Below, piece after piece: positions 1 through 64,000 of a stretch of DNA of 64,000 bases (position 1 is its first letter; each line of letters begins with the position of its first letter). The translations under genes were made by a program, and so were the position numbers. Source of the DNA: Methylophaga marina (lineage in GTDB: Bacteria > Pseudomonadota > Gammaproteobacteria > Nitrosococcales > Methylophagaceae); contig NZ_AP027741.1 in the NCBI RefSeq assembly GCF_030296755.1, positions 1,550,001 through 1,614,000 of the forward strand, given 5' to 3'. Under the pieces are notes generated by a model that worked only from the letters and a program-made list of their open reading frames with translations, searched no databases and was not told the origin of the DNA.

Positions 1-1
1 T

Positions 2-736
2 CAACCGTTTGATATTGTCACTGACTTTTATGAAGATCATGCTGACGCTATTCGCATGATGAAAGTGCTGCATCATGTGCCTGAAGTCACACACCCAGAG
101 GTTGCTCACTACTCTCAGTCAACCGACTTTACCTGTGGGCCTGCTTGCCTAATGATGGCAATGAAAAGCATGGATGGTGAGTTAGCACTCACTCGTCAAC
201 TTGAATTGCAGTTATGGCGCGAAGCCACAACAATTTTTATGACCTCCGGTCATGGTGGCTGCAGTCCACAAGGCTTGGCTTTAGCAGCCAATCAGCGAGG
301 TTTGAAAACAACCCTTGTCTGTAACTCAGATGACATTCCCTTTATTAATGGTGTACGCAGTGAAGAAAAGAAGTCGGTTATTGAATGTGTGCACCAAGAT
401 TTTATCGAAAAAATAGCTGAATCTGATATTCAACAAATCAAAGCACCGGTTGATGCGGCGTTATTAAGCGAGTATCTATCTAAAGGGGCACTGGCGCTTG
501 TCTTGATAAGCTCATATCGTCTGAACCAAAGTAAATCCCCCCACTGGATTTTAGTCGTGTCTGTCTCTGATACCTTTGTGTATTTTCATGATCCGGATGT
601 GGACTGGGATGATAATAAAAGCGTGACAGATAGTGGTTATATTCCCGTTACACACAAAGAATTTAACCGTATGATTGGCTACGGCAAACCCCGTTATCAA
701 GCTGCTGTCATTGTCAGCCCATCCAATAAGAAATGA
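2..736 (+). CDS. GNAT acetyltransferase / peptidase C39-like fusion, C-terminal part (5' truncated by window)
   Basis: The frame is open from base 2. The residues before the first ATG (base 56) read QPFDIVTDFYEDHADAIRMMK, which resembles the end of a GNAT domain (FYEDHxDAxRMxK, as in RimI-like enzymes). I therefore infer that the gene starts outside the window and that the ATG at 56 is internal. A papain-like peptidase C39 domain follows: a Cys motif (STDFTCGPACLMMAM) about 40 residues in, a His region (SPHWILVVS) and an Asp (FHDPD) close behind. The family is known as GNAT/C39 fusions, often beside RimK-like ATP-grasp ligases; that neighbour cannot be seen here. The substrate is unknown. The domain call is firm and the fusion is likely. 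Confidence 0.75.
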   Translation, partial: QPFDIVTDFYEDHADAIRMMKVLHHVPEVTHPEVAHYSQSTDFTCGPACLMMAMKSMDGELALTRQLELQLWREATTIFMTSGHGGCSPQGLALAANQRGLKTTLVCNSDDIPFINGVRSEEKKSVIECVHQDFIEKIAESDIQQIKAPVDAALLSEYLSKGALALVLISSYRLNQSKSPHWILVVSVSDTFVYFHDPDVDWDDNKSVTDSGYIPVTHKEFNRMIGYGKPRYQAAVIVSPSNKK

Positions 737-782
737 ACTTTACTTCACTGCTGGCAGTCGGTTTTGCTTGCAGGAGATAACT

Positions 783-1244
783 ATGATCGAAAAACTAAAA
801 CAAATGTTTTCATCCACCTTGGGTGATAACACCGATGTCTATTTAGCGAATCAACAGCAGTCTAAAGTGCTGGCGGCGGTAGCATTAATGATTGAAATTA
901 TTGCGGTCGATGATGAAGAGCATGAGACAGAAAAGGCCATGCTTCGGCAGATCCTGGCAAGTCAATTTGATGTCGAAGATAGCGACGCTGAGAAATTGAT
1001 TGCCGAAGCTGAAAGAGCACATGATGAAGCCACTGACTTTTACCGCTTTACTGCCGACATAAATCAGCAATATAACGAACAAGAGAAAATCGAACTCATC
1101 GAAATGCTTTGGCTAATAGCCTGGGCTGATCACGAGCTACAAGATATTGAAGAACACGTGATTCGTAAGCTCGCCAGTTTGTTATACGTTTCCCACAAAG
1201 ACTTTATTGCTACTAAGCTCAAAGTTGTTGGCGAAGCCAGTTAA
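783..1244 (+). CDS. TerB-like (tellurite-resistance TerB family) protein
   Basis: This is a 153-residue, all-helical acidic cytoplasmic protein. It begins MIEKLKQMFSS after a good ribosome site (AGGAG, about 8 bases upstream); longer in-frame starts have no such site. The AAVALMIEIIAVDDEEHETEK stretch and the later LWLIAWADHELQDIEEHVIRKLA stretch are the paired acidic helices of the TerB fold, which binds metal in characterised members. It follows the C39 gene in the same direction, 46 bases downstream. TerB-like proteins often accompany envelope or stress modules, but the specific role here is unknown. Confidence 0.8.
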   Translation: MIEKLKQMFSSTLGDNTDVYLANQQQSKVLAAVALMIEIIAVDDEEHETEKAMLRQILASQFDVEDSDAEKLIAEAERAHDEATDFYRFTADINQQYNEQEKIELIEMLWLIAWADHELQDIEEHVIRKLASLLYVSHKDFIATKLKVVGEAS

Positions 1245-1341
1245 GGCTATAACAGCCCAATTATACTTCATGCTTTTTTAAAATAATCCTTATAAATCAA
1301 ACAGCCCGTTATTTTTATTATTGCTAAATTACTTCCAAAAC

Positions 1342-1360
1342 GATAATGCATCTCATTATC
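1342..1360. promoter_or_regulatory. Fur box upstream of the first fecI
   Basis: GATAATGCATCTCATTATC matches the 19-bp Fur consensus GATAATGATAATCATTATC at 15 of 19 positions, with both heptamer arms intact. It lies about 25 bases before the fecI start, so it should repress the fecI-fecR-fecA set under iron repletion. Confidence 0.85.
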
Positions 1361-1384
1361 AATTGTCACGTAATTCTATTCATA

Positions 1385-1881
1385 ATGGCTGTGCAATCGC
1401 TGGAATCGCTTTATACAGAACATCAAGACTGGCTTCAGGGCTGGATCCGTTCTCGTTTAAATCATGTTGAGCACGCGCAAGATTTAACGCAGGAAACCTT
1501 TATCAAGATATTGATGAAGGGGCGTGAGCATGAGTTGAGCTCACCTAGAGCATACTTAAGCAGTATTGCGCGTGGTTTGCTGGTGGATTTTTTCGTCGTC
1601 GCACAGTAGAGCAGGCTTATCTCGATGCGCTGGAAATAGAACCAGAGCAACATACGATGTCTGCAGAACAACACCATCTCATTATCGATACCTTGTTACA
1701 GATTGAACAAATGCTGGATGAGATGAGTGAGCGCGGACGACACATTTTTCTACTCGCTCAGCTTGATGGGCTGTCATTTGCTGAAATCAGTCGGCGCTTA
1801 AATGTTTCCGTGCCGACTGTTCGCAAGCATTTTATTCGAGCGATGACACAGTGTTTGTTATTGCTTGAGGACTCACCATGA
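1385..1881 (+). pseudogene. FecI-type ECF sigma factor, frameshifted
   Basis: The sequence encodes a 165-residue FecI-like sigma factor in two frames. The first part (MAVQSLESLYTEHQDWLQGW, then the region-2 segment AQDLTQETFIKIL) ends at a premature TAG after LLVDFF. The next frame continues FRRRTVEQAYLDALE into region 4 (LDGLSFAEISRRLNVSVPTV). The two other FecI proteins in this window have the uninterrupted motif IDVFRRRRVEEAYLE or IDLFRRRQIEAAYLE at this point. One T missing from the run at 1588-1593 (six, seven expected) explains the break. It is followed by fecR with an ATGA overlap. The lesion may be a sequencing error, in which case the gene is an intact cell-surface-signalling sigma factor. 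Confidence 0.85.
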
Positions 1882-2816
1882 AACTCACCGAAGATATCTT
1901 AACGCAGGCCGCCAGTTGGTTTGTGGATCTTCGAAGTGCACAACCTGGTGATGCCATTTATGAAGCACATCAGGCCTGGCTTGCGGCTGATAGTCGACAT
2001 TATGATGCCTGGAAACGGGTGGAACGTTTACAAAAACAATTGAAAATTGTCCCCAATGAAGTCAGGCAGAGCACGCTGGAAAAGGCACGTCAGTCTCGTC
2101 GTCAATTAATCAAAACATTGGTTGTCGTTTTAAGCGTGGGTGGTGCTAGTGGCGTGGCCTATAAACAACGAACTTTTTCTACTTGGATGGCACAATATCG
2201 TACGGGGACGGGTGAACGTAAAACAATACAGCTGGCAGATGGTAGCCAAGTATCACTTAATACCGATACGGCTCTGGATGTGAATATCAGTGAGCATGCC
2301 AGAGAGTTAATACTCTATCGTGGTGAGATTCTTGTTGAAACAGGCAAACAGATGCCTGAGCAAGACTTTATTGTAAAAACGGCACAAGGAACAGTCAAAG
2401 CGCTCGGCACCCGCTTTCAGGTTCGATGTCATGATGATGTAACCTGGGTCGGCGTTAGCCAACATGCGGTGGAAGTTATGCCGGAAAAAGCCAGTAAAGC
2501 CGTCAAAGTTCAAGCCGGCCACTGCATGCGTTTTAACACATTGAAACACGGTTCGTTGAGTTTGATGCCCGTCAATATGGATGCCTGGACACAGGGGATG
2601 TTGATTGTCAGCAACTGGCGACTGGATCAATTTTTAAACGAACTCGGCCGTTATCACAAAGGAACATTACATTGTGATGCTGGCGTTGCATCACTTCGTA
2701 TCTCTGGGGCGTTTAATATCAATGACACCCGTTCTGTATTAGAAAATCTCAGTAGCACTTTGCCAGTCAAAGTCCGCTATTTCACGCGTTTCTGGGCACA
2801 AGTTGAACCTGTCTGA
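1878..2816 (+). CDS. FecR-family anti-sigma factor / signal transducer
   Basis: The product has 312 residues. The N-terminal cytoplasmic FecR_N (DUF4880) domain has AASWFVDLRS and the conserved AWKRVERLQ helix. A twin-arginine-like SRRQLIK motif comes before one membrane segment (about residues 76-95). The periplasmic FecR domain contains LADGSQVSLNTDTALDVN and the C-terminal STN-interacting part (ISGAFNINDTRSVLENLSS). FecR proteins hold and activate FecI when the receptor plug domain signals ligand. The start overlaps the fecI stop (ATGA), and the receptor follows after about 100 bases. The gene is intact, unlike both neighbours. Confidence 0.93.
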   Translation: MKLTEDILTQAASWFVDLRSAQPGDAIYEAHQAWLAADSRHYDAWKRVERLQKQLKIVPNEVRQSTLEKARQSRRQLIKTLVVVLSVGGASGVAYKQRTFSTWMAQYRTGTGERKTIQLADGSQVSLNTDTALDVNISEHARELILYRGEILVETGKQMPEQDFIVKTAQGTVKALGTRFQVRCHDDVTWVGVSQHAVEVMPEKASKAVKVQAGHCMRFNTLKHGSLSLMPVNMDAWTQGMLIVSNWRLDQFLNELGRYHKGTLHCDAGVASLRISGAFNINDTRSVLENLSSTLPVKVRYFTRFWAQVEPV

Positions 2817-2919
2817 ATATTTTTTTGTTTAAGGGGGTTAACGATTCTGCTGTGTCGTTCGGCCTGTTAGATAGCAGCGTTATCGCAACGCTAATATCCA
2901 TTAACTAACAGGACTAGTG

Positions 2920-5354
2920 ATGAAACACACCACTTTCTTACCTTTAACGTTGTCGCCATTAAGCCGACAACTCATCATGGCAGGGATGTTAACGACCGCC
3001 ATGGTGAGCACTGATCTCACAACCAACCTCAGCTATGCAGACAGTATGACTCAGCAACAAAGCTTTCATATTCAAGCAGGCTCACTCGAGTCGGCACTCA
3101 ATCAATTTTCTGTGCAGAGTGGGATTACCGTCTCGTTTAGCCCCGATGTAGTGGCAGGCATCCAGACCTCAGCTTACCAAGGGACTAAAGCGCCATCCTC
3201 GTTATTGAGTGTACTATTAGCTAATACAGGCTTAGAGGCGACCTTACTCTCCAATGGCAGTTACTCTATCGTCAGAAAATCAGTCCCCGTTGCTGTCACA
3301 CCCAAGCAGAAACAGAGTGTCGAGCTGGATGATATGTTGATTACTTCGACACGCTCTGACACCCAGCTAAAAGATTCGCCACAAGTGGTGACGGTGATTA
3401 ATCGTGCTCAGATTGAGCAGCAGATGGAAATGAGCAGTGATAGCTCTCAAATTTTGAGTAATTTGTTACCTTCATTTTCACCCAGCCGTCAGAAGCTCAC
3501 CAGTGGTGGTGAAACCTTCCGTGGTCGTTCGCCGTTATTTTTGATTGATGGTGTGCCTCAGAGTAACCCACTACGTGATGGTCAGCGTGATGGTCACACC
3601 ATTGATATGTCCATGGTGGAACGCGTTGAAGTGATTCACGGTGCCAGTGCTATTCATGGGCTTGGCGCAACGGGTGGTATTATCAACTTTATTACCCGCC
3701 GCCCAAGTCAGGATTCACTCAAACAAAGTCTGAATGTGCAAATGACCACACCAACCGGCGAGTTTGGTGATGAAACGTCGGGTTACCGTACAGATTACAA
3801 TCTGAGTGGTAGCAAAAATGATTTCGAATATACGCTTGGCCTAAGTTACGAAAGACAAGGTGTGTTTCTGGATGCCGATGGTACCGAAATTGGTGTCGAT
3901 AATGTGCAGGGCGATATCATGAACTCCAAGAGTTACGACCTGTTTACCAAGCTGGGTTACTGGATAAATGATGATCAGCATATAGAAGCTTCTCTAAATC
4001 GTTATCAAGTCAAAGGTGGCAATGATTACATTAGCGTCGACGGTGATATTGAGAAAGGTATACCCACCACCTCAGTCAGGGGAACCCCAGTCGGCGATGC
4101 GCCATATATCAGAGTCTTAACTACCAGCCTCAAATACCAGAATTATGATTTGGCGGGAATGGAGTTTACTGCCCAGGCCTATCGTCAGGAGTTTGAAGCT
4201 TTATATGGGGCACTAGCATCCAGTAGTTTCGAAGATCCTGTTTTGGCACCTGATAGCATTGATCAAACTCAGATTGAGTCAGTGAAGAAAGGGGCGAAAT
4301 TCACCTTTGTTAAAGATGGTTTATTGGAAGACAGATTGAAAGTCACGACTGGTTTGGATTTGATTGAGGACAGCTCATTACAAAATCTGGCCATGACAAA
4401 CCGTAATTATGTACCGGAAGTGGTCTATAAAAATTATGCACCTTTCTTGCAACTACAGTTGCAACCTATAGACGCCGTTGTATTACATGCTGGGGTTCGT
4501 TATGAGCACTCGGAGCTGGACGTCGATGACTTCACTACTGTTTATGGCAAGGGCAGTGTTGATGTCAAAGGGGGAATCCTGATTTCAGTGAGACCTTGTT
4601 TAATGGTGGTATCGTCGTTAGTCCTCTGTCCTGGATGAGCGTGTTTGCGAATTACTCAGAAGGCTTTGGTATGCCTGATGTGGGGCGTGTCTTACGCGGT
4701 GTGAGTGTCGCTGGCCTGAGTGTGGATAGTTTGCTGGATCTAGAACCCATTCTGACGACTAATAGAGAAATTGGTTTACGGTTTGACTGGGACACTGTTG
4801 ACTTTGAGATCAGCTACTACGAGTCAGACTCTGACTTGGGCTCGCATCTCTCTGCTAATGCCGATAAAACAGAATATTTTGTGAATCGTGAAAAAACAGA
4901 AATCAATGGTGCTGAGGCTAACTTAGGCTGGAAAATGAATGATGACCATAAACTCAACTTGGCTTATTCCTATATTCGTGGCCGTTACGACAGCAATGAT
5001 GATGGCAAAGTCGATACTGATCTCAATGGTCAAAATATTCCACCGAACCGTTTAATTGCTAGCTGGCAGGCAGAATGGACACCAAAGCTGTCGTCATTTG
5101 TACAAGCCAGTTACAACTTCGATCGTAACTTTGATGAAGAGCCGGGGAAGGATGAAGAGCAGTTCAAATCCTATGGGCTAATTGATGCCACCATGGCCTA
5201 TAAACTCTCTGCTGGTAAGCTTCATGCTGGTGTCACCAACCTACTGAATAAGGATTATTTCAGCTACTCATCACAAACCAGTTATGGCTCAGATACTCGT
5301 AACTTCAAAGGTCGAGGTAGAACCTTAACAGTAGGGTATTCATTAGACTTTTAA
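2920..5354 (+). pseudogene. FecA-like TonB-dependent receptor with STN signalling domain, frameshifted
   Basis: Read across one frameshift this encodes about 811 residues: a signal peptide, an STN domain (FHIQAGSLESALNQFS, about residues 50-110), a TonB-box and plug region (TSTRSDTQLKDSPQVVTVI; RVEVIHGASAIHGLGATGG), a 22-strand barrel and a C-terminal strand ending GYSLDF. The frame breaks after VDVKGG at a G run (4570-4574, five G; six would restore NPDFSETLFNGGIVVSPLSW). The upstream frame then stops at 4638. The ATG at 2920 is preferred over the GTG three bases earlier. The receptor would pair with the adjacent FecR. The substrate is not readable from sequence. The lesion is a real mutation or a homopolymer error. 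Confidence 0.88.
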
Positions 5355-5361
5355 TGAGAGT

Positions 5362-5397
5362 AAAAAAGCCACCACTTCTGTGGTGGCTTTTTTTAGA
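5362..5397 (+). terminator. Rho-independent terminator after fecA-like receptor
   Basis: The stem GCCACCAC/GTGGTGGC with a TTCT loop is preceded by A6 and followed by T7, eight bases after the receptor stop. The A and T runs make it able to work in both directions. Confidence 0.92.
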
Positions 5398-5437
5398 GGT
5401 TAACCTTTGATAAGAGGCTGTCAGTTGGGCGTCGTCA

Positions 5438-5803
5438 TTAATGGCTAGTAAAGCGAGATGGTTCATTTAATCTGCTTGCCCAATGACCATTGTGCTGAAG
5501 TGTGCAGTTTTCCTCAGTATCGTAGCTCACATGATCGGCTAGGCGTTTTAACTTGATATTACGTTTCTTAAGCTCCGATTCAATGAGTAATAGCAAACGG
5601 TCGTGCTTATCTGATTGAAGGTAGTTGTCCAAACTCTCATTGTCATCAAACACACAGATGATCTTTAGGCTGTTGGGATAGTTGTCATAGTTCACTAAGT
5701 GGGTTAACCACTCAAAGCCATGGATATCTTTTAATGCTTGCTCACATACTTCGGTGAGGAGTAGTCGTAAGGCATTGTCTAATTTTTTATCTGTTTTACG
5801 CAT
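5438..5803 (-). CDS. Conserved hypothetical protein (MRKTDKKLDNALR family)
   Basis: This is a 121-residue soluble, charged protein. The N-terminal MRKTDKKLDNALRLLLTEVCE and the GFEWLTHLVNYDNYPNSLKI segment resemble a small family common in marine gammaproteobacteria that databases often label 'Fis family', although I see no Fis helix-turn-helix here. There is no signal peptide or membrane segment. It stands alone between two terminatable units, 58 bases downstream of the PPOX gene start side. Function unknown. Confidence 0.6.
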   Translation of the reverse strand: MRKTDKKLDNALRLLLTEVCEQALKDIHGFEWLTHLVNYDNYPNSLKIICVFDDNESLDNYLQSDKHDRLLLLIESELKKRNIKLKRLADHVSYDTEENCTLQHNGHWASRLNEPSRFTSH

Positions 5804-5861
5804 AATGTGGGTAAGTCTAATAGCCCTAGCTTGTGCTTAAAGATATGGTCTGCGACAAAGC

Positions 5862-6527
5862 TTACGCCTTGTCATCACCTGATTGAATATAGCTAAACCA
5901 TTCTTCAATTGGCATGGTGCCCCCTTCTTCGGCTACCTGGTTTAATTCATGCTCACGTAATACATCTTGCAGGCTATCAATACGTTTCCAGGTGGCGATA
6001 GGTGTTTTGTATTCCTCTTTAGGAATATAACGTGACTCTTTCACTTTTTGATAACGATGAACATAGCGCGGGCAGTTTTGCCATAGTTCAGAAACGGTTA
6101 CGCGTACCACCATTTCGGCTTCTTTCCATTCTTTTATCAGTGGATCGTTATTCGATGCTGTTGCTGTACCCTGCACACGAATGCGATGCGGTGTCTCAAA
6201 ATTAATAAACAATAAACCGACTTCTGGATTGCCCTGAATATTGCCCATGGAGTAATACATACCATTGCCGTCATAGCTGGGAAACGCAATGGTTTTCTCA
6301 TCCAACACTTTGATAAAACTGCCGGCTTCACCGCCTTTATAAGACACCGTTGGCCGACCACGCTCATCCACCGTTGTCAGAAAAAACATATCACGGCTTT
6401 CGATAAAGTCTTTGGCCATCTCATCCACTTCTGTGACTAGCGCCACTTCCTCGACCCGATCGGCCATCTCCCGGCTATTGAATAAGTCCTGAAGAGCCCG
6501 ATGTTTTTCGTTATAGAGTCTGCTCAT
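5862..6527 (-). CDS. Pyridoxamine 5'-phosphate oxidase (PPOX) family flavoprotein
   Basis: The product has 221 residues. The split-barrel FMN-binding core reads FIESRDMFFLTTVDERGRP, then SYKGGEAGSFIKVLD, then YSMGNIQGNPEVGLLFINFE, the pattern of PPOX-class proteins annotated as flavin-nucleotide binding. The C-terminal tail includes SELWQNCPRYVHRY, typical of the subgroup with a conserved NCPRY motif. The likely role is an FMN-dependent oxidoreductase of unknown substrate; true PNPOx activity is unlikely because the PLP-binding signature is absent. It is separated from its neighbours by about 60-115 bases and is probably its own transcription unit. Confidence 0.85.
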   Translation of the reverse strand: MSRLYNEKHRALQDLFNSREMADRVEEVALVTEVDEMAKDFIESRDMFFLTTVDERGRPTVSYKGGEAGSFIKVLDEKTIAFPSYDGNGMYYSMGNIQGNPEVGLLFINFETPHRIRVQGTATASNNDPLIKEWKEAEMVVRVTVSELWQNCPRYVHRYQKVKESRYIPKEEYKTPIATWKRIDSLQDVLREHELNQVAEEGGTMPIEEWFSYIQSGDDKA

Positions 6528-6642
6528 AGTGTTTCTCTCTGTGTGTTTCTATTTATTTTTGATAAGCCTTCACTGTACTGTACAAAAACAGTGGATGCCA
6601 ATAGTGAAAACACGATCAGAAAACGTCGACAAAATGCCCGTT

Positions 6643-8277
6643 TTATACAGAGCGAATGGCTGGACGGTATGACCAGACGCTGTCGGTGACTTGACTATGA
6701 TACACGCGTTGAGATGTTGCTTTGGCAAGCATGATAAAACTCACAGCTAGCATGAGTGCCACACTATCCACCATCAAAGTGTCCAGTTCAGTATGCATCC
6801 ACAGCCCTGTTGATGGAATGAGGATGCTCAGTAAGCTGGTAAGTGGCATCGCAGCAGTAAGCATAGAAGCTAAGTACAGCAACTCAACCAAACTCCGGGC
6901 AGCACCACGTATGAAGCTCCATGCGATTGCGGCAAAAAACATAAAGTAATACACCCATTGGAAATGAGCGTAGGTGGCCTGGGACTCTAATGCTAACCAT
7001 TTACTGCTGGCAAGCATCAAAGAAATGCCACAGACACTGCCCAGGCAAATGCCAACCGTGAGTGAGGCCATCACTTTTACATCTTTTCGTTGAGTGAATA
7101 ATGTTCCATCGGGCTTACTTCGGCGACGGCGGTTTTCCACCCAGAGTAAATTACCAGTATAAAACAGCCATGCTCCGGCTAGACCCAGAATGAAATATGC
7201 CCAACGTATAGGTGAGCCGCCAAAGGTAGCAAAATGCAAAGCAAAAAAACTACTGACTGCTACCATTTCTCCCGGCTGCTGGCCTGGTAAATAATCGGTC
7301 GATTGCACTTCTCCCGAATATGGATTGATCGCAATGAAGCCTCCCGGAGCCCGGGGAGCAATGGCATGTGCTTCATGCCCCCAGATCATGACACTAGCTC
7401 GTGGTGTGGTTATACCTGAATATTGCAGCTGATAAGGTTCGAACGACGGCGCCACTTCTCTGGCGGTGGCCAGCAATCGTTCTGGTGACAACATCATTGC
7501 AGGATCAGTACTTTGTTCAGGATTCGGCTTCGGGGCACTTGAAAATAACGCCTGACGTAACTGGCCTTCATGAATGAGTTTATCCTGAGCGTCATAGATA
7601 AGATCATGGTAGGCAAAACCAAAAGCTGTGATCGCCATAATCAAGTGAAAGGGCAAACTGGTCACACCGACCACATTATGGGCATCGAGCCAGACCCGTT
7701 TTGGTTTTCTTCCCAGACGGAACGCAAACAGCTCTTTGACCAGAATAGGTAGCAGAATAATCAAGCCTGATACCAGTGCCAAGACATACAAAATGGCAAA
7801 AACACCCATAATCCAGCGATTAGGATCACTATCAACCGGCAGACCAACCACCCGGTGCAGGGTATCAATAAATTGAGCAACAGGGGCTGGGCTGACTTCT
7901 TCTGTGACGAGTGTTTGCTGTTTATCTAAATGGGCGCTGAAGTAACGCAGTGAGGACACATCATGATCGCCGCCTTTGTCACCTTCAACTGTCCACATGA
8001 TCTGATGAGTGTGATGTGTTTCGGGGTCTAAATTCACTTGTATATTTCGTGCGGCGGATGGCTCTGACTCAACCAGCTGATCAAGCACAGAGGGTATTTT
8101 TTCTAGATCAATACGCTCTGATTGCTGAATAGGCGGTGTAGCCCAATGGGTAATGGGTTCTTTAAAGATGGTTAATGCACCAGCATAAAAAGCGATGAAC
8201 AATGCCATGCCGCTGATAATACCCACCCAGGTGTGCAGCGATTTATAGGTACGAATAATGTCTGCTTTTACTTTCAT
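6643..8277 (-). CDS. PepSY-associated TM-helix protein (PiuB/FoxB-like iron-uptake membrane protein)
   Basis: The product has 544 residues. The N-terminal TM helix (LHTWVGIISGMALFIAFYAG) carries the typical H-W-G motif of PepSY_TM proteins. A periplasmic PepSY region follows, then FIDTLHRVVGLPVD, further TM helices with HNVVGVTSLPFHLIMAITAF, and a C-terminal four-helix set. Family members are inner-membrane proteins linked to ferric-siderophore reduction (FoxB, PiuB). It is the last gene of a leftward siderophore operon (receptor, DUF3325, DUF3649, PepSY), 12 bases after DUF3649. The conserved histidines could ligate haem. Confidence 0.9.
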   Translation of the reverse strand: MKVKADIIRTYKSLHTWVGIISGMALFIAFYAGALTIFKEPITHWATPPIQQSERIDLEKIPSVLDQLVESEPSAARNIQVNLDPETHHTHQIMWTVEGDKGGDHDVSSLRYFSAHLDKQQTLVTEEVSPAPVAQFIDTLHRVVGLPVDSDPNRWIMGVFAILYVLALVSGLIILLPILVKELFAFRLGRKPKRVWLDAHNVVGVTSLPFHLIMAITAFGFAYHDLIYDAQDKLIHEGQLRQALFSSAPKPNPEQSTDPAMMLSPERLLATAREVAPSFEPYQLQYSGITTPRASVMIWGHEAHAIAPRAPGGFIAINPYSGEVQSTDYLPGQQPGEMVAVSSFFALHFATFGGSPIRWAYFILGLAGAWLFYTGNLLWVENRRRRSKPDGTLFTQRKDVKVMASLTVGICLGSVCGISLMLASSKWLALESQATYAHFQWVYYFMFFAAIAWSFIRGAARSLVELLYLASMLTAAMPLTSLLSILIPSTGLWMHTELDTLMVDSVALMLAVSFIMLAKATSQRVYHSQVTDSVWSYRPAIRSV

Positions 8278-8289
8278 GTGGGAGTCATC

Positions 8290-8571
8290 TCAGAAGGATT
8301 TAAATAAAAAATACAGTGCATACAGCACAACATTAGTTAGTCCCAGCCAAAACCAGGCACGAGCACCAGAGCGAAACAAAAAACAGGTGCTGAGAATGGT
8401 GAGCCAGATAGGGCCAAGTAACCACATGATTAATTGAGCTTCACCACTTCGACCTATCTGTAGTGGCAAAAGAAAAAACAAACCGCATATCGACATCGCA
8501 GCAAAAAAGCCTAAGACGATGCCGGCTAGGGATTTACTGATCCAGTCTGCTCGAAATGGCGTGCTTGTCAT
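8290..8571 (-). CDS. DUF3649-like small iron-uptake membrane protein
   Basis: The product has 93 residues and starts MTSTPFRADWISKSLAGI. The ATG overlaps the stop of the upstream DUF3325 gene by one base, which fixes the start; the longer open frame upstream is the antisense shadow of that gene. Three hydrophobic helices (IVLGFFAAMSICGLFFLLPL; MWLLGPIWLTILSTCFLF; WFWLGLTNVVLYALYFLF) make an inner-membrane protein. The position between DUF3325 and a PepSY protein is typical of siderophore receptor operons in Pseudomonas and Xanthomonas. Molecular function is unknown; the DUF number is assigned mainly from context. Confidence 0.75.
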   Translation of the reverse strand: MTSTPFRADWISKSLAGIVLGFFAAMSICGLFFLLPLQIGRSGEAQLIMWLLGPIWLTILSTCFLFRSGARAWFWLGLTNVVLYALYFLFKSF

Positions 8572-8843
8572 TAGCGTGCTCTCCTCAGTGATTTCCAGGC
8601 ACCTATATAGGGGAATAAGACCAAGAGAAGCATTACCCATATCAGCATCATGAACACACCTGCTACGAGCTGCATGGTGGTGATGACTAATATCAGGCTT
8701 ATACTCATTAATAAAAGCCCAATTCGCCTTAAATAGGATGCAGGCCAGACCTTGCTCAACCAAAGTTGATGCCGCGAGGCTAAATAAACACACACACTTC
8801 CGCCGAACGACAGCATTAGCGCAATATAAGGATAAATGGTCAT
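8571..8843 (-). CDS. DUF3325 family membrane protein
   Basis: The product has 90 residues and three TM helices. The N-terminal helix (LMLSFGGSVCVYLASRHQ) and the RRIGLLLMSISLILVITTMQ helix fit DUF3325, a small inner-membrane family found between a TonB receptor and a PepSY protein. It is translationally coupled to the next gene (TAATG overlap) and lies about 70 bases after the receptor stop, past a hairpin that could attenuate expression. Confidence 0.8.
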   Translation of the reverse strand: MTIYPYIALMLSFGGSVCVYLASRHQLWLSKVWPASYLRRIGLLLMSISLILVITTMQLVAGVFMMLIWVMLLLVLFPYIGAWKSLRRAR

Positions 8844-8865
8844 ACTTTGGGATCTCTAAAAATAA

Positions 8866-8890
8866 AAGCAGCCGTCAATAACGGCTGCTT
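8866..8890 (-). terminator. Hairpin terminator/attenuator between receptor and DUF3325
   Basis: AAGCAGCCGT and ACGGCTGCTT form a perfect 10-bp stem with a 5-base loop. On the minus strand it is followed by TTTTATTTTT. It sits 22 bases after the receptor stop and would lower transcription into the three membrane genes. Confidence 0.8.
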
Positions 8891-8911
8891 GGTTTTACCC
8901 GTGACTAAGGC

Positions 8912-10960
8912 TTAAAAGAATGAATACGTGGCAGAGATACCGACGTTACGCGCCTCAACAAAGTCTGCATACGCTACCGGGACTCTAGCACCAACAGGTT
9001 CACGAGAACGGCGAGCGCGTTTATCGGTCAGGTTGTTAACAAATGCAGACAACTCCAGATCAGCAATACGATAATTGGCACGTAAGTTTATTAAAGAAAA
9101 ACCGCTGACTTCACGCTCTTTCGTATTTTCTACATCACTGAAATAACCACTGGTGTATTGAATATTACCGCCGAGATCAAAATCATCAGACACATAATAG
9201 GTAGCGGCAAAATTGACCGTTTTATCGGGGGCTGAGTTAAGTTCATTACCATCAAGCCCTGTATAGTCGTCACCAGCATCTTTGATTTCGGTGTGTAATA
9301 AACCGATTCCTAGACGAGTTTGAAGATTATCCGTCACCAAGGCTGTACCCTCTATTTCGGCTCCGTAGGTTTCCACTTTCTTGATATTGTCAATGCGGCG
9401 AAGCGAATTCACACCTTGATAACCATCAAAGTCATTGAAGAACACATTCGCATGGACTTCGTAGCGGTTATCATCAAAGCTGGTGCGAATAAATGCCTCG
9501 TAAGTATCTACTTTTTCTTCGTCAAAGTAGTAATAGGCATTATCCGTTACAGAGAGTGCACCACCGGCAGAGTTATAGCCTTTTACAGCACTGACACCGA
9601 TCCGAGTTTCTGGCGTGATGTCGTATTTCAACGCGACTTTGGGTAGCAAAATCGTATCGTCCTCTTTCAACGTATATGGTAGCCCACCATAAGTAAAATC
9701 ACGCTCTTGAGATTCATCCTGATAACGCAATCCGGTTGTTAAAATTAACTTTTCAGTTAAGCCGAAGTTAAGTTCACTGTATATTGCTTTTGAGTCGGTG
9801 GTGTCGTCACCGTTATAGTCAGCTGAGCCACCGATACTATCGATATCTTGATCACGTTTGTAATAGTCGAGACCGATAAACCCGTTAAAGGCATGGTTAC
9901 CTTCACCAAAATTTAATTTCACATCAATGTTTCTGCTTTTATCATCAATATCCAGATTTTGTGTATCAGCAGGATCCGCTTGATACGTTTCAAACGCATA
10001 TTGGTAGTCTAGTTGAGCCAGCTTGATGTCCAAAGAAGTACTCGTGTTGATTTGATAATGTGCATCAATGCTGTTCATCACACTTTCTGTGTCCATATCA
10101 CGGAAAAAGGTTTTGAAATACGCATCGGTGTCAGTATCTTCAAAATAACGACGGCCTCCATCACCTTTTTCAGTGTATTGAGAGTGAGTGAACATTAACT
10201 CCAAATTATCAGTCGGTGTCCAAAGTAATTTGAAGCGACCTTGTTTGGTATCCAGCTCATTCAAATCAATATTGGTTGGATTACTTTCATAGGGTTCGTT
10301 GCTGGTATCGGTTTGTCCATCAATTAACTGACCAGAAAAACGAAATGCCAATGTATCTTCAATAACAGGACCAGACAGCATGACCGCTTTGTCTATATAG
10401 CGTTCGTTATTACGGTAGCCCAACCTCACTTTACCTTCCCAATCAAACGTTGGATCAGCTGTCTTGATATACATGGCACCAGCGATACTATTACGTCCAT
10501 TATTGGTAGATTGAGGGCCACGGAAGACTTCAATTTGCTCAATATCCCACAAGCCAGAATCACCGACTAAGTCAGCGATAAAAGGTTGGTTAACACCATC
10601 AATCAATGTTGAAAAACGAGCACTGGCTCCACCTGTTACGGCATTAAAGCCACCTGCAGCACCATTACCTAAAACACCTCGAACATTCGCTACAGCACCG
10701 GTTTGTACAACAACATTCGGTACAGAAGAAATAGCATCACGCAAGGTGTGGTATTGGTTTGATTTCAATGCTTCTTGATCAATGACGGAAACGGAAGAAG
10801 CTGTGTCTTTCAGAGTCCGTGTTTGTTTTTCACCTTCAACAGTGATGCTGCCTAACTCAACACGGTTGCTCTGATTTGAGTTGCTGTTTACCGCGTCTTC
10901 AGCAAAGACTTGTGTACTCATACAGGCTGATATTGCGATGGCTAAGATATGTTTGTTCAT
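8912..10960 (-). CDS. TonB-dependent siderophore-type receptor (no STN domain)
   Basis: The product has 682 residues. The start at 10960 (MNKHILAIAISACMSTQVFA signal peptide) has AAGGGG seven bases upstream; an earlier start codon lacks one. The TonB-box region reads LGSITVEGEKQTRTLKDTASSVSV. Plug motifs include DAISSVPNVVV and EQIEVFRGPQSTNNGRNSIAGAMYI. The barrel ends GISATYSFF. The plug pattern is like Fe-siderophore receptors of the FyuA/vibriobactin type. With no STN domain it cannot signal to FecR; instead a divergent AraC regulator and a Fur box sit at its promoter. First gene of a four-gene siderophore operon. Confidence 0.92.
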   Translation of the reverse strand: MNKHILAIAISACMSTQVFAEDAVNSNSNQSNRVELGSITVEGEKQTRTLKDTASSVSVIDQEALKSNQYHTLRDAISSVPNVVVQTGAVANVRGVLGNGAAGGFNAVTGGASARFSTLIDGVNQPFIADLVGDSGLWDIEQIEVFRGPQSTNNGRNSIAGAMYIKTADPTFDWEGKVRLGYRNNERYIDKAVMLSGPVIEDTLAFRFSGQLIDGQTDTSNEPYESNPTNIDLNELDTKQGRFKLLWTPTDNLELMFTHSQYTEKGDGGRRYFEDTDTDAYFKTFFRDMDTESVMNSIDAHYQINTSTSLDIKLAQLDYQYAFETYQADPADTQNLDIDDKSRNIDVKLNFGEGNHAFNGFIGLDYYKRDQDIDSIGGSADYNGDDTTDSKAIYSELNFGLTEKLILTTGLRYQDESQERDFTYGGLPYTLKEDDTILLPKVALKYDITPETRIGVSAVKGYNSAGGALSVTDNAYYYFDEEKVDTYEAFIRTSFDDNRYEVHANVFFNDFDGYQGVNSLRRIDNIKKVETYGAEIEGTALVTDNLQTRLGIGLLHTEIKDAGDDYTGLDGNELNSAPDKTVNFAATYYVSDDFDLGGNIQYTSGYFSDVENTKEREVSGFSLINLRANYRIADLELSAFVNNLTDKRARRSREPVGARVPVAYADFVEARNVGISATYSFF

Positions 10961-11006
10961 AAATCCCCTTAACATTAAGCGTAGATCGATTTTCTTGTTA
11001 TTGTTT

Positions 11007-11025
11007 GTAAATGAAAATCATTATC
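11007..11025. promoter_or_regulatory. Fur box between receptor and AraC regulator
   Basis: GTAAATGAAAATCATTATC matches the Fur consensus at 16 of 19 positions. It continues into CATTATATAATG, so overlapping Fur sites are possible. It lies in the 106-base divergent gap and can control both genes. Confidence 0.88.
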
Positions 11026-11066
11026 ATTATATAATGTGACTATAGAGCAAGTTCCCAAAAAGAGTT

Positions 11067-12179
11067 ATGAGCAAACGTCATAGTGTTATGAAAAATCACC
11101 AGTCAGTCGAAAGCGTGCTATCAAATGATGAAAAAACAGCCCTGACAGTAGCTGAACAGAATGACTATTCACCAAACAAACAAAATAATCAGGTGACAGC
11201 GAGACTGGATAATATGATTTATCTGTCTGAGCTGAATCGAATGAATGTGCGTTATGTCAGCTTTTCAGAAGACAAGGCACAGGATGAAGTCGTTTTAAAA
11301 GGCCTCTTTCATCATCATTTTGATCGGCATGGTCTGTCTGTGCATGCCGGTAACTTAATAGAAATGGCGGATAGAACCAGCTTTGCAGAACTGCCTCCTG
11401 CGATCAGCATGACCATCTTATTTGATGGAAAAGTGTCATTTTCGCTTGGCTCGCAACGTTATCAGCTAGGTTGTCTTGGTGAGGGCCGTGTGGAGTGTTC
11501 CGCTTTTATTATTAATCAACCTGAAATGCTTAGTCGCCGTTTCGAACGCGGTATGCATGTGAATAAACTCAATATATTTATCGAACGACAATGGCTTGAG
11601 GAAAGAGCGACTACACCAGATGAAAAGCAGCATATTCAACAGCTATTTCAAGCTCATGCTGCTTTTTACCATTGGCAAGCTTCTGATGTGGTTGCAAAGC
11701 TGGCCAGTGATTATTTATTTAAAGCTCAACAAACGACTATTCAGGATGAGCTACTGAAAGAGGCGATCATCTTTCAACTGATCGCTGAAAATCTAAAGGT
11801 ACTCACGTCACTTCAACGAACAGAAATGCCACAAAAAACAGATCAACCCTGTGCAACTTCATTACAGGAAAACCAACTAAGACATCAAATTGATGACATG
11901 CTGATGCAATCCATGACCGTTGCAGAAATGGCTTCAGCGATAGGGCTGAGTGTGAGCACCTTACAGCGTAAGTTTAAAACGACCTATGGGATGACGGTGA
12001 ATAACTACTGTCGCCAACGACGTCTGGATATGGCAAAAAAAGCATTATTGGTCGACAAGAAATCCATTGGTGAAGCTGCCTTTATAGCCGGTTATGCTCA
12101 CCCCTCAAACTTTATTACGGCTTTTAAAAAACGCTTCAAACTCACTCCTTCAGAACTGGTTGCCACCATACTGCCGTGA
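11067..12179 (+). CDS. PchR-like AraC-family regulator of siderophore uptake
   Basis: The product has 370 residues. The C-terminal AraC double helix-turn-helix is clear: MTVAEMASAIGLSVSTLQRK followed by IGEAAFIAGYAHPSNFITAF and FKLTPSEL. The N-terminal 250 residues have the PchR layout, including a conserved FHHHFDRHGLSVHAG-type segment and FERGMHVNKLNIFI. PchR proteins bind their ferric siderophore and activate the receptor operon. Divergence from a TonB receptor across a Fur box supports that role. The first 40 residues are poorly conserved; an internal ATG at 11088 is an alternative start. Confidence 0.9.
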   Translation: MSKRHSVMKNHQSVESVLSNDEKTALTVAEQNDYSPNKQNNQVTARLDNMIYLSELNRMNVRYVSFSEDKAQDEVVLKGLFHHHFDRHGLSVHAGNLIEMADRTSFAELPPAISMTILFDGKVSFSLGSQRYQLGCLGEGRVECSAFIINQPEMLSRRFERGMHVNKLNIFIERQWLEERATTPDEKQHIQQLFQAHAAFYHWQASDVVAKLASDYLFKAQQTTIQDELLKEAIIFQLIAENLKVLTSLQRTEMPQKTDQPCATSLQENQLRHQIDDMLMQSMTVAEMASAIGLSVSTLQRKFKTTYGMTVNNYCRQRRLDMAKKALLVDKKSIGEAAFIAGYAHPSNFITAFKKRFKLTPSELVATILP

Positions 12180-12346
12180 TGTTTCGACAAACAGGGGGTG
12201 ATCTTGGCTAAAAATGAATAACGGAATTTATCCATACTTAAGTCACTCGGATTAGCGCTAAGGGTGCAATCACGTGAGAATAAATCCAATAAAAATCAAT
12301 TAACTATTATCTAAACGTGGCATTTGCAATTTTTTAGTTTATAGAT

Positions 12347-12365
12347 GATAATGATTCTCGTTAAG
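12347..12365. promoter_or_regulatory. Fur box upstream of orphan fecI
   Basis: GATAATGATTCTCGTTAAG matches 14 of 19 bases of the Fur consensus, with the left arm perfect. It lies 36 bases before the fecI start and implies iron-controlled expression. Confidence 0.78.
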
Positions 12366-12400
12366 ATTTGTAAGTTTTTACTAAGTTTAAGGGGATCATC

Positions 12401-12907
12401 ATGCGTGCTACACACACAGACACTATTGAAAATCTGTACCTGGAGCACCGTGGTTGGTTGTCGGTCTTTATCCAACGCCGCATGGGGTGTCCTGAAACCA
12501 CCGCCGACCTGATTCAGGATACCTATCTACGAATACTCACGAGTGGTCGATTACCCGAGCAAAAAGATGCCCGTAAATATCTGACGCATATTGCCAAAGG
12601 TCTGGTGATTGATGTATTTCGTCGCCGTCGTGTTGAAGAAGCCTATCTGGAATTTCTGAAACAACAACCGGAGGACACAGCCCATTCGGTTGAAACTCAA
12701 GCATTGATGATAGAAGCCTTAACCCAAATTGATAGCTTATTGCATCGTTTGCCTGCTAATGTGCGTCAAGCCTTATTAATGAGGCAGCTTGATGGCATGA
12801 GCTATAAGGACATTGCTAAACAGTTAAATGTCTCTGTATCCTCAGTGGAAAAATATATCGCCAAAGGTTTGCAGGCATGTCTTGCTACCTCACTCTCATC
12901 AGACTAA
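12401..12907 (+). CDS. FecI-type ECF sigma factor (orphan, no fecR behind it)
   Basis: The product has 168 residues. Region 2 has TTADLIQDTYLRIL and the core IAKGLVIDVFRRRRVEEAYLE. Region 4 has LDGMSYKDIAKQLNVSVSSVEKYI. It has its own Fur box and a strong ribosome site (AAGGGG). No fecR or receptor follows; the gene instead converges on the ybaN-like gene with a 4-base overlap of stop ends. The nearby leftward operon has two fecR genes for one fecI, so I infer that this sigma factor uses one of them. The 3' overlap with the haem operon could give antisense interference. Confidence 0.93.
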   Translation: MRATHTDTIENLYLEHRGWLSVFIQRRMGCPETTADLIQDTYLRILTSGRLPEQKDARKYLTHIAKGLVIDVFRRRRVEEAYLEFLKQQPEDTAHSVETQALMIEALTQIDSLLHRLPANVRQALLMRQLDGMSYKDIAKQLNVSVSSVEKYIAKGLQACLATSLSSD

Positions 12908-13278
12908 CTCGCGATGTTTGATGGTTCTGGTCGGGTGATTAACCAGTACAACACGGCCACCATCATGCTTGAACTCACACATTTCACCCACAGTGGTAGT
13001 CCACTTAAAAATAGCAGATAACAGCTGATTGTCATCGAAACTAACGCTATCACTTTGGCGCGTCGTGGTATGGCTCGGTGTTGCTGCCATTGCTGAATCA
13101 TATAACCAAATCGTGGATGCGCTAATAACCAGCGATGCAATTGTGGCCAGCCTTTTGCCGAACACCAGAGTGCCATCAAGACAAACTCGGTAGTAGGTAA
13201 GCCCGGTAATATCAGGCCTACGAAGGCAATACCGAGAAAAATCAATGCGAAAAGGCGCCACAATAAGGTTATAACCAT
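12904..13278 (-). CDS. YbaN/DUF454 family inner-membrane protein
   Basis: The product has 124 residues with the DUF454 signature: FLGIAFVGLILPGLPTTEFVLMA, then CSAKGWPQLHRWLLAHPRFG, then RRAKVIALVSMTISCYLLF. There are three to four TM helices. DUF454 genes regularly sit beside haem-uptake and haem-oxygenase genes in gammaproteobacteria, and here the gene starts four bases after the haem oxygenase stop. Molecular function is not established. It is the last gene of the leftward haem operon. Confidence 0.9.
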   Translation of the reverse strand: MVITLLWRLFALIFLGIAFVGLILPGLPTTEFVLMALWCSAKGWPQLHRWLLAHPRFGYMIQQWQQHRAIPRRAKVIALVSMTISCYLLFLSGLPLWVKCVSSSMMVAVLYWLITRPEPSNIAS

Positions 13279-13281
13279 GGT

Positions 13282-13890
13282 TTAACTCGCTACAGCATCA
13301 TCTATCATTACATCGTTAACGGCATCAGTGACAAAAATAAAAGCCTGTGTTGCACCCGCTAATGCTTTTTCACGTTGTGCTTGTGTTAACTCAAGTTGAT
13401 CTAACATCGCTTTAAACTGTTTCCAGTGAGTGGCGCGTCCATCCGAGTGTGCTGCCATATGGCTGGCACCAAACGTTTCAGACAAGTTCAGTTGGTTTTT
13501 GACATGTTTGAGTAACATCGCCGCGCCTAGCGTTGAACCTTCAAGCGCGTATAACCAACCAAGGCCTTCATACTCATCTGCGATCTTGATGTAGCTTGCG
13601 ATACGCTGATCTTCTGCGATGAGCGTATTATTTAATTCAACGTCCTCACAGTCTGATAAAACCGCATTAAGACGGCTACGACCACTCAAGTCAGGCAGTA
13701 AGTTTAAGAGCTTGGTATTGTGATAGAGCGGTTCTGCTGCAGTATGCAGACGTAATTGCATACGCAGAAACCCTTGATAATGTTTGCTATCCGCAAATGG
13801 ATTTAGTTGCATCACGCGTTTATCCAGTACTTCATGTAAATCATGTGTTTCGCTGCGTAAAGCATTTGAGAGAGTCAGTTGGTCTGTCAT
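13282..13890 (-). CDS. hemO: Biliverdin-producing haem oxygenase
   Basis: The product has 202 residues. It opens haem to release iron, biliverdin and CO in the cytoplasm. The N-terminal LRSETHDLHEVLD holds the candidate proximal haem-ligand His, and YALEGSTLGAAML is the distal-helix motif of bacterial haem oxygenases of the HemO/BphO type. The ATG at 13890 has AGGA seven bases upstream. It lies at the downstream end of a haemophore/receptor/Slam operon, which makes iron recovery from haem the natural role; no phytochrome gene is nearby to suggest a bilin-chromophore role. Confidence 0.92.
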   Translation of the reverse strand: MTDQLTLSNALRSETHDLHEVLDKRVMQLNPFADSKHYQGFLRMQLRLHTAAEPLYHNTKLLNLLPDLSGRSRLNAVLSDCEDVELNNTLIAEDQRIASYIKIADEYEGLGWLYALEGSTLGAAMLLKHVKNQLNLSETFGASHMAAHSDGRATHWKQFKAMLDQLELTQAQREKALAGATQAFIFVTDAVNDVMIDDAVAS

Positions 13891-13971
13891 CGGTTTATCC
13901 TGTTCATAAAATGTCTGTGTTATTTGATATACCGAAGCAGACGCTGATTTCCGTAATGCAGCAGCTGATTT

Positions 13972-15289
13972 TTAATGAAGTTGTTGTTTAATCTCCTGAA
14001 TGGCTTGATTGTACTGAGCGGCTTTAGCAGGTTTATCCCAAGCGATATAAAGCGACTGTATATTTTGTAAAGCCAGTAGCAGGTTTTCATCTGTTGCAGA
14101 TCGGGTCTTTTGCAAGTTCTCTACGGCGGTGAGAAAAGCCGTTTCGGCTTTAGCAAATTGTCGTTTGTTGTAATACAAAGTGCCGAGATAACCGGCAATG
14201 CCTGCTGCCTCAACAGGTCTTTCCTGCATACTTTGATATAACGCTAAGCTCTGCGATAAAGATGCTTCAGCCGATTTTGTATCATGTGTCGCCAGTTGTA
14301 ACGCGCCGAGATTACCTAAAATGGTGGCTTGCTCAATACTGTGTTCTTTGTTCAATAACTTAAGTTGTGACAAGGCTTGCTGATAATACTGTGCTGCCTG
14401 CTCAAGATGATTTTGCTGCTGTTGGTATAAGCCTAATTCATTGAGCTGCATCACTGTTGCCATCGAGGCGGGGGCATCATTTTGTGCATTGAGATTTTGC
14501 TTTCGGATTGAAGCTGCTTTTTCAGTCTGACCAGATTTGTCATAGGCTATGGCGAGTAAATTCAGTAATTCTGGCAACCGTTCAGCGGTCAGTTTTGATT
14601 CACCATTGAGTTTCTTTTTCATCTGTTCAAGTGAGGTGATGGCTTGATAATACTGCCCCTCTTTTAATTGAATATTAGCAGCTGATAACACTAAATCGCT
14701 TTCTATGGATAAGGGTAATTGAGCACCTGTTTTATCCATTGAGTCGGATAAGGTGGTTGAAACCAGATGTAATGCCTGCTGCTGATTGCCTAGTGAGATC
14801 AGGATTTGCGTCTTTAATAAAATGGCCTGCCACATCTTGCCGTTACCATCACTCTGGCTGAGCTGGAATTGTTCTATCGACTCACCCAACACGCTATCGG
14901 CTTTATTTAGCTGATGATTTTTTTGCAGTAACACGCCCTGATTAAATAATAAGGTGGCGAGCTGTTCATCAGGCGAAGCGGATGCTTTTTTGGCTAAGGT
15001 CACCGCGGTTGATAAGGAGGCCATTGCCTGCTCAGGCTGACCTTTTGCCTCCTGAATAAATGCCAATAGATTGAGGCTGCTGGCTTTGTAGATATCACCA
15101 TTATCAGCTTTTTCAGCACGAGCAATGGCTTTGCGGATGGCTGTTTCAGCGGCTTCATAATTGCCCGCTTGATAGGCGCTGGATGCTTCAGATTGCCATT
15201 TTTGCCATTCATTTTGCTCAGCAGCTTGCACACTTAATGAGCTGAAAACAAGGCAAACCAGTAAGACAAAAAATGGGGGGTATCAACAT
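13972..15289 (-). pseudogene. Secreted tetratricopeptide-repeat protein, frameshifted in the signal peptide
   Basis: About 438 residues of TPR repeats (for example AGNYEAAETAIRKAIARAEK, AAQYYQQALSQLKLLNKEH, AETAFLTAVENLQKTRSATD). The uninterrupted frame can only start at a GTG at 15231 and lacks a signal peptide. Upstream, with a good ribosome site, ATG at 15289 begins MLIPP. Removing one base from the G run at 15275-15280 (plus strand) joins it to FFVLLVCLVFSSLSVQAAE, a textbook signal peptide. I therefore read this as a periplasmic or outer-membrane-associated TPR protein carrying a +1 homopolymer change. It lies between the Slam-like gene and haem oxygenase; its role in haem uptake is unknown. 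Confidence 0.75.
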
Positions 15290-15334
15290 AAATAATCCTA
15301 ATTCTTTTCTGCTTTTGGCTGATTTTAAAGTGGT

Positions 15335-16855
15335 TTAAAACCGCTTTTCCAATTTCAAACTGGTGATATTCCTATCATAGGAATAAAGCCAATTCACATT
15401 GCTATGTACTTTGCGATGCTTGAAGGTAAGGTTTGGTTCCAGCCCATAAAAACTCAGTCCGGGAAACCGCACAATAAGGGTGTAGTTTTGTTCAATATCT
15501 TCACGCTGCTCACCCAGTAAAGCGTTAAATTCATCATGCTTACGTTGACGCACAGAGGTGAAAAGGACGGCATTGATGTTGTCACTAAACTCTTTGGAGA
15601 CACCTGCTCTTATGCCATATTGTTGATAAGCGAAGGGTTCTGTCTCTGCTTCTTTCTTGGTCCAGTCCACCCCGCCAAATAGCGTCCATTGATCAGGGAA
15701 TACATACCAGGCGGTGGCATAAGCTGACCAAATATCACCGTTGTAAGCAGCGTAGTCTTTTTGTCGATATTGCTGATCTTTATAATCGGCTTCAAGTTTA
15801 AACAGCACACGATCGGACACATAATGTAACCACTCACTATGTAGTCCCCAGGCTCCATATATGGATCGATGACCATAACGAGAGAAATCAAAAGACGGTG
15901 CTAGTGAAAATTGATTGCGTTGAGTTTGGTAGCTATAACCGAGCTGTGAGGTAATTTGGCTTTCATTAAAATCAGAGTGGTCTTTGTAACTTTGGCCAAA
16001 TAATAACGAACGAAAAAATAGGCCATGATGACCGGACAAAGCAAATCGTTTATTGAGTGTGGCTTCGTAGTCCAGACCATGTGCTTCCACCGCTTCGGGT
16101 GTCTCGCGTTCGTAAAAACAGACATTACCAAAATAGAGTAAACAACTGTAACTCTCGGATGATTGGTTTAAGTTATCAACCCAGGTGGGACCAATCGAAA
16201 ACGAACCTTGCCAGGACTGACGTTTATCTAACGCCTGCAAAAAACTATCCACTGTGGTGCTAACGCCTTGCTGACGAGCATCGGCGGGATTGAGTGTCTG
16301 TTGAATAGTACTGAATACTTTATCTGAGTCTGCATCTTTTCTGTTCTCAAACAGCACGCGTGCCAGCTCTAACTGACCGGGTAAAAAGTCGGGTTTTAAG
16401 TCGATAAGCTGGCGGTATTCTGATTCTGCCTGTTCCAGATTGCCTTCCATCCGAGCAATAGCGCCCCGGGCATAAGCGAGCAGCATAGGATCTGTATCAG
16501 CAAACTCTTCATATTCTTCTAGAAAAAACTTCACCGATGACCACTGTTTTTTCTGCAATGACACATACAGGGCGCGACCCACATCATTACTGTTGTGCTG
16601 AACAGTATATGACTGACCATCAATGATTAAACTGGGCCGTTCACCTCGCAGATAGTCTTCATCTTTCAGGATTTCCTGCTCTTGTTGATCAGCGCGTAAC
16701 TCAATGCCCTGATTTAAGCGAAGAGACGTGTCTTTATCATCTGCCCAACTGTTCGGACTGGTTAACGATAAAACGGTCAGGCACAAAAACGCTACCCATC
16801 TTGAGGTGGGGTAGTGGTGAGATCGGTATACATCAAACATCATGTTGAAACTCAT
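15335..16855 (-). CDS. Slam (surface lipoprotein assembly modulator, DUF560) protein, HsmA-like
   Basis: About 506 residues: a signal sequence ending NSWA, a periplasmic TPR domain (RMEGNLEQAESEYRQLIDL, LPGQLELARVLFENRKDA), then a 14-strand-type outer-membrane barrel from about residue 210 (FSIGPTWVDNLNQSS) to a final aromatic strand ending LKLEKRF. Slam proteins move specific surface lipoproteins or soluble haemophilins across the outer membrane. The gene follows a haemophilin-like gene and its receptor, the hphA/hsmA arrangement described in Acinetobacter. I place the start at 16855 because the longer frame runs through a terminator hairpin; an ATG at 16843 is also possible. Confidence 0.88.
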   Translation of the reverse strand: MSFNMMFDVYRSHHYPTSRWVAFLCLTVLSLTSPNSWADDKDTSLRLNQGIELRADQQEQEILKDEDYLRGERPSLIIDGQSYTVQHNSNDVGRALYVSLQKKQWSSVKFFLEEYEEFADTDPMLLAYARGAIARMEGNLEQAESEYRQLIDLKPDFLPGQLELARVLFENRKDADSDKVFSTIQQTLNPADARQQGVSTTVDSFLQALDKRQSWQGSFSIGPTWVDNLNQSSESYSCLLYFGNVCFYERETPEAVEAHGLDYEATLNKRFALSGHHGLFFRSLLFGQSYKDHSDFNESQITSQLGYSYQTQRNQFSLAPSFDFSRYGHRSIYGAWGLHSEWLHYVSDRVLFKLEADYKDQQYRQKDYAAYNGDIWSAYATAWYVFPDQWTLFGGVDWTKKEAETEPFAYQQYGIRAGVSKEFSDNINAVLFTSVRQRKHDEFNALLGEQREDIEQNYTLIVRFPGLSFYGLEPNLTFKHRKVHSNVNWLYSYDRNITSLKLEKRF

Positions 16856-16861
16856 GAAAAG

Positions 16862-16891
16862 GAAAAAGCCAGATGCCCGGAAGCATCTGGC
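16862..16891 (-). terminator. Terminator/attenuator between haemophilin-like and Slam genes
   Basis: GCCAGATGC and GCATCTGGC form a 9-bp stem with a 6-base loop; on the minus strand it is followed by TTTTTCC. It lies about 30 bases past the haemophilin-like stop. A leaky terminator here would give much more secreted protein than secretion channel. Confidence 0.82.
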
Positions 16892-16919
16892 CATGTTTCA
16901 TCCTTGAACTAACTAATGA

Positions 16920-17651
16920 TTATTGAGCACCACCAAAAGCAGTGTCATAATCACGGTTAGCAAATTTAGCAATCCCTGCTAAAGCGGCAGCATCTGCACC
17001 ATAGAAGTGACCTTCAGATGTACCAATCGCTGAGCTATTAGCTACAGCGTCACCTGAGAAGCTGGCATCAGCACTATTAATCGAGGCATTGATAGCAATG
17101 CTCAGACCAGTTCGGCTCATTGTTCCAGATAAGTTACCCGTGCCGAAGTTAGCATTCAGCGTTCCGGTCAGTAAGTTAGAGCCGTTGTAATTGTTGATAC
17201 CTTTAACAGTGTAGGCGGCTGTACCAGTGGTTGGCATGGTAGTGTCTGTGTCATCACCAGAGTAGTAGACCACTCGGGTTGGGTCATTTGTGGTGCCATT
17301 TTGTGACCATTCACCGAAATAGATTTCCTGTCCAGCGACCTGAGCAAAGTCAAAATTTCCAAACGCAGCGTGACTTGGAGGCGTCATCGCCGTGGTGATG
17401 GCGTAGATATTGTTCGCATCAACGCTGCCCATTCATTTTAGGCTGGAGAAACCAATCATGGTGCCACCATAGAAAGCATTCACTCCAACACCTGGCGCAC
17501 CTATCGTGCCTGGGTGATCTGGAGATGTACTGGTGGTACCTCCGACGGTGATGGTACCGTCATAGCTTTGACCTGATTCTGTCGCATGAGCCATACCAGT
17601 TAGACCTAAAGCTAAAGCAAGAATTGATAGTTTTTGTACTGTTTTCATCAT
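16920..17651 (-). pseudogene. Haemophilin-like (HphA/TbpB-type barrel) secreted protein with an in-frame TGA
   Basis: Read through one stop this gives about 242 residues. The signal peptide (KLSILALALGLTGMAHA) has no lipobox, so the product should be soluble. The C-terminal half has the Gly/Asn-rich eight-strand barrel of TbpB-like and Slam-dependent proteins: LTGTLNANFGTGNLSGTMS, ADASFSGDAVANS, SEGHFYGADAAALAGIAKF. A TGA at 17433-17435 (after GFSSLK) is followed directly and in frame by ATG GGC, with no ribosome site of its own. The call rests on the fold pattern plus the flanking receptor and Slam genes. Nonsense mutation, base error or readthrough are all possible. Confidence 0.75.
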
Positions 17652-17728
17652 ATTGTCCTCGTATTTAAAAAATAGTTAGTTATTCGGTAACGCTGCTTTT
17701 TTTGAGAAACCACCTCCTTGTTCCATGA

Positions 17729-20700
17729 TTAAAATTTAGCCGTGAGGCTGAGTTTGAATGTGCGCCCCGGGGCGGGAATAGCAGAACGACTCATCGGATC
17801 GATGTAATATTCATTACTGAGATTAGTGCCGGTCAGTTCTACACTGATGTCATCGTTTAACTGGTAGCTGGCATAGGCATCAAATAGCAGAATGGTGTCC
17901 CATGACAGGGGGTATTCGCGTAGTAACTAATGGCTGAAGGATCACGGTAGTTACTTTCAAACTTGTCTTCGTGTTTGTAGTAATAGGTGACACGACTTCC
18001 TAGCTCTAATTTACGATTGAAAAATCGCCCGCCCAGCGTCCAGTTTGCGGTGTATTCCGGCATGGCCATGCTCACCAGATAACCACCGACAAAGCCATCT
18101 TCAACACAATCACTGGTGGATCGATAATCGAGCACAACAGCGGTGGATTCATCACAGACTTCATTTTCGAAGTTATAGGCCAGGCTCAAGTTGGTGAAGA
18201 AACCGCCGTTGTCATAGCGACCCTGAAATTCAATACCTTCCAGCGTTTGTTTCTCCAGGTTACTGAAGTTGAGGTTAGGATCTCGCTCGATAACGTTTTC
18301 AGTGCGGTTATAAAAGTAACTGAGTTTGATATCGGCATAATCCGCATCAAAAAACCCCGCCAGGTTATGAACATAACCCACCTCATAGTTATAAATATGC
18401 TCTGGTTTTAACTCATAATTTGGATTGGGCAGTGAGGCTGAAAAGCTGATGGTATTTTCAAATAAACTGGGGAAACGATAAGCTTGGCTATGGCGAGCAT
18501 AGATACGACTATCATCATTCAGATCCATCGCAACAGACAGAACCGGAGCCCAACCATCACCTTTAAGGTGTTTCACCTTTTTAATGGTTTGCACATTGCC
18601 AATGACTGTCGCTCCGTTAAGACAAGCCGTCACATCAACATCAGCCGTTAAGCAGGGGTGATTATTTCTATAATATTTGCCATCTTTACCGACTTTCCAG
18701 ACCGTTTCCTGTGTGGCAGTTTCAGTAGTGCCGACAGTGTCCTGAATGCCTTGTATAGCTGCATCAACGTCAACACCCAATGACTCCCAAAACGCGCGGC
18801 TATCCTCCCAGCTTTGTATTTGCGGGTCCACATCAGCCTGAGTAATGACTCTGTCATATTCGATATAGATGGTCCTTCCCAAAGTAGGCGCATAACTATT
18901 GAGGCTGGTATTACCCGCATCCAATTGGCTTTTACGAAAATCATCAAACGTCCAGAAAGAGGAATAACGCATGCCGGCATCCACACTAAGAAAGTGTGTG
19001 GGTTTCCAGGCAAAGTTGAAATTCATTTCTTTTTCTTGACGACGTCCAGCTTTGGGATACATTCGGAAGCTACCCGTCGGATCATAACGATCATCAGAAC
19101 GTAATTTTTCATGCTGATAACGGCCGCCCACGGTCAGATCGAGGTTATCCATCAAAGCAAAGGTATTGCTCAAGGTGACACCACGACGATCTTCTTTGGC
19201 ATTTCTTAGTGCTGTATTACGAAGAGTGGTATTACCCGAGGCATTGTTATCATAAGGTTCATTGGGGTAACCACCTGCCGTGTAGGTGTCACTGACGGTA
19301 TCCGTTCTCCAGACACTGGCATACAAATCGACCCAACGATTGGTTTCAGGGTTGAGCTCGTATTCGACGTTATACGCTTTTGCTTTTACTTCACTTAATG
19401 GCCATTGCGGCACACCTTCATCGACAGCTCTTTCCCATGAAATTCGTGACGGGAATATTTCGCCATAGGTAGTGGATGTATCGCGGTAACCAAATGAGAG
19501 GCTGTGGTTATCACTGAATTTGAACTTGGCTTTTGCTAACCAGGATTCCATTTCGCTTGAAGTATTGGGCAGTTCATCCCCTGGCTTATAGATGTTGGCC
19601 ATATCAGGAATCATATTGTCTTGAAGATTATCCGAACCACGAGAGTAGAAACCATCCTGATGTTTCCCTGCAAAATGGTTACCTTTCTTGCGGTAAGCGT
19701 AAGCCCCCATGAGATCAAATGCCTCCTGACGGGTACCAACAGCCAGACGATAAGCATAGTCATCAAAATAGTCTTGCCCACCTGAATGGGGTTCGACATA
19801 GAGCGTTGGATCGTAGATATCACCTTGAGCATTAAAACCGGGAATATCGGTGTAGGACTGGCCACTGGATAAACGTGGCACACTCGCATCGACTGCATTA
19901 TTGCTGCCTTCGAGTTTAAGTTCGCCGCCGAATGCTTCACCTGGTTTTAGGATGTCATCCACACTAAGTGTGCTAGCCACTATGGCACCGCCGATACCGC
20001 TATGAACATTACGTTCAAGGTTGGGGCCTTTTATCGCTTTGATATTACCGATGAGATTAGGGTCGATATAACTTCGGTTATTGGCACCGTTATAACCACG
20101 CCAGATAGTAATTGCCTGTTCAGTGCCATCGATGGTGAGTGGCACACGGCCAGGGCCCTGAATGCCTCGGATATTGGGATCAATACCGCCACTGTTACGG
20201 GCATCGGCGCTGTAAACATTGAGCATGCCACTGAGCATATCGGCGGGTGATGAACCTTTGAATCGCTCTAACTCTTGTTTACCGACATAGGTGCTGGAGA
20301 TGTTTTTATCAAATACATCGTTATAACCAATAGTGTCTTGGGTAAACAGCATCGTGTCACCCACAATGTCGATTTTTCCTAAATCCACACTGCTTTCATC
20401 TTCAGAAAGGCTGAGAGTGGGAACGGGTTCAATACGATAGCTGCCGTCAGGCTGTTGGACGGCGGTTAGCCCAGTACCAGTCAGTAAGGTTTGCAGACCT
20501 TGATGTGGGGTATAGTCACCCACCAAGCCATTGCTGTGTTGATGATTGACCAAAGAGGAGTCAACATATAAAGCAATACCGGCATTGAGGCCAAATTGAC
20601 GTAAGACCTGGTCAAGGCTTCCTGCCGACAAAGAAAAAGACTGAACATCCGTGTTGCTGTCTTGTGCATAAACGTGCTGGCTGACACCGGCAAACAGGCC

Positions 20701-20766
20701 AGTGGCAGCACACATATTAAGCGTGATGAATAGAGTGGGAAGTCGTAAAAAACGACGTAACGGCAT
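17729..20766 (-). pseudogene. HphR-like TonB-dependent haemophore/haem receptor with STN domain, C-terminal frameshift
   Basis: About 1012 residues when corrected. It has a signal peptide, an STN domain (FSLSAGSLDQVLRQFGLNAG), a plug (DMLSGMLNVYSADARNSGG, GNIKAIKGPNLERNVHSGIGG) and a large barrel with long extracellular loops. The open frame runs to a stop at 17857 but lacks a terminal strand. One extra base in the G run at 17908-17912 would restore TPLSWDTILLFDAYASYQLN and an ending LTGTNLSN...PAPGRTFKLSLTAKF, with stop at 17729-17731. The ending, the size, the plug pattern and the next-door haemophilin and Slam genes point to a haemophore or haem receptor. The STN domain predicts signalling to the upstream FecR proteins. 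Confidence 0.85.
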
Positions 20767-20969
20767 GTTTCAGTTCCTTCAGTATTTATTAGTCAGTAAA
20801 AGTGGTTTGTACTTGTAATACCGAACGTGGAATGAAAACCCGTAATAATAATTATTCGCATTAACCGGTTGTTAGACGAGTTGATGTATATGAAGTGATT
20901 ATCCATCTGTTTTAAAAGGGAAATTTAAGCGGGGTGATTAGCTGGAAAAGTCGCTAATGACACAAAAAA

Positions 20970-21920
20970 TTAAGATGTTAAGGGTTTGATTGTGACCCAG
21001 TAGGGGGAGAAGTAACTGACTTTCACCGGCAAAATCTCACTGAGCTGTTCCAGTACTCGATCTGTATCTTGCACAGAAAAAATACCGGTAATCGTTAACC
21101 GTTTGAGTTCCGGACTGACACGAATCATACCCGAGCGGTATCTGGTTAATTGGTGGACAAACTCATCCAGAGGCATATCAGCTACGGCGAGTTTACCCTC
21201 CTGCCATAAGTTGGAGGCGGGATCAGCATGGAACGGCTGAGCGATTTGCACTGCTGAAAAGTTAACACCTTCACCTGCAGGAACAATGGTGTGTATGTTA
21301 GTTGTTTCTGTTGGCGTGATTCTCACTCGACCTTCAAAGACCTTTAACTGTGTTTCTAACTCAGATTGCTGCACATTGAAACGTGTGCCGAGCGGCTCTA
21401 GCAATCCATCCCGGCTAACAATGGTGAGAGGGCGGGGATCTTTACCGGTATCGATCGCGATTTCACCGTAATGCAATATGATTTTGCGTGTGTCGGCATC
21501 ATAATCGACATCAACTTTGCTATTGGTATTCAAGGCCAATGTTGTGCCATCCGTCAGTTGCCAATGACGAATCTCGCCTTTTGCCGTGGCATATCGCGTG
21601 CCAGGCACGGATAAAGGTCCCCAGTGCTGAACACCCATTGCGCCCACCCCCACGCCAATACCGACGACGGTGAGCAGTTGACGACGACTCATACCGGGGC
21701 GATGTTGTAATACCTGACTACCGATACGTCTGTCGGGCACAGCATTGAACTGCTGCTGAAGATTAACAACTTGTTGCCATGCTTTTTGATGGATAGGATC
21801 TGCATCAAGCCAGTCTTGAAAGGCCTGCTTATCCTGCTCAGACACATCATCTGCCCAGAGCCTTGCCGCCCAAACGCAGGCTTGATTGATAGGATCTGAA
21901 TTCGTCAGTGCTTGAGTCAT
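20970..21920 (-). CDS. FecR-family anti-sigma factor (second of a tandem pair)
   Basis: The product has 316 residues. The N-terminal domain has ACVWAARLWADDVSEQDKQAF and AFQDWLDADPIHQKAWQQV. A twin-arginine-like MSRRQLLTVVG begins the single membrane segment (about residues 78-100). The periplasmic part has LTDGTTLALNTNSKVDVDYD and ITGIFSVQDTDRVLEQLSEI. The ATG at 21920 overlaps the upstream fecR stop (ATGA), so the longer frame is rejected. It directly precedes the haemophore-type receptor, after about 200 bases, which makes it the likely partner of that receptor. Confidence 0.93.
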   Translation of the reverse strand: MTQALTNSDPINQACVWAARLWADDVSEQDKQAFQDWLDADPIHQKAWQQVVNLQQQFNAVPDRRIGSQVLQHRPGMSRRQLLTVVGIGVGVGAMGVQHWGPLSVPGTRYATAKGEIRHWQLTDGTTLALNTNSKVDVDYDADTRKIILHYGEIAIDTGKDPRPLTIVSRDGLLEPLGTRFNVQQSELETQLKVFEGRVRITPTETTNIHTIVPAGEGVNFSAVQIAQPFHADPASNLWQEGKLAVADMPLDEFVHQLTRYRSGMIRVSPELKRLTITGIFSVQDTDRVLEQLSEILPVKVSYFSPYWVTIKPLTS

Positions 21921-22885
21921 AAAGCACGGTCTCTTGGAACAACCGTCACCCAATAACGTGTGCGAGACTGAATAGACACGGGCAGCGCTTGTGCCATTTG
22001 TTGCAAGGCTTTATCAGTATCATTAAGTGGAAAAACGCCACTGACTTTGAGATCAGCAACCGTTGCATCACAGCGTAAAATGCCGGAACGATAGCGTGAT
22101 AACTCATGAATAAATTCAGACACGGGCATTTGCTCTGCTACCAGCTTATGCTGTGTCCAACTGGTGATGGCAGGGTCCGCTTTAACGGCTTTTGCTAACT
22201 CAAGTTGATTAAACCGAATCCTTTCGCCCGCATTTAAGGTGAGTTTTTGTTGTACCTGATGGATTAACACGCTGTCCTGAACCACGGTAACTTCGGTTGA
22301 ATCAGCATTTTGTCGGACATTAAATTGTGTGCCTAGGGCCTCAATTTTCCCTTCAGCTGTCACCACAATAAATGGCTGACCAGCAAACTCAGCTGCATGA
22401 CCCGTGGTAATAAACACTTCACCGTGTTTGAGATGAATCAGACGTTGTTTGCCATTAAACACAACATCAATAGCTGTATCGGTATTGAGTCGAAGATGAC
22501 TGCCATCGGCTAACTGCACATCACGCGTTTCACCGATACTAGTGCTGTAATCAGACATCGCCTGTTGCCATAGTTGTGTTTTTTGCAGGCCATAGCCCAC
22601 ACTGGCAGAGCCGATGAATATTCCGACCCACTGTAAGAACTGACGACGACTACTGGCCGGTGTTGAAGTGAGTAAGGTACTGTTGGCAGCATGTTCTGGA
22701 AGGCGATCAAAACGTTCAGCCATGGACGCTAAAATTTGCCAGGCTTTTTCATGCTCCGGGTTTTGCTGACGCCAGTGTTCACAAGCTTGTTTATCTTCCA
22801 GACTGGCATCATCTGCCCAGAGCCTAGCCATCCACGCAGCAGCTGTGTCGATGATATCGGGTTGTGGATGTGAAGAAGAACTCAT
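21917..22885 (-). CDS. FecR-family anti-sigma factor (first of a tandem pair)
   Basis: The product has 322 residues with the same plan as its neighbour: TAAAWMARLWADDASLEDKQ, a KAWQILASMAERFD helix, the twin-arginine-like SSRRQFLQWVG at the membrane segment, LADGSHLRLNTDTAIDVVF, and VSGVFPLNDTDKALQQMAQ. It overlaps both the fecI stop and the next fecR start by ATGA, so the three are translationally coupled. Two fecR genes behind one fecI is unusual; the pair are clear paralogues, probably a tandem duplication that has diverged. Confidence 0.93.
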   Translation of the reverse strand: MSSSSHPQPDIIDTAAAWMARLWADDASLEDKQACEHWRQQNPEHEKAWQILASMAERFDRLPEHAANSTLLTSTPASSRRQFLQWVGIFIGSASVGYGLQKTQLWQQAMSDYSTSIGETRDVQLADGSHLRLNTDTAIDVVFNGKQRLIHLKHGEVFITTGHAAEFAGQPFIVVTAEGKIEALGTQFNVRQNADSTEVTVVQDSVLIHQVQQKLTLNAGERIRFNQLELAKAVKADPAITSWTQHKLVAEQMPVSEFIHELSRYRSGILRCDATVADLKVSGVFPLNDTDKALQQMAQALPVSIQSRTRYWVTVVPRDRAL

Positions 22886-23382
22886 GATGATGCTTTCAAA
22901 CTATGGAGATAACAGGCTGCTAATGCCTTAGCTACATACTTTTCTACAGAAGACACAGACACATTCATCTTCGTGGCAATCTCTTTGTAACTCAGGCCGT
23001 CCAGCTTCCTCATCAAAAAAGCCTGACGCACATGCGTAGGTAAGGCTTGCAGCATCTGGTCAATTTCCAACAAGGTTTCTACCACAATGTGTTGGGTTTC
23101 TTCACTGGGGATCTCTTGTTCTGGAAGATGGCGAATAGTTTCCAGATAAGCCGCTTCAATTTGCCGACGACGAAATAAATCAATCATCAGGCTTTTGGCG
23201 ATACGTGTCAGATAGCGTCGCGGCTGATCATCTGTTGGCAGTGAGTTAGAAAGCATCACTTTGAGGTAAGTATCGTGAGCGATATCAGCGGCACTGTGTT
23301 CACATCCCAAACGGCCACGTAGCCAGCGATGTAACCAGCTATGGTGCTCACGATATAAGGTGTCGATATTGTGTTGAGACAT
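22882..23382 (-). CDS. FecI-type ECF sigma factor heading the haem-uptake operon
   Basis: The product has 166 residues. Region 2: SAADIAHDTYLKVML and IAKSLMIDLFRRRQIEAAYLE. Region 4: LDGLSYKEIATKMNVSVSSVEKYVAKAL. It is the first gene of the leftward operon and has a strong Fur box 26-44 bases upstream. By family knowledge it would direct RNA polymerase to the receptor promoters when FecR is signalled. It diverges from the FpvA-like receptor gene across 256 bases, so it could serve that receptor too. Confidence 0.94.
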   Translation of the reverse strand: MSQHNIDTLYREHHSWLHRWLRGRLGCEHSAADIAHDTYLKVMLSNSLPTDDQPRRYLTRIAKSLMIDLFRRRQIEAAYLETIRHLPEQEIPSEETQHIVVETLLEIDQMLQALPTHVRQAFLMRKLDGLSYKEIATKMNVSVSSVEKYVAKALAACYLHSLKASS

Positions 23383-23407
23383 GAGTAGAAAACAATGACT
23401 TACATTT

Positions 23408-23426
23408 GATAATGAGATACATTATC
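23408..23426. promoter_or_regulatory. Fur box upstream of haem-operon fecI
   Basis: GATAATGAGATACATTATC matches 16 of 19 consensus bases with both arms intact. It lies in the divergent gap, close to the fecI start and about 210 bases from the FpvA-like receptor. Confidence 0.9.
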
Positions 23427-23638
23427 GTTTAAATGTCAGCTGATCAAGTTTTTTTACGTTTCGATTTTCTGGTGATGACTCTCATCAAAGTGTAAAGAAA
23501 AGCACTTCTCTTAAATAGAAAAGTTATTTATTTTTCAGTCTATTAAGAATTATTTCATCAATAATGAAAAAAACATTACGGATTTGCTTTGTTCAATCGA
23601 AGTACAGGTAAAGACACTTTATTCACTATGAGGTTGAT

Positions 23639-26041
23639 ATGTCCTACCTGAAAACATCACGTCCACATCGACACGTATTTAAAACCTTGCCTCTCAGCAT
23701 GATGATGGCTGTGGCTATTGGTTCAGCTGTTGTTACTACACCTTTCCAAGTTCATGCTGAAAATGTTCAGGCCACTACACAGGCCTTTAATATTCCGGCT
23801 GGGCCACTTGATCAAGTGCTTAATCGCTTTGCTTTGGCTGCGAATATCGATCTGTCAGTGAACTCACAAATCACAGCCAATAAACGCAGCCGGGGTCTGG
23901 ATTCCACTGTTGATGTGCAAACGGGCTTACAGCGCTTGTTATCACCGCATGGCTTGGTCGCCGTTAAAACATCAGCAACCAGCTATACCGTTAAACAAAT
24001 CACAGATGGCTCAGAAGACGGTGTAGATTTACCCGTGGTCAACATTGATGCTGAAGGCATGAGAGAAACAGCCACAAGTTCAGTGGACGGCTATTTAGCC
24101 ACACGCAGTGCCTCAGCCACGAAAACCGATACTCCACTAATTGAAACACCTCGCTCTGTAACAGTGGTAACCGCTGATCAAATTAAAGATCGCAAAGTGC
24201 AAACCGTTGAAGATGCCGTGGCCTATGCTGCGGGTGTTCAAATAGGTGGTTCGGGTTATGACCCACGCTTTGATCAGATTACGATTCGTGGATATGAAGT
24301 GACGACCAATGCTGATTATCGTGATGGTTTACGTCAAACCAACACCGGCTGGTTATCGTATTTCAGAACTGAACCCTATGGTTTGGAGCGTATTGAAGTC
24401 GTGAAAGGGCCTGACTCTGTTTTATTCGGGCAGATCAGCCCTGGTGGATTGGTCAACCGTGTTAGCAAACGCCCCACAACAGAAACCATTCGCGAAGTAG
24501 AAATTCAAGCGGGAACGGATGACCACTATCAAGGCCAATTTGATTTTGCCGGTAAATTGGGGGAAACCAATGAGTGGACCTATCGTGTAGTCGGCTTGGC
24601 CCGTAACAGTGATTCCGATATCCGCGGTGTGATTGATGATAATGTCTACTTCGCACCATCTCTCACATGGCGTCCTAATGACGATACCAGCCTGACATTG
24701 TTAGCTCAGCGTCAACGTTATGAAACAGCAGGGTCCCCACGTCCATTCCAGCTACCTTCTGGTGAACTGACGGATTTCTGGTCGGGTGATGAAGACTTCG
24801 ACAAGCTTCTCCAAACACAAACCTCTATTGGCTATGAGTTTGAACATCGCTTCAATGACACATTCACCGTCAGACAAAACGCCAGATATAGCTATATTGA
24901 TACTACCAATCAATACACAAGTTCATCATTAGATGCGGATGGTCATACACTCAACCGTACAGCAACGGGCGTTTATGAAGATATGCACAACACCGCCATT
25001 GATACCGCCGTGGAAAGTCATTTTTCCACCGGTCAGCTGACGCATACATTACTCACCGGTTTGGATTTTTATCAGGTTAATAGCCGAGTGAAATATGCCT
25101 ATGGCGATGCACTATCAATAGATATGTGGAATCCGGATTACCATCAATCTATTGCTAAGCCATCCACACTGTACTCATTCGGTAATACCCAAACGGAAAG
25201 TGAACAGTTTGGTCTGTATGTGCAGGACCAGATCAGTATCGACAAATGGCGTGTGACGTTAGGGCTGCGTCATGATTGGGTGGATAAAGACTCATACAAT
25301 TACTTCAGTGGTATTTGGACAGACATAGATGATGAAAAAACCACGGGTAGTGCCGGTGTGTTGTATGCATTTGATAACGGTATTAGCCCATACATCAGCT
25401 ATGCAACGTCATACATTGCACAGTTTAGTACCAATGCTTACGGCTCAAACTACAAACCAACAGAAGGCGAGCAGTGGGAAGCGGGGATTAAATACCAGCC
25501 AGTCGGCTATCAGAGTTTCTTCACGGCCAGCGTGTTTAACTTGATTGAAAGCAATGTGCTGACACAAGATCCTAACAACATTAACAATAGCATTCAGAAA
25601 GGCGAACGCCGTGTCCAAGGCTTGGAGTTAGAAGCCAATATGAACTTTGATTTTGGCCTGAACCTAGTGGCGAGCTATACCTATCAAGACGCCAAAATCA
25701 CCGAAAGTAATGACGGTGATGAAGGGAATCAATTTACTGGTGTGCCAAGACATCTCGCTTCCTTCTGGGGTAACTATGATGTGACCCATGACCTGCAAGC
25801 TGGATTAGGTGTCCGTTATGTAGGTGAGTCATACAGCAATACACAAAATACCGATAAAAATGAATCTTACTCGATTGTAGAAGCAAGAACGTCTTATAGT
25901 CTGGATCAGTGGGTGAGGGGAGCAACACTTGCTGTGAATGCCTCTAACTTGTTCGATAAAGAATATGAGGTGTGTGAAGCTGGCTACTGCTATCGAGGCA
26001 TCGGTCGTAAAGTCATCGCCAGCTTTAACTACAACTGGTAA
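23639..26041 (+). CDS. FpvA/FoxA-like TonB-dependent siderophore receptor with STN domain
   Basis: The product has 800 residues: a signal peptide ending QVHA, an STN domain (FNIPAGPLDQVLNRFALAAN, about residues 48-115), a TonB-box region, a plug with SVTVVTADQIKDRKVQTVED and ERIEVVKGPDSVLFGQISPG, and a barrel ending KVIASFNYNW. The plug is typical of ferric hydroxamate and pyoverdine receptors. The frame is intact. The STN domain implies a FecR partner, but none lies next to it except across the divergent promoter. It is followed after five bases by an esterase-like gene, suggesting one transcript for uptake and hydrolysis of the same siderophore. Confidence 0.93.
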   Translation: MSYLKTSRPHRHVFKTLPLSMMMAVAIGSAVVTTPFQVHAENVQATTQAFNIPAGPLDQVLNRFALAANIDLSVNSQITANKRSRGLDSTVDVQTGLQRLLSPHGLVAVKTSATSYTVKQITDGSEDGVDLPVVNIDAEGMRETATSSVDGYLATRSASATKTDTPLIETPRSVTVVTADQIKDRKVQTVEDAVAYAAGVQIGGSGYDPRFDQITIRGYEVTTNADYRDGLRQTNTGWLSYFRTEPYGLERIEVVKGPDSVLFGQISPGGLVNRVSKRPTTETIREVEIQAGTDDHYQGQFDFAGKLGETNEWTYRVVGLARNSDSDIRGVIDDNVYFAPSLTWRPNDDTSLTLLAQRQRYETAGSPRPFQLPSGELTDFWSGDEDFDKLLQTQTSIGYEFEHRFNDTFTVRQNARYSYIDTTNQYTSSSLDADGHTLNRTATGVYEDMHNTAIDTAVESHFSTGQLTHTLLTGLDFYQVNSRVKYAYGDALSIDMWNPDYHQSIAKPSTLYSFGNTQTESEQFGLYVQDQISIDKWRVTLGLRHDWVDKDSYNYFSGIWTDIDDEKTTGSAGVLYAFDNGISPYISYATSYIAQFSTNAYGSNYKPTEGEQWEAGIKYQPVGYQSFFTASVFNLIESNVLTQDPNNINNSIQKGERRVQGLELEANMNFDFGLNLVASYTYQDAKITESNDGDEGNQFTGVPRHLASFWGNYDVTHDLQAGLGVRYVGESYSNTQNTDKNESYSIVEARTSYSLDQWVRGATLAVNASNLFDKEYEVCEAGYCYRGIGRKVIASFNYNW

Positions 26042-26046
26042 GTCCG

Positions 26047-26889
26047 ATGTTGAGATTAAGACACATACTTAGATTTCTCATCATCATATGCTGCTACCTG
26101 CCTTTGCAGGTAGTGGCTCAGTCGGTTTCATTACCAGCCACTGAGCAGTTCACCCTAAAAAACAAAGCAGGGCAGGAGTATCAGATCATGGTGAGTTTGC
26201 CTGAAAGCCAAACGCCCAGCAAACCGATGCCAGTGCTATACATTTTAGATGGTAACTCCGTGTTTGCTGCTTTTCATGATGCCAAACGAATGGAATCAGA
26301 CTATGCCGACACATTGATTGTGGCGGTAGCGTACTCAACAGATGAGCCATTTGATTTTTATCGACGTTCTTATGACTTTTCACCGCCTGTGCCCAAAGAA
26401 GTGAATGACCCACCTCAAGGTGGTCAGGACGAATTTATCGACTTCTTAAAAAACACCTTACAGCCTGAAATCGCTCGTCGTTATGACATTCACCAAGAAC
26501 GGCAATCATTATATGGTCATTCTTTCGGTGGCATGTTCACACTCTATGCGATTTACACCCAGCCAACCTTATTTCAACATTACATCGTTTCCAGCCCCAG
26601 CCTGTGGTGGGCACATCGCTATCTGATGCCGCATGAGCAAATGTTTATGAAACAAGTGAAAGCAGGTGAAGTATCACTGGTCGATAAAAGCCTGTATCTG
26701 CTGGTGGCAGAGGGCGATGATGTGCAGGAACGGCAGGATATTGAACTGCTGGCAGACCGAATGAAAGCCCTGTCGGCCTATGGTTTCCGAAGTGCCTATT
26801 ACCTCCAAGAAGACGAAGACCATATGTCCTTACCCATCACCATTGCTCATCGTGTTTTACGACAAGCGTTTAATCCAAGGCTTCGTTAA
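26047..26889 (+). CDS. Secreted/periplasmic alpha/beta hydrolase, putative siderophore esterase
   Basis: The product has 280 residues, PF00756 esterase type: an N-terminal signal anchor, MPVLYILDGNSVFAAF, the nucleophile elbow YGHSFGGMFTLYA (Ser about residue 160), the acid region EGDDVQERQD, and a final His (DEDHMSLP). This is the plan of IroE and BesA-like ferri-siderophore hydrolases. A signal peptide puts it in the periplasm, like IroE. Five-base spacing to the receptor supports a role in releasing iron from an imported ester-type siderophore. A general esterase remains possible. Confidence 0.85.
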   Translation: MLRLRHILRFLIIICCYLPLQVVAQSVSLPATEQFTLKNKAGQEYQIMVSLPESQTPSKPMPVLYILDGNSVFAAFHDAKRMESDYADTLIVAVAYSTDEPFDFYRRSYDFSPPVPKEVNDPPQGGQDEFIDFLKNTLQPEIARRYDIHQERQSLYGHSFGGMFTLYAIYTQPTLFQHYIVSSPSLWWAHRYLMPHEQMFMKQVKAGEVSLVDKSLYLLVAEGDDVQERQDIELLADRMKALSAYGFRSAYYLQEDEDHMSLPITIAHRVLRQAFNPRLR

Positions 26890-27020
26890 GTCATTTGTTT
26901 GGTAACATCAGGTTACAAGCTGATTGATGGTAATAGCTGGCAGGACAGCCCGTAACGTAGATGATATCTTCATCAACTACGTCTTCTCCAAAATGGATGA
27001 GAATGTCTTCATTAATAGGG

Positions 27021-27725
27021 TTACAGATTTTTGACCACATTTTCTGGTGATGTGGCCACGACCGGAAAGCTAAGTTCTGTGGCTATTCTCTCGGCGCGAT
27101 ATTTTGCATCAGCTACAGATCTGCTATGTCTATCGTCGCCAAATTCTTGGTATTCAGCAGCGATCTCATACACCGTATCCGCTCCTAAATATTTACTTAG
27201 TGTAAGTAAGTGTGGCGTCAGGTGATTAGAGCCTTCTCTTATTCCACCTTTTTGAAAACCGAACTCTCCACTAGAGGTCACGATAATCAATGTCTTTCCA
27301 GAAAGTAGTGGCTGTAATGGGGAATCTCCTCGTGCGAGATCGAAATCAAACGTTTTGTCTATACGTACAATTTGATCGAACCATGCTTTTAGCTGAGCAG
27401 GCATGCCGTAGTTATACATGGGAGAAGATATCAAGATAATATCGGCTGCTACCACTTCAGCGATCAGTTTATCTGATAATGCCAGCGTCTCTTTCTGTGC
27501 TGGGGTCCTCTTTTCCTCAGGTGTAAACACAGCGCCAACCCAATCCTGAGTGATGAAGTCAGGAGGGTTTACACCAACATCACGATAGATATATTCATCT
27601 ATAGGACGATTCTTTCTCCATGTATCAATAAATCGGAAAGCAATATTTTTTGATATGGAATTGTGATCTGGATTTGGGTTGGTAGTAGCTCTAACGCTCG
27701 AATCTACATGTAATAGTGTGCTCAT
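27021..27725 (-). CDS. azoR: FMN-dependent NADH-azoreductase (AzoR family)
   Basis: The product has 234 residues with a flavodoxin-like fold: MSTLLHVDSSVR then NSISKNIAFRFIDTW (phosphate-binding loop), SSPMYNYGMPAQLKAWFDQI (the AzoR FMN signature) and IIVTSSGEFGFQKGG. These are dimeric enzymes that reduce quinones and azo compounds with NADH. It diverges from a LysR gene across a 139-base gap, the usual arrangement for a LysR-controlled quinone-stress reductase. Confidence 0.92.
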   Translation of the reverse strand: MSTLLHVDSSVRATTNPNPDHNSISKNIAFRFIDTWRKNRPIDEYIYRDVGVNPPDFITQDWVGAVFTPEEKRTPAQKETLALSDKLIAEVVAADIILISSPMYNYGMPAQLKAWFDQIVRIDKTFDFDLARGDSPLQPLLSGKTLIIVTSSGEFGFQKGGIREGSNHLTPHLLTLSKYLGADTVYEIAAEYQEFGDDRHSRSVADAKYRAERIATELSFPVVATSPENVVKNL

Positions 27726-27864
27726 GGTGATGACCTTAGTTGATTAATGATAGGTACTATTCTGAGAGTCTTTCTCGCGTTGTACAAACGAAAAAGTTAC
27801 ACTTGTAGATGAGTTTAAATCATCTATTTTGTCAAGCGGCTAATGGTTTATTAGGAGATTAAAT

Positions 27865-28716
27865 TTGCAGGTATCGTTACAGGCGTTGAAAGTATTCGAG
27901 TCGGCTGCGCGTCAGGGAAGCTTTAAGTTAGCTGCAGAAGAACTGGCACTGACACCGACAGCCATTTCTCACCACATTAGCAATCTGGAAAGTCGGTTGA
28001 ATGTAAGTTTGTTTCATCGACAGGGAAGGCGAATTTCACTCACAGAAACAGGTGAACTATTAGCGAGAGCAACCACGGACGGGTTTCTGAAAATTGATCA
28101 TGCACTGGAAGAAGTCGCAAAGGTTGGCACTACGGTCAGGGTGACAACTACTTCTTCATTAGCTGCGATGGTGTTGATTCCTTACCAGTATGAATTTGAA
28201 CAAAACAACCCAGGTATCTCGATGGAGATATCGACTGGCGAATCACTTGATAATCAATCACATACTATTCCGATTCGTTTCGGTGATATTTCAACTGTTG
28301 AAGATTTTGATGTCATTAGAACGGAGTCATTCGATATATTTGGGACTAATGGAGTCGCGTCTGCTTCTTGGTTTAATGATCCTATTACCTTGTATACAAC
28401 ACAGTGGAAGAATAAATTATTACCCAAGCCTCCATTAGACACTTGGTTGAAGTTAAATGGACTGGAAGGGGCCAATATTAACCTTAAAAAATTTGATCAA
28501 GAACTGTTCGGGATTCAGCAGGCTATGGCTGGAAATGGGCTAGTATTCTGTTCTACGACGCTCGCTAATAGATTGGTGAAATCCAATCTTCTACAACAAT
28601 ATAAAACGAGACCGGTTCAATCAGAGCTTTGCTATTACATACCGAATAAGAATAATTTTGACACTGGAAGTGCAGTCAGATTTATAAATTGGATTGAAGA
28701 TATTTTGAATCAATAA
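27865..28716 (+). CDS. LysR-family transcriptional regulator (GcvA-like)
   Basis: The product has 283 residues. The N-terminal winged helix reads ALKVFESAARQGSFKLAAEE and LALTPTAISHHISNLESRL, followed by LFHRQGRRISLTETGE. The effector domain begins near residue 90 (VRVTTTSSLAAMVLIPYQYE). It starts with TTG behind GGAG, and I see no better start. It is divergent from azoR and is the likely activator of that gene, possibly responding to quinones or electrophiles. It is slightly shorter than the usual 295-305 residues. Confidence 0.88.
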   Translation: MQVSLQALKVFESAARQGSFKLAAEELALTPTAISHHISNLESRLNVSLFHRQGRRISLTETGELLARATTDGFLKIDHALEEVAKVGTTVRVTTTSSLAAMVLIPYQYEFEQNNPGISMEISTGESLDNQSHTIPIRFGDISTVEDFDVIRTESFDIFGTNGVASASWFNDPITLYTTQWKNKLLPKPPLDTWLKLNGLEGANINLKKFDQELFGIQQAMAGNGLVFCSTTLANRLVKSNLLQQYKTRPVQSELCYYIPNKNNFDTGSAVRFINWIEDILNQ

Positions 28717-28844
28717 TTCGTACAAACAATCCTCAACTGATGATTTTAAATGCTGGATGCTTAGAAAGTATGGATCCGAATAATAAACGGTTTATTTAAT
28801 ATTTTTTTCATAAATACACTATTCGTGAGAAATCGGAGTTCATC

Positions 28845-29525
28845 ATGAAAAATTTCGAAATCCGTAAACTTCTAGTCAGTGATGACAGCGAGGCTAGAGA
28901 ACAGTTCGAGGGGGATTTTTCTAATGAAATTGATGAGCTCTCAGATTTATTCGCTGACTCCTTACAGCATCTTAAAGAGTCTGATTGTGCTAAAGATGAG
29001 TCTACGAGAGCTGGAATAGTATCTGGATATCTACACTTGGCTATAGAGTCTGCTGTCACAGCAACACAATTACTTTCCTTAGGTCATATCGCGCCAGCCG
29101 GAAATTCTATGCGCATCTCCTATGAGTCTTTATGCATTGCAGCTCTGATGCGAAAGAATATTAAAGTTACCGTTTTAAATGGAAAATATAAGTTCGATTT
29201 CTACAATGACTTTATGGATAAGCGTCCTCATGCTAGAGCTGATAAAGTAGTTGCTCTAGTTCTTAAAAATAATAAGTTGCTTTCTATTTCAGACAAAGGT
29301 TGCGAGTTTCTGAAAGCAGCAAGAGATTTTTACAATGCCTACAGCCATGCCAGCCATTTGTTTGTTCACTCGAAAATAAAACCGTCAACAAAGCAAATGT
29401 ATATCGCTGGTGGCTACGATTCTGAGAGAAAATCAGATTTTGAGAGCCTGCTTAAATATATAGTTACATATTGTAAAAACATTAAAACTTGGGTTACATC
29501 CATAGCCTACAACGTTCCTAGCTAG
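28845..29525 (+). CDS. Hypothetical protein, alpha-helical, unrecognised family
   Basis: The product has 226 residues, soluble, with no signal peptide. I do not recognise the family. The N-terminal half is acidic (DFSNEIDELSDLFADSLQHL) and the centre has two hydrophobic helices (AIESAVTATQLLSLGHIAPA; SMRISYESLCIAALM). The pattern of an AIxxAxxAxxLLxxGHxxPAxNxxRxxYE-type helical core resembles proteins sometimes found in defence or transfer islands, but I cannot name one. AGGAG-poor start; base composition is AT-rich compared with the iron loci, suggesting acquired DNA. Confidence 0.6.
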   Translation: MKNFEIRKLLVSDDSEAREQFEGDFSNEIDELSDLFADSLQHLKESDCAKDESTRAGIVSGYLHLAIESAVTATQLLSLGHIAPAGNSMRISYESLCIAALMRKNIKVTVLNGKYKFDFYNDFMDKRPHARADKVVALVLKNNKLLSISDKGCEFLKAARDFYNAYSHASHLFVHSKIKPSTKQMYIAGGYDSERKSDFESLLKYIVTYCKNIKTWVTSIAYNVPS

Positions 29526-29720
29526 ATAACTGAGGTGGCGACACACCTTATACTTCATCAATAGGTTAAGGTGTTTGATTTCAATAACTGGAGTCATGTC
29601 AAGAACTATTAAGACCAGCCTTGCGACACCGTGGCCGAATAGCGAAAAGTAAGGTATTTTTGTACTGACCCTAAATATTTAATCTGTTTCCCTGACTGAA
29701 TTATAAAAGGAGTTGAAACG

Positions 29721-30272
29721 ATGCCGGCACATAATATTTTTATCATCAGTGTGACACTACTGTTAGCGAGCATCGGCACCGTGCATGCAGACCTTTTTAA
29801 TGTGGAATTACGTAAGGCTTATGCACAATGTAAAACAGCGCAAAAAGCATGTGAAACTATCTGCAAACAGGCTGTCATCGCAAGAAAGAAAGCTGCGGCT
29901 GATGCCGAAGATAAAACCCAACAATGCATTGCCGAGCATGGTCAGCAATTTCCCGAATCAGTCATCAAGCAGAAAAGTGAAGGAGCGTTGATAGATGGGT
30001 TCGCTTGGATGTCAGATGTCACTGGTACCTATATGCGACCAGGCCGAGGCCTATCATATATAGTTGATGCGCCAGGTAATCAAGACTGGGCAAAACACTG
30101 CAAGGGAGAAGCCAGAGTCAACCCTGAAAATGCTCAGCAGGTTAAAACCACATTAAGAAATTCACCCAGAGTCATCCCCAGAAAAACGATGTTGAAACTT
30201 AGCAAAATTCAATATTACACAGGCCGCGGCCAAACTAAATGCGTGTTTTCTAAAATTGAAGTATTGGAATAG
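29721..30272 (+). CDS. Hypothetical secreted, Cys-containing protein
   Basis: The product has 183 residues. A signal peptide (MPAHNIFIISVTLLLASIGTVHA) precedes a mature, basic, helical N-terminal part with regularly spaced cysteines (CKTAQKACETICKQA, and another at TQQC), then a less charged C-terminal half with two more Cys. AAAAGGAG lies well placed before the start. The spacing of four Cys within 40 residues suggests disulphides in the periplasm. No family recognised; stands alone. Confidence 0.6.
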   Translation: MPAHNIFIISVTLLLASIGTVHADLFNVELRKAYAQCKTAQKACETICKQAVIARKKAAADAEDKTQQCIAEHGQQFPESVIKQKSEGALIDGFAWMSDVTGTYMRPGRGLSYIVDAPGNQDWAKHCKGEARVNPENAQQVKTTLRNSPRVIPRKTMLKLSKIQYYTGRGQTKCVFSKIEVLE

Positions 30273-30581
30273 ATTCTGCAAAACTCAGTTAAGGCAGATG
30301 CTATAGGATCAGGGTGTTTGATTTTATCTTCAACAATATTCTTTTGCTGGTGAATAATAGCGATGAGGAGAAATAACTAATAGCATCAGTGAATTAATAT
30401 CTGTACATTCCCAGTAAAACCCTATACTGTGTACTCAGCTCGAAAGTAAGACTTTTATTTATACTCTCCATCTCGTTGTTTTATTCGTAATTCCCCGTCC
30501 TGAAGTTTCTAGATTCCAGCTCGTTTTCACGCTATTCACGCCTCTAGAGGCATTTTTATATTTGAAATTCAGGTAATTATT
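30273..30581. other. Intergenic region, probable long 5' leader of cold-shock gene
   Basis: There is no convincing open frame in these 309 bases. Cold-shock mRNAs usually have structured leaders of 100-200 bases, and the segment before 30582 may be one. I cannot place the promoter with confidence. Confidence 0.4.
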
Positions 30582-30791
30582 ATGTCAAACACAGTTAATG
30601 GAACAGTAAAATGGTTTAACGAAGCGAAAGGTTTCGGTTTTATCGAACAAGAGTCTGGAGCAGACGTATTTGCCCATTTCAGTGCTATTACTAGCTCAGG
30701 TTTCAAAACCTTAGCAGAAGGCCAAAAAGTTGAGTTCACTGTAACTCAGGGCGCAAAAGGACCACAAGCTGAGAACATCGTAGCTGTATAA
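30582..30791 (+). CDS. Cold-shock protein, CspA family
   Basis: The product has 69 residues. RNP1 is KGFGFIEQ and RNP2 is VFAHFSAI, the single-stranded nucleic-acid-binding motifs of the OB fold. The start is [18 protein letters not shown] and the end [16 protein letters not shown], full length for the family. It acts as an RNA chaperone in the cytoplasm. It is a single-gene unit with its own strong terminator; a second, broken copy of its 3' end lies 1.1 kb further on. Confidence 0.96.
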
Positions 30792-30807
30792 GCTCGTTCC
30801 CGGTTAT

Positions 30808-30844
30808 AAAAAAGGGCAAGTCCGCAAGGACTTGCCCTTTTTTT
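30808..30844 (+). terminator. Terminator of cold-shock gene
   Basis: AAAGGGCAAGTCC and GGACTTGCCCTTT form a perfect 13-bp stem with a GCAA tetraloop, followed by T7. This is a very strong intrinsic terminator. Confidence 0.95.
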
Positions 30845-31069
30845 GGAAGTTAAATTGTCTGATTTACTGCTTTGCCCATTATGGTCGATTTTTCTACTAT
30901 GTTTAGATCCGGTCTTACACGTGATGTAGCCAAAAACTTTTAAGGTCATTTACTGAATCACGTGACGGGCTAAAATTAAATTATTATTGTTTTACGATAA
31001 TTTTTTATTCCAAAAAAATAATTTATAGGTTAAAGTCAACACTCATTTAAAAGTTTGAAGGCTTGTGCT

Positions 31070-31615
31070 ATGAAGAATAAAACCAACCAAGATCGTATTT
31101 CACATTTTAGTGCTCAACTAAAACTTATATTGACCACTTTTATTATTCTAATTCCAACCCTTACACTCGTTTATTGGTTATTTTTTAATAGCTTGCAAGC
31201 TGCTGGTTTCGTTATTGAATTACCCGTTGAAATCACGACTGAAATTGATTTAATAACTCGATTGTTAGCTTTTTTGGTTTGTTTACTGCCGATCACTGTA
31301 GCGTTATATGCCGCTGTCCAATTGAGAAGACTCTTTAGTCTCTATCAGCAAGGCATCATCTTCTCTTATGACAATGTCATCTGCTTTAAGCGTATGGGAT
31401 TAGCTTTACTGGCTTGGGTGATAGTAGGCACTATATCCGATACTTTGCTCAGCTTAGCTTTGACCATTCAAAACCCTGTTGGGGAACGATTACTCACCAT
31501 AGGATTTGGCTCTTCTGAGATGACCACTTTAATTACTGGCTCTGTGATATTAGTGATTTCTTGGGTAATGAAAGAGGCTGTAGAAATGAAACACGAACAG
31601 GAATTTACCGTTTAA
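31070..31615 (+). CDS. DUF2975 family membrane protein
   Basis: The product has 181 residues and four TM helices (LILTTFIILIPTLTLVYWLF; LLAFLVCLLPITVALYAAV; MGLALLAWVIVGTISDTLL; TGSVILVISWVMKEAVEM). The QLRRLFSLYQQGIIFSYDNV loop before helix three is the DUF2975 hallmark. I prefer the ATG at 31070 (GAAGG eight bases upstream) over an earlier TTG. It is followed one base later by a small XRE regulator; the DUF2975/HTH pair is a recurrent module of unknown function. Confidence 0.88.
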   Translation: MKNKTNQDRISHFSAQLKLILTTFIILIPTLTLVYWLFFNSLQAAGFVIELPVEITTEIDLITRLLAFLVCLLPITVALYAAVQLRRLFSLYQQGIIFSYDNVICFKRMGLALLAWVIVGTISDTLLSLALTIQNPVGERLLTIGFGSSEMTTLITGSVILVISWVMKEAVEMKHEQEFTV

Positions 31616-31616
31616 T

Positions 31617-31829
31617 ATGAGTATCGTTATTAACGTCGATGTGATGCTGGCCAAACGTAAGATGAAATCAAACGAACTGGCGAAACGAGTTGGAATTTCT
31701 GAGCAAAACCTTTCCATACTGAAAACTGGCAAAGCAAAAGCTATCCGTTTATCAACACTTGATGCTATTTGCACAGCTCTTAACTGTCAGCCTGGTGACT
31801 TGCTGGAATATCACCCTGAAGAAGAATAG
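31617..31829 (+). CDS. Small XRE (Cro/CI, YozG-like) helix-turn-helix regulator
   Basis: The product has 70 residues, a single helix-turn-helix: NVDVMLAKRKMKSNELAKRV, then GISEQNLSILKTGKAKAIRL, then LDAICTALNCQPGDLLEY. This is the YozG type that almost always partners DUF2975 proteins. The start sits one base after the membrane gene stop (TAATATG), so the pair is translationally linked. It likely autoregulates the pair. Confidence 0.92.
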   Translation: MSIVINVDVMLAKRKMKSNELAKRVGISEQNLSILKTGKAKAIRLSTLDAICTALNCQPGDLLEYHPEEE

Positions 31830-31898
31830 CTGGGGTCATAAGGTGATGTCGTCAGTCTACTTTATATTTCTATTTGTAGGGACATGTTATGACTTGAG

Positions 31899-31965
31899 CG
31901 TCATAGCCGTATAACCTCGTTCTCGATCATAAAAAAGGGCAAGTCCGTAAGGATTTGCCCTTTTG
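31899..31965 (+). repeat. Diverged copy of the cold-shock gene 3' end and terminator
   Basis: This segment matches the last codons, tail and terminator of the cold-shock gene (30777-30843) at about 86% by hand count. It keeps the AV-stop codons, the CTCGTTC tail and the stem GGGCAAGTCC/GGATTTGCCC. No cold-shock reading frame lies upstream of it, so it is a remnant. It still works as a likely terminator for the DUF2975/XRE pair. Confidence 0.8.
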
Positions 31966-31996
31966 TTTTGGCGCTTTATAAACCGTTTGTGGTGAA

Positions 31997-32284
31997 TTAC
32001 TTCTGTGTATAGTTATCAAACCGAGCGATATATTCTTCAAGGTTTTGATTGAGCATTTCGGCATAACGCTGAGTGAAGTATTCAATAGCCGCTTGTTTTT
32101 CGGCTTGCAGGTTTTCTGCGTTTTCAACGGAACGGGCGACGCTGAAAGCATTAAAACGGGCGGCTGAAAAGAGAACGGCTGTATTAACGTCTTCTACAGA
32201 ACTTTCAGCTGCTTGCTGATTGGCAATCGCGACGAACTCATCGACACGTTCTTGAAATGTTTTGCTTGGTGAATTTTCACTCAT
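31997..32284 (-). CDS. DUF3144 family protein
   Basis: The product has 95 residues, soluble and helical. The stretch FQERVDEFVAIANQQAAESS, the AVLFSAARFNAFSVA helix and the YFTQRYAEMLNQNLEEYIARFD ending fit DUF3144, a small gammaproteobacterial family of unknown function. AGAGAAAAAG lies before the start. Its 3' end faces the cold-shock remnant terminator, which is symmetric enough to serve both directions. Confidence 0.8.
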   Translation of the reverse strand: MSENSPSKTFQERVDEFVAIANQQAAESSVEDVNTAVLFSAARFNAFSVARSVENAENLQAEKQAAIEYFTQRYAEMLNQNLEEYIARFDNYTQK

Positions 32285-32552
32285 TCTTTTTCTCTCATTG
32301 GTTTTATAGGTTTGAAATGTATTGTCTGTAGCTAAGGCGTTTTTATTATTTATATCTGAGCTATTTGAACGGAGACATCATAGCAGATAGAAAACATGAT
32401 AAAACCTTTGCCGCTATAGGGATAACCTGTCCTGTCCAACTAATTGCGAGCGTTCATGAGTATCAAGCAGACAGAGGCTTTGATACATTATCTATTATGG
32501 GATGGCTTTTCCAACACAAGGCCATTAAGTAAAACAATTAAGGGAGCATCTG

Positions 32553-32885
32553 TTGCCCGAACTAAAAATAGTAGGCTTGTTTCTTGTGACGGCTTTAGCA
32601 GAAATTATTGGCTGTTACCTGCCGTACCTTTGGCTACGTGAGGGAAAATCCATTTGGCTGCTAGTGCCTGCTGCACTCAGTCTTTCTTTGTTTGCCTGGT
32701 TGTTGTCTTTGCATCCAACGGCAGCCGGTCGCGTGTATGCCGCTTATGGTGGGGTATATATTTTCATGGCTATTTTATGGTTATGGGCTGTAGATGGTAT
32801 TCGTCCTACCGTATGGGATATGGTTGGTTCTGGCGTGGCATTGTTGGGTATGGCGATTATTATGTTCGCACCACGAGGCTCCTAA
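32553..32885 (+). CDS. YnfA/UPF0060 family small inner-membrane protein
   Basis: The product has 110 residues and four TM helices. The signature [20 protein letters not shown] and the [20 protein letters not shown] segment are those of UPF0060/YnfA, a relative of small multidrug-resistance transporters. YnfA of Shigella has been reported as an efflux transporter. The start is TTG, with AGGGAG ten bases upstream. Single gene. Confidence 0.92.
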
Positions 32886-33043
32886 AGACTGAGTTTTAAC
32901 TCGCTTGCTTGATTACCGTTATTTGATGTTATCAATGAACAAATCAAGCTTAAAAATGCTCAGGCCAGGGCCTTTGCCAATGCTTTTATTCAAATTACAT
33001 ATAAAGTTGAGTATCAGTAACTTTGATAAGTTATGACACAAGT

Positions 33044-33409
33044 TCAAATATTCTGAGCGATACGCCATAACACACCACTTGGATCGTAGAGAACAAAGTC
33101 GAGCATCCCCCAAGGTTGTTCGGTGACAGCCGATATTTCAACCTTATACTTGTCTGTTATCCCAGCTTCGATAATGTGTTGATGCCAAGACTGCACGTCT
33201 TCCACAAGCAGGTGCATCATCAAATTTTCAGCCAGCGTTTGGTCATAAAAATTCTGAAGTAGAAAACTACAGTTACCGTGATAGAAGTAGGTCACACCAG
33301 CGGTATCAGATGCCTGCGTGAAGCCAAGGTCAGCATAAAAGGCTTGAGAGATTTCATAGTCTTTAGCCGGAATAAATGCTTTGATTTCAATGGTGTTCAT
33401 ATTTGCCAT
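33044..33409 (-). CDS. VOC-superfamily (glyoxalase/bleomycin-resistance-like) protein
   Basis: The product has 121 residues with paired beta-alpha-beta-beta-beta units: IEIKAFIPAKDYEISQAFYADLGF and later MMHLLVEDVQSWHQHIIEAG. The C-terminus ends DFVLYDPSGVLWRIAQ, the usual VOC metal-site Glu/His position, but here the final acidic ligand is not obvious. Substrate unknown; small VOC proteins of this type are common and often bind metal or antibiotics. Confidence 0.85.
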   Translation of the reverse strand: MANMNTIEIKAFIPAKDYEISQAFYADLGFTQASDTAGVTYFYHGNCSFLLQNFYDQTLAENLMMHLLVEDVQSWHQHIIEAGITDKYKVEISAVTEQPWGMLDFVLYDPSGVLWRIAQNI

Positions 33410-33445
33410 GGCTAACTGTTCCTTATTAAGGATGAGTCTGTAGGC

Positions 33446-33658
33446 TTATCGCTTTGATAATTTGATAGCGATACCGATGATACACATCACGAGCCAGACG
33501 ATATAGCTAGGTAGCCAAGATGCATTCCAAGCTTCAGAAAAGACCATGGCTGCTGGTTGATTGAGATAAAAGTTGGCTAAAAGATTAAGTAATAAAACAA
33601 TCATTAGACCGATAAGGCCGATCGTTAAGAGCATGTTTTTCCGTTTCATTATTTTCAT
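33446..33658 (-). CDS. Small hypothetical inner-membrane protein
   Basis: The product has 70 residues and two TM helices (NMLLTIGLIGLMIVLLLNLLANF and YIVWLVMCIIGIAIKL) joined by a short polar loop. It starts 13 bases after the methyltransferase stop with AAGGATG spacing. I do not recognise a family. Coding support is its hydrophobic pattern and position. Confidence 0.55.
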   Translation of the reverse strand: MKIMKRKNMLLTIGLIGLMIVLLLNLLANFYLNQPAAMVFSEAWNASWLPSYIVWLVMCIIGIAIKLSKR

Positions 33659-33671
33659 CCTTGTGGAGAGT

Positions 33672-34301
33672 TTATTCGTCTATCGAACGGACTTTTTGTG
33701 CGATAAGGAAAGTGTGTAATTCCGGATATTGATCATATTCCAGATGCAGACACTGACAACCTAGTTTCATTAATAATGCCAAAAAGCCATTCGTACCTAA
33801 ACTGGAGTAATACACTTCTGGTCCCATGAAATCATCTGTATGTTCGCCGGGTTCATTCGTGCCGCCAAATGAAAAAATCAATATGCCGCCCATGTTCAGG
33901 CTGTTAACCAGCTTAGTTAATACAGGCTTTTGTTGCCCCAGTGGAATATGCCAAATGCTATCCCAGGCGGTAATGAAGTCGTAGCAGTTCTCAATCTCCC
34001 ATTTGCAGATATCTTCATGGTGAAATGTCACTTCTGGATGACGTTGTCTGGCAAGGTCGATCATTTTGCTGGAAATATCGACACCTTCAACGTGAAATCC
34101 TTCTGTTTGAAGGAGGTCGATAAAACGTCCGGTACAACCACAGCCAACATCCAGTGCATTACCTCGATGGTCAGTAAAACTGATAGCACGCTTATGCGCT
34201 TCGATACCGTTATTTCTTTTAAAGTCCTTGCTTTGCCAGAGGTGGGTAATGGTGTCGTAGGCTTTGCCAATATCGTCTGGATTCATATGAGAGTAGGTCA
34301 C
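33672..34301 (-). CDS. Class I SAM-dependent methyltransferase
   Basis: The product has 209 residues. Motif I is ALDVGCGCTGRFIDLL, motif II region GFHVEGVDISSKMIDLARQR, and the post-motif region YDFITAWDSIWHIPLGQQ. Small-molecule methyltransferase of the Methyltransf_11/25 type; substrate unknown. The GTG at 34301 overlaps the upstream gene stop (GTGA), implying coupling; an ATG at 34286 is an alternative start. Confidence 0.88.
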   Translation of the reverse strand: MTYSHMNPDDIGKAYDTITHLWQSKDFKRNNGIEAHKRAISFTDHRGNALDVGCGCTGRFIDLLQTEGFHVEGVDISSKMIDLARQRHPEVTFHHEDICKWEIENCYDFITAWDSIWHIPLGQQKPVLTKLVNSLNMGGILIFSFGGTNEPGEHTDDFMGPEVYYSSLGTNGFLALLMKLGCQCLHLEYDQYPELHTFLIAQKVRSIDE

Positions 34302-34753
34302 AATTTATTGGCTTTTGTGTATTCCTCAATAAACTCATTAATGAGGAATTCAACACTCTCATACAATTCATCCATGTCAGCGATATCTTTGGCATATCGT
34401 CCCCAGACAAACCCGTCTTTGCTATAGCATTTTCCATTAACGCGATAGGACATGGTTCTGCTGAAATCGAGATAAAGCAGAAATTCACCCGCATGCACTT
34501 CAACACGTAAAAATAGCTGAGCATCATCACGTGGGCTTTGCTGAATATTAGCAGCGTATAACTGACTATCGATGATGGCTTCCAGCTCACTCTCATCAAC
34601 ACTATCCGGCTCCACGGTATACACCACATAAAGCTGATCTGGTTTAGTTATTTCAAGGCCTGTACCAGTGTTTGCCATAACGGAAGAAGCCTGTAGTATA
34701 AGACTGACTATGAAGAAAAAAGGCAGGAAGCGTTGGAGTGTTGGGTTTGTCAT
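34298..34753 (-). CDS. Hypothetical secreted protein
   Basis: The product has 151 residues with a signal peptide (FLPFFFIVSLILQASSVMA). The mature part is a small alpha/beta domain (QLYVVYTVEPDSVDESELEA; AQLFLRVEVHAGEFLLYLDF) with one Cys. It is translationally coupled to the methyltransferase. Family not recognised. Confidence 0.6.
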   Translation of the reverse strand: MTNPTLQRFLPFFFIVSLILQASSVMANTGTGLEITKPDQLYVVYTVEPDSVDESELEAIIDSQLYAANIQQSPRDDAQLFLRVEVHAGEFLLYLDFSRTMSYRVNGKCYSKDGFVWGRYAKDIADMDELYESVEFLINEFIEEYTKANKL

Positions 34754-34949
34754 TTAAGCGCTCAATATCAATTGATGGTATTGGATTCATTGCTGAGTTT
34801 GATGATAACAGAGCGTGCCAAGCTTGCGAATTTTAGCGGTTCTTTTTGAAGAACGTTATCAATTATTCCGAATCATTCATCTGTCCTGTTATGGCGTTAT
34901 ATATCCAGCTAAGCTATCGGCTACCTGTAAGAATCGAGTGGTTTTTTTT

Positions 34950-37223
34950 ATGAATACTGTGTGGATGTCAGCATTAAGAATATCCATCATTTACGTGATT
35001 ATTGGTGGCATATGGATAATCACTTCCGACCAGGCTCTTTCATATTTTTTCATTGATAAACAAACACTTGTTGAGCTACAAACTATAAAGGGCTGGTTCT
35101 TTATTATCGCTACGGGTCTCATTCTTTTCTGGCTAGTTTATCGTCAGTTGAGAAATATGAATGAGGCTGAAGAGCGCTTACGCTATGCGCTGAATGCTTC
35201 TGGTGATGGCGTTTGGGACTGGGATGTGCCTTCAAGCAAGGTGTGGTACTCCAAGCAGCTGCAAACAATGCTTGGCTATGCCGATGGGGAATTCAGTAAC
35301 AGCCTTGATGAATGGTCGAGTCGTGTTCATCCGGATGATCTGGCGTTGGTGATGGAAGATTTACAGCGTCACCTTGATGGTAAAACAGATTGTTATATCA
35401 ATGAGCACCGCATGCGCTGTAAAAATGGGCATTACAAGTGGATTCGTGATAGTGGACTGGTGATTACTCGTGATGAACATGGGAAACCTATACGCCTTGT
35501 CGGTACACACGCTGACATAACCACCCGTAAAGAAGCAGATGAAAAACTCAAGCTGGCCAATACGGTATTTACCCATGCTTATGAAGGGATTTTAGTCACT
35601 GATACTGATAATAAGATTATCGAAGTCAATGACGCTTTCACTAGAATCACGGGCTACAGCAGAGAAGATGTTATCGGTAAGAGCCCTAAACTCCTTCAGT
35701 CAGGTAAACATTCTCTAACGTTCTATGAAGAGATGTGGCATTCAATTAAGACGGAAGGCTATTGGTCTGGTGAGGTCTCAAACATACACAAAAATGGACA
35801 GCCATTTATAGAAATGCTGACGATCAGTGAAATTCGTGATGCAGATGGTAACGCCGTTAACTATGTGGCCTTGTTTTCAGACATCACACATATTCGTGCA
35901 CAACAGATAGCACTTGAGCGACTGGCAAGTTATGACCCATTAACCTCACTGCCCAACCGTATCTTACTGGCTGATTGTCTCAAGCAATCCATGGCACATT
36001 GCCAACGTCATCAACAATTATTGGCGGTGGCCTTTATTGATTTAGATGGCTTCAAGCAGGTCAATGACACTTATGGTCATGAAGTCGGCGATAAACTTCT
36101 GGTCACTATTTCTAATCGTATGAAAGCGGCGTTACGAGAGGGCGATACCCTTGCTAGGATTGGTGGGGATGAATTTATCGCCGTACTCACCGAGCTGAAT
36201 GTGTTTGAAGACTGTGAATCGGTGATTGAGCGTCTGTTAACGGCATCCTCTGAGCCTATTTCTACTGATGATAAAACCTTTTCAGTGTCTGCCAGTATCG
36301 GGGTGACGTTATTTCCAGAAGACAGTGTGGATGCCGACATTCTCATGCGTCATGCTGATCATGCTATGTATACAGCTAAGCAGTTGGGTAAAAATCGCTA
36401 TCACCTATTTGATGTGAATCAGGATGATGCCATCCGCTTACATAGAAAACAGTTGCTGGATATTGAGTTAGCACTGAAAAACGATGAATTTGTCATGCAC
36501 TTCCAACCCATCGTCAATATGAGAACGGGCTCGGTGATTGGTTTAGAGGCCCTGCTTCGCTGGCAGTCACCTGAGGAAGGCTTGTTAACACCAGGTGCGT
36601 TTTTGCCCTACATAGAAAACAATCCCATCAGTGTTAATTTGGGTGAATGGGTTATCCATGCAGTCCTGAAACAAATCAGCCTGTGGCAAGCAGCACAGGT
36701 CACTATGCCAGATATGATCAGTATTAACATTTCAGCTTTACAGATTGAGCAGGATAATTTTGCTGATAGATTAGCCTCTCTGCTAAATGCTTATCCTGAG
36801 GTAGACCCACATAAAATTGAACTGGAAATTTTAGAAACCAGTGCCTTAGAAGACATCGAAAATGTCTCCAATACAATGAATGCCTGTGCCCAGCTTGGTG
36901 TGAAATTCGCAATTGATGATTTTGGGACAGGCTATTCATCGCTGACATATCTCAAGCATTTACCGGCGGAAATCATCAAAATAGATCAAAGCTTTGTTCG
37001 TGATATGTTGGTAGATGAGGATGATCTGGCTATTGTGAAAGGGGTGATCGGCCTGGCTAATGCCTTCCAGCGAGGCGTCATAGCCGAAGGCGTGGAATCT
37101 GCCGAACATGGAAAAGCCCTATTAGAACTTGGCTGTGAGCAAGCTCAAGGGTTTGGTATTGCGAAACCGATGCCAGCAGAGCGCGTGCCCGAGTGGATAG
37201 AAGGATGGAAACCACAGTGGTGA
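34950..37223 (+). CDS. Membrane PAS-PAS-GGDEF-EAL cyclic-di-GMP enzyme
   Basis: About 757 residues. Two TM helices (LRISIIYVIIGGIWIITS; GWFFIIATGLILFWLVYR) are followed by PAS 1 (LRYALNASGDGVWDWDV), PAS 2 (FTHAYEGILVTDTDNKIIEV), GGDEF (RIGGDEFIAVL with an RxxD inhibitory site, REGD, five residues before) and EAL (GLEALLRW, ETSALEDIEN, AIDDFGTGYSSLTYLK, IKIDQSF, AEGVES). Both catalytic motifs look intact, so synthesis and hydrolysis of c-di-GMP are both possible. The ATG at 34950 is preferred; the frame is open further upstream but that part is not membrane-like or conserved in appearance. Confidence 0.93.
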   Translation: MNTVWMSALRISIIYVIIGGIWIITSDQALSYFFIDKQTLVELQTIKGWFFIIATGLILFWLVYRQLRNMNEAEERLRYALNASGDGVWDWDVPSSKVWYSKQLQTMLGYADGEFSNSLDEWSSRVHPDDLALVMEDLQRHLDGKTDCYINEHRMRCKNGHYKWIRDSGLVITRDEHGKPIRLVGTHADITTRKEADEKLKLANTVFTHAYEGILVTDTDNKIIEVNDAFTRITGYSREDVIGKSPKLLQSGKHSLTFYEEMWHSIKTEGYWSGEVSNIHKNGQPFIEMLTISEIRDADGNAVNYVALFSDITHIRAQQIALERLASYDPLTSLPNRILLADCLKQSMAHCQRHQQLLAVAFIDLDGFKQVNDTYGHEVGDKLLVTISNRMKAALREGDTLARIGGDEFIAVLTELNVFEDCESVIERLLTASSEPISTDDKTFSVSASIGVTLFPEDSVDADILMRHADHAMYTAKQLGKNRYHLFDVNQDDAIRLHRKQLLDIELALKNDEFVMHFQPIVNMRTGSVIGLEALLRWQSPEEGLLTPGAFLPYIENNPISVNLGEWVIHAVLKQISLWQAAQVTMPDMISINISALQIEQDNFADRLASLLNAYPEVDPHKIELEILETSALEDIENVSNTMNACAQLGVKFAIDDFGTGYSSLTYLKHLPAEIIKIDQSFVRDMLVDEDDLAIVKGVIGLANAFQRGVIAEGVESAEHGKALLELGCEQAQGFGIAKPMPAERVPEWIEGWKPQW

Positions 37224-37737
37224 GTACCCAATGTTATTCAGACATCCTATCCTCACGAGTTCACTATGTGTTTTGGCTGGCTGAGTGACAGCCTATCTTT
37301 AATTATTAATGCTCTCGCTCACTTAGTTTTCAATCTCAAGAAATTCAAACGAGCCGTATCACCATTTTGATACGGCTTTTTTTATCTACTTATTGCGAAA
37401 TCGTTCGCACCGCACATTATTTCGTCTATTCCTTCATTAATTTCAATTAGGAGATGAGCGTTTTTTTTCCTGTCTTTAAACTTCAACTAGTTCCATTCCT
37501 TGCTTTAAATAGGTAAATGAAATACCTTATTAAAAAGACGGGATTTGATAGCTGATGCTATGTTTTTATAAAGTCATTTTATTAAACAGAAACAAAGTGT
37601 TAACTGTTGTTCTCAATAGAGAAATATATTGATTGACGCGCAGCTGTCGACTTGTTAACTCAGTCATTCCGTCATTTACTCGGTATTCAATAAAGCCTTG
37701 CTCAGGGTATAGGCGCCATCTCACAAAGGAGTGACTG
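37224..37737. other. 514-base intergenic region before the nitric oxide reductase
   Basis: It holds the terminator listed separately and then an AT-rich promoter region with no open frame worth naming. A 17-base interrupted palindrome, AGGTA-N7-TACCT at 37511-37527, is flanked by A/T and loosely resembles NsrR-type half sites; this is only a candidate. No sigma-54 promoter (TGGCAC-N5-TTGC) is visible, which argues against NorR control. Confidence 0.4.
37352..37383 (+). terminator. Rho-independent terminator downstream of the GGDEF-EAL gene
   Basis: AGCCGTATCA and TGATACGGCT form a 10-bp stem with a 6-base loop followed by T7. It is 130 bases after the stop, so the transcript has a sizeable 3' tail. 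Confidence 0.9.
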
Positions 37738-40002
37738 ATGACAAACGTAAAAAAACTCTGGTTATTTCTCGCTTTCTTATTGTTTGTGTCTTTTGGGGTG
37801 CTGATATGGAGTGGTAATCAGATTTACCAGCAAGCGCCACCTATGCCCGAAAAGGTCCTCACTTCTGATGGTCAGCTACTTTATAGCCGCGCTGAAATTG
37901 AAAAAGGACGACAAGTCTGGCAGTCCTTTGGCGGAATGCAACTTGGCTCAATCTGGGGACACGGTGGTTATGTTGCTCCGGACTGGAGTGCCGACTGGAT
38001 GCACCGAGAGTTGATGGCCTTACTCAATCTCTGGGCGAACCGAGATTATGGTGTGGAAAGTTTTGAGCTTGCCAATGCCGAACAGCAAGCCGCTTTGCAA
38101 GGCAGACTGAAGTCCCTAGTCAGAAAAAATACATACAATCCCGACACTGGCGTCATCACTTTAAGCTTGGACAGAGTCAAAGCGATAAGTCAGGTCTCTG
38201 AACATTATCAACGTCTCTTTAGTGATGAACCTTCAACGGCTGAGCTGCGTGAAGCTTATGCCATGAAAAATAACACGGTCACCGATCCAGAAAATCGTCG
38301 TGTACTCTCCGCTTTTTTCTGGTGGACGGCATGGGCCACTATGACTAATCGCATCGATGGTGACATTACTTATACCAATAACTGGCCTAATGAGCCGTTG
38401 ATTGATAATAAACCGCCGGCGAGTATGTTTCTCTGGTCGGCTTTCAGTGTGACATTCCTGTTGGCTGGAATTGGTTTAATGGGCTGGTATTACGCGGTGT
38501 CTCATGGCAAAGAAGAGGCGACCAGTAAACTGCCGGCAACCGATCCCATGCGCGATTTACGACCTACACCTTCGATGATGGCAACAGCCAAATATTTCTG
38601 GGTGTTGCTCGCTTTATTCCTGGTACAAATTCTACTTGGTGCGGTGACTGCGCATTATCAGGTGGAAGGCCAGGTTATGTATGGCTTTGAGTTATCCGAA
38701 ATTTTGCCTTACTCGATAACTCGCACCTGGCATACCCAACTGGCCGTGTTATGGATAGCACTTGCCTGGCTCGCGACCGGCCTTTATATCGGTCCTGCCG
38801 TATCGGGTTATGAACCGCCTTATCAGCGATTCGGGGTGAATCTTCTGTGGGTCTGCTTACTGGTCATTGTGGTCGGTGCCTTTACTGGGCAATGGTTCGC
38901 GGTGAATCAGACATTAGGATTGGAGCATAACTTCTGGTTCGGTCATCAAGGTTGGGAATATGCCGATATTGGCCGGTTCTGGCAGTGGTTCCTGTTTATC
39001 GGTTTATTACTCTGGTTATGTTTGGTGGGTCGCTCGCTCTGGCCGACATTACGTCAACCCTCTGAAAGTCGTTCCATTATTGGTTTACTGTTCTTATCCA
39101 CTGTTGCCATTGGCTTGTTCTTTGGGGCGGCACTGGTCTGGAATGAACACACCCATATTTCCATGGTGGAATACTGGCGCTGGTGGTTGGTTCACCTCTG
39201 GGTTGAAGGATTCTTTGAAGTCTTTGCCACAGCAGTTATTGCGTTCTTATTTACTCGTCTGGGCTTAATCCCGGTCAAAACAGCAACAGTTGCTGTGCTG
39301 TTTGCCACGATTATTTTCATGTCGGGTGGTGTAATTGGCACATTACATCATCTCTATTTTGTCGGATCACCTACACCGGTATTAGCGTTGGGTGCCAGCT
39401 TCTCAGCACTGGAAGTGGTGCCGCTGGCCTACATAGGATTTGAGGCGTATCACAATTACACCTTGGGTCATGCAACCGAGTGGATGAAACGTTACCGCTG
39501 GCCGATTATGTTCTTTGTGGCCGTGGCGTTCTGGAATCTGGTCGGTGCGGGTTTATTTGGCTTTTTAATTAATCCACCATTATCGCTGTACTACATGCAA
39601 GGTCTTAATCTGACACCATTGCATGGTCATACCGCCTTGTTTGGTGTTTACGGGATGTTAGGTATTGGTCTGACCTTGTTCTGTATACGTGGTATCAAGC
39701 CCGATCTCATCTGGCCGGAAGGCACGCTTAAAGCCAGCTTCTGGTGTTTCAATATTGGTCTGGCACTGATGGCTTTACTCACGCTGTTACCGCTTGGTGT
39801 GATGCAATTGTTTGCCAGCCTGAATCATGGTTACTGGTATGCCCGTTCAGCAGACTTTATGCAGCAACCCGTTGTTGATTTACTGGTCTGGATGCGTGTG
39901 CCCGGCGATACCATCTTTGCTGTCGGCGCTTTGTTATTAGCCTGGTTTATTCTCAGCTTATGGATCAAACCAAAATACGAAGGTGGGCAACAACGCGGCT
40001 AA
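37738..40002 (+). CDS. norZ: Quinol-dependent nitric oxide reductase (qNor)
   Basis: The product has 754 residues. It reduces 2 NO to N2O with quinol in the inner membrane. The N-terminal extension fused to the NorB core (RQVWQSFGGMQLGSIWGHGG, then a soluble domain) is the qNor feature that replaces NorC. Metal-binding motifs: THAQ-type TRTWHTQLAVLWIALAW, the EHTHISMVEYWRWWLVHLWVEG segment (haem b3/non-haem Fe ligands, catalytic Glu), GGVIGTLHHLYFVG (two His), and GHTALFGVYGMLGIG. About 14 TM helices. GGAG is well placed. It heads a four-gene run and most likely serves NO detoxification or denitrification; no nir or nos genes are in this window. Confidence 0.95.
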   Translation: MTNVKKLWLFLAFLLFVSFGVLIWSGNQIYQQAPPMPEKVLTSDGQLLYSRAEIEKGRQVWQSFGGMQLGSIWGHGGYVAPDWSADWMHRELMALLNLWANRDYGVESFELANAEQQAALQGRLKSLVRKNTYNPDTGVITLSLDRVKAISQVSEHYQRLFSDEPSTAELREAYAMKNNTVTDPENRRVLSAFFWWTAWATMTNRIDGDITYTNNWPNEPLIDNKPPASMFLWSAFSVTFLLAGIGLMGWYYAVSHGKEEATSKLPATDPMRDLRPTPSMMATAKYFWVLLALFLVQILLGAVTAHYQVEGQVMYGFELSEILPYSITRTWHTQLAVLWIALAWLATGLYIGPAVSGYEPPYQRFGVNLLWVCLLVIVVGAFTGQWFAVNQTLGLEHNFWFGHQGWEYADIGRFWQWFLFIGLLLWLCLVGRSLWPTLRQPSESRSIIGLLFLSTVAIGLFFGAALVWNEHTHISMVEYWRWWLVHLWVEGFFEVFATAVIAFLFTRLGLIPVKTATVAVLFATIIFMSGGVIGTLHHLYFVGSPTPVLALGASFSALEVVPLAYIGFEAYHNYTLGHATEWMKRYRWPIMFFVAVAFWNLVGAGLFGFLINPPLSLYYMQGLNLTPLHGHTALFGVYGMLGIGLTLFCIRGIKPDLIWPEGTLKASFWCFNIGLALMALLTLLPLGVMQLFASLNHGYWYARSADFMQQPVVDLLVWMRVPGDTIFAVGALLLAWFILSLWIKPKYEGGQQRG

Positions 40003-40032
40003 AAGCCAATCCGATTGAAGGACTGACTAACG

Positions 40033-40431
40033 GTGATTGAGTTCTATGATGAGGTGAGGCAAGTACACTGGCTGATGGCCTTTGCCAGTGGCGGCTTGCT
40101 CTTCATTCATGGGCTCATTCACCTGAGTCAAGCTGGTCACCTGTTTTCAACGTCCGTTCGTTATCTTCGCTACGGCGTTGATACGGTGTTAATCACGGCA
40201 GCGTTAATGCTGACCAATATCGTGCAGCAATTTCCTTTTATCGATGCTTGGCTCACGGTGAAGTTTCTGCTGCTGATGGTTTATTTGTTTCTCTCACACA
40301 TCATGCTCTACAACACTCGAAACCAGCGGCAATATGTCATAGTTTGGGGGCTGGCCTTGATGACCTGGTTGTTTATTTTCAGCGTGGCGAAAACCCACAA
40401 TAGCTGGGGCATATTTAGCATGCTCTTTTGA
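40033..40431 (+). CDS. SirB2-like small membrane protein
   Basis: The product has 132 residues and four TM helices. VDTVLITAALMLTNIVQQFPFIDAWLTVKFLLLMVYLFLS follows the SirB pattern (DT...L, PF.DAWLT.K). The start is GTG 30 bases after the norZ stop. SirB family function is unclear. The position between qNor and a CopD-like gene suggests a membrane accessory role in NO or redox metabolism; the His residues at the ends of helices could bind haem, which is only inference. Confidence 0.8.
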   Translation: MIEFYDEVRQVHWLMAFASGGLLFIHGLIHLSQAGHLFSTSVRYLRYGVDTVLITAALMLTNIVQQFPFIDAWLTVKFLLLMVYLFLSHIMLYNTRNQRQYVIVWGLALMTWLFIFSVAKTHNSWGIFSMLF

Positions 40432-40501
40432 GATGAAAGTACATTCAAGCCTATGACTGGCTTGTTGAAAGCCATTTTCTAGGTGCATTTAGAGGATAGT
40501 T

Positions 40502-40945
40502 ATGTACGGGACATTATTACTGCTTCACATACTGGCTGCCACCATATGGACGGGAGGACATATCGTCTTATCGGTTGTGATCTTGCCTAAGGTATTAAAG
40601 CATCGTTCGCCTGAAGAGCTGCTTAGTTTTGAGTCAGTGTATGAAAAGATTGGTATGCCCGCCCTGATTATTCAAATCTTAACGGGGTTGTATCTGGCTT
40701 ATCATATGCTGCCAGACATCACACAATGGTTTAACCTTACAAATACCGTCTCACATGCCATCATAGCAAAATTGTGTCTGCTGCTTTTAACACTTAGCTT
40801 TGCTGTACACGCACGATTTCGCGTGATTCCTCACCTCTCTCCAGACACACTCAAAGTGATGGCCTGGCACATCATTCCCGTCACCCTTCTTTCCATCTTG
40901 TTCGTCGTTGTTGGCGTGTCATTCCGAACAGGTTGGCTTTATTAA
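40502..40945 (+). CDS. CopD-like four-helix membrane protein
   Basis: The product has 147 residues. The first helix, LLLLHILAATIWTGGHIVLSVVILP, carries the H-x4-W-x-G-H pattern of CopD/DUF2269-like haem or copper-binding membrane proteins. Three more helices follow, with His residues (HAIIAKLCLL, FAVHARFRVIP, WHIIPVTLLSI). Members of this group are found next to NO reductases and cytochromes. Same direction as qNor, 70 bases after the SirB2 gene. The function is probably metal or haem related. Confidence 0.78.
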   Translation: MYGTLLLLHILAATIWTGGHIVLSVVILPKVLKHRSPEELLSFESVYEKIGMPALIIQILTGLYLAYHMLPDITQWFNLTNTVSHAIIAKLCLLLLTLSFAVHARFRVIPHLSPDTLKVMAWHIIPVTLLSILFVVVGVSFRTGWLY

Positions 40946-40971
40946 TCACGCTGCAATAACAGGAGGCATAC

Positions 40972-41319
40972 ATGAACATTAAGCTACATCGCATTTATGA
41001 AAGTGATGCACCCACAGGTTACCGAGTGCTGGTGGACCGATTATGGCCACGTGGCGTATCAAAAGAAGACGCCGATCTGGATGCTCACTGGGAAGAACTC
41101 ACCCCCAGTGATGAACTACGTAAATGGTTTGACCACGATCCTGACAAATGGAACAGCTTTCGTAAACAATACCTCAGCGAACTGAGTGAACATAAACAAA
41201 CCGCCAAAGACTATCTAGCCGAAGTTACCCAAAAAAATGTCGTGCTCCTCTATGCAGCAAAAGACAAACAACACAGCCATGCACATATATTAAAAGAGTA
41301 TCTGGAGAAGTTGGGTTAG
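40972..41319 (+). CDS. DUF488 family protein
   Basis: The product has 115 residues. The start MNIKLHRIYESDAPTGYRVL and RLWPRGVSKEDADLDAHWEE are the DUF488 signature, and VVLLYAAKDKQHSHAHILKEYL the C-terminal half. Good ribosome site (AGGAGG). Function unknown; the family is often in nitrogen-oxide and stress neighbourhoods. Last gene of the qNor run. Confidence 0.9.
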   Translation: MNIKLHRIYESDAPTGYRVLVDRLWPRGVSKEDADLDAHWEELTPSDELRKWFDHDPDKWNSFRKQYLSELSEHKQTAKDYLAEVTQKNVVLLYAAKDKQHSHAHILKEYLEKLG

Positions 41320-41545
41320 CAAGCGATTTTCACGTCAAACACAGAACCCGTTGGTATGAGTGCCATTCAAAAATAGAATTACCCCTTTTTATTTTATGGT
41401 TTTATATGCCACTGATAATAAATGAGTTATAGTCAGCTTTAATCAGGTAGTGAAAGAACGTTTTGTGATGACAACAAGGATTTGATTAAGAATAGAAAGG
41501 GAAAGCTTGCCATGAAATATCCGAGTCTCAGAACACTAAAAGCTA
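41320..41545. other. Non-coding stretch between DUF488 and the cassette repeat
   Basis: I see no gene here. It is AT-rich and ends at the left edge of the 164-bp repeat, so it marks the junction between the chromosomal qNor run and cassette-like DNA. Confidence 0.4.
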
Positions 41546-41709
41546 GGCACTATTTTTCACCGTTAGCTTAAAAATTTGGCCTTATAACTCTGTGAATAAG
41601 AAATTACTTTTATTAATAAACAACAAGTTATAATTTTTGGCGAGGAATTATAAGGCCGCCTGTTTAATATTTATTATGAGGCCACTGGCCTCATAAAACA
41701 CACTGTTAG
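41546..41709 (+). repeat. 164-bp direct repeat, copy A (attC-like, VCR-sized)
   Basis: It matches copy B (62829-62992) without gaps at about 139 of 164 bases by hand count; the last 67 bases differ at three positions. It contains GGCCTTATAA/TTATAAGGCC (10-bp arms) and TTATGAGGCC-ACT-GGCCTCATAA (10-bp arms, 3-base loop). Within it, TAAC-TC-TGTG at 41585-41594 faces CACA-CT-GTTA at 41699-41708, the R/spacer/L layout of an integron attC of about 125 bases. A membrane-protein gene starts 20 bases later. Confidence 0.75.
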
Positions 41710-41728
41710 TCATTACTATGAGAAATTC

Positions 41729-42376
41729 ATGAGCTGGGAAAAAGAAAAAGTAATACTTATTGTATTGGGGGTGATTTTACTGGGAGCAATGTGTTTTTTG
41801 CTTGGAACTGCTTTAGGCGTTTCTATAGATCGCGGTAACTTCACAGAAACATTGCTACCAGTGCTTTCAGTTATAGGCTCATGGGTATCTGGTGTTGGGG
41901 CATTAGGTGCCGTTACAGTCGCGTTATGGATCGCAGAGAAGCAGCGTCGTAGCGAGAAGGAAGATCTTGAGCTTGATTTTGGCTTCGTTATTGTTCCAGG
42001 ATTTCAAGAGGCAGTGTTGATGATTTCGGCTGTTTCAGTTGGAAAGCGACCTTCTGAAATTAATTCCATATCGGTTTATGGCAAAAATGCCACCGTCATA
42101 ATGCATGTAGCTAGATTTCTAAACGTGAGTAGCCAACTGCCAACGAATCTAGGCTATGGAAAAAAGGCTAACTTTCTGTGCGAAGAAGGATTTGAAATTC
42201 ATATTGGGGAATATTTGAACACATATTGTGATGGAACCTCTAAGGACCTAAAGGTATGTGTTAGTACTACTACTGAGAATTTTATATACATTCCCGATGA
42301 ATCAATGAAAAGTGCCCTCGATTCTTTTGCTAAAAAAGCAGGGCGGGCACCTGAACCAATTAAGAAAAATGGCTAA
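41729..42376 (+). CDS. Hypothetical membrane-anchored protein in a cassette-like unit
   Basis: The product has 215 residues. Two TM helices (VILIVLGVILLGAMCFLLGT; LSVIGSWVSGVGALGAVTVALWIA) precede a short coiled RRSEKEDLEL linker and a C-terminal beta-rich domain (about residues 85-200). No family recognised. No good ribosome site, common for cassette genes. The stop codon TAA lies inside the R'' box of an attC-like hairpin, as is usual for integron cassettes, and the start follows the copy A repeat by 20 bases. The overall plan resembles the gene at 63021. Confidence 0.7.
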   Translation: MSWEKEKVILIVLGVILLGAMCFLLGTALGVSIDRGNFTETLLPVLSVIGSWVSGVGALGAVTVALWIAEKQRRSEKEDLELDFGFVIVPGFQEAVLMISAVSVGKRPSEINSISVYGKNATVIMHVARFLNVSSQLPTNLGYGKKANFLCEEGFEIHIGEYLNTYCDGTSKDLKVCVSTTTENFIYIPDESMKSALDSFAKKAGRAPEPIKKNG

Positions 42377-42418
42377 CAAAGCGTTGCACCGGATTAACCG
42401 GTGAACGCGGCGTTACCG
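42371..42418. other. attC-like recombination site of an integron cassette
   Basis: GGCTAAC (R'') at 42371-42377 pairs with GTTA (R') at 42412-42415. An unpaired spacer (AAA opposite GGC) follows, then the L arms GCGTT/AACGC, one extrahelical G, the stem CACCGG/CCGGTG and an ATTAA loop. These are the elements recognised by integron integrases, in the right order. The stop codons of the genes on both sides lie within the R boxes. No integrase is present in the window. Confidence 0.82.
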
Positions 42419-42685
42419 GAACAATTCGCTATGCGTTCCGATTCTTGCAAGTTTTAAAGAATCTGTATCAATTTTATAAATTAAAACTAAGTCAGGTTTA
42501 ATGTGGCAATCACGATAGTTTTTCCAATCACCTGATAATGGGTGATCTAGATATTTTTCAGATAAGGTTTTGCCAAGTTGTAGTTGTTTTATGACGTGAC
42601 CCACTTCAACGATATCGGGTATGGATAGTTTGGCAATTTTCTTAAAGTCTTTTTTAAATTGTGTTGAGTATTCGAGCTCAAGCAT
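42413..42685 (-). CDS. yafQ: YafQ-family toxin (type II, RelE superfamily mRNA interferase)
   Basis: The product has 90 residues. The motifs LEYSTQFKKDFKKIAK, HPLSGDWKNYRDCHIKPDLVLIYK and the terminal RIGTHSELF are those of YafQ, with the catalytic His near the end (GTH) and the HPL and DCH histidines. YafQ cleaves mRNA on the ribosome. The ATG at 42685 overlaps the antitoxin stop (ATGA). The stop codon falls inside the R' box of the attC-like site. Confidence 0.93.
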   Translation of the reverse strand: MLELEYSTQFKKDFKKIAKLSIPDIVEVGHVIKQLQLGKTLSEKYLDHPLSGDWKNYRDCHIKPDLVLIYKIDTDSLKLARIGTHSELFR

Positions 42686-42957
42686 CAACGAAGCTTTCCA
42701 ATATTCAAATTGCTAAATAATTCTTCAACATCTTTAGCAGAACTGGCATTGCCAGCTTCAAGCTCAGCAATAGCAGCGGCGGTTATCTCATTGGGTTGGC
42801 GCACTTTAAGTTCAAAAGGAATACCACCATAATTAACCACCGCTTTGGCAAATAGCTTTAGCGCCTGGGAGGTGCTTAATCCCATATCTTCGCATACGTT
42901 AGTAAATGCCAATTTGGTATCGGCATCAATTCGGGTGCTTAGCATTTCTGTCTTCAT
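42685..42957 (-). CDS. dinJ: DinJ/RelB-family antitoxin
   Basis: The product has 90 residues. The ribbon-helix-helix N-terminus (MLSTRIDADTKLAFTNVCED, then MGLSTSQALKLFAKAVVNYG) and the IPFELKVRQPNEIT segment are those of DinJ/RelB. The C-terminus wraps and neutralises YafQ. A perfect palindrome at 42979-42999, just upstream, is the likely autoregulatory operator. Confidence 0.93.
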   Translation of the reverse strand: MKTEMLSTRIDADTKLAFTNVCEDMGLSTSQALKLFAKAVVNYGGIPFELKVRQPNEITAAAIAELEAGNASSAKDVEELFSNLNIGKLR

Positions 42958-42978
42958 GTTGTCACCAAAAGTTGTGTA

Positions 42979-42999
42979 TTGTCATACAGTGTATGACAA
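42979..42999. promoter_or_regulatory. Operator palindrome of the dinJ-yafQ pair
   Basis: TTGTCATACA-G-TGTATGACAA is a perfect 10-bp inverted repeat with a one-base centre, 22 bases upstream of the antitoxin start. Ribbon-helix-helix antitoxins bind such sites. Confidence 0.82.
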
Positions 43000-43045
43000 A
43001 TTGTAGCAGTTGATATGCAAAAATCAATAGTTTCAGAGTAGTTGA

Positions 43046-43082
43046 TTTATCAGGCCACTGGCCGCATAAAACATACTGTTAT
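43046..43082 (+). repeat. Partial third copy of the cassette repeat tail
   Basis: It reproduces the end of copies A and B: ATTTAT, then AGGCCACTGGCC, then CATAAAACA-ACTGTTA, with a few changes. As in A and B, a small gene starts about 20 bases after it. Its left half is not recognisable. Confidence 0.65.
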
Positions 43083-43104
43083 GTGATTAAAGGAGGTCTC
43101 TGTC

Positions 43105-43270
43105 ATGGACGTTCACAATTTTGGAATGCACGCTTTTCATCAACAAATGGAATTACAGCGAATAGAAAGAGGTGCTGTATATCACTATAGAAATCCTGTA
43201 GTTAAAGCCTGCAAAGCTCTATGAATATGTCCAAAAGTTTGAACAAGAATTAGATGATGAGCTCTTCTAA
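43105..43270 (+). pseudogene. Small hypothetical protein, apparently frameshifted
   Basis: ATG at 43105 follows a near-perfect AGGAGG and encodes MDVHNFGMHAFHQQMELQRI and on to RNPVVK, then stops after 39 codons. Skipping one base near the AAA at about 43204 continues as PAKLYEYVQKFEQELDDELF to a TAA at 43268. The joined product would be 54 residues. It sits right behind the third repeat copy, so it may be a broken cassette gene. Low certainty. Confidence 0.4.
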
Positions 43271-43647
43271 CGTACCGCAGAATCTAACTTCGTTACTTTT
43301 GTAGGGTTCTCAACACGGCACTGCTCAGGCCTGTGTATCATCGTTCTATTAATAATTGATGTTTGCATCATTTTATTTGGGATCATAATGTTTGCAACAT
43401 AGTCCAAAGTACAATTGCACTGCGGTATTGTTCTGAGGCTAAGTGACTGAATTCTTGGGTCACTAACACCTTTTACGCAATCGTTATAATTTCTGACAAT
43501 CGGCCCTGTAAAAGCCTTACCCGCGCCTTCAGGTAACATTGCCAAGATTTCAGCTTCTGTATGAACCTTGCTATCGTAAGTTTGTTGTGCAAAAGCTGCA
43601 GATGATGTGGCAAGTAAAAATAATGATGTAAATAAAATGGTTTTCAT
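43267..43647 (-). CDS. Hypothetical secreted protein with four cysteines
   Basis: The product has 126 residues. The signal peptide MKTILFTSLFLLATSSAAFA ends in a clear AFA-Q site. The mature part (IVRNYNDCVKGVSD, TIPQCNCTLDYVANIMIP, HRPEQCRVE) has four Cys, suggesting two disulphides in the periplasm. AAGGATTC precedes the start. No family recognised. Confidence 0.65.
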   Translation of the reverse strand: MKTILFTSLFLLATSSAAFAQQTYDSKVHTEAEILAMLPEGAGKAFTGPIVRNYNDCVKGVSDPRIQSLSLRTIPQCNCTLDYVANIMIPNKMMQTSIINRTMIHRPEQCRVENPTKVTKLDSAVR

Positions 43648-43845
43648 TGTGAATCCTTCAAAAATTTTATGAAGTATAGTTTGGATAACCCTTTTACAAA
43701 GAACAGCTTATACTGCTTTATGCTAAATAGAGTAGTAATCTTCTAAATTATCTTCTGCTATATACGAATCTGATAAATCAATAGTGTCAGCAACGGTCTT
43801 AAACTGAAAAACAAAGAACAAAACCGTCATGAAAACAGTATCAAC

Positions 43846-44787
43846 ATGAAATTCTATTTATTGGTTGCTTTGTTCTTTTTTGCTAGTGATCTGTTTGCTG
43901 ATCAAACAGAAACCATCATTAAGTTGAAAACCGAGACAGGAATACTGGAAGGCTCCCTCATGATTCCCACTGGAAATAGTCCAGTGCCTGTTGCATTAAT
44001 CATTGCAGGCTCGGGGCCGACGGACAGAGATGGCAATAACCCTGCGATGAAGAATAATTCTCTAAAAATGCTGGCAGAGGCGTTGTCTGAAAATGGTATT
44101 GCCACTCTGAGGTATGACAAACGAGGCATTGGTAAAAGCCAACAAGCGGGTGTAAATGAGAGTGAGTTACGGTTTGATCATTACATTTCAGATGCGAAAG
44201 ACTGGGTAGCGTTATTAAACAAGGATGAGCGGTTTAGTGGCATCACAATCATAGGACACAGTGAAGGTTCATTGATTGGCATGGTGGCGGCTCAGGAAAG
44301 CTGTGTGAAAAACTTCATCTCTATTGCTGGCCCAGGTCTTTCGGCAGATAAGGTCATATTGGAACAAATAGAGTCACAATCGCCGCAAGTTCTAACTCGT
44401 GTATTACCCATCATTGAGCGTCTTAGGCAAGGCAAAATGGTTAATGACGTTAATCCGCAACTGTATGCTTTATTTAGGCCGAGTGTGCAGCCTTACATGA
44501 TATCTTGGTTTAAGTATGACCCCACCGAAGAAATAGCCAAACTTAAGATGCTAGTGTTGACTATCCAGGGGTTGAACGACATTCAAGTGAGTGAAGCCCA
44601 AGCAAAAATGCTAGCCAAAGCTAACCCTCATGCACAGTTGAAGCTGGTTGATGACATGAATCATATTTTCAAACAGTCGGGGACAAGTCGGGCAGATAAT
44701 CTTGCTAGCTATAATCAGCCCGATCTACCCATTAATCCTGTCCTGACTCATGTCATCACTGACTTTGTTATGAAAAATGATAAATAA
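43846..44787 (+). CDS. Secreted alpha/beta hydrolase
   Basis: The product has 313 residues with a signal peptide (FYLLVALFFFASDLFA). The oxyanion and strand-3 region reads VALIIAGSGPTDRDGNNPAM, then YDKRGIGKSQQAG, the nucleophile elbow TIIGHSEGSLIGM (Ser near residue 142), the acid LTIQGLNDIQV and the His MNHIF. This is the serine aminopeptidase S33-like family (the GSGPxDRDG type). Likely a periplasmic esterase or peptidase of unknown substrate. Confidence 0.88.
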   Translation: MKFYLLVALFFFASDLFADQTETIIKLKTETGILEGSLMIPTGNSPVPVALIIAGSGPTDRDGNNPAMKNNSLKMLAEALSENGIATLRYDKRGIGKSQQAGVNESELRFDHYISDAKDWVALLNKDERFSGITIIGHSEGSLIGMVAAQESCVKNFISIAGPGLSADKVILEQIESQSPQVLTRVLPIIERLRQGKMVNDVNPQLYALFRPSVQPYMISWFKYDPTEEIAKLKMLVLTIQGLNDIQVSEAQAKMLAKANPHAQLKLVDDMNHIFKQSGTSRADNLASYNQPDLPINPVLTHVITDFVMKNDK

Positions 44788-44917
44788 GAATCTACATTAG
44801 CTCATAAGCAAAGCCGTACAGCGCAATAGCAGGTTTTTGATACAGGCTGATTGGCTTCAAAATTAATGGTGTCTGACTAACTGAAATAAAACGATTCAGA
44901 TACGATTGAAAAATCGA

Positions 44918-47683
44918 TTACGATGACTCCTTTGATAGAACTGGTTCACCCTCAGATACTGGTGCCGTGCGGATATGAATGTCACGTTGCGGAAAGGGAA
45001 TTTCTACTTCAGCATCTTTAAGTGCATTGGTAATGGCGGAGTGCATTTCATGTGATAACGGCATAAAGTCCATTATGTCTCGTACAAAAGCTCTCACCTC
45101 AAAGTTTAGTGAACTGTCTCCCAAGCCCACACAAAATACGGCGGGTGCAGGTTCTTCCACCACTCTTTCATTGTTTACCACCACCTCATGCAGAATGTCA
45201 CGTACTTGATCGACATCTGAACCATAGGCAACACCAACTCTAATAATGACTCGGGTAATTGGATCTGAGAGCGTCCAGTTGGTTAGATCTTGGGTAACGA
45301 AGGTTTTATTGGGGATAATTTGTTCTTTTCGGTCCCAGTCGACCAGTGTGGTTGCCCTAATGCGAATACGGGATACGGTGCCAGTTGTTTCTCCTATTGT
45401 CACCGTGTCACCTACGCGAATTGGACGTTCAAACAATAAGATAATACCGGAGACAAAATTAGCTACAATTTCCTGCAAACCAAAACCAAGTCCGACCCCC
45501 AAGGCGGCAACTAGCCACTGTAGTTTGGCCCATTGCAGGCCGATGACGGCAAGTGCTGCGCCTAAACCGATTAATACAATGAAATAGGTGACTAGCGTGG
45601 TAATAGCATAACCCGCACCTGGCTCAAGATTGATATGACTCAATATGGTTACCTCAAGTGTGCCTGGCAGGTTACGGATTGCCAAAAACGTGCCTACGCC
45701 AATCAGTAACGCCAGCATGAGATCACCAAGGGTAACGGGTAGGGAGCTTTCACCCTCGATATCAGTGCTGATGGTCCAAAGCGTAATATTGTCAAAAACC
45801 TGTAGGGCAGGTATCACGTCAGCCCAGAAAATCCACAGTACATAAGTCGAGAGTACAACGGCCAATATGCGGACAAGTGACTTACTTTGCTGACTGATAT
45901 CTGCCAGATCCATTTCGGGCATGTTAAGCGTAACTGGTACACCTTCTCCCGAGTTTTCTGCGGCCTCCCGGGCTTCGGCCAGTTTGCGTTCGGCAGCACG
46001 TTGCTCAAGCAAACGTTTAAGAGTCATTCGTCTTTCTCGCACAGACATGCTGCGCAGTGCCAGGTAATATAAGAGCATCATAAAAGCGAGCCAGCAGGTG
46101 CTTATAAACATCAGTCCTTCCAGCTCGACGGCGGTGTAGTGATAGCCCCATAGTGAGGCTATGGCGAGCAACAAGGGTGTGGCCACCAATAGCTGCTGTG
46201 TTACTTTCAGAAAAGCCTTGTCATGCGCTAATTGCCGTAAAGCGGTCATCACTCGGTAAGCGAACCAAGCGAGAGCCAGTGACGCTACGGTAAATAGCAA
46301 GCGGCCTATACTGTCACTGTAAATCGTGCCTTCTGGTGTTTCCATTGTTGGCAATATAATCACTACCGGGAGCAATACCGCCAGTAACATAGGGATCTGC
46401 TTTCGAATAGCTGCCAAAGTGGTGCCGTTCCAGTTGAAATGTCTTTCACCCAATCCATTTCGACGTGCGACGGAATTTAATACACCTAGTAGAAGCGTCA
46501 TAAAGGCGGCATCCGAAAACCCTGATGACAATGCAGCGATGAAATTATTGCCCTCTTTGAGCATCAGAGCTGCGGTAGATAATGCGATTACTCCTGGTAA
46601 TGCCAATAAGAAACTCAACAGTAATGCTTTGAGTGTATTTGAAAACCTGTCATGACTGACGTTACCCACATCCTCTGCTGACTCTGTCAGCTTGGTTAAC
46701 ATAGTACGACGTCGTACTAATAAGATAACTAATGTCATCAGCAGCATTACGATACCGATGCTTCGCTCGGCTAAGGAGTTCTGCATGGCGTCAAAGAATG
46801 GCTTAATCTGAAAAGCAGAGACAAACCATACTGTTCCCTGATAAAGCTCTTTGATTGTGTGTATATCGACACGTACAGCACTGGGAAGCCAAAAAAGTCG
46901 TTGCTGTAATAGTTCTTGATAGGCTTCAAAACGTTCTTGGAGTTCGACGACAGTATTGTAGTATTCATCGAGAACATCGATATGTTTTGTCACGACAGCA
47001 TGGAGCTCAATGACGACTTCCTGACGGGCTTGTCGAAGTCGAACTTGAGCCGTCGCGTCAGGGTCTTTAATCGCCTCGTACTCTTCGAGTCGAAGTTGTT
47101 CTTCCCGTGCTGCAGATAGCTGCTCACTAATGCCTTGGGTTAAGCCGCTGGCAATTGTCTGGCTTCTAAGGCGTTCCAATCGTTGACGAAGCAATCGCGC
47201 ATAGTCATACGTTAGGTTAAGGCCAGCCTTCTCAAGTCGTAACTCAAAACTGCGGTACTCATTATCCAGCCGTTTCAGTAATGACTGGGCATGAGCTAGC
47301 CGACTTTTGCTGCTCTCCAACGCTGACTGGCGCTGCTCCAATGACTGGCGAAGGTTTTGTATCTGCTGACGAATATCATCGTGTTGAGGCGACGATAATT
47401 TACTTTCCAGTGGAAGCTCTGGCTCGGGATCAAGTGTTGGCTGGACTGGAATAGCAGAAGGTTTTGGTAGTGGTTCTTCCGCTTTTTTCTCTTCACCGGA
47501 CTCGTTGCTCTCAGTGGCTTGCTGATCACCCGAATTTGCAGTGCCTTTTGTGGTTTGCTCCGTGCCAGATGATAATAGATCCACGACTCCTGCTGTAGCG
47601 GTATGGGACAGCACTAATAACAAACAGGCTAGAAGCAGTACGGTAATAAAATGAATGTTGTTGGATGACGGTATGGCTGTCAT
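44918..47683 (-). CDS. Large MscS-family mechanosensitive channel (MscK/YbdG-like)
   Basis: About 921 residues. A signal peptide, then a periplasmic coiled coil (residues about 80-240, rich in Gln/Glu/Arg: QQIQNLRQSLEQRQSALESS), then about ten TM helices and the C-terminal MscS core: LGVGLGFGLQEIVANFVSGI, RPIRVGDTVTIGETTGTVSR and VDWDRKEQIIPN. Such channels release solutes on osmotic downshock. I prefer the ATG at 47683; an in-frame ATG at 47734 would add 17 residues ahead of the signal peptide. Single gene. Confidence 0.9.
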   Translation of the reverse strand: MTAIPSSNNIHFITVLLLACLLLVLSHTATAGVVDLLSSGTEQTTKGTANSGDQQATESNESGEEKKAEEPLPKPSAIPVQPTLDPEPELPLESKLSSPQHDDIRQQIQNLRQSLEQRQSALESSKSRLAHAQSLLKRLDNEYRSFELRLEKAGLNLTYDYARLLRQRLERLRSQTIASGLTQGISEQLSAAREEQLRLEEYEAIKDPDATAQVRLRQARQEVVIELHAVVTKHIDVLDEYYNTVVELQERFEAYQELLQQRLFWLPSAVRVDIHTIKELYQGTVWFVSAFQIKPFFDAMQNSLAERSIGIVMLLMTLVILLVRRRTMLTKLTESAEDVGNVSHDRFSNTLKALLLSFLLALPGVIALSTAALMLKEGNNFIAALSSGFSDAAFMTLLLGVLNSVARRNGLGERHFNWNGTTLAAIRKQIPMLLAVLLPVVIILPTMETPEGTIYSDSIGRLLFTVASLALAWFAYRVMTALRQLAHDKAFLKVTQQLLVATPLLLAIASLWGYHYTAVELEGLMFISTCWLAFMMLLYYLALRSMSVRERRMTLKRLLEQRAAERKLAEAREAAENSGEGVPVTLNMPEMDLADISQQSKSLVRILAVVLSTYVLWIFWADVIPALQVFDNITLWTISTDIEGESSLPVTLGDLMLALLIGVGTFLAIRNLPGTLEVTILSHINLEPGAGYAITTLVTYFIVLIGLGAALAVIGLQWAKLQWLVAALGVGLGFGLQEIVANFVSGIILLFERPIRVGDTVTIGETTGTVSRIRIRATTLVDWDRKEQIIPNKTFVTQDLTNWTLSDPITRVIIRVGVAYGSDVDQVRDILHEVVVNNERVVEEPAPAVFCVGLGDSSLNFEVRAFVRDIMDFMPLSHEMHSAITNALKDAEVEIPFPQRDIHIRTAPVSEGEPVLSKESS

Positions 47684-47988
47684 TTGTGGCAAAGCCTGTT
47701 TAATCAGAAATGTGATAGTGTAACGATAATACATTCAATGTTGGCAAGTTTGGATTACATTCATCACCAAAATTCCGCATGTTTAAGTGTTATATATTTG
47801 GCTTATTTAATGCTCGATAACCTGATGGATGATTAATAGCAGTAATCAATTAAACTAAGACCTTGTAAACTGGTTGTTTTTCACAGTCACTCTCTCAACA
47901 CTTTAACTTCAATTAATACCTCTCCGAGCATTTCACCTTACAGTTTGTCTTAACAGTGAGTTCACAAGACAGTAGGTTGAATATCTGT

Positions 47989-49089
47989 ATGAATGATCCG
48001 ACAAAAGCATCTGACAACGAAGAAACGCCTGTACCTGAACAGGGTGAGATGAATCAGGTGGTGGATAATAAATCGTCTGCCACTGAATCTGCCAAGCCTT
48101 GCAAACGTGTGATGCGTTTCTGGTTACTGTTTATTGTGTTATCTGGTTTGGTGGTATTGCTCAGTGTTCGTGATGACCTGCGTCAAAATGCTGTTGAGAG
48201 TAGTGAACAGGCAGTTCACTACATTGCCTTCGATATGCTGGGTTGGTCACCGCGAGAGCTGTTTATCTGGCGTTTAAGGATGGCAGGATTATTAGAAAGT
48301 CCATTAGGCCAACGCTGGACACATGCAGTTGATCGAGCCAGCAAAAAACCAATACAAGCTGGTGCTCAATATCGTACTACTGAGACTTTTGAAGATGATG
48401 AAGTGGAAGCCCATATTTATCAGGTCTCATTAGAACGAGGTGAAAAGCTGGTATGGCAACTCACACGACAGGATACGGCTGATAGTCGCTTATACGCCAG
48501 CCTGGAACGACGCAAAAGAAATGATGAACACTGGACGACAATAAGTCATCTAGAGGCAGAAGGCGACACCCAGACGAGAATCGCATCAGCAGCTGGCGAT
48601 TATCGCGTTGTGTTACAGCCCGAGTTATTTGCCAAAGTCGATTATTCCTTAGCCATGGCGAGTGGTGGTTCATTACCTTTTCCTGTAGAGGGCGCTAAGC
48701 AACGGGATATCGGTAGCGTTTTTGGTGACCCACGTGATGGCGGTGCCAGAAAGCATCATGGTGTCGATATTTTTGCTAAAAAGGGCACGCCTGTTACGGC
48801 TGTGATTGATGGTTACGTCCGTACTGGGACCGGTGGATTGGGGGGCAAATACGTCTGGTTGTCAGGTGGAATGTTTGGTTTAGGCAGCGCCCGATATTAC
48901 TACGCTCATCTGGATGACTTTGCTGTTGAATCGGGTGATAAGGTTAAAAAAGGTGAGGTTATCGGCTATGTGGGCAACACGGGTAATGCCAGAACCACGC
49001 CACCTCATCTTCACTTTGGGATCTACGCTGGTGGCCCAGTTGATCCTGAGCCGTTTCTGAAGCCTCAGCCAGAATTGCCTGCAAGCTGA
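47989..49089 (+). CDS. M23 (LytM) peptidase, membrane-anchored
   Basis: About 366 residues. One TM helix near residue 45 (FWLLFIVLSGLVVLLSV), a middle domain of unknown type, then the M23 zinc-peptidase domain: KHHGVDIFAKKGTPV (H...D ligands), YYYAHLDDFAVESGDKVKKG and PPHLHFGIY (HLH catalytic motif). All zinc ligands are present, so it should be active on peptidoglycan cross-links. The ATG at 47989 is preferred to the upstream GTG because of a ribosome site. Confidence 0.9.
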   Translation: MNDPTKASDNEETPVPEQGEMNQVVDNKSSATESAKPCKRVMRFWLLFIVLSGLVVLLSVRDDLRQNAVESSEQAVHYIAFDMLGWSPRELFIWRLRMAGLLESPLGQRWTHAVDRASKKPIQAGAQYRTTETFEDDEVEAHIYQVSLERGEKLVWQLTRQDTADSRLYASLERRKRNDEHWTTISHLEAEGDTQTRIASAAGDYRVVLQPELFAKVDYSLAMASGGSLPFPVEGAKQRDIGSVFGDPRDGGARKHHGVDIFAKKGTPVTAVIDGYVRTGTGGLGGKYVWLSGGMFGLGSARYYYAHLDDFAVESGDKVKKGEVIGYVGNTGNARTTPPHLHFGIYAGGPVDPEPFLKPQPELPAS

Positions 49090-49279
49090 GTATCGTCTAA
49101 ACAATATAGATTTCATTATTTTTAGATGAGCGAGCAATAAGAATCAAAGTTCTGAGTTTAAATGCATCAGGACTTTGAGCCAGATATTTTTTTGAATACA
49201 CCACCTACGCATAAAACAGCAGTTGCTCGTGTTAGGTTGGCAAAGAGACGAACTTTTTTACTGCCCAACACGATTTAGC

Positions 49280-50917
49280 TTAGGGTGGGCAGAGATTAAT
49301 GCCATTGGTCTCAATTGAGCCTGTAATGGTATAGCCGCCAGAGATATTACAGGTGACGAGGTTTGATGTATTGCCTGTTCCCGAAAGGTTATTAATCGTC
49401 ACCCCCGTCCCGAGAAAGTATGTCACCCATTTACTCACTGGGGATGTGCCTGCCATGTTCAGGTTATTATTAGAAAAGTCGATATTGGCGTTATTATTGA
49501 GAATTTGTAAGACCGCACCATTATAACCATTGGCGATAAGGTTCATTTTGTTATCACGTACGGTGACATTACGGCTATTTCTTATCGTTAGAATAACTGC
49601 TGATGAGCCACTACTCACCTCTGAGGTGAGCGTGTTGTTCAGAATCTTGACATTCTCTTTGCCCTCTATTTTGGCGATCATTGCTGAAGATGAATTTGTT
49701 ATTTTGGCTTTCACACCGATAAGACTGCTGTTATCTGCCATCTCAAAAAACCGGAATAAGCCACTGCCATTATTATCGCCTTCCCCTGAGAGGCTGGCTG
49801 ATGGTGTGGTAATGCTGACGGTTCTTCCTGAAGGAGTTTTGACCTTAAGGTTTGCAGCCCCCAGAATGTCTTGGCCTTGCTGTACTGTCGTGAGGGTATT
49901 TACCCCGTTGTAATCACCGTTCAGGATGACGGTCGTGTTTTCACCTGCGTTAGCAATGGCGGTACTGACATTATTGCCATTAACGCTGTCATCAAACAGC
50001 ACAATGCGTTTCCCATCGGCGGTTTCGCGAATCACTTCTGGCGAGCCATAACTGCCTCCCTGGCTGACCACATCGACATCGCGGACAACAGGATCTGTCA
50101 TCCGTTGCTCCATTGCTGTCAGCGCTCGACTTGATCTAGCCTTTGTGCCCCCCAATGGAATGCTGAGTCGCAACATGGCAAAACGCTGGCTGCCACGCGG
50201 ATCGTCATGCTGGTATTCCAGCCCCAGCGATAAACGCGAACCTCTCGACAAGAAAGGTAATGCGTTGAATTTCATCTCTAATCTTGCGCGTGGTCCCTGG
50301 ATGGTTTCTGCCCGGCTGTCGGTAAACCGGTAACCACCGGCATAGATACGTAATTGCTTATCGTCCTCGGAAGAAAATACGGGTATACGCCAACCGATTT
50401 CAGCGTCGTAACCGCTCATGGAACGTTCTTCACCGGCACGATAGGTGATAGCTGTGCCGGAAAAATCGACCGTGTCTAAACTTTCTTCAAAGTGGCGAGT
50501 TTCTCCTACGGGGATATAGGCATTGGCGCGTAAATCCCAGTCCATCGACAAGGCTTCGACACCTAAGGTCACTTGGTTGAAGAAATTGTCATAGGGGCTT
50601 TTACGACGGTCAAAATAGCCATAGCCACCGAGGTTCCAACCATTGTCCAGCATGTGCCGAAGACCCACACTGATGTTGCCTTCATAGCTGTCATCGTTAT
50701 CCATTCGACCGCGCAGATTGGCAAACAGCAGGCTGTCGTTGTTTTGCCAAAGCGGTATCAATAAATCTGCTTCACCCAGGCTACGCTCGTTACCCAGTTT
50801 GCCTTCAAAGTCGATGCGTGGCTGCCACTTATCAGTTGAGGGGGCTGTTTCAGCTTTGGCGTCAGCGATAGTGACAAAGCTGGCGGTGAGCATGAGAGAA
50901 AGCAGTGTTTTGTTCAT
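49280..50917 (-). CDS. Inverse autotransporter with beta-helix passenger
   Basis: About 545 residues. A signal peptide (LLSLMLTASFVTIADAKA), then an inverse-autotransporter (intimin/invasin-type) beta domain (residues about 30-270: NLRGRMDNDDSYEGNISVGL, NLGGYGYFDRRKSPYDNFFN, LRANAYIPVGETR), then a linker and a C-terminal right-handed parallel beta-helix (residues about 300-545: NVKILNNTLTSE, NVTVRDNKMNLI, NIDFSNNNLNMAG). A surface adhesin or invasin-like role is likely. The beta-helix passenger replaces the usual Ig repeats, and the last strand ends with a paired Cys. Single gene, divergent from a LuxR regulator. Confidence 0.85.
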   Translation of the reverse strand: MNKTLLSLMLTASFVTIADAKAETAPSTDKWQPRIDFEGKLGNERSLGEADLLIPLWQNNDSLLFANLRGRMDNDDSYEGNISVGLRHMLDNGWNLGGYGYFDRRKSPYDNFFNQVTLGVEALSMDWDLRANAYIPVGETRHFEESLDTVDFSGTAITYRAGEERSMSGYDAEIGWRIPVFSSEDDKQLRIYAGGYRFTDSRAETIQGPRARLEMKFNALPFLSRGSRLSLGLEYQHDDPRGSQRFAMLRLSIPLGGTKARSSRALTAMEQRMTDPVVRDVDVVSQGGSYGSPEVIRETADGKRIVLFDDSVNGNNVSTAIANAGENTTVILNGDYNGVNTLTTVQQGQDILGAANLKVKTPSGRTVSITTPSASLSGEGDNNGSGLFRFFEMADNSSLIGVKAKITNSSSAMIAKIEGKENVKILNNTLTSEVSSGSSAVILTIRNSRNVTVRDNKMNLIANGYNGAVLQILNNNANIDFSNNNLNMAGTSPVSKWVTYFLGTGVTINNLSGTGNTSNLVTCNISGGYTITGSIETNGINLCPP

Positions 50918-51250
50918 CAATGTTCCTTACTTCTGAGTTTTCATTTGATGCTGGCTGAACATCAGCATTGAGAGTGTGGAGAGTTGCATCCATGCCTTTA
51001 GCCGTGCATTATCGATATGTAATGCAGCATATTTTTGCTTTTTCGCCGAAAATCCTCACAGAATTTCGATAAATCAAAGATTTTCCAAAACAAAAAAGTT
51101 GTTATTCGGTTAGAACAAACGGTTTAACAATTTGGCTGAAATGGTTTTGCGTATTAAAGCGAAAATTCAGACATGCATATTAGGTAAAGACACAACGCGG
51201 TGATAGTCACTGATTAGTGACACTTTTGATAATTAAGTATAGAAACACAC
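50918..51250. other. Divergent promoter region between the autotransporter and LuxR genes
   Basis: These 333 bases hold no gene. An interrupted palindrome, TGCATTA-N8-TAATGCA at 51005-51026, lies about 90 bases upstream of the autotransporter start and could be a binding site for the divergent LuxR protein; that link is inference. Confidence 0.45.
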
Positions 51251-52036
51251 ATGGAAGACGCTCAAAAACAAGCCATTCATCAACTTTGGGATGAGATGGC
51301 CGCTAGCAGTGCATCTCGCTCATTGGAAATGCTGGATACCACACTGCAAAGACTGGCCGATCTGGTTGATGCTCAGCAGGCCTACTGGATAGGCTCGTTA
51401 AGAATTGAAGCTATTGCTGAAAATGACCCAGCCTCTGGCTGGCGAGCTCGCCACAATTATTATCTGCATCATACCGCCGAACGTGAAGCTGTTCGCAAAG
51501 AACACTACCGTCTGCTCGATAGTGGACAGGTTGATCCCAGCATTCTTGCTAACCTTAAGAATGCCGGCACATTCAGAATCAATATTAAACATGAGATGGT
51601 GCCACCAGAATGGTTTGAGTCGGAGATTTATAAAAAGCTGTTTGTGCCATTTGATATTCGTGATGTCATTTTCGTGGCCACACCAATCAGCCCTGATGTT
51701 GAGTCCTGGATGGTGTTTGAACGCAGCGGTAAAGATTGGGTAAATTTTGGTGAAGCAGAACGCCAGTTATTGGATTATGCCGTGCGTCCGACAAAGTGGT
51801 TCCAAAAACAAGTCACATTGCATCATGGTATTTATCTCGCCGAAGAAACACTGACTGCAGCTGAGCGTCGGGTGCTGAGTGGCCTACTCACTGAGAAAAC
51901 AGAAGCCGAGATTGCCGATGAACTGGGCCTAAGTCACAGTACGGTTCACACATATTGCGTTCGAATATGTCGAAAGTTTGGTGTGCGTGGTCGTAATGGG
52001 CTTATTTCATTATGGCTTGGCGAAACACAAGAATAA
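51251..52036 (+). CDS. LuxR-type helix-turn-helix transcriptional regulator
   Basis: The product has 261 residues. The C-terminal GerE/LuxR domain reads LTAAERRVLSGLLTEKTEAE, IADELGLSHSTVHTYCVRIC and RKFGVRGRNGLISLW. The N-terminal 180 residues look GAF-like rather than an autoinducer-binding domain (no W/Y/D pattern of LuxR). Divergent from the inverse autotransporter, so it is a candidate regulator of that surface protein. Confidence 0.88.
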   Translation: MEDAQKQAIHQLWDEMAASSASRSLEMLDTTLQRLADLVDAQQAYWIGSLRIEAIAENDPASGWRARHNYYLHHTAEREAVRKEHYRLLDSGQVDPSILANLKNAGTFRINIKHEMVPPEWFESEIYKKLFVPFDIRDVIFVATPISPDVESWMVFERSGKDWVNFGEAERQLLDYAVRPTKWFQKQVTLHHGIYLAEETLTAAERRVLSGLLTEKTEAEIADELGLSHSTVHTYCVRICRKFGVRGRNGLISLWLGETQE

Positions 52037-52235
52037 ACTTTCTATCCAAGAGAAAAATCTGAACACTTTTTTCAGTGTGTCATGCCACTGAAATCGGAGC
52101 TAGTCAGGCATCATCAGAATGGTATCCGTTCAGTGTTAGAACGCCACAATCTCGTCTTATTTAGGACCTGTTATTCGCTCAGCGTGGCGAATCCAGAATC
52201 ACATTTATCGCTTTCTAACATCGTAAAATTGGTGT

Positions 52236-53249
52236 TTAGCGCTCGAAAACGGCTAGAGGATGTGTCGTAATGATATGCATCATCACACGCTGACCTGGTT
52301 CTGCGATGTTTTCATGACTGCAACGAATTTTCACCGTTGCTCCAGCATCGGTTTTGACTCCATATAGACGAGCACTGCCTTCATAACGACTCCAGATAAT
52401 TTCGCCATTACCCGCTTCGTCGAGCGTTAATGAGAGATCGTCAGGTCGAAGTAATAAATCCACCTCACCTTGTGCATCATTGACGGGGGAGGCTGGTGCA
52501 TTACCTAAAGCAGTGGCGACAATGTTACTACTGGTATTAAGTGTGCCGGGTAGAAAGCTGGCATCACCGAGAAAACGAGCTACAAAGCGACTTTGTGGTT
52601 TACTAAAGCAGTTTTCTGGTGTGTCGATTTGTTGTAGTTTGCCATCTTTGAGAATGCCAATCCGGTCACCGACAGACAGGGCTTCTTCCTGATCATGGGT
52701 GACCCAAATGGCTGGTACGCCTGCTTCTTTCAGTGCCTGACGAATTTCCCAGCGTAAATCATCTTTTAAGGCTGCATCCAGATTGGAGAGTGGCTCATCC
52801 AGCAACACAAAGGCAGGCTCATGTGCCAACGTTCTAGCTAGTGCCACACGTTGTTTCTGACCGCCAGAAAGGTTCGCCGGTTTGACATCACGCCAAGGCG
52901 TTAGGCCCAGTAATTCGATCCAGTAGTCGGCTTTAGCATTGTCTTTCAGTTTGAAGCTGACATTCTCTATAACGGTCAGATGGGGAAACAGTGCAAAGTC
53001 CTGAAACACCATACCAACCTGGCGTTTTTCCGGCGCGATGGTTTTAGTGGCAGTTACTGTGTGTGAGCCCAGCTTAATCGTGCCATCAGAAATAGGAATA
53101 AGCCCAGCTAATGCTTGAAGAATGGTTGTTTTACCGCATCCAGTGGGGCCAACCAGTGTTAACAGTTCAGCGTCACCGAGTATAAAGCTAAGGTTATCAA
53201 CCACTTTTTTCTGTCCGTAATGGACAGAAACATTCTGCACTTCAATCAT
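52236..53249 (-). CDS. fbpC: Fbp/Afu-type ferric iron ABC transporter ATPase
   Basis: The product has 337 residues. Walker A GPTGCGKTT, signature LSGGQKQRVALARTL, Walker B FVLLDEPLSNLD, switch His WVTHDQEEAL, then a C-terminal TOBE/OB domain (RPDDLSLTLDEAGNGEIIWS). This is the FbpC plan. The ATG overlaps the permease stop (ATGA). It drives import of Fe3+ handed over by the FbpA-like protein. Confidence 0.9.
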   Translation of the reverse strand: MIEVQNVSVHYGQKKVVDNLSFILGDAELLTLVGPTGCGKTTILQALAGLIPISDGTIKLGSHTVTATKTIAPEKRQVGMVFQDFALFPHLTVIENVSFKLKDNAKADYWIELLGLTPWRDVKPANLSGGQKQRVALARTLAHEPAFVLLDEPLSNLDAALKDDLRWEIRQALKEAGVPAIWVTHDQEEALSVGDRIGILKDGKLQQIDTPENCFSKPQSRFVARFLGDASFLPGTLNTSSNIVATALGNAPASPVNDAQGEVDLLLRPDDLSLTLDEAGNGEIIWSRYEGSARLYGVKTDAGATVKIRCSHENIAEPGQRVMMHIITTHPLAVFER

Positions 53250-54772
53250 GAGAGAGAGGGTTCCTCTTCGATGATATCCGTCTGGTTCCAGCGCTCACCA
53301 TAAAACATGATGGCCATGGCCAAAGCGGAAATCACTACTAATAACAATCCGGGAATGGCTGCCTGACCAAAATAACCGGCTTCATAAACGCGCCATAAAT
53401 AGGTGGCCAGCGTTTCAAAATCGAGCGGGCTCAGGATCAGCGTTGCCGGTAATTCTCGCATGACTTCAAGGAATACCAAAGCGGCACCGGCAACGATGCC
53501 GCGAATGCTTAAGGGCAAGGTAATGCGACGAAACGCTTCTTTTCGGCTGGCCCCTAGTAAACGAGCCGCTTTTACCAGACTGGGATCAAGGCGTTCGGAA
53601 GTCGAACGAATGGAACCAACCGCTAGTGGCAGAAAGCGCATCACATAGGCCAACACCAATAAAGCCAGTGTCTGATAAAGAAAGGAAAGCTGTAAGCCGA
53701 CATAGACCAGGGCGGTGCCCATGACAATACCGGGCACACCAAAACCAAGGTAACTCACACGCTCCATCAGACGACCAAACTTACCACTGATGGCAGCCTG
53801 TGCGACAGGTAAGGCAAAGATGACAGTTGCGATGGCGGCGAAGAAAGCCGCATAGGCTGAGTTCCAGGCATAAACCAGTTCAAAGTTACCGGCACCTTCA
53901 CGCCATAACCAGATGCAAAACACAGCCAGCGGTAACAGGATAGATAAGGCAATTACAGGCAGAGAAGCCAGCAACATTGCGGATGTGCGAAGTTTACCCG
54001 GCCATAAGGTCAATGATTTACCCGGTCTTTCGTGTGTGCCTTTAACGCGCGACTCAAGAAACAGGATAAGACCCACAATCACCAGCAATTGCAGTGATAG
54101 CATCGCCGCTTGGCTGAGACCGAAGCTGTTGTATTCCACATAAATCATGCGGGTAAAGGTATCCAGCCCTAAAATGGCTGGCGTACCAAAGTCAGACAGG
54201 GCATACATAGCTGCCAGTAAAGCGCCAGCAGCAATACCATTGGTGATACGCGGTAAAACGACAGACCATAGACTACCGAGCAGCGACATACCTAACGTGC
54301 GTGCGGCATACACCAAACTGGCATCAAGACTAAGCAAAGAGGCACGCACAGTCAGCATGACAAAAGGATAGGTGTATAGGGCCATCACCACACTCGATCC
54401 AAACAGGCCATCAAAACTCGGTGTAGTCAGACCGGTGAGTTGTTCTATTTCGCCACCGGGTCCAAAAGCGGCATAAAGCGTGAAAGCGCCAATATAGCTG
54501 GGAATGGCTAAAGGGGAGGCCAGTAAAACCAACCAGAATTTACCCCAGGGGAGTCTGACATACGCAGTGAGTAATGCCAGCGGAACACCAATTAAGACAG
54601 CACCTCCAGCGGTGAACACCATCAGGGCTAACGTATTGCTAAGAATCTCGAGATTACGAGCATCAAACAGCTGTGGGCTGTCGGATGCCAGTGAAATCAA
54701 TACCACAACAGGCATTAACGCTATCAGCGCAATGATCAATGCCAGAGGGTAAGACGGAGACCATCGCTTCAT
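53246..54772 (-). CDS. fbpB: Ferric iron ABC transporter fused permease
   Basis: The product has 508 residues with about 12 TM helices as two tandem permease halves, each with an EAA loop (ARTLGMSLLGSLWSVVLPRI and ARLLGASRKEAFRRITLPL). This duplicated form is typical of FbpB. It is coupled by ATGA overlaps to both its neighbours. Confidence 0.92.
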   Translation of the reverse strand: MKRWSPSYPLALIIALIALMPVVVLISLASDSPQLFDARNLEILSNTLALMVFTAGGAVLIGVPLALLTAYVRLPWGKFWLVLLASPLAIPSYIGAFTLYAAFGPGGEIEQLTGLTTPSFDGLFGSSVVMALYTYPFVMLTVRASLLSLDASLVYAARTLGMSLLGSLWSVVLPRITNGIAAGALLAAMYALSDFGTPAILGLDTFTRMIYVEYNSFGLSQAAMLSLQLLVIVGLILFLESRVKGTHERPGKSLTLWPGKLRTSAMLLASLPVIALSILLPLAVFCIWLWREGAGNFELVYAWNSAYAAFFAAIATVIFALPVAQAAISGKFGRLMERVSYLGFGVPGIVMGTALVYVGLQLSFLYQTLALLVLAYVMRFLPLAVGSIRSTSERLDPSLVKAARLLGASRKEAFRRITLPLSIRGIVAGAALVFLEVMRELPATLILSPLDFETLATYLWRVYEAGYFGQAAIPGLLLVVISALAMAIMFYGERWNQTDIIEEEPSLS

Positions 54773-55806
54773 AAAACGCCGACGTTTCGCATCAAGTCGA
54801 TGGTCGGACGCAAGTCACCCAGACGGGTTAAATCAATTTGTGGCGGATTAATGCTGTTTAATTTTGGTAATCCCTCTGGCGGATGGACGCCAGTCACAAG
54901 TGGAATTTCACAGGCTTCTTCAGCAAGGTAAGACTGCACTTCTTTAGTTAATAAATAACGGATGAAGTTGACCGGTAAATCACCTTCCTTGAGTGCCAGA
55001 ATGCCAGAAGCATTAACCAGACAACCCGCATCGTTATTGGTGAAAGCCAGATCGACATTCGCATCCGGCTTACCTGCTTTTAAACGCAATGTGTAGTAAT
55101 GATTAGCCAAACCGATATCTACTTCACCTCGTTCCACAGCCATTACTACACCGAGTTCACCTGCGAATTTTTTGGCTTTTTGGTTCATGGCTTTTAGCCA
55201 GTCAGCAGTCGCTTTATCACCCTCCAGAATTCGCATGCCGGTAATAAAAGACTGAAACGCCGCATACGCCGGGGCCCAGCCGACACTCAAGTCGGTATCG
55301 GGTAAAGCCATAATATCGTCTGGGATTTTATCGGCAGTCAATTTCTCGGTATTAAACGGAATGGTTCTGATACGACCGGTAATAGGCACCCAGTCAGGAA
55401 ACTGGAATTCATCACGCAGTTGGCCTGTCAGATCCTTGGGCAGTGGCTGTGCAAGCTCGGCCGATGTGACCATGCCCACCGCGCCAGAATCGACGGCCCA
55501 GAACAAATCTGCCCGACGGACACCAGCCTTAGCTTCAGCAAGGATGGCATTGGTCAGAGAAGCCGTCGGTCCACGACGGATGCGTAACTTAAGATCAGGG
55601 TTACGCTTTTCAATGGCTTTGATGACATTTTCATACAGTCCACCCTCACCGCGACCAAGGTAGAGGGTTAACTCGCCTTCGAGTTTAGGTAAATCCTCAA
55701 CCGACATCGCATTTGCAGGATCGGCGAGAACTTGTTTAATACTCAGTGGCAATGCACCGGCAGCGGCGAGCGCTGCCAGAGATTGTATGAATGTTCTACG
55801 TTGCAT
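54769..55806 (-). CDS. fbpA: Ferric iron-binding periplasmic protein (FbpA/AfuA-like)
   Basis: The product has 345 residues. The N-terminal MQRRTFIQSLAALAAAGALP is a twin-arginine (Tat) signal, so it is exported folded. Family-1 binding-protein core: LTLYLGRGEGGLYENVIKAIE, ADLFWAVDSGAVG. The LANHYY motif corresponds to the two Tyr that bind Fe3+ in FbpA. It lies between the helical gene and the permease with no gap to the former. Confidence 0.9.
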   Translation of the reverse strand: MQRRTFIQSLAALAAAGALPLSIKQVLADPANAMSVEDLPKLEGELTLYLGRGEGGLYENVIKAIEKRNPDLKLRIRRGPTASLTNAILAEAKAGVRRADLFWAVDSGAVGMVTSAELAQPLPKDLTGQLRDEFQFPDWVPITGRIRTIPFNTEKLTADKIPDDIMALPDTDLSVGWAPAYAAFQSFITGMRILEGDKATADWLKAMNQKAKKFAGELGVVMAVERGEVDIGLANHYYTLRLKAGKPDANVDLAFTNNDAGCLVNASGILALKEGDLPVNFIRYLLTKEVQSYLAEEACEIPLVTGVHPPEGLPKLNSINPPQIDLTRLGDLRPTIDLMRNVGVL

Positions 55807-56619
55807 TTAGAAAACGTCCTTTCTCTCTTCCGCCGATTTTTCGAGTAAATCATGCGCTGTATCGATTTTGCCTTTCATCGTGTTCACAACTTCGCGAACT
55901 TCATCCAGGCTCTGGCCCTTCTGAATCGCTTGTGGCAGCACAACATTAAAATCTTTTTCCAGATCTTCTACCAGCCCGGCATCCAGTGAAATCAATTCAC
56001 CTTCAACACCTTCAAACAGGTTCAGATAGGTATCGTGCACAATGCTGACAGCTTCTTTATCTAACTGCTCAGCATATTTGGCAACAACGCGATCCAGACG
56101 ACCTTTGATCGCTTGAAGTGCTTCCAGAGAATTCGTTGGGTTGGCTTCAGTCGTGGCGACTTTGTCAGTCAGGCCTTTGTCTTGGTATTGAGCCGCTAAT
56201 TTTACTGCACCTAGGGCTTGCCATAAAGATTGTTCGAGGAAACGTTGTTGAATACGGATGTCTTCAATCGACTCTTGTTCTTCCAAGGCATCCTTCACAC
56301 CGTATAAACCCTGCCAAATAGAAGCGTAAACAGGAACATAATTGGTTTCGATAGCGGAATGGAATTTCACCTCTTCCCAGTATTCAACGAGTAATTCAGG
56401 TTTGGCTTCTTCTACACCACCTTTCTGATAACGGCTAATCATTTCTTCGACTTTTGTATTCAGCCACTTCACTTCTTTTGAGTAATTATCGAGGTTGTCA
56501 GATAAATGATTGACGTGTTCACCGACTGGGCCGTTAGCGAAAGTAACAGGGGCTGTAAATAATGCAGCAGCGCCTAACAACGCTATAAGATGTTGGCGTT
56601 TGAACCAATTAATCGTCAT
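55807..56619 (-). CDS. Helical periplasmic protein of unrecognised family in the iron ABC operon
   Basis: The product has 270 residues: a signal peptide (HLIALLGAAALFTAPVTFA), then an almost purely helical mature part. Segments such as EYWEEVKFHSAIETNYVPVY and EQSLWQALGAVKLAAQYQDK have spaced E, H, Y and W residues that could bind iron. It is the first gene of the operon, has GGAG and a Fur box upstream, and its stop directly abuts the fbpA start. Imelysin and EfeO-like proteins are helical iron-associated analogues, but I do not see their defining motifs (no GxHxxE). Function unknown, iron link strong. Confidence 0.7.
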   Translation of the reverse strand: MTINWFKRQHLIALLGAAALFTAPVTFANGPVGEHVNHLSDNLDNYSKEVKWLNTKVEEMISRYQKGGVEEAKPELLVEYWEEVKFHSAIETNYVPVYASIWQGLYGVKDALEEQESIEDIRIQQRFLEQSLWQALGAVKLAAQYQDKGLTDKVATTEANPTNSLEALQAIKGRLDRVVAKYAEQLDKEAVSIVHDTYLNLFEGVEGELISLDAGLVEDLEKDFNVVLPQAIQKGQSLDEVREVVNTMKGKIDTAHDLLEKSAEERKDVF

Positions 56620-57035
56620 CGTTTGTATCTCCTGGAGTTGCGATGGGTTTTTGATTTAAGGTTATTTTTGATAATGATACTTATTTCTATTACCAGGGTA
56701 AACTAACTATTGTCTGGATGTTAGCTCAAATGGTGTGAGTTTTTTGCAAACTTGGCATTGTGTTTACACCAGATTGCAGGCTTCGACCTTATTTCGCGAG
56801 CGTTGTTTCATTTTGTTTGAGATATATAGGTTGCTTATACAAACGATAGGAAAGTGAATCACCCGGTGACTGAAAAAAGACGCCATGTTTGGCTAATGGA
56901 GCAGGCAAGCAATAAGTTTTGAGTGAGACGTTCAGTGTGCATTTTCAATATGGTCGCTATTGACAGTCATGCTATAAGTTTTTGAAGCATTTCAACTCCA
57001 ACACTTTTTTATGACTTCAGGATGTCTGAATTAAG
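56620..57035. other. Divergent intergenic region with Fur box
   Basis: These 416 bases hold the Fur box listed separately near the iron operon and otherwise an AT-rich stretch. I see no gene and no strong hairpin. The promoter of the AstE-like gene must lie in its right half. Confidence 0.4.
56670..56688. promoter_or_regulatory. Fur box upstream of the iron ABC operon
   Basis: GATAATGATACTTATTTCT matches 14 of 19 Fur consensus bases, the first ten in a row. It lies about 50 bases before the operon start and predicts iron repression of all four genes. Confidence 0.82.
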
Positions 57036-58091
57036 ATGATCAGCAAGAAATATAGTTTTGATTTTGTCAGCAAATACTTGTGGCTTTTTAGTTTATTACT
57101 TAGCAGCGCCGCTTTTGCACAATCACCCTTTGAGCTTGCTGATGTGCTTACCGAGGCGGGGGAATCACATTCCTATATGGCCAAAGAAAAAGACCTAGAA
57201 GTGCCTGTTACCGTCATTCATGGTGCGGAGTCCGGTCCAGTTTTATTGCTAACGGCTGGTATACATGGCGATGAGTTTCCCGCTATTTTGGCCTTGCAAC
57301 GTTTACGTGAAGAAGTCGATGCAAAGCAGTTAAAAGGTACGTTGATTTTGGTGCATCTAGCCAATTTACCGGGCTTTCATGCTCGCCGTGTTGCTCTGCA
57401 TCCAGCGGATAATAAAAACCTGAATCGTGAATTTCCGGGTGAGAAGAATGGCACGCCGACCGAACAGCTGGCTGAATTTTTCACCCGTGAATTCATCAGT
57501 AAGATGGACTTCCTTATCGATATGCATTCCGGTAGCTGGAATCAGCAACTACTGCCACACGTTTATTCCCCCTTTGTAGATAGCGAAGAATTGGATGAGC
57601 TGACCTTTGAGTTTGCTAAAGCGACAGGTATGCAACATATCGTGATGTATGGTGAACGACCACGTGATCCAGCGAATTCAATTTCTTATCCGAATACGGC
57701 GATGACGCGTGGAAAACCAGGACTGACCACTGAAATTGGTCATCTGGGTCAAAGTGATGAAGCGTTTGTTGAAGCGACGCTTGAACTGTCACGTAACGCG
57801 CTCTATTTTCTGGATATGTTGCCGGGTGAGCCGACCCCGCATCCAGCCCCTGTGATTTATGACAAACTGAAATCAGTCGTCAGCCCTGTTGATGGTTTAT
57901 TTACTCCCCGCGTTGAAATTGGCAGTGTGGTAGAAAAAGGCACCATCGTCGGTGAGGTGAGAGATTATTTTGGCAATGTGGTTACTGAGTTAACTTCTCC
58001 AATAAACGGCACCGTGATGATGATTAACGAAACCCCACCTGTTAAAGCGGGTGAAAGTCCAGTGACAATTGGGATAGAGCAGGAAGTTTAA
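57036..58091 (+). CDS. Secreted AstE/AspA-like (M14-type) zinc amidohydrolase
   Basis: The product has 351 residues with a signal peptide ending AFA. The zinc site reads LTAGIHGDEFPA (His and Glu) and LIDMHSGSW (second His); the NLNREFPG motif is the substrate Arg region. A C-terminal beta-barrel-like extension (VDGLFTPRVEIGSVVEKGTI) resembles the biotinyl/lipoyl-type tail of this family. Likely cleaves an N-acyl amino acid or related amide in the periplasm; substrate unknown. Confidence 0.88.
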   Translation: MISKKYSFDFVSKYLWLFSLLLSSAAFAQSPFELADVLTEAGESHSYMAKEKDLEVPVTVIHGAESGPVLLLTAGIHGDEFPAILALQRLREEVDAKQLKGTLILVHLANLPGFHARRVALHPADNKNLNREFPGEKNGTPTEQLAEFFTREFISKMDFLIDMHSGSWNQQLLPHVYSPFVDSEELDELTFEFAKATGMQHIVMYGERPRDPANSISYPNTAMTRGKPGLTTEIGHLGQSDEAFVEATLELSRNALYFLDMLPGEPTPHPAPVIYDKLKSVVSPVDGLFTPRVEIGSVVEKGTIVGEVRDYFGNVVTELTSPINGTVMMINETPPVKAGESPVTIGIEQEV

Positions 58092-58119
58092 GTCAGCATT
58101 AAGTAGACAAATATTGAAT

Positions 58120-58155
58120 AACACCTCGGCCAATTAAACGTCTGGCCGAGGTGTT
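58120..58155. terminator. Bidirectional terminator between convergent genes
   Basis: AACACCTCGGCCA and TGGCCGAGGTGTT form a perfect 13-bp stem with a 10-base loop between two converging genes. T-runs are weak on both sides. Confidence 0.85.
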
Positions 58156-58175
58156 TATCGTCTTGGTGGCAGCTA

Positions 58176-58808
58176 TTACCAGCTAAGCTCTGGGTCGATA
58201 CATTGATAAATTTGCCCCACACTCTGTTCAGTATTGAGTAGCTCATGGGCCAGTCTCGCTACTTCTTTCCGGTGAATCAAACCATGGACTTCCTGGTGTT
58301 GTGAGAGCTGACCGGTGTGGGTGAGATCACCGTCTTTCAGGCCGCCAGGGCGCAGAATGGTGTAATCAAGCGTACTGGTTTGCAGCCAGGACTCGGCTAG
58401 TGACTTCTCTCTTGCCGCTGCCCCAAACCCTTGTTTAGAGCGCTCAGACAAATATTGCCATGAGTCACCACAACCTAGGGATGTCACCAGTAGAAAGCGC
58501 TTGATATCGTGAACTTCCATGGCATTAATCAGGTAGCGATGACCGATATAATCCACTGGTACGTCAGCACGATAACTGCCCATGGTCGAGATGACCCAAG
58601 CCTCTTTTGGCAGGCTGGATACCGTCTGTTCTACCTGTGATTGAATGGTGGCGTCACAACTTAGTGCCTGCACTTTTAGCTCGGCTAAACGTGGGTTTTT
58701 TGCGGGGTCTCTAGCGACACCTATTACTTCAAAACCCTGCTCATGAAAATACTCCACCATGGCAGCGCCTAAACCACTGGCCGCACCGAAAATAACAACC
58801 GTTTGCAT
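58176..58808 (-). CDS. NAD(P)-binding SDR-like oxidoreductase/epimerase
   Basis: About 210 residues from ATG 58808, which has AGGAG seven bases before it; the open frame extends further but without a ribosome site. The Rossmann start is QTVVIFGAASGLGAAMVEYF, and KRFLLVTSLGCGDSWQYLSE and LDYTILRPGGLKDG are typical of the NmrA/YwnB atypical SDR group. Lacks a classical YxxxK pair at the usual position. Role unknown. Confidence 0.85.
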   Translation of the reverse strand: MQTVVIFGAASGLGAAMVEYFHEQGFEVIGVARDPAKNPRLAELKVQALSCDATIQSQVEQTVSSLPKEAWVISTMGSYRADVPVDYIGHRYLINAMEVHDIKRFLLVTSLGCGDSWQYLSERSKQGFGAAAREKSLAESWLQTSTLDYTILRPGGLKDGDLTHTGQLSQHQEVHGLIHRKEVARLAHELLNTEQSVGQIYQCIDPELSW

Positions 58809-59042
58809 ACTTTCTCCTAGTTTGAACAGGTGATCAGTGTCTATTGATTCTGGAAGAAATACCAGTGACCCCATCATACAAATCCGGTAGAACTATGAAT
58901 ATGGAAAAAGTCATGGCTGGGAAACCATTTTGTCCTGATTTCTGAACCGAATAGGGCAAAGCTTCAAACGCCAATGAACCACATGAAATTAAGTGGCTGG
59001 CATCAATAAAGCAAAATAGATTCAACATCCATAGGAGAAAGT

Positions 59043-59768
59043 ATGAGAGAAAGAATAAGAATGCAGTTGCTGGTATTTATCACCTTAATATTGATGGGGC
59101 ATGCTGCATTAGCTGAATCGCAAAAAGAGAGAAACAACCTGAACGGTTTTTGGGTGGAAACCTCTGGCAGAGGAGTGTTAGCGATTGACGGTGATATAGC
59201 GACTTTTTCTCCAAAGGGTGATTTGCAGGCTGATGATCGATATCAGGTCGAGCAGAACGGCAATGAAGTGACACTGACGCCAGGCAAAAACAGTGTCACA
59301 TTTCATAAAACAATGACCACAACCATTGACTGGAATAAGGCTGTGCTGAGCTTTAAACATAATCGTTATACATTCGTTCCGGCACCAGAAATAAAAGCTG
59401 CTGAGCTGGACGGTTACTGGGCTGAAGAGAGCAAAACAGGCAATACGCTGGAAATACGGGCGATGGAGTACAAAGACCAGGCGAGTCGCTATGATTTCTA
59501 TTGGTGGAAGGTGAATAACGGCTATGCGAGTTTTCAACAAGGTGTGGATGAAAATGTACCACTCAAAATCGTCAATGGTTTTGTTTTTACTAATCCCAAC
59601 TTATCTGATGCCTATCGTCACTACGCCATAAAACGAGAAGGTGACACTATTTATTATGTCGATAGTAATGGTGCAACCTGGTCAGAAACTAAAACCAAGA
59701 CGCTCAAACAGTATCAACCACCCAAAGGTTATAGAGATATGACGGCCATCGTCGAGCAATATCAGTGA
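59043..59768 (+). CDS. Secreted protein with two lipocalin-like repeats
   Basis: The product has 241 residues with a signal peptide (LLVFITLILMGHAALA). Two related segments, LNGFWVETSGRG (about residue 33) and LDGYWAEESKTG (about residue 121), each start a beta-rich unit, so it looks like a tandem duplication of a lipocalin-like or META-like domain. GGAG is well placed. Family not recognised; own transcription unit with a terminator. Confidence 0.65.
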   Translation: MRERIRMQLLVFITLILMGHAALAESQKERNNLNGFWVETSGRGVLAIDGDIATFSPKGDLQADDRYQVEQNGNEVTLTPGKNSVTFHKTMTTTIDWNKAVLSFKHNRYTFVPAPEIKAAELDGYWAEESKTGNTLEIRAMEYKDQASRYDFYWWKVNNGYASFQQGVDENVPLKIVNGFVFTNPNLSDAYRHYAIKREGDTIYYVDSNGATWSETKTKTLKQYQPPKGYRDMTAIVEQYQ

Positions 59769-59799
59769 TCTTCCTTCATCATGAATAACGCTTAATATT

Positions 59800-59827
59800 A
59801 AGGGGCTAAAGTGATGGCCCTTTTTTA
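59800..59827 (+). terminator. Terminator after the two-repeat secreted protein
   Basis: AAGGGGC and GGCCCTT make a 6-7-bp stem with a 9-base loop, followed by T6. Confidence 0.75.
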
Positions 59828-59924
59828 TTCCCCGTGGTGATAGTTTTATCCAGGTTAGTGACGTCTTTCACATTTGCAGATAAGGTAGAGCGACTTCATC
59901 ATTTTCATAGCAATAAGGATGCGT

Positions 59925-60626
59925 ATGCAGAGATTACTGACCTGGTTTGGACGACGAGAACTCGCATTTTGGATTGTGCTGCTATTGCTGTCAGGCTCTA
60001 TGTGGTTATTCATGGAAGTGGCCGACGAAGTCATGGAAGGTGAGACTCAAGCGATTGATGAAAGGATTTTGTTGTCTTTACGTCATGCTGATAACCCTGA
60101 AGAACTGTTGGGCCCACCCTGGTTAGAACAAGTCGGGCATGACATCACCGCGCTTGGAGGCAATACCGTACTGACATTGCTCAGCGTTTGGGTGATGATT
60201 TTCTTATTACTGATTCATAAACGTAAATTAGCCTTGGTCGTTCTGCTGGCTACCGGCGGCGCATTACTTGCCAGCTTTATGTTGAAGAGTGGCTTTGACA
60301 GGGCAAGGCCGGATTTGGTGACACACGCCACCATGGTTTACACATCAAGCTTTCCCAGCGGGCACTCCATGTTATCAGCCAGTACTTACCTGACACTGGG
60401 GGCTTTGCTGGCACAGTTTCAAACCAGCTGGCAGGTGAAAATACTCATTATTTGTACATCTATTCTGCTAACAGTATTGGTCGGTATCAGCCGTGTTTAT
60501 CTGGGCGTGCATTGGCCGACAGATGTTGTCGCTGGTTGGACGGTAGGTTCTGCCTGGGCCCTTATGTGTTGGTATCTGTCTCGTCAGTTTGTGCATGAAA
60601 AAATCGACACGGTGCCGAATGAGTAA
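59925..60626 (+). CDS. PAP2-family membrane phosphatase (lipid phosphatase)
   Basis: About 233 residues and six TM helices. The PAP2 signature motifs are KSGFDRARPD, SFPSGHSMLSAST and SRVYLGVHWPTDVVAGW, all catalytic residues present. It would dephosphorylate undecaprenyl pyrophosphate or phosphatidic acid in the membrane. ATG 59925 is chosen because AAGG lies six bases upstream; the ATG at 59919 is too close. First of a four-gene run. Confidence 0.92.
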   Translation: MQRLLTWFGRRELAFWIVLLLLSGSMWLFMEVADEVMEGETQAIDERILLSLRHADNPEELLGPPWLEQVGHDITALGGNTVLTLLSVWVMIFLLLIHKRKLALVVLLATGGALLASFMLKSGFDRARPDLVTHATMVYTSSFPSGHSMLSASTYLTLGALLAQFQTSWQVKILIICTSILLTVLVGISRVYLGVHWPTDVVAGWTVGSAWALMCWYLSRQFVHEKIDTVPNE

Positions 60627-60632
60627 TCAGCT

Positions 60633-61418
60633 TTGAGTCACTCAACGACATATCAAATTCTGGCACGGATGGGCTATGCTGCCAGAGGGCTTATCTATGT
60701 CACTATCGGCGTGTTGGCTTTTCTCTCTACGCTAGGATTGGGAGGAGAAGAGGCGAGTAGCAAAGGTGCCATTCTCAATCTCAAAGAGCAGCCTTTTGGT
60801 CAAACGCTGTTAGTCATCCTTATTATTGGTTTGCTTGGCTACATTATTTGGCGCTTTACTCAAGGCATCAAAGATGCCGATGGGCATGGTCATTCGTTTA
60901 AAGGCTTGGTTGTGCGTGGCTCCTTAATCGTAAGTGCCATTACTCACAGTATTCTTTGTTACTGGACCATCAAGTTATTGCTTCATAACACAGAGGACTC
61001 GTCAGACGATTCGGCATCTTCCAGCCTCTCGGCCTATCTGGGATCAGACATCACGGCTTTCGTCGTTGGTATTATTGGCTTGATATTAGTTGGTGTGGGT
61101 ATTGCTCACTTGTTTAAGGGCTATAAAGCTCGATTTGAGCAATATATGGCGATGCCAGAGTCTCAATATCGCTGGATGAAGAGAGTCTGTCAGTTCGGGC
61201 TGATATCGAGAGGCATCGTCTGGTGCATTATTGGCTGGGTAATTTTGCGTTCCGCCTTTATTTCTGGCACCAGTGAAAATAAAGGGATCAGTGACGCGTT
61301 GGAATGGTTACAGACAACACCTTTTGGCAGTTGGCTCACCATGACGGTGGCTATCGGCTTAATAGCTTTTGGTCTTTATAGCTTTCTGGAAGCGGTATAT
61401 CGCCGTATTGAGCATTAA
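60633..61418 (+). CDS. DUF1206 family membrane protein
   Basis: The product has 261 residues and six TM helices in three repeated pairs: LARMGYAARGLIYVTIGVLAFL, FKGLVVRGSLIVSAITHSIL, CQFGLISRGIVWCIIGWVIL. The Gly/Arg-x-Gly repeat pattern (AARGLIY, ISRGIVW) is the DUF1206 hallmark. TTG start six bases after the PAP2 stop. Function unknown. Confidence 0.9.
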   Translation: MSHSTTYQILARMGYAARGLIYVTIGVLAFLSTLGLGGEEASSKGAILNLKEQPFGQTLLVILIIGLLGYIIWRFTQGIKDADGHGHSFKGLVVRGSLIVSAITHSILCYWTIKLLLHNTEDSSDDSASSSLSAYLGSDITAFVVGIIGLILVGVGIAHLFKGYKARFEQYMAMPESQYRWMKRVCQFGLISRGIVWCIIGWVILRSAFISGTSENKGISDALEWLQTTPFGSWLTMTVAIGLIAFGLYSFLEAVYRRIEH

Positions 61419-61442
61419 GCGATCACATACAGGGAATAATTT

Positions 61443-62339
61443 ATGCAGCATGCCTTGATACTGATTAACCCTCACAGCCGCAATGGTAGTGAAGACGCTT
61501 TGCAAGAAGCCATAGAAACACTGAAATCGGGCGGGTTTGAGGTGTCAGTGAAAGAAACCGAAAGCGAAGATCACTTAGTCACACTCATTGAAAATTATGA
61601 ACGTGAGGATGGCGTGATTATCCTCGCCGGTGGTGATGGGACTATCAGCACTGGGCTGGAAGCGATACATAAATATCAACGTACCATGGCGATATTCCCA
61701 CTGGGCACAGCCAATGACCTGGCGCGATCGCTGGGTGTACCACAAGATTTAATCGCCGCCGCACAAGTCATTATTGATGGTAAACGCGAACGGATCAGTC
61801 TGGGCAAAGTAAATAATCATTTTTTTGTGAATGTTGCTCATATCGGACTGGGCGTGGATGTCACCCGAGAACTCAGCTCAGATAGCAAAAAATGGTTTGG
61901 TGTGTTGGCCTATTTAGGCGCCTTCTTCAAAGCCATCAAACGAAACAAAAGTTTTAAAGTCCATATCAAAACCGATGACTGGCAGAGCTCAAGTCGAGCG
62001 ATTCATCTTGCTGTCGGCAATGGCCGATATTACGGTGGGGGCAATATTGTTGACCAGCGTTCTACCTTAGTAAACGGTCAGCTTCATTTGTTTTTTATCA
62101 AGCCACGACCATGGTGGCAATTGTTATTATTGGGGCCTAATTTACGTGATGGGGCATTGGCAAATGAGCGTCATATCGTGCGTCACTCTGCTCAACACTT
62201 TAGTATTTACACCTCTAAACCCAAAGAGCTGGAAGCTGATGGTGAATTTAAAACCACGACCCCTGTCGAATTTGAGATTATCCCTGAAGCCATAGAGGCA
62301 ATTGTCGGGGACATACCTACCGATTCTGGAGACGTTTAA
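61443..62339 (+). CDS. YegS/DgkB-like lipid kinase
   Basis: The product has 298 residues. The diacylglycerol-kinase catalytic motif IILAGGDGTIST and the FPLGTANDLARSLGVP motif are complete, and VNVAHIGLGVDVTREL and HLAVGNGRYYGGGN follow the YegS plan. It would phosphorylate a lipid at the membrane. With the PAP2 gene two positions away the pair could form a phosphorylation/dephosphorylation cycle, which is inference. Confidence 0.92.
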   Translation: MQHALILINPHSRNGSEDALQEAIETLKSGGFEVSVKETESEDHLVTLIENYEREDGVIILAGGDGTISTGLEAIHKYQRTMAIFPLGTANDLARSLGVPQDLIAAAQVIIDGKRERISLGKVNNHFFVNVAHIGLGVDVTRELSSDSKKWFGVLAYLGAFFKAIKRNKSFKVHIKTDDWQSSSRAIHLAVGNGRYYGGGNIVDQRSTLVNGQLHLFFIKPRPWWQLLLLGPNLRDGALANERHIVRHSAQHFSIYTSKPKELEADGEFKTTTPVEFEIIPEAIEAIVGDIPTDSGDV

Positions 62340-62340
62340 T

Positions 62341-62775
62341 ATGTCGATAATACGAACAGATGCACAGGCTGATGCCCTGGAAATTCTGAAATTACTCATA
62401 CAAACAGTCGATTTTTACCGTGCAATGGGTGAGGAATTAAGCAAAGAAAATATTCAGCACCCGCTATTTGATATTGCAGACGAACGTGAAGCGTTCATTA
62501 CCTCTTTTCAGCAAGTCACCAAAGAACTCGGCGACTTACCCTCCACACCCGATGCCGACAGAGAATGGATTGAAGAAATTGGTGGGAAACTGACTCAACT
62601 CTTTTCGGATGATCCTAAACAGACAATTGAAGAAAAATGCCTTGAGAAGGATGAAGTACTGGCCAACCTTGTTAACACCACCACACTCGGTGAACAATCA
62701 GCAGAAATAAAGCAACGCCTAGACTCACTCGAGCAACACCTGAAAAGCTCAAAAGCGCGTTTAGCTGGTGACTAG
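62341..62775 (+). CDS. DUF2383 (PA2169-type) helical-bundle protein
   Basis: The product has 144 residues in four helices (ALEILKLLIQTVDFYRAMGE; AFITSFQQVTKELGDLPST; QSAEIKQRLDSLEQHLKSSK). The length, helical content and acidic profile fit the ferritin-like DUF2383 group, though this is an approximate assignment. It starts one base after the kinase stop. Last gene before cassette-like DNA begins. Confidence 0.65.
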   Translation: MSIIRTDAQADALEILKLLIQTVDFYRAMGEELSKENIQHPLFDIADEREAFITSFQQVTKELGDLPSTPDADREWIEEIGGKLTQLFSDDPKQTIEEKCLEKDEVLANLVNTTTLGEQSAEIKQRLDSLEQHLKSSKARLAGD

Positions 62776-62828
62776 TTAGAACGCGATAGTTTGATATTAA
62801 AACTGAACCCGAAGGATGCCAATGTGCT

Positions 62829-62992
62829 GGCACTATTTTTCACCCTACGCTTTAACGGTTGGCCTCATAACTCTCTAAATAAAAAATGACTTTCATTAAT
62901 AATCAACGTGTTAGACTTTCTAGAAAGGAATTATAAGGCCGCCTGTTTAATATTTATTATGAGGCTAGTGGCCTCATAAAACACTCTGTTAG
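62829..62992 (+). repeat. 164-bp direct repeat, copy B
   Basis: It is the ungapped partner of copy A. The last 67 bases match copy A at 64 positions. It has the hairpin TTATGAGGC-N5-GCCTCATAA and ends CACTCTGTTAG. TAAC at 62868-62871 and GTTA at 62988-62991 mark the outer attC-like ends, but the L arms do not pair well here. The next gene starts 28 bases later. Confidence 0.75.
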
Positions 62993-63020
62993 GCTAAAAA
63001 AATAATATCGGAGATTCAAA

Positions 63021-63782
63021 ATGCAAAATGTTGCAACGCCACTGTATCTAGACTGGTCATTTTGGGCTGTTGTAGTTGCATTTGCAGCGATGGTTCTATC
63101 TCAACTCCCTCCAATACATGTAATGTTAAAACGAGCCAAACTTGATTTAGAACTATATTCTAAGATATCTATTACGCATAAGCTTGGGAATCCGAATCTC
63201 CAATTGCATTTGATCCTTAATAATATTGGAGGTCGTCGAGTCAGAATAAAAGACCTAAAGGTGTCTATCTCAAAAGATGGAACGCATTTAGCAAATTTGC
63301 CAGCACAAAATTACTTGCAGAATCAAAATGATCAGAATACGGTCCTCTTTACTACTTTTGCTCTGGAGCCTAACGACGAATGGGCGCATATTACAAACTT
63401 TCTCAACTTTTTTAACAGAGACGACGAGAAAATTTATCAAAAAATTGAAGGCGACTTACTTACTGACTTTAGATCACACAAAAAAGAAACAAATGATGAA
63501 GGGAATAAAGAGGAATTATATGAGCATCCTGATGAGCTCGTGAGTCCTGCATTTGATTTTTTCGAAAAGCACTTCTGTTGGAATGCTGGTGAATATAATA
63601 TGTCGATTATCGTCACAACTGACACAAAATCAGCTGATATAACTAAAAACTACAGATTCACAATATTCGAGTCTCACACAGAAGCCCTGAGTGCTATAAA
63701 GGATTACTTTAAATACGGTGGCGGCTTGTATTGGAACCCAAAAATTCAAACAAGCGTAATCCTTGAAGTATCTGAAGCCTAA
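63021..63782 (+). CDS. Hypothetical membrane-anchored protein in a cassette-like unit
   Basis: The product has 253 residues: one TM helix (FWAVVVAFAAMVLSQLPPIH), then a soluble domain with beta-strands at about residues 40-80 (LDLELYSKISITHKLG, LHLILNNIGGRRVRIKDLKV) and an acidic linker (KKETNDEGNKEELYEHPDEL). No family recognised. AT-rich. The stop codon lies in the R'' box of the following attC-like site, and the start follows copy B, the same arrangement as at 41729. Confidence 0.72.
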   Translation: MQNVATPLYLDWSFWAVVVAFAAMVLSQLPPIHVMLKRAKLDLELYSKISITHKLGNPNLQLHLILNNIGGRRVRIKDLKVSISKDGTHLANLPAQNYLQNQNDQNTVLFTTFALEPNDEWAHITNFLNFFNRDDEKIYQKIEGDLLTDFRSHKKETNDEGNKEELYEHPDELVSPAFDFFEKHFCWNAGEYNMSIIVTTDTKSADITKNYRFTIFESHTEALSAIKDYFKYGGGLYWNPKIQTSVILEVSEA

Positions 63783-63889
63783 CAACCAGCTCTAGGCAGG
63801 CGCCCAAACGTACGTGCTTTTTGTGGGGTCGCTGTGCTCACTTTACCAAAAAAAGCCCTCCAGTTTAGGCGATGGTGAGCTGGGCATTA
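63777..63889. other. Degenerate attC-like site at cassette end
   Basis: GCCTAAC (63777-63783) followed by AA and CCAGCTC faces GAGCTGG and CATTA (63877-63889). CCAGCTC/GAGCTGG pair perfectly as L arms, with the spacer unpaired and TAA/TTA outside. R' is degenerate (ATTA for GTTA). Total about 113 bases, like the long attC sites of Vibrio-type integrons. A further weak copy of the repeat tail (CTCATAAAAC...GTT) is at 63907-63928. Confidence 0.6.
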
Positions 63890-64000
63890 TATGCTTAGGT
63901 CATCCAGGTCTCATAAAACTTCAAGTTGACATCAAATTATCCGTCAATCAAGATACGCGAATGAACACAAATCGTACGCAAAATGTAGCTCGAATTATTA

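Follow-up and report, generated by a model that had tools for sequence, protein, structure and literature searches.

A hemophilin/Slam-type haem-uptake cluster of Methylophaga marina with a convergent FecI-type sigma factor gene

Hemophilin systems have so far been worked out in animal-associated bacteria. The hemO cluster of Acinetobacter baumannii has the order sigma-FecR-hphR-hphA-hsmA-TonB-hemO-ybaN. A plasmid of Pseudoalteromonas sp. KG3 carries an hph locus with HphR, HphA, and Slam, and with a TTCGGTAT element before hphR. The Serratia HasA/HasR/HasI/HasS system is alike in its working, with a hemophore, an STN receptor, and a sigma and anti-sigma factor in one operon, and its HasA is exported by inner-membrane HasD/HasE, not by Slam, as given in the available portion of PMC9249621. 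In the searches reported here HasA is unrelated to hemophilin.

Protein family matches identify the Methylophaga marina locus as a real hemophilin/Slam (T11SS) haem-uptake cluster. The window is the whole 64,000-nucleotide stretch that was analyzed. A sequence-only reading had described a leftward run of fecI, two fecR genes, an STN-bearing receptor, a small TbpB-barrel-like protein, Slam, a TPR protein, haem oxygenase, and YbaN. All of these are seen, the receptor being of the TonB type, the small protein of the HphA type, Slam a barrel, and YbaN a DUF454 protein. Pfam matches over the run include HphA_N, HphA_C, SlipAM, TPR_Slam, STN with the TonB barrel, haem oxygenase, and DUF454. On the minus strand lie hphR (17857..20766), encoding a TonB-dependent haem/hemophore receptor with STN, Plug, and barrel matches; hphA (16920..17651), encoding the predicted secreted hemophilin; slam (15335..16894); tpr (13972..15231); hemO (13282..13890; Heme_oxygenase 1.7e-21, with a match to the solved N. 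meningitidis HemO); and ybaN (12904..13278), encoding an inner-membrane protein (DUF454 2e-35). The slam product, an HsmA-like T11SS outer-membrane translocator, matches SlipAM over its full length (1.1e-55) and TPR_Slam at its N terminus (1.6e-25), so at the sequence level it has the Slam core and is not a plain porin. It is the sole SlipAM match in this genome. The earlier reading had a single fecI in the interval. There are two, and position 12401 is the start of the second, which is on the plus strand and convergent with the run. The proposed coupling by ATGA overlaps holds for fecI1/fecR1 and fecR1/fecR2 but not elsewhere, as there are gaps of 203 bp between fecR2 and hphR and 81 bp between tpr and hemO. 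Both gaps contain promoter-like sites.

The cluster shares its main gene order with A. baumannii but differs in the placement of the sigma factor gene. Both have receptor, hemophilin, Slam, haem oxygenase, and YbaN in the same order along with their own ECF sigma factor and FecR, and the proteins are 43% (HphR), 42% (HphA), and 45% (Slam) identical. In A. baumannii the sigma factor and FecR are together at the head, whereas in Methylophaga the sigma gene is convergent at the far end, and the A. baumannii TonB gene occupies the place of the Methylophaga tpr gene. In Pseudoalteromonas sp. KG3, unlike Methylophaga, fecI and fecR are adjacent and follow slam, and haem oxygenase, YbaN, TonB, and ExbBD form a run of their own in the opposing orientation. 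No TPR gene was found at that hph locus. The other Methylophaga loci are those of M. aminisulfidivorans, M. lonarensis, the SAT92 and HyVt-380 MAGs, and genomes G007, G020, and G022. All eight, including the one in the window, have fecR2-hphR-hphA-slam-tpr-hemO-ybaN and a convergent fecI2, and M. lonarensis, G007, and G020 additionally have ExbB-ExbD-TonB between ybaN and fecI2. No near DNA matches were found among plasmids. The data support a cluster that is kin to hphA-hphR-hsmA-hemO but belongs to another lineage, Methylophaga, and includes a periplasmic TPR protein. The earlier proposals of a related haem-acquisition system in another lineage and of an extra TPR partner in the cluster are thereby upheld.

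The hphA, hphR, and tpr genes are all interrupted as assembled here, so that the strain may lack a working system. The 242-residue product of the earlier reading is not one open frame, but consists of 72 codons, an in-frame TGA (17433-17435), and 170 codons; that reading also overlooked the second fecI and two frameshifts. The hphA gene is intact in all seven related loci. Read-through of the stop codon was set aside, since all seven have a sense codon at this position. The hphR gene shifts frame near 17908, and the usual barrel end and C terminus are in another frame, down to 17732. It is intact in six of the seven related loci, the M. lonarensis copy also being split. The tpr body is preceded by a signal peptide in a different frame (ATG at 15289-15287), and the gene is intact in all seven relatives. 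The frameshifts in hphR and tpr are likely to be assembly errors because a protein-level comparison across 464 kb of this genome finds 46 of 303 orthologues divided between frames, against 4 of 298 when the comparison is reversed. The protein-level count was used in place of a nucleotide count of frame-changing indels (71 of 277 genes versus 44 of 274 in reverse), which was too noisy at 75-95% identity. Location of the indels in homopolymers was not borne out, as most affected runs have a length of 1. Alternatively, the system may be decaying in this strain, with hphA, hphR, and tpr as true pseudogenes. Three genes are broken at this locus and two more in the window's second TonB receptor system, and hphA is the one gene of the 303 orthologues that carries a single-frame internal stop. 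However, the control genome also has about one such stop per 300 genes (1/298), and the excess of split genes, 9 of the 46 at 95% identity or more, points to assembly indels. Decay appears unlikely.

Two FecI/FecR systems lie side by side at the locus, and FecI2/FecR2 is the one that travels with hph. The parts of a FecIRA-type system, namely ECF sigma regions 2 and 4, FecR with DUF4880, and an STN receptor, all exceed Pfam cut-offs. On the minus strand, fecI1 (22882..23382; Sigma70_r2 and r4_2, FecI subfamily over cut-off) overlaps its partner fecR1 (21917..22885; FecR and DUF4880) by ATGA, and fecR2 follows (20970..21920; FecR and DUF4880). The convergent fecI2 (12401..12907, plus strand) is identified by a profile match. 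The fecI2 and fecR2 genes are not adjacent, being about 8 kb apart here, and they are on opposite strands in all eight loci. Both are present at all eight, while fecI1/fecR1 is present at four and missing from the other four, among them M. aminisulfidivorans. The trees of FecI2 and FecR2 mirror each other, and each protein forms a clade with its counterpart in Pseudoalteromonas, where the hph locus has an adjacent fecI-fecR pair (support 100/100 for FecI2 and 98/97 for FecR2); five FecR rows in the tree begin two codons inside the gene. Because the trees mirror each other and four of the eight loci hold only FecI2/FecR2, FecI2 is likely the partner of FecR2 and the sigma factor of the hph operon. 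Two observations count against this model. The A. baumannii sigma/FecR pair, on long branches, is not sister to the Methylophaga pair and falls outside the FecI2 and FecR2 clades. Also, fecR2 overlaps fecR1 by ATGA and is therefore probably co-transcribed with the other system.

The fecI1-fecR1 genes belong with the divergent siderophore module (23639..26889, plus strand), which consists of a ferrioxamine/ferrichrome-type receptor (23639-26041) and an esterase (26047-26889). In G007, fecI1-fecR1-receptor-esterase forms a separate run at least 0.6 Mb away. Control of the hph operon by FecI1 with both FecR proteins, or shared control by FecI1 and FecI2, would fit the ATGA-overlapped fecI1-fecR1-fecR2 genes just ahead of hphR, with one Fur-like box over all three, but hph is kept without fecI1/fecR1 at four of eight loci, a deletion in G014 took both genes and left a mere fecI1 stump ahead of fecR2, and FecI1 is outside the clade that FecI2 forms with the Pseudoalteromonas hph sigma factor. 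Such control is improbable, and FecI2/FecR2 is preferred as the switch. The doubled FecR that had been proposed as a trait of the hph system is therefore two adjoining systems, which can be merged when a single genome is read. Nor is FecI/FecR signalling a special addition, because the A. baumannii cluster begins with its own sigma/FecR pair.

A shared promoter-like motif occurs before both putative transcription units. The motif, TTACGGRWWT-N10-TTCGGTAT, is found on the minus strand before hphR (20818..20845) and before hemO (13929..13956). Exact sites number 16, two in each of the eight hph-positive Methylophaga genomes and none in the 16 without hph. Counting against the model, the motif occurs once in three of those 16 genomes when one mismatch is allowed, and a reversed-pattern control matches in 4 of 24 genomes. 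The A. baumannii hph locus has a looser motif only, and none was found at the expected places of the V. campbellii and Novosphingobium hph loci. The Fur box reported at the head of the run is present as a Fur-like box before fecI1-fecR1-fecR2 (23408..23426, minus strand), matching the consensus at 15 of 19 positions; 23 of 2000 random 200-bp stretches from the same window score 15 or more. A second Fur-like box precedes fecI2 (12347..12365, plus strand; 14/19), and it is weak alone, as 58 of 2000 background stretches score 14 or more.

The hemophilin is predicted to take up haem and to be secreted by Slam. The HphA_N haem-binding domain is matched over cut-off by the intact allele L003 (2.3e-23), and the window's 170-codon part alone gives 3.1e-14. 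The C-terminal eight-strand barrel of the window's hphA matches HphA_C and TbpB_B_D (1.6e-24 and 1.1e-07), and solved hemophilins are matched to E 1.5e-45. The proposed TbpB/HphA barrel thus passes at the sequence level, where its fold membership rests, since an AlphaFold model from eight aligned rows reached a pLDDT of only 35. The signal peptide of this HphA-type protein has no Cys, in agreement with a secreted protein without a lipobox. The haem ligands of A. baumannii HphA are H43 and H106 according to the accessible part of PMC8560813, and these align with His46 and His94 of L003. The second His is present in all eight Methylophaga rows and the first in seven, so that seven have both; in M. 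lonarensis the first is one column off in the alignment. The nearest solved structure to HphR, searched with an intact relative, is Serratia HasR. T11SS cargo is diverse, and the available portion of PMC12282271 lists cobalt and other cargo, but a ligand other than haem is very improbable given the HphA_N match, both His ligands in seven of eight rows, haem oxygenase at all eight loci, and HasR as nearest receptor structure.

The TPR protein may be a dedicated part of the system. It has a TPR_12 match, and its gene is all-or-none with the cluster among 24 Methylophaga genomes, being present in all eight with hph, the same eight as HphR, and in none of the 16 others. Its structural model is confident (pLDDT 87.6). 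Structure matches were to generic TPR superhelices (OGT, LGN), which say nothing on function. It is tentatively proposed as a periplasmic T11SS accessory that holds apo-hemophilin or delivers it to Slam.

Overall it appears quite probable that the locus encodes a Fur-controlled, haem-responsive hemophilin system with a FecI2/FecR2 switch and two transcription units from one motif. The model draws on the observed gene content, homology, conserved ligands, co-inheritance, mirrored trees, and shared motif. Iron shortage would lead to production of FecI2 and FecR2. Slam would carry the unlipidated, signal-peptide-bearing HphA over the outer membrane, where HphA would bind haem via two His ligands and then pass it to HphR. 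The STN domain of HphR would signal through FecR2 to FecI2, which would transcribe hphR-hphA-slam-tpr and hemO-ybaN, and haem oxygenase would free iron from haem. The TPR protein would be soluble and periplasmic and, in the simplest case, an accessory to HphA or Slam, and FecI1/FecR1 would act in the adjoining siderophore receptor system. No inner-membrane haem transporter was found within the cluster, which counts against the model.

The cluster places a hemophilin system in a marine methylotroph genus, where its distribution is patchy (8 of 24 Methylophaga genomes). The regulatory layout offers a direct, testable pairing of a sigma factor, FecI2, with two promoter-like sites per genome. The A. 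baumannii authors urge the study of chaperones that hold HphA inactive before export, and the TPR protein is a candidate answer to how apo-hemophilin is handled at that stage. If its proposed role is correct, it would be the accessory that they seek, and one of the two matching promoters would drive both it and its cargo under the split FecI2/FecR2 switch.

On sequence evidence, the locus is a genuine hemophilin/Slam haem-uptake cluster and a variant of the Acinetobacter baumannii type. It lies in a Methylophaga genome (G000) of 3.11 Mb on one contig, with M. aminisulfidivorans, M. lonarensis, and two Methylophaga MAGs as its named relatives. The leftward run has the order fecI1-fecR1-fecR2-hphR-hphA-slam-tpr-hemO-ybaN, and fecI2 (12401-12907, plus strand) converges at its end. 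The Pfam families HphA_N, HphA_C, SlipAM, TPR_Slam, STN/Plug/barrel, Heme_oxygenase, DUF454, FecR, and the ECF sigma domains are found in the run above Pfam cut-offs. An intact HphA allele (L003), 98% identical to that of the window, matches solved hemophilins with E-values down to 1.5e-45. The families and this match support the sequence-only reading of a haemophilin/Slam haem-uptake cluster. An inner-membrane haem permease is absent from the genes of the locus; FecCD-type permeases are found at two places in the genome, both distant from the cluster.

The distribution of haem oxygenase and DUF454 genes and the likeness to A. baumannii show that this type of system is already known. Among 1,111 T11SS cluster-1 neighbourhoods, 137 have a haem oxygenase and 118 have DUF454, according to the available text of PMC12282271. 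The A. baumannii sequence record has the order sigma, FecR, receptor, HphA, Slam, TonB, haem oxygenase, YbaN, and an identical gene list is tabulated in the available part of PMC10483418. FecI/FecR beside a hemophilin cluster is also already known, from gene lists. With query alleles taken from the SAT92 MAG, identity to A. baumannii is 43% for HphR, 42% for HphA, 45% for Slam, 32% for haem oxygenase, and 35% for YbaN. The haem-binding histidines of A. baumannii HphA, given in the available text of PMC8560813 as H43 and H106, fall at residues 42 and 105 of the protein in the sequence record, each within a short motif, SHPG and PPSH respectively. Both are aligned in seven of the eight Methylophaga HphA rows, and the second in all eight. 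In the literature covered by the search, as far as its text was available, neither hemophilin in Methylophaga as a subject nor an experimental test of a sigma/FecR pair from any hemophilin cluster was found. The locus of Vibrio sp. THAF190c (L088, 4720-7590) has two tandem 459-residue genes between the hemophilin receptor and hphA, with their first 60 residues identical.

The locus holds two signalling systems side by side, not one. Among eight Methylophaga hph loci including the window, fecR2-hphR-hphA-slam-tpr-hemO-ybaN with convergent fecI2 is present in all. The front piece, fecI1-fecR1 with a divergent siderophore receptor and an esterase, is found in four (window, G004, SAT92, G022) and is missing before hph in four (M. 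aminisulfidivorans, G011, G020, G007). G007 carries it as a separate run near 191-196 kb, with hph at 2.66 Mb. M. aminisulfidivorans has a deletion scar (L002, about 4770-4975), where a Fur-like box and the first fecI1 codons are kept before fecR2 and the esterase is truncated to a stump. The divergent receptor is of the TonB-siderophore type, above the cut-off; ferrioxamine B and ferrichrome receptors give its best scores, which do not reach the cut-offs for those two. In trees of 20 rows each, FecI2 of all eight loci groups with the Pseudoalteromonas hph sigma (support 100/100). The FecR2 clade mirrors this grouping, with the same eight and the FecR adjoining that sigma (98/97). FecI1 and FecR1 fall outside these clades and their genes, with the siderophore receptor, are absent from half of the loci, so the proposed doubling of FecR within one system is not supported. 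The A. baumannii and Novosphingobium sigma/FecR pairs also lie outside both clades, on long branches, and therefore there is not one regulator common to all hemophilin loci.

A third fecI-fecR-TonB receptor system lies at 1346-5354 (plus strand); its fecI and receptor are each in two frames, and it is intact in SAT92, M. aminisulfidivorans, and G022. A PNPOx-like protein, a PepSY_TM protein, another TonB receptor, and an AraC regulator adjoin the hph locus (5862-12179), so that iron-related genes take up most of the window's first 27 kb.

The co-occurrence of a promoter-like motif with the cluster suggests that FecI2 reads TTACGGRWWT-N10-TTCGGTAT. The sequences 5' of hphR have TTACGGRTTT-N8-CRTTCGGTAT in common. 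Exact matches to the wider motif number two in every one of the eight Methylophaga genomes with hph and zero in the 16 without it, seven of these 24 genomes being less than 90% complete or more than 5% contaminated. In the window the exact sites lie before hphR (20818-20845) and in the tpr-hemO gap (13929-13956). Allowing one mismatch gives a single site in each of three genomes lacking hph (G009, G012, G013), and a reversed control pattern gives one match each in four of the 24. Outside the genus, an exact and a one-mismatch site occur once each in a Vibrio plasmid hph locus, where the mismatched one precedes an ExbB-like gene. In Pseudoalteromonas, TTCGGTAT stands before hphR with a weaker upstream half, and the A. 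baumannii locus has only a looser form. At the expected places the V. campbellii and Novosphingobium hph loci have no motif. Fur-like boxes are found upstream of fecI1 and fecI2; the G020 contig ends there and falls outside this comparison.

The TPR protein suggested as an added component is indeed encoded in all eight Methylophaga hph loci. The tpr gene and HphR co-occur in the same eight of 24 Methylophaga genomes; the remaining 16 lack tpr. At E 1e-25, 369 gammaproteobacterial genomes yield no match besides the window's own, and tpr was not found in five hph loci of other genera. Intact copies have an apparent N-terminal signal peptide without a lipobox cysteine, as judged by eye, and the predicted structure is a confident all-helical TPR fold. 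Between ybaN and fecI2, G020 has an ExbB-ExbD-TonB set (Pfam), and G007 and G011 have genes that look similar by eye; the window's group is without this set.

The hphA sequence is mosaic, which suggests allele exchange at the hemophore gene. Identity between the window and SAT92, of the same species, is about 87-100% along the locus and mostly 94% or more in stretches neighbouring hphA. Over hphA (17000-17750) it is 83-88% to SAT92 and 93% to HyVt-380.

Three genes of the cluster are broken in the G000 assembly: an in-frame TGA interrupts hphA, the hphR frame shifts close to the end of the gene, and in tpr a frameshift separates the signal peptide from the body. In 464 kb around the window (G000:C1:1350001-1814000), 46 of the 303 orthologues lie in more than one frame, compared with 4 of 298 in 464 kb of M. 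aminisulfidivorans in the reverse comparison; hphR is among the 46, while tpr, broken too near its start, is left out. Frameshifts are therefore general in this assembly and are probably errors, and so many indels would mislead gene calling. In M. lonarensis (L005, 7040-7120) hphR is likewise in two frames. A single-frame internal stop occurs in one of the 303 (hphA) and one of the 298, which places the hphA stop outside the indel pattern. This stop may be real, and the hemophilin system is possibly non-functional in this strain. What marks the cluster as a variant is that its FecI2/FecR2 switch is split, that it has a matching pair of promoter-like sites, and that its TPR protein is bound to the lineage.
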